In this document: piece by piece, positions 1 through 64,000 of the stretch | Layout of the letters: every line of letters starts with the position of its first letter | Numbering within the stretch: position 1 is the stretch's first letter | Source of the DNA: Neckera pumila | Lineage: Eukaryota > Streptophyta > Bryopsida > Hypnales > Neckeraceae | Length of the DNA stretch: 64,000 nt | NCBI GenBank assembly: GCA_963969595.1 | Contig: OZ018415.1 | Coordinates: 10,168,001 to 10,232,000, forward strand | Direction of reading: 5' to 3' | The notes under the pieces: generated by a model | The model's input: only the letters and a program-made list of their open reading frames with translations | Told to the model about the DNA's origin: nothing | Databases searched by the model: none | Position numbers and translations under genes: made by a program

Positions 1-987
1 TTGGCAATGAAATTACAAAGAGTTCTAGCTCTAAATAACTTGGCTATATTATTCATATGACAAGGTTATATTAAATCACGCATTTTGACAATTCTTCAAA
101 AGTCTTCCTATTCAAGACTAGGAATTATTTTTCACTTTGACTATAGATATAAAAGAAAGGGGATAACTATGCTTTAAATTTTTTTTAAATAGCTTGAACA
201 TGCAATACTTAAAATAAACATAATAGTCATATAGATGTTTTATGAAACATGATTCCATCATAAGAAACGTTACCTTCAACACCTTGCTTTTGTGCCACAG
301 TTACAAGGCTGCCAGCCACATGTGCCCTGGCAGGGAGGCCACACGACCAACCCCAACCGGCAACCCAGCGAACTCTCAGACAGACCAAACACTGATGCAT
401 GGCGTGGAGCACTGGGGGGGCCGTGAGGTCCCCTCACGGCCAGTCCATGCTTGCCCTGCATTTCAAAGAATTTCACAGAATTTAATGGTAGCCCCAGCTA
501 GGCAGACCCGAAGGTCCCGGACATCTGCATCTATCTGAGATTCAAGGTCACAGGTGTCCGGGCAACGCACTTTGACCTAATTGCTATCTATCGAACTTGC
601 AACTCCATATGGAAATAGGAACTCATGCACAGGGGAAGTTGTATTAGCCCTTACATGGTGCATCAGGACATGTGCTTAAACATGCATTAGGATTGGTGTT
701 AGGAAAACAATTCTACAGTAGTCCAGTTATGTAATGGGCGTCTCAAAACGTCCTTCTAAGCATTGACTGGATTTTCAAAGGTTCCAACTTCCTGCATTTT
801 CTAGTCAATTTTCATTTGAAGGAGCATAGAAATTGCATCTAATCCATATTGATTCATATGTTTCAAACTCTAGACTTCTTGTATTAGTTAAAACTTGGAA
901 GGTGCTCTCAAAGGTCACTATCAATACATTTCAAATTCTAACATGTACTTTAATGTTATTGGACACTTAAGTGTTGGAGAAAATATA
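1..987. other. Intergenic, no gene seen
   Basis: I see no supported gene. Bases 300-560 are clearly more GC-rich than their surroundings and contain a perfect hairpin (listed separately). Short open frames there do not look conserved and show no splice or domain logic. Confidence 0.5.
419..441. repeat. Perfect 10-bp stem hairpin
   Basis: GGCCGTGAGG, a 3-nt loop TCC, then CCTCACGGCC. It follows a G-run and sits in the GC-rich patch. There is no downstream T-tract or gene that would make it a terminator, so its role is unknown. Confidence 0.7.
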
Positions 988-1172
988 CAGTAGAGCCTTC
1001 CAAAGTTAATCTTCTCTAAACTAATAAAGTATTGTCAGGAAGCATTAATTGCTGGTCCCAACTTAACAATATGAACCACATACAAACATCATGACCCTCC
1101 CTAATGTAATAACCTCTCTAACTTGATCTGTCAGACTGGTCCCAATTCTATTAGTTTAGAGAGGTTCTACTG
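988..1172. mobile_element. Emigrant/pogo-like MITE, TA target site
   Basis: The left terminus CAGTAGAGCCTTCCAAAG and the right terminus, which reads CAGTAGAACCTCTCTAAACT on the other strand, form inverted repeats flanked on both sides by TA. This matches the known Emigrant/Lemi (pogo, Tc1/mariner) MITE terminus CAGTARAACCTCT. The element is 185 bp with no coding capacity. A fragment resembling its left end lies near 22690-22730. Confidence 0.75.
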
Positions 1173-1174
1173 TA

Positions 1175-3270
1175 GCACATCTTGTCTTTCCTATATTCAT
1201 TGCTAAGACCTTTGTTGGTATTGTTCTCAACACTTAATGAGAACATACATTGTTGATCTATTGTTCAATATGATAAGTACCATTAGCAAGGTCTACAAGG
1301 TTTCTATGTTATTGTCAGTAGCAAGTTCAACTGATGGGGCATGTGTCCATTTAGGGTGCTTGTTTGAAATAGGTGAAGCTACCTTCCTCAAGGTTTAGTT
1401 GAGCTAATTCGACTAACTATGAAATGATACACATTCTGACAACTTCCAGCAAGCTTGAAGTGAGCAATTCGGATCACACAAACTGAAGGTCCTTGGCAGG
1501 ATTGCATATCACTTGCTGATCTGTAAAGATCCACATGTCCAATCTTAGCGGAGCAGTGAAGTAACTGTTCATCCATTTGCAATGATATAGCTCATCCACT
1601 CCAAATGCTATGCAAGAACCAGACCTGTCTCACCCTCGCTGGTTTATAATTCTGTAACACAAATCGTAAACATAAATCGGTAACACTCTTGTGCAAACTG
1701 AATCCATTCAAATCACCTCCAAGCCAATAATCACACAGAATTTGGAGGTATGGATATGGATATGAAACAAGGAACAAACAAGGAATAAAATGAAATCACA
1801 ATGGAAAATATTCAAGAGACAACCTTTATGTTCAGAGATGACTCACTAGTTCTTAACTACTGTACTTATCACCACAATTGTGACACAATTCTTCAACAAA
1901 AATCGGTGACACAAACCGGTAGATCTCAAATCTAGGACTGTCTGGTATTCAAAACTACTACTTGTATAGCTTTACCATTCAGGCGCACATCCTGAACGTG
2001 CAATGTCAAGGGATTTAATGAAATTGACCTTTAGTCCTTATTTGAGAAGGTAGCATAGCATCATTTTCCCTTGCCCTGAATTTCAAAGGTGCCCAGATGT
2101 TTTGAGATTAAAACAAGTGTCAGACTCTGGATTGTGATCCTGTATCCTGGGCCAGGTTCATGGTCAGCAACTGATGAGAAAACACGGGAAGCAAAGAGAC
2201 TGAGGGAGGAGGGATTTGCTGGGAGACCTTGTCTAAATACAAAGTCAGTGCATGGTTTGAACCAGAGTACCTTGTTGCGGACTCACTGTTCTGTGTGCGC
2301 AGTGCAAGGAGCTCCACCACCAAGTTATTGATGAGAAATATGGTACTGAGTTAGTGGGTTCCAAAGTAGTCACTTCTGTTGCTGCAAGGTTTGATCACTG
2401 GATAGAACTTGCCATGTGCTGCACTCACATTCTTCGACAACTCTTGTCATTGTCCTTCTTCAAGGAGGTCAGTGATAATTATATAACTAGCCTTTTCAAT
2501 GTTGAAAACTGATCTTTTCATGCTTTGTGATGCTGAAAGTTCATCTTCATGCTTTGTAATGGGAGACTCATGTTCATGTTAACAATCATGAAAACGATCT
2601 AAGTTAGGTAGAAATTAGAGATTGGAGTTTCACAGCACTGGTCAGTTCTGCCTGCTCATCTTGTACCACCCATTCCACTACTGAAGGCACTCATGCAATA
2701 TTGAACATTTTGTTTACTAAACTACGCTAAAGCCATTAATCAATCCATTCTCTTTGGGAGGTGACCCATCTGAAAGCCTTGATGAAACAAAGTAATGGCA
2801 TTGCTGCAGCAAAGCCGCAAACGATGTGGGATGAGTTAATTAGATGCAAATTTCTGAAGCTCACTGGAAAATTATGCTTCAGTTTCCTCTTTTTTCACAA
2901 GTGCCTGTCTGCATTCAGCCACTCGATTTGTACACTAATTTGTGCTCTGTGGTCATCATTGATCCCTCATCCAACCAGCCTTCCCAGTTTTATTTGGTGT
3001 GATAAACCAATGATTTGAAGATGCTTTGCAATCATTACATTCAGTAGCCTTCAAAGAGGCTGCCTTTCCCTCCTCGGAGTCCTCATCTATGAAATTCATC
3101 CTCAAATAATTAATGTAAGCTTAGGTACCAAGACAATGGCAGTACATTATAATTTTGTTTTTTTTCTTTGTTAATATTAGGACCAGACATAGAAATCAAC
3201 AAGTATCTATAGAAAAGATGTTGGCTAAGAATCCAATAAATATTGCATTACAATCATTGGTCATCAAGAA
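1175..3270. other. Intergenic, nothing recognised
   Basis: AT-rich sequence without a supported coding region or clear repeat. The short open frames lack splice partners and domain similarity. Confidence 0.5.
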
Positions 3271-3913
3271 CATGTTTTGTGTTTTCAAGTGAAAAGACAA
3301 CTCTATATATACACATGGGGTGGTAGGAGGTAGAACAATGCATGTGGGATAAATAAATTTCAATTTGTAGTTTCTCAAGCACTCATAGTTAAGTCACAAA
3401 CAAAGAATTGTGTTAAAAGTAGAATTTCAGGCCTCATTTAGGCATAGTAAAATAACTTTTTTCAAAAAGTTTTGAACTAAAGAATGGTGGTAAATGAATA
3501 CAAGTTTCACCTCCAAAAATCCGGTTGGCATTTTGAATCTCCAATCAAAACTTATGGACAAATTTGAGAGAGGGATTGGAATGGACATTTCCTTTAACAT
3601 TTTTCCAACCCCTCTCTCAAATTTGTCCACAACTTTTTATCAAAGATTCAAAATGTCAAACGGATTTTTGGAGGTGAAACTTGTATTCATTTACCAACTT
3701 TTTTTAGTTCAAATTTTTTTGAAGAAAGTTAATTTTTTATGCCTAAATGAGGTCTGAAATTCTACTTTTAACACAATTTTTTGTTTGTGACTTAACTATG
3801 AGTGCTTAAGAAACTACAAATTCAAATTTATTTATCCCACATGGGTTGTTCTACCTCCTACCACCCTACGTGTATATACAGAGTTGTCTTTTCACTTGGA
3901 AACACAAAATATG
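3271..3913. repeat. Large near-perfect inverted repeat (foldback)
   Basis: Two arms of about 300 bp mirror each other around a centre near 3585. The left arm runs from CATGTTTTGTGTTTTC and the right arm ends in the complement. The match includes the blocks around GGACAAATTTGAGAGAG and AGTAGAATTTCAG. Similar open frames on the two strands (3427-3630 minus, 3494-3757 plus) are a by-product of the palindrome, not genes. The high arm identity suggests recent formation or a foldback-type MITE. I could not define a target duplication with confidence. Confidence 0.8.
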
Positions 3914-4344
3914 AATGACAATCACATCAAAGTGATGTAAATCAAGCATTGAGATAATTGGTATCTATAATTGATTGCTATTTTGAATAAGTTTGCTATT
4001 TTATTTATAGTTTTACTTCAAAGTACTTAATTTGCCGTTAATCCCAATGTGCAGCTGCGACCTTGTAACTGACTCAAGCACCTTGCTGAGTTCTGACAAG
4101 TTTCACCAACTGTCCTTGTAGTTACTGATTTGGTGTGGAATATGCCACATCATTCCGTTGGGGAAGGCAGTCACCGTGACTGCTACTGAATGTTATGATG
4201 GGGTTTGGTTATTTCTCTTTCAATTCTCTACTAGAGAAACATCTCTGGAAAAATTAGGAAGAGCAAAGCTATTGGATTCACCAATGTGCCTAATTCCATC
4301 AAGTGGTGGAGAACTCCACTGGCCACTAACTTGGATTGGAGCAC
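3914..4344. other. Intergenic with relic shared with 35.3 kb
   Basis: Bases about 4125-4200 (GGTGTGGAATATGCCACA and GCTACTGAATGTTATGA) match a block at 35350-35400 that there forms one arm of an inverted repeat. It is probably a decayed copy of the same small element. No gene seen. Confidence 0.35.
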
Positions 4345-4346
4345 TA

Positions 4347-4787
4347 AGGTAAACTAGCCTATTGTGGTCAAACTTTGGAGTCTACCCTCATGCCCTTGTT
4401 GAAAGTTTTCAAATTTTTTCCCACATGAAGACAAGTGTGAGAAATAGTAAGAGCAATTGAAATTATATTTTTCAAACAAAGTATGAATTTGTTATAGACT
4501 TTTGAAGTGATCTATCCAAAAGAGTTAGTAGACTACCCCATAACCAACAAAAAGTGTATCCAATATGCTCTTCTTAATCACCTAAAGTGGTCACAATAAT
4601 TTCTAATGTAGAAGGCCATAAAGAGTCACTTCCTACAATGATTTACTCTGAAAAAGCAGGTGTTCCTAATGAGATCACTAATCACTCCATTGGTGTCAGG
4701 TTAGACATTGATTGTGGCCAAAAAAACTGTCATGGGGTCATTAGATGTCTACTATGGGTCATCTGACCACAATGGGCTGATCTACCT
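4347..4787. mobile_element. MITE family A copy 1 (TA target, Tc1/mariner-like)
   Basis: A 441-bp element with inverted termini AGGTAAACTAGCCTATTGTG and the complement of TGACCACAATGGGCTGATCT at the right end, flanked by TA on each side. A reverse-oriented copy lies at 47478-47913 and a more diverged one at 41998-42424. Length, termini and TA duplication point to Tc1/mariner (Stowaway-type) MITEs. No coding region. Confidence 0.75.
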
Positions 4788-4789
4788 TA

Positions 4790-6100
4790 GAGCATCCTCA
4801 CTCCAGAGACGGCCAAATGGCACGGCCAGGGAGCATTTGGAGTGTGATTTGACCAAGCCCGGCCCATGTGCCCCACAGCAATATGGGCTACGAACACGGG
4901 AAACCGGGTTTACACGGCCCCGAAAGTGCCATTTCATGAATGCTGACTCGGAAAAGACATTCATTAACCCCTAAAAAACTGAACATGCTTTTTTGAGAAC
5001 ATAGCTTTTGGGGGCAGCTCACTACGAGCGGAGATTTTATTTTTTTCTTTCAAATTTTCACGCAACATTTTCCCGAGGAGTAGCTTTAAGGCCCAACAAT
5101 TTTCATAACTTTTGATTACAAGATTAAAAAGTTATTGCATGATATGTCATTTTCGTTGCTCGGCGGGCAACCCGGGCAACAAAAAAAACTTCTTTAAAAA
5201 TCACTTTTTAAAAAAATAAAAATTTGAAACTGGTTCTTTAGATTTATATGTAGGTGGGAAGCTTTGAATCATTTCATTTGGATCTATGAGTCAGAAGTTA
5301 TGAGGATTCTTAGTTTGAGGGTAGTTATGGAATCTCAACTCTAAAATAAACTTTGAAGTCCTTTATTTCACTCAATTTTCAATATTTTTGAAAAAAAATA
5401 AAAAACTTGGGTGTAGATTGTTTATTACAACATTACAACCGTTGGGATTGGCATTTTTCAATTCCATAAATAAATTCTTAACAATTTAGTGTTTTGAACC
5501 ATTCTCTACCTCTTCCTACTTACTATTTTTTTCCTATATGTTGTACAATTCTAAGTGATCTGAATTTTTTCAAGCATGTATCCAACTTGTCTAGGAAAAT
5601 GAATCCAAAGAGTAACCACCATTTTGGACATTTTTTCATACAAATGTGACCTTGTGAAGGGCAGCTGCCTGGATTTTCGCAGTGCCTAAAAAAGGGTTTT
5701 TGTCAATTCAACTGCTATTATCTTGCAATCCACACGGTGGAAAATTCTGAAATTTTTTCCACATCTTCTCAAACAAGTTTACTTCAAGATCCTATGGTTA
5801 CATGTGTCCAAAATTTTTTTTTTCTGAAATTTGATACTTGTATTAGAAATGGCAGTTTTGGAGCTTTTTTGGTGAAAACATAGTCTCCGACCTTTAGGGG
5901 TTAATGAAACTTGGAAATAAAGATAAAATAACCCATACCAAGCCGCAAGCAAGGCTCTTCATTTGGCCGGGTGCTCTTCAAATTTGGCCGTGCCTGGCCA
6001 TTTTTTGGCCCTTGCCGTGCATGCCGTGGGGCACACATTATGGCCGGGCACGGCCGTTTGCCCAGTTTGAGCCACTTGTTGAGTTGGAGTGGGGATGCTC
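4790..6100. mobile_element. GAGCATCC-terminus MITE (TTA target), host to nested element
   Basis: The left end GAGCATCCTCACTCC and the right end GGAGTGGGGATGCTC are complementary and flanked by TTA on both sides, consistent with PIF/Harbinger-type insertion. The subterminal regions are GC-rich (repeats of the type CACGGCC and GCCCGGC) and also inverted. Without the nested 933-bp TTAA element inside it, this unit would be about 375 bp. It abuts the right end of MITE family A at 4787, so it inserted at that junction. A relative is at 42820-43166. Confidence 0.7.
4968..5900 (+). mobile_element. TTAA-flanked piggyBac-like non-autonomous element, copy 1
   Basis: A 933-bp element starting CCCCTAAA and ending TTTAGGGG, with TTAA immediately outside each end (4964-4967 and 5901-5904). 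It lies inside the GAGCATCC MITE. TTAA duplications together with a CCC-starting terminus are the hallmark of the piggyBac superfamily. No transposase frame is present. Copies 2-5 are at 11310, 14804, 16000 and 31898; copy 2 has the same length and the opposite orientation. Confidence 0.7.
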
Positions 6101-6103
6101 TTA

Positions 6104-6611
6104 GGGTCTACTTTTATATGTATCTATCCAAGTCCTAGTTTTTTATTCTTATTAGTATTCATAACAAATCAAAGCAATAACCTGGGCTACATGATGGAGA
6201 TGCGAGTGCATGAAAACCGAAGTTCTAAATAATCAATACTTCAATATAAATTACTGGAAAACAAATCAGCAAAAAATGCACAACAATTTTATTTGATAGA
6301 ATCACCTAACTATTAGATTTATTCTGTAGAAATACCAAGGTAGAACAAACATTTTATTTTGTCTTTGATGTTTTCATCTCATTTGAACAATATTAAATCC
6401 AAAGGTTGATCCTGTAAATTAATGATATTATTAATCACTATTGTAGCTACCAAATGTTCTTGACCCCAAATAATGAGGTAATAGATTTTTGCAAGGTCAC
6501 ATAGGACTTAATAAAACTCTTAGTCATTGGAAATACACCATGAAGCACTTAAAAAACCTAACATCAAATTATTATAAATTAATTTTGTATGATTTTAGCA
6601 ACCATGTTAGA
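6104..6611. other. Intergenic, nothing recognised
   Basis: AT-rich spacer between two MITEs, without a supported gene. Confidence 0.5.
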
Positions 6612-6613
6612 TA

Positions 6614-7104
6614 CTCCCTCCATCCCAAAATGATTGTCCCATGAGAAACTTTTGGATTAGCTCAACGATTTGCAAAAACAGCAAGATCAAGTTTAAAGGA
6701 TGAATTTTTTAAAGCAAGAAAATTGAGGCTGCAAGTTCACATGATAAATCACCCGCTAGCTTACGATTTCCCACCGAAAATGAGTGTTGAGCATAGAAAC
6801 ACATTGATTTCCATCTTGTCTTTGTACCCCGTGAAGATTTTGTGAAGATAGTTTAGAGTTAGATTTTTCTTGAGCAGCTTGTGAGCAGCTTGTATAACTA
6901 AAATTGACTATTTCATGAGTATGTCTTTGTGAAATTGACATTGACTATTTCATGAATTGTGTCTTTGTCTAACTGAAACTTTTACTGTGACACACTGACT
7001 ATTTTAGGAATTGCATCTTCATGTAACTAACTTTGAAGTAGTGGACAATCTTTTCTGGACATCTATTTTTGGAAAGATGGACAATCATTTCCGGACGGAG
7101 GGAG
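6614..7104. mobile_element. Stowaway MITE (CTCCCTCC terminus)
   Basis: The left end CTCCCTCCATCCCAAAATGA and the right end, which reads CTCCCTCCGTCCGGAAATGA on the other strand, are inverted and flanked by TA (6612-6613 and 7105-7106). This is the canonical Stowaway terminus known from many flowering-plant genomes. At 491 bp it is longer than typical Stowaways, with repeats of CTATTTCATGA-like text inside. No coding region. Confidence 0.85.
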
Positions 7105-7106
7105 TA

Positions 7107-9186
7107 ACATACTCAAAAGATTGTTGAAAAAGACTACCTAATGAAAGAATCCCTAAAAATAATACATTATCCAAAAGGTTGATTGCAAGAAAGATTTATT
7201 GACCATGTAGCATTTCCTTGAGTATTTTTGTTTCTTTTTTAAAGTAAATTTTAATTAGAAAATTATTTAGAAAATTTAAATATAATACCAAATGCATTGG
7301 ACTAAATAATGAAAAATAATAGGAAAACCAAAAAAACATATCCTCATAAGATCAATATAAAAGAACATTCTTAGTTGGAGAATTTAAAAACGCAAAATCT
7401 TACGGAAATAGGTACTTTGGTGCTATAATATCTTAAAAATGCGAAAATAATTTTAAAAACTAAATGTAAAATGTAGATTTTAGATCTAATTCTAAATGTT
7501 CAAATCTAATTTTAAATGTAGATTTTAGTGCGCATTATCAATACAATTTGTAGATTTGGAGGCTCAAATCTATTTAATTTAGATTTTGAATTTCCGAACT
7601 AATTGATTTTTATATTTTAGAATTTTTTATCAAGACCCTCTTCTAGCTTTCAAAAGTTCAAAATATTAATAGTATATACATTTCACCTGTTTAAACATTT
7701 TACAATTTCATATACAGTAAAATTTCTAAAATGTCTAATTCGTACAATCTCTAGGAATGATAGATTTCTGTGAATAGAATTCATTGCCTTGAAAACCATT
7801 ACAGAAAATTTCAGCCCTCTATAAGGTTGCTAGAATGCATGAAAATGTGCATTTAGGAAAAATATCAACCCAAAAAGGCTATCAGACAATCTATAAGTGA
7901 GTAGTCAGCCAAGGTGCCCCGTCGGAATTCTGATTGAAAATAAAAAAATAAAAAAATTCACTATAATTGCACCTTTGTCAAAATTCTAACGGCCTTGTAT
8001 AGCCAAGGTCCAACTTTTCTATAATGTTGACAACTTGCAAGCCTTATGTGTCCAATCTCATGGTACCCTTGACAATCAATATAGGACAATAATTGTATCT
8101 TATACTTGACCTCATTGGATTGAGCCGTAAACAATGCAGTTAAGGAGTTAGTGAGTTACACATGGGAATATAGGGGCATTGCATTTTTGTTTCTATGATA
8201 AAATCTAGGAATGTTCATGATCCAAAGATTCTTCATGTACCCATTTGCAAACATTGTATGCTCTTTGGTCGTAATTTGAAGCTTCAGTGGCAAGCCCCCT
8301 TGTGCATGTCTAAGATCATAATTGTACCTACAACCTCATGCCTTGCTAATGTTGAGTGTGATGGTCTACAAATGCACTTTTTCCAATTGGATACAACCAC
8401 TACTTAGTGCAAAGAATTATATAAATGCATAAAGCAAAAGATAGATAGGTTTAAAAAAGTAATCAAAAGTTTGATTGTTTTAAGTTAATATTTTTCTGAA
8501 TATTACTTTTGTTACAAAAGATTTTAATTTCTAAAGTATGTTCACTATATTGCAGGCATCATCAATTCATCACTACTAAAGGAAGAGCACTTCCACCTTT
8601 TATTTTATTTTTATTTTGACTTTTGGAGCATGTGACTTCAACTTTTTCCTTAAAAGGCTTCATAAATGATACTGTTGGCATTTAAAAAAAGAGCGGTTCA
8701 TGAGGATACCTTTGTACCATGAACATTTTTTTTAGTTCAAGCAAAGAATTCTCTCTTTACAAGGATTTAAAAATTTCATTGTTGGAATTTAAAATTAAAA
8801 AAATTGGAAGGGACACCCTTCAAACAAATCTTTATGGAATTATTGGAATGAAATGATTCTCTATTTACAAGCTTTGAAGTTATGATTGTTGGAATAAGAA
8901 TTTTTTTTTGAAAAGAAACCCTTCAAACTTCCTATTTTTTTTTTGGAAGCAAACCGTTTTGTCCTCAACAACCTGTGAAGTACTCAAATTCTTACTGTTG
9001 AAATAAGATAAAAATGACTGCAACATAGATCCTTCAAACCGATAATATACTTTTCCCTTGACATTAGAAAATATCTTTATGTTTTGAAGAATAGAAAAAC
9101 AAAACAAAACAAAACAAAGACTTTTTTTATTTATGAACAAACACTTCATGTCCGCGCACTTCTAAATTGGAGAGCAGTGATACTAG
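7107..9186. other. Intergenic, nothing recognised
   Basis: Very AT-rich sequence with homopolymer runs. Around 7460-7600 a short phrase (ATCTAATTTTAAATGTAGATTTTAG) recurs in degenerate form. No gene is supported. Confidence 0.5.
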
Positions 9187-9548
9187 GGCGCGAACCTAAA
9201 GATTGTTTGATTCAATCCCAATTTTGGGGACTGTTGGGGCGCGGACATAAGGATTTTAGATTCACTCTCAAAACCTTTTAGTTTTTGAGAGTGTCCGGGC
9301 GTGGACGCAAGGATTTTAGATTCACTCCCGAAAGCTTGTGGTTTTCGGGAATGTCTGAGCGCAGACGCAAGGATTTTAGATTCACTCTCGAGACCATTTG
9401 GTTTTTGGGAGTGTTTGGGCGCAGACGCAGGGGACGCGGATGTAAGGATTTCAGATTCACTCCCAAAAGCTTGTGGTTTTTGGGAGTGTCCGGGCGTCAA
9501 TGCAAGGAGGCACGGACGCAAGAATTTTAGATTCACTCCCAAGACCAC
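9187..9548. repeat. 60-bp hairpin minisatellite, about six units
   Basis: Six tandem units of almost exactly 60 bp share the core AGGATTTTAGATTCACTC, a self-complementary stretch (CACTCCC-AAAA ... TTTTGGGAGTG) and a CG-containing tail (GGGCGCAGACGC). The first unit is degenerate and the fifth carries a short insertion. Because 60 is divisible by three, several frames stay open on both strands; these are not genes. The repeated hairpins and CpG-rich tails distinguish it from the AT-rich background. Confidence 0.85.
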
Positions 9549-10431
9549 TAAGCAGGGAAGCGGGCAATGGTGCGTGGATGAAGAATTGTTAGATGATTTC
9601 TATTCAAGTTCTCTTTTTTGTTGGGAAACTGAGCTGATTACAGTTGGGGCTGTCAGTGGTTTGGGAATTGTCCAATGGCAGTGTTACAAACCATTGAAAA
9701 CATATACATAAGGTGGAGGTACCTATACCTCATCAGATAAGGAATAGATCAACTAAAGAGCTAAAATTTGCTTTATTGTTACTGCACTTTGTAGTCCCAC
9801 TTTGTGATGGGACCGATTTACAGTATCATCTTTGCTCTGCAACAGACTCGTCAACCCCCTACTCACCATTCCCAGTTACACTGAACTAATTGTAAAGCTG
9901 TAAATAATTTATCCATGGATACTTTGTCATACGATAATTTGTCACACTAGCTGATCATTTTGTGATCATCAATTGACTATGGTAAGGGGCCTGCCAAAGG
10001 GGCTGTCGATTGATTGAACCAGACTAGTGGCAAGCAATCCAAAGAGAGAAGCAAGCGAGTCAGTATGCGTACATTAGTATTAGAAAAGTCTTTGAGCCAG
10101 TCAATGTTCGTCTGCATTTTAACGATTTCTGTGCAAAGCTCACAGTTCACGCCTTCCACAGACTGCATAGAGGCTTTTTCCTCTTTTCCATTGCACCTTT
10201 GAAAATGCCAATTCACAGTTAAACCAATTGGAACTTAAGCTAGTCAAGTTCTTTAAAACAACAAAACTCTAGCACATGTGAAGTTCAAGATGTACCTCTA
10301 GCCATTTGACTTAGTTTAAAATGCCAATCCTCTTTCTTCTCTTTGTACACAGTGCTTGCCGATAGTGCAATCTAGCCTCCAAGGGTCCCCATACCTGTTG
10401 TGACCAAGGCAATCCTCATGCCTGTTCATTG
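9549..10431. other. Intergenic, nothing recognised
   Basis: No supported gene. It lies downstream (in copia orientation) of the RNase H fragment, where a 3' LTR would be expected, but I recognise no LTR terminus here. Confidence 0.4.
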
Positions 10432-10849
10432 TCATTGTATGTGTGTAGCGTAAGCGAAATGAGGAGATGGAATTGACTGATTGGCCAACGGACAATATTG
10501 AAGTTGAATCTTCTGATCTTCAACCAATACACAAGTGTAATGGAAATGTAAGTCTACATGCTTGTTCTTCCCAGGATCATCAAGGTTGTACGCAAATCTA
10601 ATGCATGCTTGATTGTTGCAATGGATAATAGTTGGCTGTTGTTGTAGATGTCCGATTTGCTGCAAGAGGCATCTAAGCCATATGACCTGTCTTGTACAAT
10701 CATACAACACAATGTACTTGGTATAGCATGTACTGGTAGCCAAAATGTCTTGACGATGAGAGCTCTACATCACCGGTCCATTGTTCAAGAATACTACGTG
10801 TCCATTGTGACTATGTCGATCTTTTCTGTCATCATTGTTGTCACATCAG

Positions 10850-11010
10850 GCAATTTAAAAACATTGGATGTCTCGGATAGGTGGACATATTGGACAAGTT
10901 GGATGGACTGGACAGACAGTGTAACTACCTTAAAGTAGTCACATTAGGCAGGTTAAGGCCATTAGACGTCCCGGACATGCGAACATATTGGACGGTTTGG
11001 ACGGATGGCC
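10850..11010. repeat. Tandem duplication of about 70-85 bp inside the copia remnant
   Basis: The blocks starting GTCACATCAGGCAATTTAAA (10850) and GTCACATTAGGCAGGTTAAG (10938) are diverged copies, each continuing through GACGTC/GATGTC, a CGGA motif and ACATATTGGAC. They separate the RT tail from the RNase H part of the copia pseudogene and have no copia similarity themselves, so they are probably a later insertion. Confidence 0.6.
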
Positions 11011-11231
11011 CATCTAATGTGATAATTATGTCTATCTTTAATAAAATTGGAATTACAAAATGCTTGAATTATGAGATTTGACCCCTCATCTCCATATGTG
11101 ATCCCATATCCAACTGAGCTCTACAAATATTTGAGAATTTTTTTCACTGCATAGTTATGTTGAGACGACAAGTTTGATTGAAATCGTCCTACATTTGAAC
11201 TAGCGAATATAATGTCAAGTCTTATAGTATG

Positions 11232-12380
11232 CACCACAAAAAAATGGGGTATTTTAAGTAAGCTTTTAAGTATAGTCCTGGACGTAAGATTCTAAGTAAT
11301 GATCTTTAACCCCTAAAGGTTTTTGACTATGTTTTCACCAAAACGGCTCCAAAACTATCATTTCTAATACAAGTACTAAATTTTAGAAAAAGGAACATTT
11401 TTGAACACAAGTAATTGTAAGATCTTGTAGTACACTGGTTTGAGAAGATGTGGAAAAAATTTCAGAATTTTCCACCATGTAGATTGCAAGATAATAACGT
11501 TTGAATTGACAAAAGTCCTTTTTTAGGCGCTGCAAAAATCCGGGCAGCTGCCCTTCACAAGGTCACATTTGTATGAAAAAATGTCCAAAGTGGTGGTTAA
11601 TCTTTGGATTCATTCTTCAAGTCAAGTTGGATACACGCTTGAAAATTTTCAGATCATTTGGATTTGTACAACATATAGGAAAAAAATAGTAAGTAGGAAG
11701 AGGTAGAGAATGACTAAATATACTAAATTGTCAAGAATTTAATTATGGAATTGAGAAAAGCCAATTCCAATGGTTGTAATGTTTTAATAAACAATATACA
11801 CCCAATGTTTTTTGTTTTATCCGAAAATATTGAAAATTGAATTAGAAAAAGGACTTCAAAGTTTATTTTAGAGTACAAATTCCATAACTACCCTCCAACT
11901 AAGAATCCTTATAACTTTTGACTCGTTAATCCAAATGGAATGTTCAAAGCAATCCAAGTATATATAAATCTATTAAACCAATGTCAAATTTTAATTTTTC
12001 AAAAGAGTGTTTTTTAAAGAATTTTCTGAGCTGCCTGGGCTGCCTGCTGAACGCGGAAAATTACATGTCATGCAATAACTTTTTACCCATAAAGTCAAAA
12101 TTCATAAAAATTGTTGGGCCTTGAAGCTACTCTTTGGGCACATCTTATGTGAAAATTTCAAAGAAAAAATTAAAATTTCCATATGTAGTGAGCTACCCAA
12201 AATTGCTATGTTCCCAAAAAATGGTGTTTGGTCCTTCAGGGGTTAAGGCAATTTTGAGCAAATTTTACTAGTATTAATAGTAAAATTGTGCTGAAAATTG
12301 TCTTAAAGATCATTACTTAAAATCTTATGTCTAGGCCTATACTTAAAAACTCACTTAAAACACCCCATTCCCTTGTAGTG
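11232..12380. mobile_element. CACTA-type non-autonomous element with ATG target duplication
   Basis: The left terminus is CACCACAAAAAAATGGGGT. The right terminus reads CACTACAAGGGAATGGGGT on the other strand. The 3-bp ATG is duplicated exactly on each side (11229-11231 and 12381-12383). A CAC terminus with a 3-bp target duplication is diagnostic of CACTA (En/Spm) elements. Subterminal inverted blocks (ATTTTAAGTAAG, AGTATAG, TAAGATT) continue inward. It split the copia RT frame and later received a 933-bp TTAA element, so about 215 bp is its own. Confidence 0.85.
11310..12242 (-). mobile_element. TTAA-flanked piggyBac-like element, copy 2 (nested)
   Basis: 933 bp, the same length as copy 1 but inverted. 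Termini are CCCCTAAAGG and the complement CCCCTGAAGG, with TTAA at 11306-11309 and 12243-12246. It lies inside the CACTA-type element, which lies inside copia pol, giving a clear three-layer order of insertion. No open frame of meaningful length. Confidence 0.75.
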
Positions 12381-13338
12381 ATGACTGGCAAATCCAAAGC
12401 TATCATGCACTTCTTTATATGGATACTGCTTGTCAATTTGATCATCTATTATGGATGAAATATCATGAAGGTAAACTGTAGAATTAGCCAAAATCACACA
12501 GGGTGTTGAATCAAGCATTTTGTATTTCTGAAGCTTGGATTCAATGTAGAGGGCTTGATGAATGTGAACTTGCCTTTCTTGACAATTACAAAGTATGTGA
12601 ATGCCAATGTAACTTTGGGATCATCAATCATTACTTTAAAAATCCCGTTCATTTATATTAAAATTGTTTATACACGTTTGGGTGATTTAGAACAAATCAA
12701 ACCATTGTCAACAAAAATGGCCAATAGAATAGGAGATGGTTTGCTTGAAAAGTATAGACATTTGTCATCAAGACAAGTTTGTAAAGATTCTCCGATTAGA
12801 AAAAAGTCAAAGCATTTATTCCAAACTCTGCTTGCCTATTGTAAGCCGTATATCGATTTCAGCAAGCAATAAACCCATATAGGTTGATTTTTGTCATTGA
12901 ATCCTTGAGATTGCAACATATAAATCTCCTCCATTGACCTACCATACAAAAATGTTGTAGTAATATCAAATTGCTTGATGTCATAGTCTTCAAAAGCAGC
13001 AACTGCTAGTAACGTGCAATGGTGTCATAGCACACAACTGGAAAAAAAAGTTTTAGAAAAATCTAAACCAAGTTTTTGAAAGCATCCCTTTGCTGCAAGG
13101 CATGCCTTGAACCGTTTTAGAGAACCGTCTGGCTTGGATTAATCGAGAAAACTTGCTTACATTTTATAGCTTTTCTTCTTGTTGGTACAAGTTGTAAAAT
13201 CCATTATTGACCCGCTTACAATAAAATCTACCAAATACAAAGTGGAAGTAACAGTGAAATGTAAGATGTGCCAGTGTATTGTAAAGTTTACCAATTTGGA
13301 TAGCACTTGTGGTGGTGGTGGTGTGGTGGTGGCGGGGG

Positions 13339-13627
13339 CATTAGATGACATTGGAGGGCATTGGAGGGCCATTTCAAGCCCGTTCCCATATCTAGCCAGA
13401 TTGTGTGAACAGCCAGTACGGGTTGTCCAAAAAAAATTTTAAGAAAAAAAAAGAGTTCCCCAAATATCATTTTAAGCAAATTTTTATTTTTATTTTTATT
13501 TTTTCGAAAACGATGTGGCACGGTTTTGGGCTTTTGGCTACATCAACGAACAATTATCCTGCGTTCCCGCAGTCTGGAAATGCAGGATAACTCGAAGTCT
13601 CTTAGAGGTCTCAAATGTCATCTAATG
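13339..13627. mobile_element. CATTAGATGA-terminus MITE, copy 1
   Basis: Termini CATTAGATGACATTGGAGG and the complement of CAAATGTCATCTAATG. Internal landmarks shared with copies at 25981 and 33046 are a GTTCCCGCA / TGCGTTCCC pair, an A/T-rich core and CAAGCCCGTTC. About 289 bp, no coding region. I could not identify a target duplication, so the superfamily is open. Confidence 0.7.
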
Positions 13628-14799
13628 GTGATTGCAAGAAAGACTGGTCCTATTTCCCATCACATTGAGGGTACTTCTTTTGTCATCCGCTATAAATTTT
13701 GAAGCAAAAGTCCAATGAACATGACATGTTTATTAGAGATGTCAAACTTTATGGTAACCAGATCCTTTATTTCTCAAAATGAAAAAAAAATCATTTCATA
13801 TTTAAAAATCATTTTTGTTAATTTGTAAGGTTTAGGGATTTTACTACGTTAGGAATCTCCAAATTTAATGACCTGGAGCTAAAATTTCCATGGTCTATTT
13901 GCATAGTAGGAAATTGAAGATATCTTATTTTGTGTCAACCATATGTATGCAAACAGCACTCCTATTGTTTGCAATTTTTGAAAAATGAAGGTGGTTTTAA
14001 GATCAACCTTTTGGTGAAATCTCATTACTATGAACTCTTTCCAAATGGGTAATTATTAGTTTCTTTTAAAATTGCTTTTCCTAATTTTTCCTAATTAAAA
14101 TGTAAAACTACAGTGTAAGTATCTATTTTCATGAGATTTTGCAATTTTCTAATTTTCCTACTTAGAGAATTTTTCTAAACTTTTCTTCCTTGAGTACCTT
14201 CTTCTTAAAGATGTATACATTAAGCATATTTTTTATATTTTTTAAAAATTATTTTTCTAATTATAAGTACTTCCAAAAGAAAAAATGAGTACTGTGCAAA
14301 ACGCTATGCTTTTTGAACGGTCTATCCTGCAATGATCCTTGGGGAGAATTTATGAAAATACCTACAAAGAACCCCCCCAATAATCTTCTTTATAGAAAAT
14401 TCTAAACAACTCCGTTGATAAAATGAAAAAAATTCCTCTAAAGAAATCCAATGGTTTCTTTTTGTTTAAGAATTCTTTGAAGATCAATTCCACATAGGCA
14501 TTACAACACCAACATAAGAACTGCCAAAAACAAGCAAACAAAACTACAAAATCTCCAAATCAATCATAGGGAATTTCAAACAAGTTTGCTGTAAAAGAAC
14601 CATCAAAATAATTTTTATTCACTTCCTTACAATGTATAATTGACACTTCTTAATTCTTTTGTAAATCAACTTATAGATTATAAAAAGACCATCCCATCCA
14701 AATTTTAGCTCCAAATTCCTAAAAGTGGATTTTCAATAGTATTCTAAACCCCTAAAACCACATTATTTTGTGATATTCTTAAATTCCTACCAAATTAAC
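13628..14799. other. Intergenic, nothing recognised
   Basis: AT-rich spacer. No gene or repeat family was identified. Confidence 0.5.
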
Positions 14800-14803
14800 T
14801 TAA

Positions 14804-15754
14804 CCCCTAAAAGACCGGCATGCGTTTTTTGGTTATATAGAAATTTAGGGCAGGTACGTGTGACTAGAGATTTCTATATTTTAGGCTGAAATTTTAATAG
14901 ATGGTGAGTGCAAGGAGAATCTTTTGTATGCACTAAATTTCATGACATTAGGAATTGTGAGTCAAAAGTTATGGCCTAATATGTTACTTATTTTTGTAAC
15001 TGGGCATTTTGGGCAGATAAAAAAAAAATCACTTTTTTCAAAAACAAAAATTTTTAATTGGTTTCTAGAGTTATATACATGTAAAAAGCTTTGAATCATC
15101 CATTATGATTAATGAGTCAAAAGCTATGAAGATTTTTAATTTACGAGCAGTTACTCAGGGCAGTTATAGATTATCGACTCTAAAATAAACTTTGAAGTCC
15201 TTTATCTTACTCAATTTTCAATATTTTTTGAAAAAAATAAAACCATAGAATGTAGAATGTTTATTACAGCATTGCAACCATTGGGATTGGCATTTTGCAA
15301 TGCCATAATTAAATTCTTGACAATTTAGTATTTTTGAATCATTCTCTACTACTATAGTACTATCTACTTACTATTTTATTCCTATATGTTGGACAACTCA
15401 AAATGAAATAAAAATTTTCAAGTATGTATCCAACTTTTTTAGAAAAAAGAATTCAAAGAAGCGCCATCATTTTGGACATTTTTTCATCGAAAAGTGAGCT
15501 TGTGAAGTGCAGCTGCCATATTTTTTGCAGGGCCAAAAAAATAATTTTGACTAGTGAATTTGAATGCTTATATCTTGCAATCTCCGCAATGAAAATTTCT
15601 AAAATTTTTACCACATATTCTCAACTCATCATACTACAAGATCCTATGGTTACATGTGTCAAAAAAAAGGATTTTTTCAAAAATTGGGTACTTGTACTAA
15701 AAATGATAGTTTTTGATCATTTTTGATGAAAATATAGTTATGGAACTTTAGGGG
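14804..15754 (+). mobile_element. TTAA-flanked piggyBac-like element, copy 3
   Basis: 951 bp, same orientation as copy 1, termini CCCCTAAAAGACC and the complement CCCCTAAAGTTCC, TTAA at 14800-14803 and 15755-15758. The middle matches copy 1 closely (for example AAAATAAACTTTGAAGTCC and ATTGGGATTGGCATTTT). The 100-codon frame inside shows no transposase features. Confidence 0.75.
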
Positions 15755-15999
15755 TTAAGAACACAATAGATTTTTAAATAAAATGAAAGTGGATTTATCC
15801 ACACAAATATGAATTTCAACTACAATCGGTCATTGCTCTCAAACTTATACTTGAAAATCAGTCGTATGAAGGATAATACTATATTAAATTTTTTTTGCGG
15901 CAATCACCCAATAAGTGTAGTGATCATTACTAAAATGATAAAGATAATACTTTGGAATTCAATTGATCAAATTTGACCAATTTCATCTAAGGTGTTTAA

Positions 16000-16350
16000 C
16001 CCCTAAAGGACCAAAGCCTTTTCTTTGCCAAAAAACACTCAAAATTGTCATTTCTATAGCAAAGAGTAAAAGAATTTGAATTTTTTTTTGGCACACAAAA
16101 ATTTAGGATCTTATACCTAACTAATATGAAAATGTGTGGAAAAAATTTCAGAAACTTTGACCACACAAATTGCAAGATATCTGTGTTTAAAGTGGAAAAA
16201 CCAGTTTTTCAACACATTGCAAGATTAGACTATTTGACTTTGAACCTTTTTAACATTAATTTTTGCACTTCAGAGTTTGAGCTTTAAATCTTTATAGTGG
16301 AGAATTGAGTTGAGAATCTAGGAGAAAAGAAATTCAAAAAAACTTACGTA
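16000..16350 (-). mobile_element. TTAA-flanked piggyBac-like element, copy 4 (truncated)
   Basis: Starts CCCCTAAAGGACC after TTAA at 15996-15999 and matches the end of copy 5 read on the other strand (CTTTGAAC, TTTTGCACT and GTGGAGAATT blocks) for about 350 bp. The other terminus is missing. It lies only 240 bp from copy 3 and belongs to the same subfamily as copy 5. Confidence 0.65.
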
Positions 16351-16680
16351 TGAAGGACCTCCTTGGAGCACTGAGTTTTCATCCACATTTGAGGAGTGTC
16401 ACACTCCTCTAGCGTGCAAGGGTGGCCATGCTACAATCATATGTGGATAATACTGCCAAGACCATGTAACAAATTGAATCTCAAGAGAAGATTGTGAAGG
16501 ACCTGTAGCACTTATCACCCGCATTTGAACAGTATGAGACCCCTGGCGTTGCTGGAAGGGTGGCCATGCTCTGTCTGCCTGATGCAGCAATAGTACAGTA
16601 CAGTACAGTACAATCATGTGTGGATAAATATAGAAAAGACCAAGCTTTTTTGCGGGCATTGTAACAGCGCTAAGCCAGCC
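16343..16680. repeat. Tandem duplication, about 145-170 bp unit, with palindrome and TACAG microsatellite
   Basis: Two diverged units share GAAGGACC, CATTTGA, GGGTGGCCATGCT, CAATCAT, TGTGGATAA, AAGACCA and TGTAAC in the same order. The first unit contains a perfect 19-bp palindrome (GAGGAGTGTCACACTCCTC, 16391-16409). The second contains a short AGTAC/CAGTA microsatellite near 16593-16612. Open frames crossing it repeat the same residues and are not taken as genes. Confidence 0.65.
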
Positions 16681-17519
16681 TCTGGCATGCAAAATAAACT
16701 ACTATAGCTAAAGGAAAGGCTACGGTCGGCAGGCGAAGGCTTTCCTTTGTATTTTAGCAGACGGATCATGAGAAAACTTGCTAAGCAGACTACTTTTTTT
16801 AATTCACACAAATATGCAAAGACCACTTGAAGCAGACGGAATACAATACAGGTATGATATTCCTCATCCACTTTCAAATCCTTTCAAAAATTTGCAATTC
16901 AGTCCACGTGATCAGAAAAAAAAGCCAACAAAAATTGAAGTGCTATTTTTTTAAGACTTATTGATTGTTGTTGCTTGATCTTCATCCACTTTTGAATCCC
17001 CGTCTACACAGTCGCACTTGGCCTTCACTGCCAGCCACCGCAAAACGCTGCAGCACATCCGGACTAGCAAAGCTACCTAACGACCTCCTTGTCGACTATC
17101 CTTGGCTCCGTCTCTCCTCATTCTCCATTTAGTAAAACTCGTTCCACTTGTCTTCACAAAATTGATCAATACGCTACTATTCATTGCAAACCACAAACAG
17201 AATAGTAGTACATCGGATTCAAATTGACCAGTCACATGGATTTATATTCAAATATGCAATATGGACCTCTAGCTATTTTCAAATTTAGGTGCTGAACGCC
17301 TTGAATATAAATTATACGGAGTACTGAGAATTCCAATTCTGACAAAAAACATATCTAACACTTATTATAGAAACTACATCCGCCTCCAATCCAGTGAGCG
17401 CGTATATTTGTTTGAGTGGAGTTGGAACCGATTTGTACAGTATTAAAGTTTTCCAAACCAAAACACATTATATATGTCGAGAGGTCTGCATAATCACCAT
17501 GTGTACCAATTAGTGTTGA
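16681..17519. other. Intergenic with a GC-richer patch
   Basis: Bases 16980-17120 are richer in GC and less repetitive than their surroundings and could hide an exon or regulatory patch. No splice-consistent gene could be built. The rest holds nothing I recognise. Confidence 0.3.
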
Positions 17520-17524
17520 TTGAG

Positions 17525-17612
17525 TTTTTTTTGTTTCTTTGTTTGTTTGAAACACATGGACAATTTCCATTGAGAAGGGAAACAGTACATCGAACCTAAG
17601 GGGAAAACCCCC
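17525..17612 (-). mobile_element. Retroposon 3' tail, relative of the 49-kb insertion
   Basis: On the minus strand it reads TTTTCGCCGGGGGTTTTCC, then TGGAAATTGTCC, then TTTCAAACAAAC and an A-rich end. The same order (TTTTCGCCAGGG, GGAATAAACTCC, TTTCAAAAAAA) occurs in the 73-bp insertion at 48968-49040, which has a clear target duplication. It probably belongs to the same LINE or SINE tail family. I cannot place its target duplication. Confidence 0.4.
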
Positions 17613-17928
17613 GGCGAAAATCTTTACATTTTCTAAAACATTTTCAGCAATATTTGAGTTTCCAATGCTCAACAACATATTTCCATCATGATTACTTTCG
17701 GGCCACAACACATGCGGCCAACAGACTATTTGTTGGTGTTAGTGGCCATTCATTCAAGACAAAGTAAATTCATTGCAGGTTTGTGACAAGGATTATTTCA
17801 ATGTGTTCTTGACCATTGAGCTAAAGGAGATGCATCCAGAACTTTTGTAGATAGGTGTTTCTTCTATTGTTCTTAGTCTTTTAGTATGTGTTTTTGACGT
17901 TTTTGACTGGCTGTATGTGTATTTGTGT

Positions 17929-19360
17929 GCCAATTTGGAAGTTTTGTCTTGTAAATAGCCAAATTGGAGTCCTTTTCCAGTGAAGATTGATTAATTGAGT
18001 GGGTCCTAGTTGGTTTAATAATGGCCAGTTGGTTGGGGCTTTTGTCCAAGTTGGTATGATTGAGTTCGAGGGGGTCTTATTCCGAATTGGTTTTGCCAGT
18101 GAGTTGTGGATGAATGTGGATGCCGAGTTGGATGTTTTGTTTTTGTTCCTATTTGGTTGTGTGTGGCGGTTCCAAGTTGGGGTCTGAGCTGTTAGGTTGG
18201 TTATCTCCGAGTTGGTAACTGCCAGTTTTGGAATTCCTATTTGGTTGTCGATTTTGTGGTCATTTCTACCCACTGTCGAGAGCGAGTCCAGTGTGTGTCC
18301 CAGCCAAATCGTGCTGTGTAATTTCTGTGTTTCTAGTTCTTTTGTGTGTGCTTTTATCTCTGTGAGTCCAAGTTGTTGTGTGTGTGTGGTTTATGTGTCT
18401 GTGTGTGTCTGAGTCCGAGTCGGATATGTTTGGTGATAGCGGTGTGATGTGAGTGAGTGCTAATTGGAAATTTGTCGTGTAAGGATTGGACATGGAGATC
18501 TTTGTTTGAATGCAGGAAGTTGAAGAGATAATCCAATTGGTGGAAGTTGAGTTTATTGAAGTGGTGATTTTAATTCAGTGAAGAAAGATTCCTATTTGGT
18601 GGAAGTGAGTACCAGTGCGAGTGGATGTTGAAGCAATTGGAAGTTAAATTGAAGCTTAAGTTAGTGGTGTGAAGTTATGGAGTTAAGCCCAAATTGGAAA
18701 TTAGAAGATAGGGCTGAGAGCTGGAGTTTGTAGCAGAAACTTGAGCAGTGTGAGATTTTATTTAGCTGTGGAGCTTTTATGTTGTATCAACGGTGATTTG
18801 TCACCAAGTTGGTTAAATACAAATCGGAAATATTATGTCAAAATGTGGTGCTGTGATGGATATGTTAAGTGAGAAGTGATTGATTGTGTTTTTATTGATT
18901 CCAGTTGGTGGAGTTCCAATTTGGTTGAGTCAGAGTGGGTGCTGTGAAAGTAAGTTAAATTCCAAATCGGAGATGTGAAGCTTAAACCTTGTCTGTCTGG
19001 CTTTCCGATTTGGTTATGCATTGTCATGTGTCATGTGTTTGAATGAAGCCTTTTAACGAGGAGGAGTGACTGAGAATCCAAGTTGGCGATGGAAAATTCT
19101 ATTTGAAAAGTGAATAGTTCCAACTTGGAATAAGAAATGTCAATTTTGTAGAAATTGAAATTATATAAAAATGAAGTGTGACATGACAAGGGAGTAAGCA
19201 AAATTAGTAGGTGGAGTTAAAAATCCAATTCGGAGGCTGAGGAGCCAGGCGCAGTGAGCAGCTGGAAGAGCCGAGTTGGAAGATGGATAGCCCGATTTGG
19301 TGGTGGTCCCTGTGCCAGTGCGGAACCGAGTTGGTGGAAAGAATTTAAAGACCGACTTGG
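17929..19360. repeat. Array of about 30 degenerate CCRANTTGG sites
   Basis: A 1.4-kb tract, G/T-rich on the plus strand, is dotted every 15-110 bp with 9-bp near-palindromes such as CCAAATTGG, CCGAATTGG, CCAAGTTGG, CCGATTTGG, CCAAATCGG, CCAATTCGG, CCAACTTGG and CCTATTTGG. I counted about 30 (for example 17930, 17958, 18045, 18081, 18122, 18171, 18207, 18533, 18687, 18803, 18916, 19004, 19078, 19112, 19223, 19271, 19291, 19325, 19351). The sequence between sites is unrelated, so it is not a simple tandem repeat. It ends about 660 bp upstream of the Cys-rich protein gene. The function is unknown. Confidence 0.65.
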
Positions 19361-20019
19361 CATTTGGGAGATTGGCTTAACCTCTTTGGGTGTTAAAAAA
19401 ATTAATAAAAAATTAAATTATCAAAATTTAAATTGAAAGGAAACTATATATATATATATGTTAAATTATGGATAGTTGGGTCTATTTTCTTCCTTGCTTG
19501 GTGTTTGTAGTGTCCTATTAGGCTTTAATTGACTAATTAGAAACGAGCCTATTAGACAGACCTCCCTGGATCGAACATAAACTATAAGTTGGGTAAATTC
19601 CTAGTTGGGTTCCAACGCATCTACAACTTTCTTATGTACAATTGTAATCATCTCGTCACATGCAACTCGTACTGACCCAGCTAATGACGATAAATTCCAT
19701 TGGCACAATTGAAAAGAAGCCTAACATAACGCCCACTAAAATTTTAAAATGACTGCAATTATTAGCAAGCTCTGACATGCGTTGAATTTCATTTCTATTA
19801 TGGTGCACCGAGGAGTCCCATGGCATTTGGTTGCTAAAAATGAAGTAATGTAAGTTACGTAACATGCAAGGGTACTAGGGTAGAGAATTTTGAAAGTCAA
19901 AGACGGTAAAAATTCTTTATGTATAAGGAAGTCAGAGCTTGATCAATATTCAGTCAGTTCCACACAGCATTTGTTCACATTTTGTATCCAGTGTCACTCT
20001 GCGCACCTGTTGCGTAGTC
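19361..20019. promoter_or_regulatory. Upstream region of the Cys-rich protein gene
   Basis: Contains an (AT)n run at about 19447-19460 and a TATA-like stretch (TTTATGTATAA) near 19914-19926, roughly 100 bp before the start codon at 20020. The core promoter position is inferred from spacing only. Confidence 0.25.
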
Positions 20020-21450
20020 ATGGGGAAGCTTGCCATCATGTCGGTTGCTGCACTGGTGATGTTGCTCTTTGCAGGTATTGGCCGTATTCGTAGCACTTGT
20101 CAATGCTTCAGTTAGCTAGCAGTAGTAATCAGCAACAGATAGAGTTATTTTAGTTAGGTCTACTATATTGTTCAGAGACTCTGTTATAATTTCATAACAA
20201 AATGATACAGGTGGATTGCATTGTCATATTTCCAATTGGGATTCCCAGGCTACACAAACTTAAGCAAAGTTGTATTGCTAATAGATCTTGTCATTTGATT
20301 GTAGTCCAAGAATTCATTTGCTAATGATAATGCTTGTGAATATATTGCAGGTGCTGCATAGGCGTGGACTTGTGCTCCCGGGTACAAGGACTGCGATGGA
20401 AATTGGCCCTTCAATGCCTGTGAAGTAAACATCAACACCGACATTAACAACTGCAGCAACTGTGGGTACAAGTGTGGATCCCATTGTGGCGCCAACGTTG
20501 TTCCCGCCTGCAAGTTGGGCAAGTGCGAGTTTACTTGCAAGCCGCCATATCTGGACTGCAACTACAATTGGAAGAATGGCTGCAAAGTCGACGGCAGTAA
20601 AGACGTGGACAACTGCGGTGCTTGTGGGAACAAATGCATTGTGCCTGCAAATGCGTACGTAAAGTGTGCTGGTGGGAATTGCGAATACACTTGCAAGCCT
20701 GAGTATTACAAATGTGACAGTGATTGGAATAACGGTTGTGAACATTCTTGTCTCTCAGACATTTACAACTGCGGTGGTTGCGGAGTGAAGTGCGGCCATT
20801 ACTCGAACACTAAATCTTTTTGCTACGGCGGCAAGTGTGTGTATAAGTGCAAGCCTGGGTTTGCAAACTGTGACGGCGACTGGGAGAATGGGTGTGAGAG
20901 TAGCCCCGGTATTGATGTATACAACTGTAGAACGTGCGGCTACAAGTGCCCTACCCCCAAGTACCTCGGCGGTGAAGCCAAGTGCACGTAAGTTGATCAA
21001 ATTTCTCATTGTCATCGCCACCAACGGGAGTATTAGTTCAAATGCTATGTCTCACAATAGTAGCAAGTATTTTGACGTTTAAGTGCATAAAGCTCTAAGA
21101 CTTTGACCGGTATAGATCTGAGGTCATTTGACTTTTGAATATTGATAGAAAGTTTTGCAGCTCTATTTGTACTTGTATAAACGTTGCATGTCGTGTCGCT
21201 AAGTAGGATATTCAATGCTTGAACCTAATAAACTGTGCCTTCAAGCTTGACCCGTGTGAAATTGTTTAGACCGTTCTTACCTTATTTGAACACGAAACTG
21301 AATCCTGGTGTTTTTTTTGTTATGCAAGACAGTTATGGAATGTGTGAGAACCAATCTTGCAAGAAGGGATGGAGTTGGGAAAGGAAGAAAAGCTTCTGTG
21401 TGAGCGGCAGAGGCGGAAGAAAGAAGTGTGTCTTGTGGATGTGTTGGTAG
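20020..21450 (+). pseudogene. Secreted Cys-rich repeat protein, nonsense codon at signal-peptide junction
   Basis: Three exons fit by phase and consensus: 20020-20074, 20351-20987 (donor AC/GTAAGT) and 21333-21450 (acceptor ACAG). Exon 1 encodes a signal peptide (MGKLAIMSVAALVMLLFAG). Exon 2 encodes four repeats of about 52 residues with the pattern C-x6-CD-x-W-x2-NGC-x8-D-x2-NC-x2-CG-x-KC, then KC-x3-C. Exon 3 gives a short basic Cys tail ending WMCW. The product would be about 269 residues, extracellular and disulfide-bonded. The repeat resembles STIG1-type and bacterial NGCE...NCGxCG repeats; a role in the cell wall or defence is only a guess. A TAG (20359-20361) lies just after G-A-A and before A-W-T-C, where Ax A cleavage would occur; CAG to TAG is the simplest origin. 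A TAG acceptor joined to an upstream phase-0 donor (such as 20056) could bypass it but would shorten the signal peptide. Confidence 0.75.
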
Positions 21451-24400
21451 GAAGGACATTTAAAGAGGAGAGATGGCTGTGACTCTTAAGTTGAACATTG
21501 ATTTTCTAATTTATGACATCTTGCCCGCATGATATTGTTTGAAGTAGTTGCTCATTAGCATACTTGTCAGTTAGTATCATGCCTGGAGGAGTACTGTAGT
21601 GTAGTGTTTTGATAATAACTAGATGTGCTGGAAGAGGTGCATCTTTTTAGTGTGGATTAGTAAGTCCTACCACTATGTGGATTTTTTTGGTAATGACAGG
21701 CTAGCTTTTCTATGAAGGGCCTTATAAAACTTCTTTTCCAGTTGGATTGCTGAGTAACAACCTACATACTTTCTTTTTCCCATTTGTTCCGACTAATGTT
21801 ATCATTAAATTATGCTGTTTTTAGTAGTATCCAATATGATCTCAAAACACTAAGATGGAAAGCGAAGAGATTTCTGGCAGCTAGTTAACTCCAACGTAAT
21901 TGACTAAGGTTCACATGATAAGTTCTGTAATATAGGTCTTATGCAATCTAGCTTGCTAACTATTTCTCTATATTTTACGCCAAAAAATGAGGATCAACTT
22001 TGTAAATGTAAATGTGTATATTCAAATCAACTCCAAAAGAATGCATGACATTGGAATTTTGAGAATGGGAATGGAAGAAATTACAGTTCCTCTGCTACCA
22101 CAATTGCACCCCATCAATGAGTGCACATGGAATCTTCTACTATTGCGTAATTGCAAACATCAATCTACCAACAAAAAAAAATGTCAATTTTCTAAAATTT
22201 GCTCAATTCCGGCACCACAAATTGAGACACAGTGCTGCACAAAGCTCTAAAACACTATCGAAGGTGGTGTCAGATTGCTCCACTCTTTGTCATGTCCTTG
22301 GGTTTCTACAACACTATAGAAAAACAGGGCATGGTTAGATATCAGTTTGAGGTCACGAGGCCTGGAAGTGCCAAAGTCAAGGTGTATCCCAAATATAGCA
22401 AAGTTCAAATTAGACTGAACATGAACTTATCTCTGGTCCCTATGACTGTAAATTTTTAAAAGAAACAGATGAAACAAATTAGCATTCAATAGACATCGTG
22501 GTGTTTGATAAGCCATTTTGTATTTGACCGTGCCAACTCTTTCTCTAAATTGCATTTAAATCCCTAATGGATTGATATCCATGATTTCTAAAAGAATTTA
22601 TAGGATTTTTTGCAAAAATGACAAATTTTAGGAGATGGTGCCGCAACTCTTAAAAAATCTGAAAGATGAAGCTATATGTAAAGTAACTCTTAGTACAACC
22701 TTCCAAAGTTAATTATTCTCCAAAGCGTGTTAAAAGAATAGCTTATTGACCTTTTAATTGCATTTTAGAGGCATGCCATTGTAAAGTCAAAAAAGATGTA
22801 TTTTAAACATTGGCAATTTAGGAAAACATGCGCCATTTTACTAGTTACTTAGCACACTAATTTGTAACTAGTTTGAGTAAGCAATTGTAGAATTATGAGA
22901 TGGAAAGAATTTGTAGATTCAACCTAAGCATGTAAAGAATAAATCATTTTGGATAATTTCTTAATTCAATCTTAACATCACATAGCTAACTCATTAAAAG
23001 TATATTGCGTTATTGTACATTGTGCTAACTCATCAAATAGGAAACTTTATGGAAAGTAAAATGCTTACCTTCAAACTTGAAAGAAGAATTTTTTCTATTA
23101 TTTTGCACACACATTGACGCATAGTTCATCTTTCAAAATTTTCCAAGAAAATGTATGCTTCTTACAAATTTTGCAAGTGAGTAATGAATTGATTTGAAAT
23201 TTAGTTGAAATTCCATGAAAAAAATAGAAAAAATAAAATCTTGTTGCTCAACTTGCGATTGTAAGAAAGAAAAGCATTAGAATAAGAATAGAACCTCAAT
23301 CATCCCTCTCAAAGCTCCCTCCATAACTCATTAAAAATTTAAAATGTGACTGTACATCTTAATTTAAGAAAATGGTGAAATTTTTCTCCTATGAATAGTT
23401 GCAAGAAATACTTGCCAATTTTGGCTCAAAACGGCTACAATACTTGAATACTATGACTTTTGGAATAAGTTTTTGTAAATGAAAGAAAATATGCTAATTT
23501 ATAAGACATTTAAAAAAAACATGGGTGAAAATTCAGACCTAAAAAAATTTATCTTGAAAAATTACGCACATTCAAAGAATGATGGAAAATGCAAGACTGA
23601 GAATAAACTTTTTGAGATTCTATTTTTAGAAAATAGTAAAAGAATTTTAATAATTAAACAAAAAACTTTCCCTAATATGAAGATGCTTCTTTTCAACCAT
23701 GTGCACCTTGGGAGGGAAAAATTGTAAATCTATAAGTGCACAAAAGAAGTGCACTTTGAACATATGACATATGTGAAAGGTGGATATTTTATTATATTTA
23801 GAAAATCTCTTTGGAAGCTTGTGCAACTTTAGTAGAATTCCTTGTATCTTTTTTTTACCTTCAAATTTGCATTTTTGGGTTGGAAACAATACTAAACCTC
23901 CACAAAATGGCCAAGGTTTGGGGGCAATTTAAAAATAATAAACTAATTTTCAAAACTGAAAAAAGTTATTCAATGTTTGAAACTACTATATGTACCTTCA
24001 TTTCAAATTTCATAGAAAATGGACATTAGACACAAAAATTATGAGCAAAAAACTATATATTTGAGGCCAAGGAGACAATTGAAATAAAGACAAGTGTTTC
24101 TTACAATGATTGTGCTCTCCATTCAAGTGCCCTCATAATGATGACATGTTTCAGGTGGATCACATCCATTGGCTTTGAGAATGTGTACAATATTCAAAAT
24201 TTGGCAATGCATTCTTATTTTATTTAATAGTACAAAAAACTCTTATTCCAATAGGTTGGACAACCTCCTAAATTTAATAGTAATTGTACTAATTTTACTA
24301 ATGTAACTATGGTTACTATATATTGTATGATGGTCATCAGCAACATTCATCATGGTGTGCACTAGGGTGATTGCATGAAACACCATGTCCTTTTTTTGTG

Positions 24401-25139
24401 ATCACGCATAGCGTGATGGACTTATCATCTACTATAACTTTTGAAGCATGAAATCCATGAACTTGAATTTTTTTTATTGGAGACTAATATTTCCATATTA
24501 ATCATATCCCTTATGTAGCATAAATTTAAAATAATTATACTTCAAAGTCTATTTTGTTAATTTGTCTCACTTTCAGGTTCAGGATTTTGAGTACTATGGA
24601 GTATCCAAAATTAATGTTGAAAATCCAAACTTAGAGTTGAAATTTCTTCAGTCTACTCCTGCAATAAGTGGGAATGTTTTGCATTAGAGGCATTTAAAAA
24701 TACATTATTTTATATCCCTCACCTTTGTGCAAATAGGTCTCTCTTTCATGTGCACTTCAAAATATTGAAGATGGTTTCGAGCTTATTCTTTTGGTAAAGT
24801 TTGATCACCATCAAGTCCTCATAAATTGGTGATTTCTATTTTTTTGCTTTCCACTATGTTAGATTTATTATAAATTAATAACTCTGCATAGCCCTTTTCT
24901 ATGAAAAACTAAGATTTAGGATTAGTGGATACAAATAAGACTTTCTAATATTCACCAAGGACTCTTGTTGATTAGTACAATGGATATTTAGTATGATTGA
25001 AGGGCCAAAATTGACCAAAAAGCTTTTTCTTCTAGTACTCACAGTATTCACCACCTAAAATCTAGTTTTTGGCAAAATGCTACAAAAACAACAATCTTTC
25101 TTGCAATCACCCCCTACTCCCCTAGCCTTACAAAGTGTT
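21451..25139. other. Intergenic, almost featureless
   Basis: AT-rich sequence. The only landmark is a fragment near 22690-22730 (ACCTTCCAAAGTTAATTATTCTCC) resembling the left end of the Emigrant-like MITE at 988, without a partner end. Open frames such as 23479-23727 are low-complexity Lys/Asn-rich and not supported. Confidence 0.45.
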
Positions 25140-25144
25140 TTAAT

Positions 25145-25500
25145 AAATCAATTGTTATGTATGTCTTTTTTGTTTTTTTGTTTTTAACAAACAAAAATTC
25201 CATTGCAAAACAAAGAAATACAATAGCCAAGCTTAAAGGTTGGACAAAGAGGAACAAACAACACAAGAACTACATAAAGTATACGAAGCGCGCCTTTGCC
25301 TATTTCAAATAAGTCTATCACCTATCCTACCATCGATTGCATCCAAATAGAACCAAATTGTGACCAAAATCTTCCAGCATGCTACAAGTGTCTCCGGTTT
25401 CCTTGTCACGCCTTAAGCATAGCTGCTTGGCCCAAATCCAAAAGGACATTCCACAAGATCAATCGGTATGTTGAACAATTTAATAGGATAAAAGGTTATG
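25145..25500 (-). mobile_element. Possible LINE 3' end
   Basis: Read on the minus strand, a stretch with some coding character ends in GGAATTTTTGTTTGTTAAA followed by an A-rich tail (the T-rich run at 25165-25190 on the plus strand). This layout is typical of a 5'-truncated LINE. I recognise no RT motif and no target duplication, so this is tentative. Confidence 0.3.
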
Positions 25501-25980
25501 ACAAGCTTTGAAAAATCCTTACAAGATAGAGACATAAATGTGTTATAATAATTATATTTATCATAGGTCACATAGCTTACACAATATAGCCTTGCTTGTC
25601 AAATGCTTGGGAACTTTTCAAGGGTCCATTCTATTCCTAATGACTAAAATTGAACATAACTTTGTAACAACTACACTAATCCAAATTTGATGAAGTTTGT
25701 CTTGCATCCAAAAAAATCCTTGCATGCATATATGTGCAAAATTTAAATTTGAGGATAAAAAAATTGAGATTACAATTGCCTATACAAAACTGAATAAATA
25801 CACTTTAGTCATTTTGGGATTAGCTCTTGTTCAATTTATATTATTTGGGAATGGCAAAAATCTATTTTTGCGTGCAGTTCTGAAGCCTCAGTCCTGAATA
25901 TTAATCTTGTCTTTGCAACCATAATCCTAAATTAGGACATATATCATTGCCAAAATAACTAAAACATGAGTGACTTTAAG
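25501..25980. other. Intergenic, nothing recognised
   Basis: AT-rich spacer. The 66-codon frame here is not supported. Confidence 0.45.
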
Positions 25981-26266
25981 CATTAGATGACATTTTGGGG
26001 CATTTGAGGGCCGTTTCAGACATGTTCTCTGGTTTGACCTAATTTTGTTAAAGCGGTATGGGCTATCAAAAAATTAAATTAAATTTTTTATTTTATTTTT
26101 TATTTTTTCAAGTAACATTTTAAGCAAAAAAAATTCTCCTTAAAAATGACATGGCATAGTGTGTGCCACATAAACCAGTTGCTGCAGCTGCGTTCCTACA
26201 CTCTAAAAACGCAGGGAACTCTCCAGGAACTCATGGTCTCCCAATGCCCCAAAATGTCATCTAATG
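25981..26266. mobile_element. CATTAGATGA-terminus MITE, copy 2
   Basis: 286 bp with termini CATTAGATGACATTTTGGGG and its complement (CCCCAAAATGTCATCTAATG). It shares the GCGTTCC ... ACGCAGG pair and the A/T core with copies at 13339 and 33046. The longest perfect terminal repeat of the three copies, so probably the youngest. Confidence 0.75.
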
Positions 26267-26691
26267 TATTTGTCTACTAGTTGCTTTATGTCCACATAAA
26301 CAATGGATGTTTGATGGATGTTTCCAAACTTAGATTAAAAAAGACATTAACATGTCATCAAATATTTTGTGACTTTAAATACCTCAAATAATTGAAGATT
26401 AGTTTATTTGGAGCAAAGTCCTACATGCCCACTCAAAATCTATTTTTTTGAGAAAAAACTGCTCAAATGATATACACAAAATTGGAGGGAATGATTTGTG
26501 ATAGCTTTTAAATTCTTTGTGGATGAAATCATTAAACTAATAAAAAAAATCTTGGAATAACGTTGCCCTTTACACTTTCGAAGACGAAGCAGATTCTCAT
26601 GCATATTGTACATGTTTCAACCTATGTATGCAAATATTCTTTAATTGTAATTATATTTTCATTTTGTATTTTTTGGTCCTTTGTTCACTTC

Positions 26692-26759
26692 CTATAAATA
26701 AGTACTTTAATTAATTAGTGGAGTGCTATAAATAAGTACTTTAATTAATTAGTGGAGTT
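26692..26759. repeat. Two-copy perfect 34-bp tandem repeat
   Basis: The unit beginning CTATAAATAAGTACTTTAAT and ending AGTGGAGT occurs twice in direct tandem, differing only at the last base. It contains TTAATTAATTA. It appears to be a recent slippage duplication. Confidence 0.85.
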
Positions 26760-29208
26760 CAACCATTTTAGACTAATGGAACTTTGGAGGATTCAATTTT
26801 TCTTATCAATTCAAATACTGCAACTTGATTAGGCAATCATTTAAACCTATAACTCTCTTGTATTTTATGGTTCTATGTCAACCAATTGGTACACTTAAAA
26901 TGGTTATTTAATATGGTCTAAATTATTTATCACAAAGGCATACTATTCAACCGTGATTGTAGTTGTGGCGTTATAGCATTTGTGTTGGCATTGTTATACT
27001 AGGCATCCTCATTCTCATGATGTCAATTTCGTTATGATGCATAAAAAGAAGGCTTACCAACTAACTTTGATTTAAAAAAATAAAAGTAGTTTGATGATGT
27101 GAGCTATGTATATATATGCTTTACTTTGTGTACAAGAATCCAAGAGAAAATAAATAAAGCAAAGGTGGTAGAGGCATCAAAACTCCAAGACCAAATTAAA
27201 TATATAAGGAATAGTCTTGCACGTGCCATTTTTTTTAAAAGCTTAGAAATTTATGAGAGGAAGGAAAGTATATATATGCTAGAAAAAAAACTAGAATTAT
27301 GCAAGTTTGGTAGAAAAGGACCTATCTTTGGTGACAAAATAAATTAAAAATTAAAATGATGCTAGAAGGATAGCCACCACTTGCGTTCCTAGTTTGATAT
27401 GAATCTACATTAGAAAAATGACTATAGATGATAAGTATAACTCATATATTTCCTCCCTTTTTGTTTGTAGTTTAATAGAGATTTTAGAGAGAGATTGGTT
27501 CAAATTCTCTAGGCATGTGCTTATTCCTTTTTCATTATTGATTATTGAATATTTCTTATTGTTGATTAGATTTTTTGAAATGCAAATGGGTGGTGGAAAC
27601 AATGCACCTAGACAAGGAAGGCAATAAACTAAATAATGGCTAGAACTTCTATGGATTGATGGTAATTGCCACCACTTTTGTTGTTGGCCATTTCAACATT
27701 TGAGCCTATTCAATTGTTTATATGGAGATGTTCATTGCTATAGAATCTAATAATGATAATATGGCTAATGAATAATATCAAAACTCTTTATTTTATAAGA
27801 GACGTATCAAAATCAATTCTACAAAAAAATGTAGGGTTGGCTGGGAGAGAAATAAAATCAAAATGAGGGGTCTACCTAGGCAAATGTGTCATATATTGGT
27901 ACAAATCTGGATACAAACATATATGCAATGCATATGCATATATATATAATTATACTTGTACAAATATAGACATGCATACATACAAATACAGATGTCAATA
28001 TGATTGTTGATAAGGTTCTAATTATCCCCTACCTTTGGTAACAACCTAAGTTGATACTAATATTTGAATCTCTAGACTTTCAAAAATAAAATATAAAAAA
28101 TTAGATAAGGGTATTTGGGTTCAAGTATTGATTGAGGCTTTGGCACATTGAGTGAGTATGTGCTCATGTACAATGCTTTTAGGATCATCAAAGGCTGATT
28201 AAAAAGTTCATCAAATGTTATTTGAATTGTATAAATCAATCATGAGATTCTTTAATTGATCCTATACATTTGTCTTTACTGCATAGATTAATACTATGGA
28301 ACTAAAAGAAGCATATTTTAGACAAGTACTAGAAAAAGAGCTATGATTTTCTATTGGGAGAAAATGCAGCATATATCACTATTTAGAATTGATACATTGA
28401 ATGGCAATTGAAAAGGGAAAAAAACAACTCTAGTCCCTAAAGTGTTGGCATAAATGAGAGTCTATTCACTTAAAATACCTCAGTTGACTCTAAATTTTTT
28501 TGTAAAAGTGGCATGTTGTATACCTTTTTTAAAAGGGAGATTCTTTACAAATTTAAAATATAGAATTTCCTATTTTTCTTAATGGAAGGGGGTTGGGAAT
28601 TGGGTTGTGAATTTGTAAGGAGATTGAGGGTATATAAAAGCTTAGGTTGGATAAATGTGGTATTATTTGGTTGTTTTCCATTTTGCTTTTGTAGCGGAAA
28701 ATGTAGGCAAAAAATTTGATGTCCATCCAAAATTGGTTTGATAGCCTTGGACCAATGTTACAATTGGTAGTCCATTTCTAGATGATGAAGAATTTATCTA
28801 CAAATGATATGTTGCTTTTGCGCTTCTTGTTTTTTTAAGTAGGATTGATTTTTGTGAGAAATGCTTAATTTGAAAAGAGGATCAATCATCTTTGTAGAGG
28901 TAGTAAAGGTTTGGGTGTGCATATTTATAATCTAGTTCAAGTAACTTAGGCCATGTTATTTATTATTTCCGGAAATTGCTATCTACCATGTCATTGCCAT
29001 ATATTAGTTTGGGCCTTAACTTTGTGGATGTGTAACTTAGAAGGATTGTTTTTGGATTGTAAGTAGAAGCTTAGTGGTTGAACAAATGATAGTTTTGTTT
29101 GGATGATTGTATTGTTAGGTTGGACTTCTAAGGTGTTTGAAGATGAATGTGAGTGACTTTTCCTGTGTGAAGAAAAAATCACCCCTAGAGTTTGGCCGAG
29201 GGGGAGTG
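26760..29208. other. Intergenic; last part may be LTR-retrotransposon interior
   Basis: No gene is supported; the 82- and 69-codon frames at 27099 and 27418 have no recognisable domain. Immediately before 29209 lies a purine tract (GGCCGAGGGGGAGTG) that looks like a polypurine tract, so the last few hundred bases could be the 3' interior of a degraded LTR element. Confidence 0.35.
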
Positions 29209-29894
29209 TGTAGAACCTCTATTCTATTTAGCCTCCAAGCAATGGACTCCTAATTACAATACTCAAAATTGGCCTAAAATGTCCTAAATGAATCGAGGGC
29301 AATACACCTAAAATTATCAATTTGGGTGCCGTGACCTCCAAAATCACCCAATCATAGACTAGAGTGGATTAGGACAACTTCTATGCCAAAATCTCACCAA
29401 AAATTTGCATTTAAAACCTCTAAGTGGGTGAAATTGCCACCTCATTAACAATTCCAGCACACAATGGTTCATCAAGTACCATCCAATATCCTTCAAGCAT
29501 CTTATCAAGCATTCCCATAGATTAGGGTAATCTTTTAGGTAAAAATCTAGTTCAAAAGTACATTTAGAGGCCCAAATGGGCTAAACTTTAGCCCTAGATG
29601 AAAAATACAACACACAATCACTCACCCCAAATACCAACCTCTACCATAGATTGACAATGTTGTACTCTTTTTAAGTTCCTAGATTCAATACTACAACATT
29701 TGCCCACTCTCCAACTCACTATTTATGTATTCTTTTTAGCCCCCCCCCAATCATGCAATTCATGCAAGCCATTCAAAACATTCGTGCAAGAACATTCAAT
29801 CACCCATTGCATGGCAAAGTCATAGTGTAATTATCATTACAATTGAAATGTATCATGACACCAACAACTATAGGATCAAACGAAATCAGTCCCG

Positions 29895-30425
29895 CTAGGC
29901 AACAGACCTCCTTGCAGTAATCTGGTTGCCCCAACTTTTTTCTCGCTTTGATTTGGGCAAGCTATAGATTTTTGGAAAGCTAACTTCAAGTTGCATCACC
30001 TCTCCAAAATTCAGCTCCATCCTTTGAGTCAATCTTCCGCAGTCACCTATTGAAGTTGACAATTATGAATGGCGGCGGTTGCTGACCTTTTCTTACTAAA
30101 TTGGTTGCCCCGACCTCGTCCTTGCTCCGATTGGAAGAGCTAGAGATTTTCAAAAAGCTAATTTTAGGTTGCATTACCTCTCTAAAATTCAGCTTCATCC
30201 ACCGAGTCAATCTTCCGCAGTTGCCCGTCCAAGTTGGCAGCCTTGAGTGGCGACGGCAGCTGACCTCTTCTCACTAAATTGGTTTCCCCAACCTTGTCCT
30301 TGCTTTGATTTGGGCAAGCTATAGCTTTTCGGAAAGCTGACTTTGAGGCGCACGACCCCTTCAAAATTCAGCTCCATTCAATTCTTTGTACTCCTGCAAT
30401 TGTCCGTCAAAGTTAGCAGTCTAAT
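29895..30425. repeat. Three tandem copies of a ~177-bp unit
   Basis: Each unit contains GGTTGCCCCAACCT, TTTGGGCAAGCTATAG, TTTTCGGAAAGCT, AAAATTCAGCTCCAT and AATCTTCCGCAGT in this order, starting near 29923, 30100 and 30278. Divergence between units is moderate. It lies within the probable LTR. No conserved frame runs through all three. Confidence 0.75.
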
Positions 30426-30734
30426 CTCATTCAAAATTCTCCCCTCATTCTCAAGTACTTTTTCCATCTGACCTAAGAAAACTCCATTTTTCACCCATTT
30501 TTTTGCCTCCATGGTGAAAACCTACTAAAAAAATTGTCTAGTCATTGGCCCCTACCTTAATCCCTCATCATTCATACTTAAAACGCCCATAATCACAACA
30601 ATGCTCTCAAATCACATGCACACAAAAGTTGAGAGAGAGAGAGAGAGAGCTTGGAACCCTAATTTTTTCCTATAACCAACACTCTAATGACTAATTTCTC
30701 TAATCACATTCATCCCACCTCAGTTTACAGTTAA

Positions 30735-30835
30735 ATTGCTAATTTACTATAAAATGCGCTAATTTAATGAAAATTGCACCACTTTAGTGAAAACTGCACT
30801 AATTTAGTGCAAACTCCCCTAAATTACTGTTTTTT
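30735..30835. repeat. Five tandem degenerate 20-bp units
   Basis: Units of the type GCTAATTTAATGAAAATTGC, ACTAATTTAGTGCAAACTCC follow each other at a 20-bp period. They sit in the A/T-rich part of the probable LTR. Confidence 0.65.
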
Positions 30836-31397
30836 TCCCAATTCTATTGTTTTGACCCTATTTTAGTGTTTCTAATACTATCCTAGTATTCTAATAGTAG
30901 TTTTAAGTTTACTAACTTGTTTTGTGTTTTTCATATTTATTATTTTTTGTGGTTTTCAAGTTACTTTTAGTTTCATTCCAATTTATAGGATTTTAGTTTT
31001 CATTTTATTTTTTATTTTTTATTTTTTACTTTCCATTTTTTTGGTTTTTACTTTTATGTTTTTTATATTTGGTACTTCTTTTTGGTTTCTAATTTTTCTC
31101 TAATTTCATTTTCTACTTATAGGATTTAGTTTTAGTTTTTCCTAAATGTTTTACCATTTGCCTAATTTGGTTACTTTATCAAATGTTGCTTAAAGTCTTT
31201 TTAGTTTTAACTTCCCATTTTTTCCCTAGATTTTTCCCATTACTTTCTCCTAATTGCAATTCTAGATTTTCAACCTAAATTCCTAAAGTTCCTATTCCTA
31301 TCTTACGGAAGACTCCCTAATTTGTGATCATGGCTTAATCAGTTGTCCTAACACTTCCGGACTTGGAATTTAATACATAATGTTTATATTTTCTACA

Positions 31398-31893
31398 ATC
31401 TAAAAAGTGAATCAATACAATGATTCACAATGAAGTATATGAAGTTTAGGTTATTAGTGAAGATGTGCAAGACTTCATTGAGATAGTCTATGCATACGAA
31501 GGCATATAAGTAGTCAGTTTATGGATTGCCATTATTGAATCTTGTAATATGTTTTGAAGACCAAGTAGACGAATGAATAACTCAAATTCTTCTTTTGGAA
31601 CTGCATATTCTATATCTAGCTATTTTTGCTATACAATTGCTTGAACCTAGTGGCATTTCTCAAGAAGGAATGAAAAAAAAATTTGTATAGTATGTAATGT
31701 TCAAAGTTTTGGTATATGCTTGGTTGTAGTGGATAAGTTACATATAGTGGTGGAGGCGGTGTTAAAAGGGAGTGCATATTTAGTTGTTGTTATGAGTGGA
31801 GGAAGCTGGGGGAAGTTGTTTGCCATTTTTTTAGGTTTTGGACAACGATATTGTGGAAGGAGGTTAGATATGATTTTGGTATTTGAAAATCCA
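31398..31893. other. Intergenic, nothing recognised
   Basis: The 85-codon frame at 31720-31977 runs into the next TTAA element and is not considered a gene. Confidence 0.45.
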
Positions 31894-31897
31894 TTAA

Positions 31898-32800
31898 CCC
31901 CTAAAAGTCCATTGTCCCTTCGGGGGACAAATGCGTTTTTGGGCAGGTACCTACAAAATTTTATCTTGATTTTTTGAAATTTATTTTGGAGGTAGAAAAG
32001 GTGATTAGCTCCGTGGGAATATAATTTTTTTCACAATCGATGCCCCGGAACAAAAGTTATGACCAAATAAGCTCAAAACAGAGGACAGGGGGCAACTTGG
32101 GCAATTTTGTTTTTGTTTTTTTTCTCATATTTTTTTTCTCATAGATTATATTTTTGTCTATCTGGAAAGCTTTGATTCATTTCATTTGGATTTGTTATGA
32201 GAAAGTTATGGACATTCTTGTTTTTTGGGCAGTTACAGCATTTTTTTGAAAAAAATAACTTGTAGGGCCCATTTCTGAATGCAAATTCTCAAATTTTTCA
32301 AAATTTTTTTTGGGCTTAGTTTAGTTTACTTGCTAGAACAATGTCACCATTGGGATTAGTGCATTTTAAATCCATCTAAAATATATGAATATTTTAAATT
32401 TTCCTTCTATCTTGTACCTTCTTCTACTTAACAATTTTTTTAATAATGAAAATTAAGTTTTTTTGAATTTTATTTTATTTGGTAGATTGTCAATTGAATT
32501 CTCCACTCTAAACATTTAAAGCTGTAGTGCAAAAATTTTAAGTTAAAAATGTTCAAAGTCAAAAAAATCCAGTCCCACAATGTGCTAAAAAACTTATTTT
32601 TTTCACTTTAAATGTAGATATCTTGCAATTTGTGCGGTCAAAAATTCTGAAGTTTTTTTCATACATTTTTATAATAGTTAGGTGTAAGCTCCTACGGTTA
32701 GATTTGCAAAAAAAAAAATTTGATTTTTTTTCACTCTTTGCTAAAAATATGGTAGTTTTGGGTGATCTTTGGCAGAAAAAAGGCCTTGGGCCTTTAGGGG
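31898..32800 (+). mobile_element. TTAA-flanked piggyBac-like element, copy 5 (diverged)
   Basis: 903 bp. The left end is TTAA then CCCCTAAAAGTCC; the right end is CCTTTAGGGG followed by TCAA (a mutated TTAA). It shares order and blocks with copies 1-3 (GCAGGTACCT, AAAGCTTTGA, ATTGGGATT) but is clearly diverged, and its right half matches the truncated copy 4. An internal hairpin (GTCC...GGGGGAC) lies near its left end. No coding region. Confidence 0.7.
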
Positions 32801-33045
32801 TCAATGAGTAGAAGAAATTTGTGAATAGTGTATGGTTTCTAAGTGGAATTGGTAAATGGAGCTTGCAGAAGATGTAAAGGCCTTTTGGTTCAATGAATTT
32901 TTAAAATTAAGTTTTATGCTGGTCAAGTGGAATTGTGGGAAGTCATTATGGAAGTATACTAGTAGTTGATTGCTCTTGAAAAATTGTGCATAACAGTGTA
33001 CGTTTTGGTACCAGTGGAGGTGGTATTAGAATTGTAAGATTATTT

Positions 33046-33320
33046 CATTAGAAGAGATTTGAGGCCTCCAAGAGCCTGCGAGTTATCCTGCGTTTCCAAA
33101 TTGCGGGAACGCAAAAAAGCTGCTAGCTGATGTGGTTGAGACAGTGTATGTCACTTCTTTTTTTTTAAATTAAAAAATTAAAAAATTTGCCTAAAATGAT
33201 ATTTGGAAGAGAATTTTTCTTTTTCTTTTTCTTTTTTTTAAGAATTTTTTTTTGATAGCCCGGCTAGATTGGAGAACGGGCTTGAAACGGACCTCCAATG
33301 CCCCCAAATCTCTTCTAATG
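33046..33320. mobile_element. CATTAGATGA-terminus MITE, copy 3 (inverted, diverged)
   Basis: 275 bp with termini CATTAGAAGAGATTTGAGG and the complement of CAAATCTCTTCTAATG. Internally it has the same GCGGGAACGCA and CGGGCTTGAAACGG blocks as copy 1 in the opposite order. Confidence 0.7.
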
Positions 33321-35841
33321 GAGTTTGATTGAAGAACCATTCTTAGTCGGACTATGTATTGCATATTCTATACTTTCAAATAGAGGTGAGTGAGCAAGTA
33401 CGTGTCCACATTACAAAAACTTGAGGCCTTAAAAGGGACGTTGAAGGGAGGTTCTTCAAGTTGTAAACCAACGCTGTGTTAGCTAGATTATTTAATATTT
33501 AAAAATAATTTGAAAAATAAAAATAAACAAATAAACACAATATGATGTGACAGTAGTACCACATCAAATTGTCAAAATTTTGTAATTTTGAATTTATTTT
33601 AAAAATGAAAAGTATTTATTAAAATTGTCTTGCATTTTAAAATTTAAACTTTTTGAATTTTTTTAAATTTTCAACCAGCATTCCCTGCTATCAGGTATTG
33701 ACGGCCATCTTCAGGTCTAGACTTCTTGTAATGATCCATTGTAGGGTGTGGATTGGGCTTCTTGAGCCAAAAGATTTATTACGTGTATGTGTAGAGTAAA
33801 AGATTTGAAGTTGAGTTGTATAGGTTAATGGGGATGAAAGATAGGAATGTGAAATTTGACAGAAGAAAATGAAATGTGAGAAGATCTCATCAGGTATGTG
33901 GTAATCGTAGTGTTGATGAGAGTACATCTTATATTATTTTGGTGTTTTATAAGTATATCTTTACAACCAAAATAATGCGGTTTGAAAATTTGGATGGATG
34001 ATTCAAGAGCAATGTATGCTGCAGTATTCTTGTAGTATTGGATTCATAGCCACTATAGTCATATTTTTAGAGGATTTTGATATATTTTCCACTCTCATTA
34101 TAAAGTAGTGCCATTTATGATTGGAAATATAAAGTAGGATGTTTTGTTTGTATATATTTGTCCACATTTAGTAATTGAGATGTGTAAGAGCTACTAGTAA
34201 GCAAATAGGTGGGGTAGAGATGAGAACCAAAAAGTCCATTCTTCATTTGGACCTATCCAAAGGAGTTAATTCTCCACCAAATTTAGAACTGATTATCTAT
34301 TCTAAAAGTTGAAGGCATGGGAAGAAATGTATTAAAATTTGAAGTGAAAATAATTGCCCTACCATCCTTTAATATTTGCCAAAGACAATTTTGCACTTAT
34401 AATTTATAAAGAAAATGCCATACTCATCAACATCAGTAACATTGTTTTGCCTTGAAGTCGCTCTTTAGATTTGAAAGTGCTTCAAATCAAGCGAGCGCTT
34501 TGTAGATTGATAATGGATTGGCTGTAAATTGGTTGTAAATTGGTGGTGGATTTATAACAATTTTTGGAGCCTTTTCACTATAATTTTCATTTATTATTTC
34601 TACATTTTTTACTATTACTTCTCTTTGTTTGATATGCCTCAAAATTTAACACCTTTTGTCTCTCTTTCATAGCTTTTAGGATGTATAGTTAATTGTAAAA
34701 TTTAGTGAAGTATTGAAAATATGAGGAAGCATCTCACCGAGGAATGGATCTTTTTGTCCTAACCCTAATATAGCATCACTAGCGTGAGTCTTTATGTTGC
34801 AGTGTATGAAAGAGTGATTGCAAGAATGACCTACCGATTATATTTTAAATTGGCCAATATTCATGATTTTTTTGAAAATACTATAAAATTAGAAAAACAT
34901 TTTTTAGGAATATTGAAAATGTAATCAATGTATACACCTATAAAAAAAAAGGTACTTTAGAAAGAAAAGCATAAAAAAATTCTCTAAGTAGGAGAACTAG
35001 AAAAGTACAAAATCGCAAGAAAATATATACTTTGGTATTTTAATTTGTAAGAAATAGGTCAAAGAAATAAAAAAATTGGTCATTTGAAAAGACTTCATGG
35101 TGACCAATTAGGTGCATTCTTCATTTCTACAATAATCTTGGAAGTCATCCATCAACCACTTTCTGGCCTTGAATGGTTAAAGCCACTTCAATCCTATTTA
35201 TTCCATACTAGTAGCAATACAAAAAAAATTCAATAACCACCATAACATTCAATAGCTTGTGTTGATGTTGACTTGGTTCTATAGTGATGGTGTGCCTCTA
35301 TATCCTCCACCTGTCTAATTCATCAGTAACTACTGATGAAACATTATTGGGGTGTGGAATATACCACACCATCACTGTAGAGCTACTGAATGTTATGACA
35401 GGATCAAGGTTCTTATATATGTTTCTAGAATTCATAGAATCTAAGACCCCACAATTTGTAGAGTTTACGGGATCGAGTACTGAAATGCACAGCTCATAAC
35501 GCAGATCGCCAATCAAAAGAAAAAGACTTTCTACAAATTGACCCCAGAATTGTGCAGTCCCTTTAATAAAAAAACATGGTTAATGGCCTAAAATGAGATG
35601 AAAACAGAGCCTCGCTATGTGAAATATCATGCTGATCCATGGGTGTTATCTCTAAAAGGCGGCGCTACTTCCACATTACCGAACATAACCTCAGTGGTTG
35701 GATCCAATAATGCTTAAAGGGACAAGAATGCTCAAGAAGCTATAAGCTCTCCATATCCAATGTTGGCTGACACCTCTACATAAATGGGCTCCATTGAGGT
35801 CAAATGTGTTCTTAAATGTAAGATCAATATGCCTTTTCAAA
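33321..35841. other. Intergenic downstream of the monooxygenase gene
   Basis: AT-rich sequence without a supported gene, apart from the inverted repeat at 35243-35398. The polyadenylation region of the monooxygenase gene should lie just below 35842. Confidence 0.45.
35243..35398. repeat. Small inverted repeat (CATAACATTCA arms)
   Basis: The left arm has CATAACATTCAATAGC and ATAGTGATGGTGTG; the right arm has the complements CACACCATCACTGTAG and GCTACTGAATGTTATG. The intervening sequence is about 60 bp. Part of the right arm recurs at 4125-4200, suggesting a small dispersed element. Confidence 0.55.
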
Positions 35842-40471
<4,630 letters not shown>

Positions 40472-40773
40472 GGAGGCAAAACAACTGGAACGTAGTGGTT
40501 GCTGGATTGCAACAACAATGGCAAGAACCGTGTAACAACGATCCAGTGGAATGCACAATTCGGGAAACGGTGGCAAAATTGAAAGGGCAACAGAATTGGA
40601 GGGATCGATGGCAGAAGAGTGAAGGTGGGGACATTCAGACTTCAAAGGATGATACAAGTTACTTGAAATCGAAGGTGATGGTGAAGTCCATTAGAAGAAA
40701 TCTGAACCCTGCTGAGTGCTGAGGGTTGTTGAAGCTACAGTAAAATGTGCATTTACAGAAAAAAAAATATTAA

Positions 40774-40815
<42 letters not shown>

Positions 40816-41995
40816 TTTTCCTTTTCCCTCTAGATTTGCACATTCGGCGGCTTGTCAGACGGCCCTCTATAGGGCCCAAACTTTCTGTAATGCTAGTATA
40901 GTGAGGCTAAGTAGAAATGATCTAAGCTTGAATTTCAAGAATGACTTTCACTGGGACATTGCTCATTCTTCATCACTCTTGTAATAATAAACCCTTTGAA
41001 GACCAAACAGCCACTTTTGGAGGTTTCATATTTTCTTATGGAGTTTCAAGAATCCATATGGAGATATTCAATTGTATCATTTTTATTATTTTTGAACCAA
41101 TACATGCAATACATGCAATGTTGTTGTCTTAATCCATGGATGTAGATTTTGTCCTCATTTGAATTTTACTCTTTATAATATGATAAATCAAAATACGGTA
41201 CCTCTCGTAGCCCATGTCAACAAAAAATATTTTTACAATAGACATTGGAATTTTGGTGGGTATTATTGTTTTTAAATTGTATAGGGATAAAATCTTTTTG
41301 TTTTTTTGACATTTGCTAAATCGCATTTACCAACTTTAATTAATTACTTGGCATATAACATTGAAACTTTCTAAACCTAGGAATCCAAAGGCTTTAATCC
41401 CCCAAAGGACCGAATCCATTGCGAAGTAGTCAAATACCATACTTGAGCTAAATTTAGTTTTTAACCCTCAAAGGACACCACCTCGATGATAGGTATTCAC
41501 TCAAAAATGATTCAATTTTTAAACCAATAGGTGCAATCTTTGTTTCTTGAGAAAGTCATCCATTGGACTTTTAATTTGTGTCCTCATTGTTGTTTCAAGG
41601 TTAAATTGTGTTCAAATATCAATCAATCTTATATTTCTATTATGTGACGTTTTGAACCATCTATCATTGAAAATTTTCACTTTGTTTTATGAAAATTGTC
41701 ATTGTTATAATTTTGTAGCAAAAAATGAAAACAAATTCATAAATATAGCGTGAACAATCAACACTATTTTGAAACTATTTTGAATAGGTATAAGAAAACT
41801 CAAATTTAGACATTTGATAATGAAAATAAATCACATCCAAAGCTAGTTCAAAGACAAAAATTATAGAGAATTTGACAAATCATGCTTACCAAAACACATT
41901 GTCCCCCAAAGGGTGACTGTCTCTCGAAGTCTCGTGCGAAGTCTGAAACCTTAATAACTTATCTTTAACACAATTAACCTTATGAGCCCATGCAC
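40472..41995. other. Upstream of monooxygenase gene and intergenic
   Basis: Contains the 5' flank of the monooxygenase gene and an (AT)n microsatellite at about 40778-40812 between short A and T runs. Phrases like CCCAAAGGACCGAATCC (41400) and ACCCTCAAAGGACACC (41463) faintly recall the TTAA-element terminus but are not flanked like it. No other gene seen. Confidence 0.5.
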
Positions 41996-41997
41996 TA

Positions 41998-42424
41998 AGG
42001 TAGACCAGCCTAATTCCGTCTTCAACCCATTTCCGCCACCCTGTTTTTGGCCCCATTTCCACCCATTCCACCATCCAAATCTGTCCAGAAGTGAGCCAAT
42101 TCTATCTGGAAATCTGACAAAATCAGTGCATTTATGTCATTTAGGGTAATGTGGCAATAGCTGATTGGTGAATACCTAGATGCTTATAGGGACATAAGAA
42201 GGTGGTTATGGGTTGTTATTAGGGCGTTTATGACCCTAGTCACGAGCGCTTTAGTAAAACACTTCAAAAATTCACAGAAATTACAATTTTGATCAAAAAA
42301 TTATAATTTCACTTGGATTTGATTCATGAAACATGCGCACACCTCTGAAAAATATATGTCTCTCATGGAATTAGCCCCAAGATAATCAAATTGCAAATCA
42401 AGGTGGTAATAGGTTGATCTACCT
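41998..42424. mobile_element. MITE family A, diverged copy 3 (TA target)
   Basis: 427 bp with left end AGGTAGACCAGCCTAATTCC and right end complementary to AGGTAGATCAACCTATTACC, flanked by TA at 41996-41997 and 42425-42426. The termini match MITE family A; the interior is strongly diverged. Confidence 0.6.
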
Positions 42425-42819
42425 TATCCTTACTCATCACTTCAGTTCTTGGAGCAGTTCAAACTCTTAAAGAGAAAAAATTCTAGAGGTGGTGCGGAAT
42501 CTGTTGTGCCACAGACTTCTGTGGTTTATGTTGTCTTTGAATTTTGCAATTTGTGTCCATGTTAGGTTTTAGAAAAAAGGGTCTGAGCAGAATTTTGATG
42601 GGAAGGAGTACCTGTATTTTTTATCAAGACAAATTGGCTAGAGTCACTTGAATGTGTGCATTGATATTTCAAAGGTGATTCTAGTTACGTTGAGTCTGTG
42701 CCTATCATTCGAGGTAGATTGATGGTCAGAATGATGAGAAATATAACGTCTTGCTCCATGGTTAGTTAAGCTTCAGTTGTGACAATAAACACCCGGGTCC
42801 ATAGAAATGCAATGCTTGA

Positions 42820-43166
42820 GAGCATCCCCACCCGCCTGGCAAAATGCGGGTGGGATCTGGTTTGCAAATGGGGGGCATCCATTTTGCAAGCGGGATTGAA
42901 ATAGACATCCCACCCATAGCTTGTTGAGAAGTCAAGAAAGCCAATAGCAGACTATAGCCGCGACTACTCATGGGAGGAAATATCCACTCATGTTGACTTT
43001 TTGTGCACTTTATTTTGTCTTACATGGTTTGCAAGCCGGTTTGCAAGCCGCTTGAGGTTTTGGGTCTGGCCTCTTAAGAAGTTCATCCATTTTGCAAGTC
43101 CGGTGGGGCACTTTTGCAAGCCGCCTTGGAAAAGTCATTTGTTTTGTAAGACGGGTAAGAATGCTT
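42820..43166. mobile_element. GAGCATCC-terminus MITE, copy 2
   Basis: 347 bp, left end GAGCATCCCCACCCG, right end GGGTAAGAATGCTT, imperfectly complementary, with TGA on both sides. The inside is rich in TTTGCAAGCCGG-like and GCGGGTGGG blocks. It is related to the element at 4790-6100, which lacks an obvious common core. Confidence 0.5.
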
Positions 43167-43593
43167 TGAAGCAACAATTTGCAATAGAAGAAGATGTACG
43201 CACTAGATAAACCTAGTACTATACTTGGCTATCAAGGTTGGTAGCTGAATAATTGTTTAAAGTTGGAAAAAATGGTTTGGTAATCGCTTTTAGAATAAAG
43301 AAAACCTTCAATTTTGTTTTTTTTGTTTTCTTTCAATAATTTGGCTCCTTAATTATAGAAACATTAAGATAGAGGAGAATTTATCAATATAAGATTTCCA
43401 TGTGGCCCATTGGGCCCATTTTGAGATTTATATGTGAGTCGTTCTGAGATTTACAAGGGAATCATTATGAGATTTATATGTGAGTCATTTATTTTTTGCT
43501 AACCTTGATAGCCATGTACGATGACCTACATCAATTTTATCTGAGACTTCAAATGTGGAATACTATACACCCCCCCATTCACTACGAATCTTT
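43167..43593. other. Intergenic with short direct repeats
   Basis: At 43422-43492 the phrase GAGATTTATATGTGAGTC occurs twice and a related GAGATTTACAAGGGAATC once between, at a period of about 27 bp. Otherwise nothing is recognised. Confidence 0.5.
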
Positions 43594-43785
43594 GAATTGG
43601 ACGTAGTGTGTATCCCACTAAACTGCTTCATTCATTGATTTTGATTGTTGAGCAAGCAATGTGGAATTCAAATCAATTTTTGTTCAATTAATTCTCAAAC
43701 TTCCACATCGCTTGCTCAACAATCAACAATCAAATTCAATAAATGGAGCGGTTTTAGTGGTACATGCACTATTTTGATGTAGAGG
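43594..43785. repeat. Foldback repeat, arms of about 75 bp
   Basis: The left arm contains CCACTAAACTGCTTCATT and GATTGTTGAGCAAGCAATGT. The right arm contains the complements ACATCGCTTGCTCAACAATC and GAGCGGTTTTAGTGG, separated by about 30 bp. It would fold into a long imperfect hairpin and could be a tiny MITE or a hairpin-RNA source. Confidence 0.65.
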
Positions 43786-46700
43786 TTTTTAGTAGGATGA
43801 AAGGCGTATGTATAAGGGATGGTTTTGAATTCGTATATTATTATTTTGGAAGGTCATGGCAAATTATTTGAAAGTTCAAACTGTTCAGAAATGTATGATT
43901 TATACATGTTATTAACTTTTGAAGGACTTCATTCTTCTTGTAATGGAAGTGATTGCTTTTAGCATCTTGGGTATAGTGGAATTTTGCACAATGACAATGA
44001 GGCAAAAAGAGTAGTCCAAGCCTTGTACATGCCCCCCCCTTCCTGCCAAATAAATTGAATCGTCTGATTTGAAACGATGGTGAAAATAAGTTTGATTGCT
44101 TTGGTTTCTTTTTAACAAAGTGCAAATACAGAACAACATTGTGATTTGAATTCAAATTATCTGAGTAGTAGTACTGGAATGCTTTAGGGTTGGTATTCTA
44201 GTGTTTTTTGTTGAGTACCGTGCATTTTGTTTGGGAACACTACAAAACCACCTCACTTGGTGCTGGACATAAGATAGGGTTTTACGGTTTATAGTGGCAT
44301 GTGTAGAGAAGTGAGGGATTTCCTTTTGATTTGCATCTACGCTTTTGGTATGTTGTTTTTTGCTTGATGAGTATTCAATGTGGTGCTTGTGATTTTTTCG
44401 TCGTTTGTATCACAAAGGAGTGGCTACAGACTTCTAAGTTGGAATTGTTTTTTAACTGGATGTTGTGTTTCAAAGTTTTTAGCTTCATATTTATACAAGG
44501 TTTAATCAATTTCCAGCATTGCGTGTAGTGTTTGCAGGTGAATTAGGAGAATTAGGGTTTTGGAAATTTTTATCTCAATTTCAAGGGAATTAGAGTGGGA
44601 TGAAGAATAAGAAAGAGACAATGAAATTGAACATGAGGTTGTTGAAGAGAATGGTGTTTAGGATTCCCACATGTTCCATTAGAAAAGTTTTGAAGATTTT
44701 AGGAATGAGTTTATGATGACTATGGGGATTTTTGAAACACTTGTGAACAAAAATTTTGAAGTGTTGTTTAAAAAGAGACTACACTTGTATCCGTGTCAGA
44801 ATTTTTACATTCAATAGATAAATGATTTGTGTACCACTTCCAAAATTTATGTAAAAGCTTTACAACAAATGGAATAATACTACATGTACCCCTTTTGCAA
44901 CATTTTTGGAAATCATGTGTGCTTTGCTTGGAACTTGACATTCAATCACAATGTGACAATGTGATTAGAAGATGCAATAATGACATTAATACAAATATTC
45001 ATCCTTTATCAATGTGCACTTACATTCAAACTCACTCATTCATATTTTCCTCTTTTGTTACATATCCTATACAGTTTCAAACATTATGCACATCTCACAA
45101 GTGTAATGCCATTTTTGGCTCAACCAATGTTTTATAAATGACTTGCCCACCCACACAACAAGCAAACATCACAAGCAATACATTGGACTAGACTAGTAGC
45201 ATAAACAAAATTGGCAAAGAATATTATCATATTCATATTTTTTAACATTGACTAGTATAACAAACTACCACCCAAACCACCCGATTTTGAAGACACCCAT
45301 GTACTAGGCTACTAACATACTTTCAACCTTACCCCATCACATGTAATGAACCCACTTGCCCATCCAATTTAAATTAAAAACCATAGAATTCTCCAAAGCT
45401 TTAGAAATTAGATTGCAAAAATTGCAGCATATGAGATATACAACCTTGAAAATAAAATAGAAATATTGGCAAGACTACTAGGCTTCTAAACTAAACTTAG
45501 GGCAGAAATCACAACCACCCACACCTTCCTACAAAAGCTAAAACAAGAAAGACTAGGGGAACCATCACACATCTTTCTAGTAAACATAGGCTCTATCTTT
45601 CTTATCACCAATCATATAAAAATCCTATGTCACAAATTAATCACCCATATGTACATATTAACATCAATTGTGCAAATTAAAACACCACACTATAAGAACT
45701 CTAATAATACACAAAGTTAGATCATGCTCTTCCAATTTTCAAAGTAAAAATATAGTAGATGCACTTGTAATAACTAGAAATCTATTACCTTAAGACGACT
45801 ACAAGCACGCACACTCCATGCTATACTATTTACATTAGGACAACTAGCCTTCCATAGAAAACACAACGTTCAAAGGTCTATCAAATTCTATAAACATAAC
45901 TTGAAATAAGAAAGCTAAAGAAAATACAACATTCACAATCAGTTTTCTAGTACAAATAAATAGACAAAAAATATAAACATTGACAACAAATTATCGAACA
46001 AATTTTGAGACCAAAAAATTAAATTTGATGATCAAGCCCAATAATTTTTCAACTTAAGATATACATGGGTCAAGAACAAAAACATTTATTTTGGTCAACT
46101 AAATATCCAAGCACAACAAGCCTATTCTACAATCTAATCAGATATACATGGATACTTATATAACCATAATGTACTATATTGCATATTAAAGCATTTTTTA
46201 TCCAAATACTTAATAAAGCCATATAAAAAATATAAAAAGTATTAATTTCACTCACAAACTCCAGATGCCTAACTTTAATTAAAACAAAGAACTTTGATGA
46301 ATCCCTCTAAATAAGTCCTTTGGAGGGGGGGTAGGCCAAGTAGCAACAAACAATTTTGTTGTGGTGTCAAACGAGCTCCATTTTAGTTTTTATGGATGAA
46401 AGCGTTTGGCGATTGTTATGGCTTCATTAAAGAATCCTGACTACTTTGCTCAAAGTTTTGTGGGTAATTTTAGCAAAGACAAATTTTGCATTGTGACAAA
46501 TTGTGGCAACCTCGGCAAGGCGTTGCTCAAGAGTTATTTGGGCAAACCTACCTTTGAAGTCAGAGCTAGTTGGGCAACATGCTTTTCTATTTCATTGCAA
46601 ATATGGCTTCTACCATAAAAATGACATACAAACTTTGGCGATAAAATTAGACAAGTAGCAAGCAGACAAGCACACCAACAATGAGCAAGGTCAATATAAA

Positions 46701-47475
46701 TTTTATAATAATCTTAATGGACACAAGTAGGCCACACTGGGACCTACCGATTTTAGAAAAATCTTCACATCAAGCAAGGGTGCGAAGAAGTAGTCAAAGA
46801 ACTGGAAAGGCTTGCAAATGCGCTTACATGCATAAGTAGCGCAATGTAGAGATTAATCCAAAGTTCTAGCTTTTCCTTGTGAGTCACTACTGAGGGGTTA
46901 ACTTAGCCAGACACTCTACTAATAACTTGCACCCAAAGTCCAAAAACTATTAGAGATCCAGCTCATGGGTTTCATGCATTAAGCTACAACATATTTAACA
47001 TTCTCTAGCTATATACACTTAGCACGTTATCATTGTTGATGGTTAATTGTGTTTGAAAATAACATTACATGATATCCATTACCAAAACTAATGAAACAAC
47101 CTAATATCATCATGGCTAAATCGAATAATGAAACATTGTGGTTTTAATTTCCTCTTACATCCTCATTTAGAAAGAAGCTCAAAATCAAAGGAACTAACAT
47201 CCATGGTAAGACTTCAGAAATTTAGAATAATGTCATATTCTAACATTCTACAATCCATTTGATACTCATCTCATAATTATACCAACCCCCAATCCTATTC
47301 TACCTTTAATATCTTCTTATCACAAACATATCACCAAGTGAAGTGCAAAGAATCTAATGAATGATACCATTCAAAGTTTGGCAAATTTGAAATTGTATTT
47401 CAACTTCAAGGATGAATCACGTAATGATGTGTAGCTAGTATTCAAACACAAAGACTTGGTATTTCTTATTACAAA
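43786..47475. other. Intergenic, nothing recognised
   Basis: 3.7 kb of AT-rich sequence. The longest open frames (about 100 codons at 43841-44155 minus and 44829-45137 plus) have no recognisable domain and no splice context. Confidence 0.45.
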
Positions 47476-47477
47476 TA

Positions 47478-47913
47478 AGATAAAGCAGCCCATTGTGGTC
47501 AAATGACCCATGGGGGACACATGATGATCCCATTGTGGTTTTTCTGACCACAATCAATATCTCACCTAATGGAGTAATTAGTGACCTTATTAGGAACATG
47601 CAATAATTTCAGTGCAAGTCATTGTAGGAAGTGACTTTTTATGTCCCTCCACATATAAAAGAAAATTGTCTCCTTTAGAAGAGGTAGGTGAGCATTATGG
47701 ATACACTTGCAGTTGGTTTTGGAGTAGTTTGCCGACTTCTTTGGACTGAACACTTGAGAAATTCACAGCTAATTCATACTCTGTTTGAAAATTATGATTT
47801 CAATTGCCTTCACAAATTCTCATACTTATCTTTACATGGGAAAAAATTTAAAAAACTTTAGTGATGAGATGATGGCAGACTCCTAATTCTGACCACAATG
47901 GGCTGCTTTACTT
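47478..47913. mobile_element. MITE family A copy 2 (TA target, inverted relative to copy 1)
   Basis: 436 bp with termini AGATAAAGCAGCCCATTGTG and the complement of CACAATGGGCTGCTTTACTT, flanked by TA at 47476-47477 and 47914-47915. Internal blocks match copy 1 on the other strand (TAGGAAGTGACTTTTTATG, ACCTAATGGAGTAATTAGTG). Confidence 0.8.
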
Positions 47914-47915
47914 TA

Positions 47916-48228
47916 TATCACCTCCAAAAATACTCCAATCCAATTTCCATTCAAAACATGATGAAATGAAGCAAGACTATCTCCTGAAAAGATGCAACCC
48001 CTGCCAGACAATCCCCCCCCCTTGAAAATCCTGAGCCATTGATCTTTCAAGAAAAAATTCCCCCTGATCACCGTTGATCCAATTTAATACAAATACAAAT
48101 ACAAACTATGGTACAAATACGATTATAAAATACATGTATGGGTAGAGAAATAAAAAGACGGATACAAAAAATGGGCAACATATCCCATATGGATTGAGAA
48201 CTTCATTTGTCCCTGCAAATTACAAAGA
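47916..48228. other. Intergenic, nothing recognised
   Basis: Spacer between MITE family A copy 2 and the telomere-like array; no feature seen. Confidence 0.45.
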
Positions 48229-48297
48229 GGGGTTGGGGTTGGGGTTGGGGTTAGGGTTGGGGTTGGGGTTGGGGTTAGGGTTGGGGTTGGGGTTGGG
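48229..48297 (+). repeat. Interstitial telomere-like (TTGGGG/TTAGGG)n array
   Basis: About eleven 6-bp units, nine of the TTGGGG type and two of the TTAGGG type (near 48251 and 48275). A second G-rich run, GGGGTGGGGTGGGGGGTGG, follows near 48355. Both could form G-quadruplexes. The usual plant telomere unit is 7 bp (TTTAGGG), so the 6-bp period is notable. Confidence 0.8.
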
Positions 48298-48950
48298 ATT
48301 TCTAAAAAACTTATAAAAAATTTAAATAAAAAAATAATTGTGTGTGTATGTCCAGGGGTGGGGTGGGGGGTGGGGAGGGTAATGTGATCTGTAAGTGACT
48401 ATCACTATCTGTTCAAAATACAGGTACTCACTACACTTGTTCAAGATTGTGATGCAAAAACAACCAAACTTGTAGAAACTTGCCAAGATTATGTACCACA
48501 TACTGTCATACTTCAGCTGACTCTTATCTCAAATACATCACTTCAAACCATATTCCAATCAAATTCCCATCCAAAACTTGATTGAATGAAACCATTCTTG
48601 TTCAAGAATCATAAAATCCAGCTGACTCTTATCACAAAAAACATACCACCCTTAAACACACTCCAATCCAGTTCTCATTCAAAATTTCACCATGTTAGCT
48701 TAGGAATGGAATGAGACCATTTTTGTTCAAGACTTGGCCACAAAAACCAAGACAAAAACTCACAAAACTTCCCGAGACTATGTGCCACATACTCCAGCTG
48801 ATTTTTCTTGACCAACAACCACGGCATCTCCTCTATATTTGTATACAGTCCAATGTTCACCTCCTGATCGATGGGATATTCCAACCTGCAAACCCTGACC
48901 CGTGCAAGCATCTTTGGCAAATTTCAAACCATGGCACACCCTCCAAAGCC
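48298..48950. other. Intergenic, nothing else recognised
   Basis: A phrase CACTCCAATCCAATTTCCATTCAAAACTTGAT-like recurs loosely at 47930, 48550 and 48660, suggesting an old segmental duplication. No gene is supported. Confidence 0.35.
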
Positions 48951-49057
48951 TAAACTATGATGCATTTTTTTTTTGAAACCCGGAGTTTATTCCAAGATAA
49001 ACAAACAACGGAGACCGAGGACAGAGCCCTGGCGAAAAGATAAACTATGATGCATTT
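48951..49057 (-). mobile_element. Short retroinsertion with 17-bp target duplication
   Basis: TAAACTATGATGCATTT occurs at 48951-48967 and again at 49041-49057. The 73 bp between starts with a T-run on the plus strand, which is an A-tail on the minus strand, and reads TCTTTTCGCCAGGGCTCTG at its minus-strand 5' end. A long target duplication plus an A-tail is the signature of target-primed reverse transcription, so this is a strongly 5'-truncated LINE or a SINE. Confidence 0.8.
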
Positions 49058-50389
49058 CAAACCAAAGACAGGAAACTACATGGTCGATAACTCACACAGC
49101 TATAGAATCACAAAACAATAAGTTTTATATACATAATGCATCCAATTCAAGCTAAAACCACAAAGCATAGACAAACACCAATAACCACATTCATGAACCT
49201 AAACTGCTAAAATTGCTCACCGTTCTTGCAAAATAACCAAATCCATTGTACTAAATACTTGAAACTATTGGCGATTTGCAATGACCTCATACAGCGATCC
49301 TGGTGAGAGTGGCCATTATAGGCAATAAAGTGTATACTATACTGGCAAGAGAGTAGGAGTGAATGGTAATGCTGGTGGTGATGTTACATAAGGATACGGT
49401 CAACAAGTTCTTGGAGAGGACAAATTTCTAGTGATGAAGCCTAAATCTAATTGCTCAGTGGATTACCTTCTGCTCCCGTAGAGTACTTTGTAGCCCCAAC
49501 CAGGGTTGCTATTTGGCGAGCCTGGGAGCCTGGGAGCTTGTAAGCGGGAATTTTTTGGGTTGAAAAAATCTGTGCAAAAACTGAAAATTGATGCGAAGAA
49601 CCTAAGACCGTGTGCATTGAATGAGCTTAGGTTCTATAACCGTGGATTTTAGGAAAAATTGTGGTTAAAGAAATTTAGGGTCATTTGTGGACAATGAAGG
49701 ATATTCCAATTTGGATGGGATTTTTTGGGCGTATAAATTAGAATTAGGGTGTCTTATCATACACGGAGTGTTCTAAGAAGGGGTAACTAAGTAAATAAGC
49801 CGAAGAGGTAGGCACTTGATATTTTCACCTATTGATATTTAGTCATTGGAGATTCTTTTGGAGTGGTCCCTTTCTTCTTTATAAATTTCTTATAAAAATC
49901 AATTCTTTCTCCTTACTAGAAGGACAATTGTGACCTCATGCCACTCCATTTTGTTGGACACTACTCAAGTATGACTACCATTGTTTAGAGGTTTAGGGTA
50001 ATTGTTTTCCCTTCTATTTTTTTTTGTATACACAGAGAACTAATTGATGGAAGGAGATCTAATTTCATTCCAATTTCATTACAGTTTAGGGTTTATTTCT
50101 AACACTCAGTAGTTTGCAAAAGATAAATGTGTTACTCTCATTACCTCCAATTTCTGGCCATTACAATGTACCTCCCGTTACAGTATTCAAAAACTCCAAA
50201 ATTCATCCTCACATTTCTCTAATAGGCAAACTTTATCTCTGGGTTTTTTTCATATTGTTTTTCTTAATGTGAGCATATTATCAAACAAGAAGCAGATTGC
50301 ACCCAAATCTAGCCATAAAACACACAAATCAAATCAACATAAAAGTAATACACATAGTTCAACTCATAAGATGTGTCAATCTTATAAGC
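49058..50389. other. Intergenic downstream of the ParB-methylase gene
   Basis: No supported gene. It should contain the 3' untranslated region of the minus-strand gene ending at 50390. Confidence 0.45.
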
Positions 50390-53300
50390 CTAAGTCGCGG
50401 TGGACTCGGTAATTGAAACCTCACTAGAAGATGACTCCAGAGTCTCTTCACCCTCAGAAGCTGAAACATCTAAGAAATGAACAACATTTGAAGCATATTT
50501 GGATTTACGAGGTTTAAGGTCTCTACAACCATGTTGTTCATACTGTGATGCCATCTTCTCAGCGTACACCGGAAGATCGTAAGACTTCACCGAGCTCAAG
50601 ATCAATCTTCGTATCTTCTTCAGCCGGTGAGTGCCGGTCACTCCTTTGCTCCTTTGAACACCACAAATCCAAGGGTTAGATCCTTTGAATTCATTATATG
50701 CAGCGTATATTAGAAAGAGAAAAAAACATGTCATTGCAAAATGGAACTTACTTACTAGGTCTAACATTGCGTGTGAATACCATCGGTTCCACGTGCATGG
50801 CATCGAGACCGAGAGCTGCAACAGCTTCTACCGGAGCTTCTGTCGCTCCTTCCCCGGGAGTGGCTATCTTCATTGGTTCAAGAACCATCTTGAAGATATT
50901 GAGGTCCTTCTCCAAGGCCACAATATGTCGTCCGGTGCCCCGACATGCAGTAATCAAAGCACCTACAAAACAAACATGTGGAGATTAGACTTTCATCACA
51001 TCAACAAACAAGTACACATTTCACTTTAGGAATTTTTTATGAAAGTGGAAACAAACCTGTAGCTGCGGTGCAGTCGAGAACTATGTCTTCCTCGTCAATG
51101 CAACCTTCAATGAAGAACTGGAGGAACCTTGCATCCTTCTCCCGCGGCCTGCGCCACAGCCATTTGGATTCCGGCTCTATCATCATTGTCTTCTCTGTGA
51201 TATAATTGATGACCATGTCCTTCCTTTGCAAGTTCCAATGTGCTTTTGTCATGGCCGAGGTCTGCCTGAATTTGAACTACGAAATCCCTTTGTCACCCAG
51301 ATCCTTCACGAACAGGATGACTCCGAACTTCACTGTCTGCAAAAATGAAAGCAAAATGTTTAGTGCATATAAAAATGCCGTCGAGGCAATTCACATTCAC
51401 TTTGAATATGTAACAATAAACTCACCGTTTCGCCGGCTTTCAATCCCGACGCTAGATCCAATTGGTTGAATGCCAACCACTCTTTCTTAAACTTCAACTT
51501 CTTGAAAACCTTCTGCAACCCCGCAAACATACTCCGCGATTGAACACTATAGGAGTGAAACACCAGAAGCCTGCCGTTGTCTTCTAAGTAGTCCTCAGCA
51601 AACTGGAATGCACTTTGCATTCCCTTAAAGTTTGGATCTGAGTTCCACGACGGAACGCGCTTCTTGGAGATGAGTGGAACGGAAAGGTTCTCCGGGCAAT
51701 CAATGATAATTAGATCCATGACAGGATCTCAGGTCACCTCGCGGTCCAATGAGCGAGGCCTTCCCTGATTTACCTGCAATGAGAAAATTGTTCACGTCGT
51801 TAGACAGTATGACCGTGAAACACCAATTCGTTGAATAACACATTAAAGCTGCAAAGAGAACTTCAAGGTCTAGTATGTACCCTGCAAATGAAGTCCATGA
51901 CTTCAATATAACAATTTGGTAGTGAATTCGCCGACTCCTCCATGATATCGGCGATGGAGACGTTCAAGATGAGTTCCTCCGTCTTGACGTCGTCATCGTC
52001 AAGCACCACGACTTGCGTGCCTTGCGTCACCATATCCTTCGTCCACTCTGCAAGAACAGCCTTCCTCTTCAGCCCGCTTTGGCTTCCCTCGACCAACTGC
52101 GAGCTCTGATCGACTGCGGATGACATTGGAATGACAATTGTGTCACCCTCATCTTTCTTCTTCCCCTTTGCCTTGGCTTTCTCCACCTTTTCCTTCTGCT
52201 TCTCTTCTAACTTGGCCGCACGCTCTGCCTCCTTCTTCTCTTTGTTCACCAAAGCAACTTGGAGACGAGCCGCTTTCTTCCTGTCAGCGTGGTCCCTCTT
52301 CGCAATTGCCTTCCTCCTCTGATCGTCATTGAGTCCAACAAACTCATCCGCGTTCAGGTCAATCGCATCGAGGCCCTCCAAAGAATCCCGGAGTTGTTGC
52401 TCTGACGGTTGAGTGTAGGAAATCGGGCAGTCAATATACCATCCTCTGCCGCTGAGATGAGCCGTGGTAAATGTCCGAAGCTGATTCGCCGTGTACATGC
52501 AACTCGGAGAACTACGGTTTAGAAAATTCGAAAGGAACGGTGGAAGGTCCACCCTTGGAATTGCTCCTTTTCCTTCAAGTTTGAATTTGAAGTATCTGCA
52601 ACAGAAGAGACAACAGACATGAAGGTAGAATTGGGAGAAATCGACTTAGAGAAAATACAACTTCTCTCTCATATACTTCTACCACAAATCAAGAATTATA
52701 ATCTATTTAGAATTTTGAGGTCAGGGAATTACATTGTGAAACTCTGACGAGACAAAAATGGGGGGTCCCTAAACAACCTCTAGAACATCCGTCGGATCCG
52801 ACGGATGTCCCAGAGTCTCCTCCCGAACCCCCTGGATTTGATCTTTCCCTAACTTTTAGCACAACTTTTTCTTAAAGAATATGATTTTTGACGATAAAGA
52901 AGGCCCTCATGAATTCAGATAGCCATTTCAAAATGAATATTATTAATACCTAGTATTAGAGACATACCGGAAAAGAACTCTTTGCACTGCCTATTGGGAC
53001 CCCTCTTGACTGCTAAAGTTGTTGCTTTTCTTGAAGTAATTTGCTCCTCTGAGATGGGGCAAGAATCCTTGATCCCAAATCTTCCTCCTCCAACCTTCCA
53101 GATACTCTAGTAAGGTCTCTGGTTGCAGGGGAACCTTCATGTTGATTATGATGTTGTCCTGCCTAACAACATCATCATAGAAGTGCACAACTGCATCTTC
53201 AATCTGTGACAAGATAAGAAATGTTAGCGATTACATGATACGAAATGCATTGCAATTATTAAAATATTTATATATCCCATTGAAATGAAATATGGCCAAT

Positions 53301-55489
53301 TTTAAAATTAAAAAATACTTCTATAGAGAAGTACTTACCACTACATACCAAACACAACGGTTCAAGAAAGGACCAAGTAATGTCTCTGACACTGGTTTAG
53401 GCGGAAAGCGTCTAGCCTCACGTGAAGGTTGTAAGGAATTCCACCACTTGAGGAACTTGATTTTGTGCTCTACCGTAGTATTGCATGTGGCAACCATCTG
53501 TAGCTTTTCCAGTGTCATCTCCGGGACCTCATTGGAGCTCCAATGTTTCTCAATCTGACTACAAAAATAACATCATTGTCATTAATATTCTGAAATTCAA
53601 ATGAGATCAATGATAAACAACCAAAATGAAGGCCCAAAAAGCACTTCTTGTAGAAAACCAGGCGTATTAGCTGGATGGGCCACCACGACCAGCTTAGACA
53701 TTTTGATATTGAGTTTGCCGGCTTTCTCATTTGCTCTAGCTCTCATTGCCTTTGCAAGTTCCTCTGGAGTTCTCTCCTCTTCTGGCGTGATCTCGTTATA
53801 CCTTCGACCCGCTGCATCTGCAGATTGGGCAATCTCTTGCTGCACAAGTGGAAAAAAAATTTCATATTCAAAATAGTAAAACATGGCCAAAATCAATAGA
53901 ATAATAAGGAAAGAATGACAGTTCACATATATTCTTACCCGGAAAACAAAGGATGTGAAGACTTGCTGTGGCATAGCATACCAAGTTTTCTTGGGTTTAT
54001 GGGAACCACAAATTCGGACCTCTGACGGCCTCAACATTTCCTTGAACCGCTCTATAGGAAGGAGGCCATATTTCTGCACCCTGTATAATGTGTGCACCAA
54101 ATTGGTCTTGACATGCGAGTCTTCGGTAGACCTGGAGAGTACACAATAACACAAACCATATTTCTTCAATTTACCTCATAAAAGTTGCAGAATTTCTGAA
54201 TTACTGAAAATAAGTTGAAAGTGAAGGTTTAACATGGGAAGATCACTCTCAGGGTCCGCTAGGTACTATGTGCATTCAGATTTTAGACCTTGTATCATAT
54301 GTTCAACAATTTCAATAAAATGATAAGAAGATAGTTTGAATAAATTTTCCTCCTTTGACAATTAATGTTCTAAATTATGGATAATATTATTAGGTATTGA
54401 TAATTGTTGATTAACTCTTGAAATAAATAGACACATTCCGGAGCTCAAAAACACTTCCACATCTCTATTATATACAAGAAGCTTCTCAAATATATGTCAG
54501 AATTGATAGTTTATATTGTTTGAACATTAATGTTTTAGTCAGCTGAATATTTTCTATAAATAAATTAATTGAGAAACATGCAATTTCATTTCATTTCAGA
54601 ACCATCTCTAGAAATCCCTTGATATGATATTTGAACTTGGATTCTTTGGAATTACAAACATACAACCATTATGGAACAACACTCAAAATTCTAGGTCAAA
54701 ATCATAGTTCATATACAAGTAAATGTATTAATTTTAATCACAAAAAATGCAGCAATTTAAATTCAACAAAAACAAGTTAAAAGTAAAGTACTAAATGAAG
54801 GAAACAAGATTCTTACTTGTTTATGTCATGCATTATATGCATGACGAGCTCGGTCTTGCCTTTTGTATCAAGAATGATTGAGTCAACACTATAGTGCCAC
54901 TCCTTGTCTCTGGGGTGCTTCTTTGTGATGTAGTTCATCCATGCTATGAGTCTGTGATTACCATCAAAGACATATAACTTGAGGTTCTTCAAGAACCTCA
55001 ATTCCTGTATGGACTCGACATGGGCATTGAAAATGGCATTTCCTTCCTTCCACAGTGGACTCCACTTCTCCATCTCCTCTACCGTGAAGTCTAAGCTTTC
55101 ACCGCCTTCATCTGTGGTGGTGACATAGAATACTGCAGCTCCATCTCAATAACCATTGGTGAACTCGTGCTCCAAGAAATCAAGGTCACAAGAGAGGGTG
55201 AGCCTCACCATGGGCATTGGTACCATGCGACAAAGCGGGATTTGAAGATGGAATAGGTGATCCGGCTTCATCTGCAATGATGCAATTGTGTTGACGGAAT
55301 CCACCTTGTGGTACTGTCGTAGATCGTCTTCCAGCAAGTCTTTGCTGTCAGCCTCCAACACATCATTGGGCACATCTTCCTCCATCTCTTCACCTTCTTC
55401 TTCACCTAAAATATGTGGAAGGACTCTCCAATGTTTGGAGTTTCGTGAATGGTATCTTCATGCCAAAGGTTTGTGGAAGTCACACCCAT
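50390..55489 (-). pseudogene. ParB/sulfiredoxin-like domain fused to beta-class amino-methyltransferase, five in-frame stops
   Basis: Ten exons join with consensus GT-AG sites and correct phases: 55489-54817, 54131-53939, 53839-53645, 53554-53339, 53203-52968, 52595-51881, 51773-51426, 51336-51057, 50962-50756, 50682-50390. Counted from the ATG at 55385 the product is about 1083 codons. Residues 141-145 are DGNHR within KLYVFDGNHRLIAW, the ParB/sulfiredoxin-fold signature. A Lys/Glu coiled stretch lies near 580-620. The C-terminal part has the beta-class order: DLIIIDCPEN (728-737) at motif IV, a target-recognition-like middle, and VLDCTAATG (910-918) plus ACRGTGRHIVALEKD at motif I; the canonical DPPY is DCPE here. 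The tail is acidic and Ser-rich. TGA/TAG stops interrupt at 55458, 55146, 52991, 51729 and 51277, yet there is no frameshift. The first may lie in 5' UTR. At least one upstream exon may be missing. Confidence 0.75.
52760..52834. repeat. GGATCC-centred palindromic hairpin unit in methylase-gene intron
   Basis: A perfect 24-bp palindrome at 52785-52808 (half-site ACATCCGTCGGA, centre GGATCC) is bracketed by GGGGGTCC on the left and ACCCCCT on the right, about 20 bp away on each side. The whole lies in the intron 52596-52967. The same architecture recurs at 63593-63664 and in the array at 57227-57875. Confidence 0.85.
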
Positions 55490-55711
55490 CTGCAAGTTCA
55501 GATCAAAGAATTAACCAATACCCACATACTTGCATTCACAGAATTGAAGTTTCAAGCAAGAATAAATAAATAAATCCAAGGAAAAATGAATGCATTTAGG
55601 TTCAATCATTTGAAGGTTCAAGTGAAGGTTTGCAAATTACATGTATTACACATTCAAAGGTCCAAAGCAAGAAATTCCAAAAATGATTCCACTCAAAGAA
55701 ATTCAGTCAAT

Positions 55712-58700
55712 TTAGACATCTTCTTCTGAGTCAGAGCTCAAGTGGATGAAAACAGGTTCTCCTATAACCTGAACACTGCTACAAGCGCACTGACAAGTCT
55801 CTTCCTTCATTGGACCATCGACAATAATGGACACCTGACTGCTTGAGCTATATTCCGTTTCCGAACTCTCGGGAGACCTAAACTTGTCCGGACGGTTTCT
55901 AGCCATCTCAAGGATCAAATCAAGACGCCTACGTTTTGCTTTTGGTGTGAGGCTTAGTTTCCGTTTTGCTACTCCAGGGTCACTGACTCTATTGAGCACA
56001 TAACTCTCAAAAGCTTCAAATGCATAGTCAGCTGCGTCCATCACATCCGCAAAGCTTACCAAGTCCTCTTCATCAGCTTCATCTTCTTCATCGCCTTTCT
56101 CATCTTCTTCATCGCCTTTCTCTTCTTCGGAATCGCTAGAGTCCACGACATTCTCCTGCATTGGTACCAGTGGCTGAGAAAGTCTTGCTTCATAAGTCTC
56201 TGTATCAGTAGGAGGCATGAGAGTGGGTGAAGATAGGTCTTGTTCACCTCCAGCCTTCTGTGGATATGCAACATTGCTAGATTCAGAAATCAAGAAAGAT
56301 TTTCATGTTTAAGAAAACTTAGAAATCGCCACACATGGACCTTGCTCTTCACGTTGACAAATCAACTTATATCACATGGAATTTTTTGACAGTACTCACC
56401 AATATTCTTTTGAAATCTTAATAACCGCTATTAGAAAATTGGAAATGGATTCAAACTTTGTATTATAAGGACACCGCAAACCAAAGCAATAAGAGAATTT
56501 TCATCTATGGTTTTCTTCAAATATGCTTCAAAAATATTCAATTTGCTATCAACAAAATTTCATGAAGCACCTCAATTGCCAAATCTAGAGAATTCGTAGA
56601 TGAAAGATGAAATAATGAGAGATAAATTCTTTATCCATAACAATGAAGAACTCAAGTTCTGAAACTAAAAATTTGTCTAAACCTTCAAGAAATGATGATT
56701 GCCATGATTTGAAAAATTGATGTCACCAATATCTATACTTGTGAAGGATTACCAAGTGCATTTGAATTTATAAAGCTCAAAATGTATTGATAAGCAAGCA
56801 TTCAGAAAATCTATGATTTCTAGCAAGCCTTCATAATTGTAGATGCAGTCTTGTAGTTTTGTATATTTTAATCAAAGGTTCAATCTCAAATTATTGAAAT
56901 TTTTTCTAATCCTCCAAATTTATTTTTTGGTACAGAGTTATAATTGAATCCAAAATTTTTATTCAAATCTCGAAATTCCTTTCAAAGCTTTGATATCTAC
57001 CTCTGAGTTCTACTATGTTCGTACCATTAGAATTTACAAAGTTCCTCTGAAATGTCTCTGGAAGCTCTAAAATCTACAGAAATGTACTCAAATCTTCTAA
57101 AATCTACAAAGCTGTCTCTAAATCTTCTGAGAGCCAAAGAAGTCAATTGAAACCTTCAGAAATCTACAGATACTCAAAGTTTTTATTTGAAATCAACAGA
57201 AATTTGAAAGGGGTGATCTTAAATCAGGGGGTCCAGCTGAGTCACTCTAAGATACTATTGGATCCGACGAAGGTGTCGTCCGACTGAGCTGCACCCCCTA
57301 GTTTTTGATTAGTTTGAGGAACCCGATCAAGAAACAGTGAAACCATAAATGGACGCTGAAATCAAGGGGTCAAGCTTAGTCACTCTAGCGCACTGACGGA
57401 TCCGATGAAGGTTTCGGCCGGTTAAGCTGTACCTCCTAAAAAGCGAAAAGGATAAGGAACTCGATCACCGAACTGTCAAGCAAACAATATTTTTGACTGT
57501 ACGTTCAAAAACGGGGGGTCAAGCTGAGTCACTCTAGCGTACTATTGGATCCAACGAAGGTTTCGGCAAACTGAGCTGCACCCCCTAAAAAGTGAAAAGA
57601 ATGAGGAACTGGATCAACTAACAGTGAAGCCAACAAAAATTTTGAGTGCACGTTCAGAATTGGGAGGTCAAGTTGAGTCACTCTTGCGTACTGTCGGATC
57701 TGACGAAGGTTTTGGCTGTCTGAGCTGCACCCCCTAAAAAGCGAAAAGAATAAGGACGAACTGTGTAGCCAACAAAAATTTTGAACGCACGTTCAGAATC
57801 GGGGGTCAAGCTGAGTCACTATTAAGTATTGTCGGATCCGATGCAGGTTTTGGCCAACTGAGCTGCACCCCTCCAAAAGCTAATTCAAGATTTCCACAGA
57901 ACCCGATTACAAAGTACTCATCCAATGTTGACAATCCCGTTCGGCGAGCACCCGCAGTTTGGATGTGAGATTTCGAGGCACGAAAAGATCAGTGTCTACT
58001 TCAGTATGTAGAAATCAAGCTTACCCTTGCACACTCCCGGTGTTTGTCCTTGCTCGGACCTGCCTGAAACCTGCTTGCTACCGGCGGTTATTGACTCACA
58101 TGAATTTGAAAGAGTTTTGAATCATTACCTGCGACTTGGGCTGTGATCTTCTGGAGCGGTTTTGAGAACCTGTAGTCACCCCTCTCGCCCTGCTACGCGT
58201 ACTCCTCGTCATCCTCCTCTGCTAGAGAAGACAACAAAATTACAAAATGTGGCGAGTTGTGAAGGAGAGACTGAAAAAATTGAAGAGATTAATATGATAA
58301 TGGAAATGTTAGCCCCGGCCTGGCTTCACACACCGGTGTTCATTTTGGATAAGCTTAGTTTGAGATCCAGCTTAAATGGCGCGATTACGGAAATCAGCGG
58401 ATGCTCAAAATAGAATGGAACTCCTCCAATTATCGGGCTATCAGGGGTACATTAGAGATCGCGATGTTATCCTTCAAATCGACGAAGTTCGTGGGCGCCA
58501 GGTCGGGACCCAGTTAATTCAAAAGTTACCCAAATTCCTAGCCTGTGCGATCAGGTATTTGCTTGAGATTTACTGAAAAAAGTTTGGTATTCATGCGGTG
58601 GCGCGAGCAAGTGGAGCGTCGACTAGGCAGTCAATCGTGGACCGTCGATCCTACAGGGAGGAGATGGACCTTTGCTAGTTGACAGACCCAGCCGGTTGCC

Positions 58701-59238
58701 CGAGCAGTTGTACCGACCAACCAGGTGACTGTCACTCGTAGATCCTAAAGCCGTGGCTGAATCATATCTACCCCCAAATACATTGCATCTAAAAGCAATT
58801 GACACCTCAGTATGTTGAAAAGACTCAATCAAATTACCACAAACCTTTATTACAATGTTGATCTTTGAGGAACTAATTGGAGAACAAGCTAATGAGATAA
58901 TGAAAAGCACAAAAAAAAGCTCTTACGTTTAGGTTGTCCTCAATCCTTCCTTCGCGGTGTGCATTTGAATTCTCTACGAACATCTCTTGTCCTACCTCAA
59001 CACCGTCACTAGGAGCATCCTCTTCTCCAACACTAATCTGAGCTTCAAATTGAAGAATTCTTCGAAGATCGCCGGGTGTCGTCTCAGTAGCTTTCGGCGG
59101 AACTCTCGGTCCTCTTATCATTCTGGATCGTCTCAAAGCCTTGGCAGATGAAAAATAAAGCGAACTACGTCTCCTTCCTCTCTTTCTCGGTTTTACTCTA
59201 ATCAACTCAATTACTTTGCAATCTACAAGCATGAGCAA
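55712..59238 (-). CDS. Acidic nuclear-type protein with basic N-terminus, function unknown
   Basis: Three exons, all phase 0: 59238-58927 (donor GTAAGA), 58221-58129 (acceptor CTCTAG, donor CAG/GTAATG) and 56257-55712, giving 316 residues without an internal stop. Residues 16-24 (KPRKRGRRR) and a later KAKRRRLD are nuclear-localisation-like. The second exon is Arg/Ser-rich (TRSTRSRARG). The last exon has a long Glu/Asp tract, then KRKLSLTPKAKRRR, and ends in SSDSEEDV. No enzymatic domain is visible; chromatin or DNA association is a guess. It lies head-to-tail just upstream of the ParB-methylase gene (223 bp from its first exon), and its 1.87-kb second intron holds the GGATCC hairpin array. 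It might be the N-terminal part of that gene, but the splice phases do not connect. Confidence 0.55.
57227..57875. repeat. Five-copy tandem array of GGATCC hairpin units
   Basis: Five units with a period of 138-149 bp, starting at the G-runs near 57227, 57366, 57513, 57662 and 57801. Each reads GGGGGTCAAGCTGAGTCACT, then TCGGATCCGACGAAGG, then CTGAGCTGCACCCCCT, so the outer parts are near-complementary and the centre is a degenerate GTCGGATCCGAC. Between units is a conserved spacer (AAAAAGCGAAAAGAATAAGG and GAACGCACGTTCAGAA, itself a small palindrome). The array lies in an intron of the acidic-protein gene. Confidence 0.85.
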
Positions 59239-61397
59239 CCAAGAGAATGGAAGAACCTAGTCGCACTCATTGACAGCAACTGAAGAAAAATGAGAACCAT
59301 AGGAATGATTTTGAAATGCAAGAGTGCCCCTTGTTATGTTTAGTGAGGTTGTACGGCTGACACCGTCACATGAAGTTCAATCGTGATGAGAAGCGTATTA
59401 ATAGGCTGTCAAAGTAGATGCAGATGGCAAGTTCATAATCGCGCCGCTCAAATAAAATCTGTACAAAACGAAATGACTTTTGGGGGCTATGTCAATATTG
59501 AAGACTGAACCACGAAATTAATAAGCAATGATTTTAATACGCACTCAGATTCTTTACGCATGAGCTTCTAGAATCTGAAAAATAATGCTTTCAACAATGT
59601 TGCATTTCATAATGCCCTCAATTCTGTATTACAATAAATTGTCACAACCTAGGGATTTGTTTATTTTTTTCAAAGAATATGACAAGTTATAGACATATGA
59701 GTCTTGGGATTGAAAACATGGCCTCATTATAATGTTGATTACACTATGATATATGAATTTTTAAGAATGGTACTATCAACAAAATGTTTGTAGTGTTCCA
59801 AAGTGCAAAAGAAGTATTGCTTATACACATAATGATATTCCATAATTGAAGTGGTAATGTTTGAAATTTTTTTGGGAAATGATAGACACATTTATTACTA
59901 AGGTCCACTGTCAAAGTTTTTGCAAAATAGATTTTGATTTTCTACATATGTATCTAGTAAATGAAATAAGAATCATTCCAAAAATTTCTAGAAGAAACTC
60001 ACTTCATTTTTTTTACATTAAACTTTCAAGAAGAAAATGTGGGTTCAATATTGAAGACAAAACTACATTGTTTATAGCTTTTGCAAAAAATTACATCATA
60101 GCAGTCTAAATTGTCAAATTTTGCTAATAAGATATTATAGACTTGTCTAAAATTATTGTTGGGAAATTCTAGTGAATGTACAAAAAAATGAATTCTAGAA
60201 GTTTTAATCGTATGAAGATGCTTATATATCCCAAATAACTTTGAATGTCCGGGAACTTCTCATTAGCACTCCAACTAAAATTAAACAAAGCTTCCCACGT
60301 AATGAATAGCATTATTTATGAGAAAGAAATTTGTAGAAGATTTATATTGACTTCTTCACATTTCTTTTGGGCTAGTAAGTGCACTCGTATTTTGCTTTCT
60401 GTGCCCAAGTACTTGCGCATTTGAATCTAGTAAAATTAAAATTTTATATTTGTAGAGCTCTTCCAAATGAACGAAGCCTCAAGAATTTTGAATGATTGTC
60501 ACTAAAAATTAAAACCGGAAGAGTTTTCTCAAACTCAAATTGTCTAGCAAAGGTACAAATGTTCCTTCAGGTGTTAGTGCATTTATATATTATGATTTTA
60601 AAAATATATATTTATCTCAGAAAATGTATATGTGCATTAATTTTTATTTTTTTATAAGTTGAATTGTCTACATTTATACAAATTATATACATTCGCATTG
60701 GACTAATATGTATTACATGTGATTATAATGTGGACCAAGTATTAAAGGAATTGCGCAATTAATCCTAGTTGTAAGGAGAATTTCCAAATCTTTAATTCTA
60801 CAATTTATGATATTGGATCTGAATGTGCTATGATTTTGAATGTTACCTTAGTAGAATATGAGAAGAAAATTCAATAAAAATTGGTCAATTTTTCTTTGGT
60901 ATATTATAAGGAATTCGTAGCAAAGTGATAAAGAAAAGCTGAGGTCATGTTCAAATTTCAAATTGGATTTTTACGGATTAGTTTTTTCCTACTTAGATCT
61001 AGTATCCTGTGCATTCACATGTGTACATATTTTTTGTATTTTTTGTTAAAAATGTTGATAAAAAATCCTATTCTGCCGTCTCCACTTATTCTCTGTAAAG
61101 CATTCTTATTTGATTCCCTAATAATCAAGGAACATTAATTCATTATATTCCTTTGCCATATAAAGTACTCAATTCAATTTCAGAAGAGATATGAAACTTT
61201 TGGTAACAACTGCAAAATCCTTGCAATCAATATCTTCAACAGAAAAATACGGCATTAAAAATTGGTTGCACAATGAATACATAGGACTAGCCAAAATGAA
61301 GCTATAGAGGATCCCCAATCATAGAGGATTGAAGGTTTGGTTCTTTACCTTATGTATTTGTTGATTGAATTTTTCATGTTGTCGGAGTGTCTCCGCA
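59239..61397. other. Intergenic between divergent genes
   Basis: 2.2 kb of AT-rich sequence between the minus-strand acidic-protein gene and the plus-strand transposase gene, so promoters of both should lie here. I see no convincing core promoter motif. The 82-codon frame at 59861 is not supported. A 3' splice-like CTCCGCAG just before 61399 suggests that an upstream transposase exon lies in this interval. Confidence 0.4.
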
Positions 61398-61407
61398 GGT
61401 TTCAGCA

Positions 61408-64000
61408 ATGGCTTTGCTTAGAGTTGATGGTCATGACATTCCTCTTGTGTTTCCAATAGTAGAAGGTGGACGCGCTAGAGTTCCTTGTCACCTTTTGCAC
61501 GTCCGCTTCAAATTTGTAGAAACCTCCATCTATGTTGAGGAAGAAAAAAGGTCGGAATCAGGTGAAGTGGTACAGTCTGTCCCAGTTGCGACATCGGTAG
61601 AGGATGGAACAAGTTGCTGGTACCTTGCTCCTAGAAACTATAGAGCATACAGACTTCCACTCTCTATGCTAGATGCATCTACACAAATCCAGAGTCGCCA
61701 ATCAGATAATTCTACTGTTGATATGCCGGTCAATCCTCATGCCTTGTCGCCCAGTACACCTAGAGGAATTCTACCTATCCTACAGATGCATGTAGTACTT
61801 CATGTTGTAAAAGAGGAGAGGTTAGATCCAATTATAGAGTTGTCTACAGAATCTGAAGGAGAGTCTCCCAATGTCAATGGTGAGAATCAGAGTTGTTCTG
61901 TCCGAATTGAACCGGGCGAGACGAATTTTGTGAAATTAGTATCTGGAACCCCGTCAAGGAGTCTCTCTAATTCCTCATTGTTAGTACAGCCTTTGCAACC
62001 ACCTGTACTAGCAAAAGCAAGCATAATGGAGTGTCTCAAGAGACTTGCTAGTATGCATCGCTCTTGAAACGAGTTGTTGACAATGGATATGAGCACTGTG
62101 AAGCACCAGCAGGTTCCATTTCTTCCACCAGTATTCGACGTGATGTCATCTTTGAATTGCCTCCTTGTGGGTCGTCTTCATCTTCATCAGGGGCCAAGAA
62201 CTTGGAAGGAATGGACAAGCGCTATGATGGACATCCGTGGTGCAAGCTAGTGACCACGAACATTCACAACGCCGACAACCTCAAATTCCGTAAGTCGTAT
62301 TGTGCTGGCCATCTTGCCTGTGAGAATGCCAATTGTAAGTATTTGAAGAGGGCTTCAAAGCAAAACGAAACTGAATGGAGTAGCTATACAGTGTTTCCTT
62401 TTACTGCTGGTGGGTGTCCTCCAAAAGAGTCTACCCTAGTTTGCAAGGTCTGCAAGATCACACCTACGTGTCTTGGCGCATGCAACGCTAGGATATACTT
62501 TGCATACACAGATAACCCATAAATGAGTAGGGTTGCTATTCATTTTGGAGAGCATGGTCACCCTGTTGCTAAAGGCATGTATAGAGATTCTACTAAAAGG
62601 ATTTGCGGACTCATTGCGGAACAAGTAGCCAAAACACCCACGGCCACAAACTCCGCAATCACTCTTGCTGCTAGTAAAGACTTTCTTGCAAGCCACTTAT
62701 TTCACAATGGAGAAGGAGAGAAGAAGATGTTGAAAGTGGAAGAAATGGAAGAGGTCATGGACCGCTTCCAGTACTTGAGTAGTTCAAGTATTCGCAATGT
62801 GATCTCTTTTTTTTGTTCTAACAATCGAGGAGGGATAATTGACAACATCATGACCATGAAGAAAGAGGCAAAGTTTGAGTTCATATATGACAGCGTCTTC
62901 CCAGGCCAAGGCAAGGAAAAGGTATACATTTTCAAGATGCTTATGGAAGGACCAGGAAGTGGAGTCGACCTCGTAAGGCGCATGCAACCGGGAGGAGATT
63001 TGCAAAATGCGTGGTTGATGTTTGACCATGTGAAGCGCGTGAAGGAATGGACCACAATGGCCTGCCACGTGTATGATACCGAGTACTAGAAGGTGATGAC
63101 TATTGCAATGTTTGATATGCAATCCAAAGATACCGAAGTTCAAATACAGTTTTGGCGGAGCTTGAACGCGGTCATGGATCGCCATGGAGTGGGAAACCCT
63201 AACTTCAAAGGATTTATGGCAGATAGCGCTATGGCCAATTGGAATGCAGTCCGCATAGTCTATGGTAGTGGTTCCGCCGATGTTGAAATGGAGAATCGTG
63301 AGAGGACATGTTTGTTGCATTGGAGTACCTCTCTTCACAAGCATACGCAGAAGTACATCAAGGAAGCATTCCAACAGCAACACATTACATTGTGCAAACA
63401 ATACAAGGATTCAAAGAATATGGACCAAGCCGAGGTCCGTTACCTTGCAATACAGTCTTGGTGGTTGTCGTCTGAAGCTGCCAATGAAGAGCTCTACATC
63501 ACTTAGATCACTGGCTGGCATTTTGGCATTTCCGCTATTTTATTTTATTTTATTAAAATGATGGTATTTTTTTTTTATGGTACCAAAAACAAGGGGGCCT
63601 GGAAGCACTGTTATAGCATCCGTCGGATCCGACGGATGTATTTGACGTATCACCAAGACCCCCTGATTTCTGTTCTTTGAAATACAGAATTCAATTTTGG
63701 TAATAGAAAATGTTAGAGGATTTTTTTTTATAGGAAAATAAGATGGGAGAAGTATGCTTTGTTATTTCAGTAGCAATATATTCCTACATATACTGTCATT
63801 ATGAATCCCTTGCCTTATGATACTACAGAACCAATGCACCGAAATATTTCAGAAGTTCCATGTTTCTACAATTCTAAATGTCAATTACTGTTCACTAACT
63901 ATTTTACCATCTCTTGTGGATTTTCTAGAAATTGAATTTGGAAGAGATGGCGGACTTGCCATCTTGCAATTTATCCGAAACGATGCATAACAAGTGGCTA
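61408..64000 (+). pseudogene. MULE-like transposase with GCM/WRKY-like zinc domain, broken and partial
   Basis: A first frame (from ATG 61408 to 62067) has an uncharacterised N-terminus. The second frame (62064-63506) carries the domains: a GCM/WRKY/FLYWCH-like region with KRYDGHPWCKLVTTN, CAGHLACENANCKYLKRA, CKVCKITPTCLGACN and HFGEHGHP (paired Cys and a final HxH), then a MULE-type core with VYDTEY and GFMADSAMANWNAVRIVYG as candidate catalytic Asp sites, and CLLHWSTSLHKHT. Stops at 62520 (TAA) and 63087 (TAG) interrupt this frame without shifting it. The change of frame near 62050 can be a frameshift or a 62-bp intron (GTATGC...CAGCAG). A further exon begins at 63929 after CTAG, in frame (ADLPSCNLSETMHNKWL), and runs off the window. 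The role would be DNA transposition in the nucleus. Family assignment is by pattern only. Confidence 0.7.
63593..63664. repeat. GGATCC-centred palindromic hairpin unit after the main transposase exons
   Basis: A perfect 22-bp palindrome at 63617-63638 (half-site CATCCGTCGGA) is bracketed by GGGGGCC and ACCCCCTG. It lies between the transposase stop at 63504-63506 and the next exon at 63929, so probably in an intron. It is nearly identical in its centre to the unit at 52785. Confidence 0.85.

Follow-up and report, generated by a model that had tools for sequence, protein, structure and literature searches.

The locus at 50390..55489 of the window, i.e. the whole 64-kb stretch of DNA analyzed, is probably, as judged from its sequence, a decayed member of a eukaryotic gene family that has many members, contains introns, and is probably of plant origin. 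It appears likely that intact members of this family encode one long protein combining a ParB-type fold with a module derived from an amino-methyltransferase. Such a protein would start with an acidic leader, followed by a nucleotide-binding domain of the ParB/sulfiredoxin fold. A linker containing a charged coil would then lead to a methyltransferase module in which motif IV precedes motif I. Both halves would be joined by a single transcript. Direct support in this analysis came from the fold model of an intact relative (P0005), the homology to methyltransferases, the splice-consistent order of the parts at one locus, and the alterations in motifs IV and I in the few relatives covering them. 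The two domains were joined in one polypeptide by one splice model at one locus.

Exon model, decay, and homologues of the locus

All ten exons of the model lie on the minus strand. Exon 1 (54817..55489) was delimited with the aid of homologues, the fold model of a relative, and reading frames, and its upper limit was inferred from a CAG preceding the ATG. It encodes the acidic leader and the ParB/sulfiredoxin-fold domain with the sequence DGNHR (54965-54951). Exons 2 (53939..54131, no recognized fold), 3 (53645..53839), 4 (53339..53554), and 5 (52968..53203) specify a linker; they were placed by splice sites and phase, and none of them had a Pfam match. Exon 6 (51881..52595), placed by its splice sites and the position of the coil, contains a Lys/Glu/Ala-rich coil (52327-52145) and an acidic stretch, and its best Pfam match reached an E value of only 0.068. 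The methyltransferase half begins in exon 7 (51426..51773), which carries DCPE (51701-51690) and is backed by the homologues P0001 and P0003 and by colinear methyltransferase profiles. Exon 8 (51057..51336), backed by the homologues P0002 and P0004 and by profile comparison, holds the first part of motif I. The end of the motif (DCTAATG, divided by the exon 8/9 junction) lies in exon 9 (50756..50962), followed by an ALEKD stretch and a variable tail; this exon was drawn from the splice model and from comparison with phage relatives. Exon 10 (50390..50682), given by the splice model, forms the C-terminal tail up to the stop.

GT..AG ends and agreeing phases were present in all nine introns, with the sites picked by the analyst. 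Two places, the donor of exon 6 and the exon 3/4 junction, whose weak donor is GTGCTT and whose acceptor is TAGTCAG, had their sites picked to keep the phase and therefore do not constitute an independent phase test. Four in-frame stops interrupt the model: 55148-55146 (TGA, exon 1), 52993-52991 (TAG, exon 5), 51731-51729 (TGA, exon 7), and 51279-51277 (TAG, exon 8). The frame of the ATG at 55489 runs into a TAG at 55408-55406 and differs from the frame of DGNHR. By-eye comparison showed that the exon-1 region is a single uninterrupted frame in P0006 and other relatives, implying that exon 1 of the window also has a frame break upstream of approximately 55406. The preliminary description had claimed one splice-consistent ten-exon frame with a DGNHR signature upstream, a Lys/Glu-rich coil, and motif IV followed by motif I. 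These parts were all found, and the splice consistency holds for the nine introns, but the frame itself is broken by the four stops and the exon-1 frame break.

The presence of introns points to a eukaryotic host, whose assignment to plants follows the preliminary description, and introns together with divergence ruled out recent bacterial contamination. Within the 64-kb window, no further copy of the locus was found, and Rfam and tRNA scans of its DNA gave no match.

Homologue searches with single exons covered exons 1, 7, and 8. Exon 1 had 72 homologues (weakest E value 8.9e-15), whereas exons 7 and 8 had two apiece (P0001 and P0003, and P0002 and P0004, respectively), which were 68-74% identical. 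This family may have been enlarged by ordinary duplication of a host gene rather than as cargo of a mobile element, the setting suggested in the preliminary description, an alternative that is compatible with the best explanation and that we regard as quite possible, if somewhat short of probable. In line with it, the inverted repeats within 44000-64000 were weak only, and the longest 25 of 60 pairs included none that would make good terminal repeats. A Pfam scan of ten stretches and two joined pieces showed no transposase domain, and residues are conserved across clades. Ordinary duplication is at odds, however, with the 22 of 72 exon-1 homologues that are at least 60% identical and located on contigs of more than 20 kb. 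Moreover, P0072-P0075, residing on contigs of unequal size, break off at one common truncated end, as could result from amplification of a defective copy.

The ParB/sulfiredoxin-fold half and its probable link to the downstream exons

The structure of the intact relative P0005 was modeled with a mean pLDDT of 76.2, and 106 of its 234 residues had a pLDDT of at least 90. When this model was submitted to Foldseek, the top 29 of the 50 rows listed were ParB, Noc, KorB, PadC, serine kinase, SbnI, or sulfiredoxin by title, with no E value below 0.04. The same titles accounted for 28 of 30 VIA rows; in these tallies, one Foldseek row and two VIA rows were counted as uncharacterized proteins. The structure matches bear out the proposal of a ParB/sulfiredoxin-type signature, as the P0005 model displays the alpha/beta fold shared with ParB, SerK, SbnI, and sulfiredoxin. 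A G-x-x-R-x-x-A type loop is the nucleotide-binding loop of the ParB/sulfiredoxin (ParB-CTPase) fold superfamily. Such a loop was found in the family: DGNHR was exact in 50 and present as a one-letter variant in 8 of the 58 exon-1 homologues reaching this region (14 of the 72 did not), with the A/W positions following it. The ParB-type domain would use this GNHRxxAW loop to bind a nucleotide.

Among 46 exon-1 family members, none matched the Pfam ParB family at E<=1, and a single one matched a ParB-like PHROG (E value 0.082). Searching PDB sequences with the profile of exon 1 returned four weak matches, none of them ParB, the best being a ribosomal protein (E value 0.041). Matches to Pfam KMP11 (7/46 members, best 0.0047) and DUF1015 (4/46 members, best 0.002) were set aside. 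Scans of viral and prokaryote genomes yielded no confirmed relative with either the exon-1 or the exon-7 alignment as the query, and tblastn of P0005 against phages gave nothing at E<=1.

The end of exon 1 bears on whether the locus comprises two adjoining genes, i.e. a stand-alone ParB-like protein ending with HDINK-stop and a separate methyltransferase-like gene, which we consider unlikely. A pattern located the DINK-type end in 53 of the 72 exon-1 homologues, and in 46 of these a stop followed directly, as a true C terminus would give. In addition, no homologue covering both halves emerged from the whole-length search with the spliced-model protein (none at E<=0.001 among 7997 candidates scored), although exon-sized queries did find relatives. 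The remaining 7 of the 53, however, read on into dissimilar letters, Y (4), C (2), and L (1). A stop, Y, C, and L are all compatible with a GT donor placed in that codon frame, and the dissimilar letters are easier to reconcile with an intron donor than with a fixed C terminus. Two genes are also disfavored by the phase, which is carried by exons 2-6 through to exon 7, and by the fact that fusions of both domains are already known (PMC12704722). One long protein containing both halves remains the preferred reading.

The methyltransferase half

The methyltransferase piece matched Pfam N6_N4_Mtase with an E value of 2.3e-4 (21.6 bits, below the PF01555 gathering score of 26.7), a PHROG methyltransferase with 2.3e-6, and PADLOC MTase_II with 2.9e-7 (residues 48-266 versus 28-247/260). 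The whole spliced protein matched the Pfam methylase only with 0.015, and NCBIfam matches were 0.041 or worse, far under the cut-off. Comparison with phage methyltransferases by hhalign gave a Prob of 96.8 over columns 49-269 versus 26-240, whereas none of 100 column shuffles exceeded 3.2; the score of the motif I half is inflated, because the 12 phage sequences had been chosen for matching that half of the same query. Exon 7 alone reached 0.018 in PADLOC, its homologues P0001 and P0003 had no match in PADLOC or Pfam, and its structure prediction from three sequences had a mean pLDDT of 39 and was set aside for fold searching. The motif order IV to I with colinear homology is that of beta-class N6/N4 amino-methyltransferases, with the motif IV half alone not being significant in hhalign (Prob 0.6, score 16.6; its shuffles gave 15.8 and 26.2). 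Pfam, PHROG, hhalign, and PADLOC thus agree on the amino-methyltransferase with motif IV before motif I that had been proposed, and the methyltransferases among the phage matches uphold its designation as bacterial- or phage-type.

The beta-class motif IV consensus is (D/N/S)PP(Y/F/W), and the motif I consensus carries GxG. Both sequences deviate in the family. Motif IV reads DCPE in the window and in P0001 and DCQE in P0003, the only two homologues that cover it. The earlier surmise that DCPE may have been altered already in an ancestor agrees with its alteration in both relatives. Motif I reads DCTAATG in the window and in P0002 and DYTTAIG in P0004, only the last of its glycines being kept. 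Because motif IV is devoid of the aromatic residue and motif I of its first glycine, we infer that the module has lost or changed catalysis. It would then serve to bind DNA, SAM, or a partner protein, much like METTL14 in its pairing with METTL3.

Intact members could instead possess a still active N4/N6 amino-methyltransferase with an unusual DCPE, i.e. a DNA or RNA modification enzyme, but the motifs make this quite unlikely. The Asp of motif IV is retained in all three sequences and the second Pro in two of them, and ALEKD is aligned with a stretch of GIE type in the phage relatives. The first Pro of motif IV is absent even from 7 of these 12 (DLPY in six and DIPY in one, with DPPY in four and one motif lying beyond the annotated coding region), and Tyr is retained in 11 of 12. 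In contrast, no aromatic residue occupies position 4 in any of the three sequences, and the first motif I glycine is replaced in all three that cover it. The comparable motif IV of METTL14, EPPL, likewise has no aromatic residue, and the protein is reported to be non-catalytic (PMC5023411). The likeness, a methyltransferase fold with the motif IV aromatic residue lost, is an analogy of mechanism only; METTL14 differs in belonging to the MT-A70 family and to an RNA methylation complex. A module with lost or changed catalysis remains the preferred reading. Chance likeness of motifs in non-coding DNA might be invoked because a single motif such as DGNHR has few letters, but it is hardly conceivable: the 72 exon-1 homologues, the fitting fold matches, and the colinearity in hhalign and PADLOC reject it.

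Known systems and possible origin

Fusions of a ParB-CTPase fold with an N6_N4 methyltransferase occur in phages and prophages and are commoner in phages than in bacteria, according to PMC12704722. They unite a fold of ParB type with a methyltransferase of N6_N4 type in a single polypeptide, as the splice model proposes for the window family. The window gene differs from them by its introns, its long linker and coil, its altered motifs IV and I, and a ParB half for which the searches, at the sensitivity used, detected no relative in viral, prokaryote, or phage collections. The third of the viral structure matches was a Mycobacterium phage DNA methylase (E value 0.046). The phage methyltransferases L001-L012, from Flavobacterium, Enterococcus, Staphylococcus, and other phages, have the same motif order and are colinear by profile; unlike the window model, their 189-280 residues would leave little room for a ParB half. 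The ParB-methylase of Bacillus cereus, a fusion of a ParB domain with an adenine methylase for which nonspecific nicking was reported (PMC5512222), is likened here by description and, unlike the window family, is bacterial.

Bacterial-type amino-methyltransferases in eukaryote nuclei are exemplified by MpDN4MT1a/b of Marchantia, which are reported active and are described as having no extra N- or C-terminal domains (PMC8566409), and by bdelloid N4CMT, which has a chromodomain and is also reported active (PMC8885841). Both share this property with the window family by description only. The statement that no nuclear plant version is well described must accordingly be narrowed: bacterial-type amino-methyltransferases are known in plants, but no description of a plant ParB-methyltransferase fusion was found among the matches listed, in a literature search only partly aimed at ParB.

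Most simply, the family would go back to an ancient capture of a ParB-methyltransferase fusion of phage or bacterial type. A further-reaching idea, which we put forward as doubtful, is that plants carry a large, old nuclear family descended from a phage/virus-type fusion, whose members, gated by nucleotide, clamp or nick DNA and use the degenerate methyltransferase module as a DNA reader. A ParB-type switch would then operate in eukaryotic chromatin or help to maintain a mobile element. The coupling of ParB-type nucleotide switches with methyltransferases is typical of phages and bacteria. An intron-bearing, many-membered eukaryotic version, if true, would mean that a nuclear genome has retained such a fusion and remodeled it, the mark of this version being a conserved nucleotide-loop motif alongside altered catalytic motifs. 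It would join the few known captures of bacterial amino-methyltransferases, in bdelloid rotifers and Marchantia, and would offer a defined protein family for the study of NTP binding, DNA binding, and residual methylation.

As a separate observation, the palindrome CCGTCGGATCCGACGG was considered as a candidate for a parS-like role.

Gene model and decay of the window copy

The putative fusion gene was modeled on the minus strand as ten exons, with the DGNHR loop of the ParB-type half in exon 1 (55489-54817), followed by exons 2 (54131-53939), 3 (53839-53645), 4 (53554-53339), 5 (53203-52968), and 6 (52595-51881), the methyltransferase half in exons 7 (51773-51426), 8 (51336-51057), and 9 (50962-50756), and exon 10 (50682-50390). 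All nine introns started with GT and ended with AG in consistent phases, the sites at the exon 3/4 junction and the exon 6 donor having been picked by us so that phase holds. The ten-exon structure proposed in the preliminary description was retained in this respect but not as an open frame. Read from 55406, the spliced exons gave 1,090 codons ahead of the final stop, four of which were themselves stops, and the ATG frame from 55489 closed at 55408-55406 and was not that of DGNHR. Unlike the window copy, relatives such as the exon 1 homologue P0006 had an uninterrupted frame across that region. Because of the four internal stops and the differing ATG and DGNHR frames, the window copy is broken. 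A second copy was not found within the 64-kb window. Also on the minus strand, an ORF of acidic/basic composition ending in SSDSEEDV-stop (55712-56302) preceded the ATG of exon 1 by ~220 bases; its top Pfam match had E 0.11.

Exon 1 family and gene integrity

The exon 1 query retrieved 72 proteins out of 105 candidates (33-81% identity, worst E 8.9e-15), a total across sources and not copies per genome; judged by this similarity, exon 1 belongs to a protein family. At least 60% identity was seen for 39 of the 72, and 24 were on contigs >20 kb, 22 of these also being at least 60% identical. A tree of 45 rows combined the window with 44 of the 72 exon 1 proteins; support was good for 21 of its 42 inner branches, P0076 and P0034 formed long branches, and the window clustered with ENA rows, seven of which were on contigs >80 kb. 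A single truncated end was common to P0072-P0075, and six of eight loop variants (P0006, P0016, P0019, P0022, P0025, and P0027) were among the closer homologues, on contigs >20 kb. Truncation and loop variation together suggest that decay is not confined to the window copy and affects further family members; the shared truncation hints that a defective copy may have multiplied.

The DINK-type exon 1 end was recognized by pattern in 53 of the 72 homologues, of which 46 stopped directly after it and seven continued (Y in four, C in two, L in one). A GT donor in this frame makes the next codon start with T, as is always so for Y and C and possible for L; the donor is predicted from homologue protein ends. 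Only the seven run-on proteins help to separate an intron from a C terminus, because stop codons likewise start with T. These seven, and the consistent phase of the exons lying between the two halves, favor one gene over two for the ParB-type and methyltransferase halves, although no second locus carrying both halves together was found.

Methyltransferase kinship and catalytic motifs

The 271-residue piece spanning motifs IV and I matched Pfam N6_N4_Mtase (PF01555), the family named beforehand for checking, at E 2.3e-4 but under its gathering score (whole protein, E 0.015). Further matches were a PHROG methyltransferase (E 2.3e-6), DpnA structures (E 0.017 and 0.019), and NCBIfam (best E 0.041). 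In tblastn, 167 phage records appeared at E<=1, the lowest among the matches listed being 3e-4; in 50 rows spread along the ranking, 46 were annotated and 41 of these were named methyltransferase or methylase. Profile comparison with 12 phage relatives, which were pre-selected on the motif I half because they were taken from the listed tblastn matches, gave Prob 96.8 and E 2.8e-10 (query 49-269, template 26-240). Column shuffles of the whole piece reached at most 3.2 (n=100), and none of five further segments of this protein exceeded 1.0. The motif I half alone scored 97.3; the motif IV half alone scored 0.6, its shuffles reaching 15.8 (n=100). PADLOC MTase_II covered both halves (E 2.9e-7). 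PADLOC mad2 (E 6.1e-5) was strongest on the motif IV half, with the two halves aligned in reversed order, and matched exon 7 alone at 0.018; the exon 7 homologues P0001 and P0003 had no match in PADLOC. Given these results by half, the claimed beta-class motifs fared differently: sequence kinship to methyltransferases is firm through motif I, and motif IV is a putative assignment based on colinearity.

The same piece retrieved four of 431 candidates (68-74% identity across 35-44% of the query). By eye, similarity to P0001 began at the exon 7 start and that to P0003 within exon 7, both ending at the exon 7 end, and similarity to P0002 and P0004 was bounded by the start and end of exon 8. P0002 and P0004 do not extend to motif IV, and the comparison comprised the window and P0001, both with DCPE, and P0003 with DCQE. 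The phage relatives had DLPY (six), DPPY (four), or DIPY (one), the site of the twelfth lying beyond the annotated coding region. Motif I was DCTAATG (window and P0002) or DYTTAIG (P0004) versus a GSG/GSC form in 12/12 phage relatives. Since motif IV is also changed in P0001 and P0003, the suggestion that its alteration preceded the decay of this copy gained support, in a small sample. METTL14, with EPPL at motif IV, is a published example of such loss with a structural role (PMC5023411). The altered motifs IV and I and this precedent favor a methyltransferase module that is probably degenerate.

Fusions of ParB with N6N4 methyltransferases are described as enriched in phages (PMC12704722), and a B. 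cereus ParB-methylase is reported to have nicking activity (PMC5512222). Nuclear amino-methyltransferases of bacterial type are represented by bdelloid N4CMT (PMC8885841) and Marchantia MpDN4MT1a/b (PMC8566409), both cited in PMC12344493. A plant ParB-methyltransferase fusion was not seen among the papers listed by literature searches, some of them directed at ParB, in which titles and abstract openings were compared in a collection with few subscription papers.

Mobility and other features of the window

The inverted repeats listed around the putative fusion gene, 25 of 60 pairs, were weak, and no transposase domain was matched by Pfam in the stretches scanned. A long reading frame at 62052-63503 (plus strand) contained two stops and a Cys/His-rich stretch and had no Pfam match; a segment of it resembles, by eye, a MULE-type transposase.

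The palindrome CCGTCGGATCCGACGG had two exact sites, 52789-52804 (intron 5 of the fusion gene) and 63620-63635, both flanked by G runs and C runs, and a degenerate form within the tandem array at 57218-57883 (units of ~149 bases); at <=3 mismatches, three matches were found versus 0.01 expected. A repeated Cys-rich ORF at 20362-20991 (plus strand) matched nothing in Pfam at 0.01. Three related repeats (4964-5907, 11303-12246, and 15024-15758) were 76-84% identical in mixed orientation, and a fold-back of 643 bases (3271-3913) matched its own reverse complement at 88.5%. Exons of a gene resembling FAD-dependent aromatic-ring monooxygenases, with Pfam FAD_binding_3 and Rng_hyd_C, were located at 35842-40690 (minus strand).
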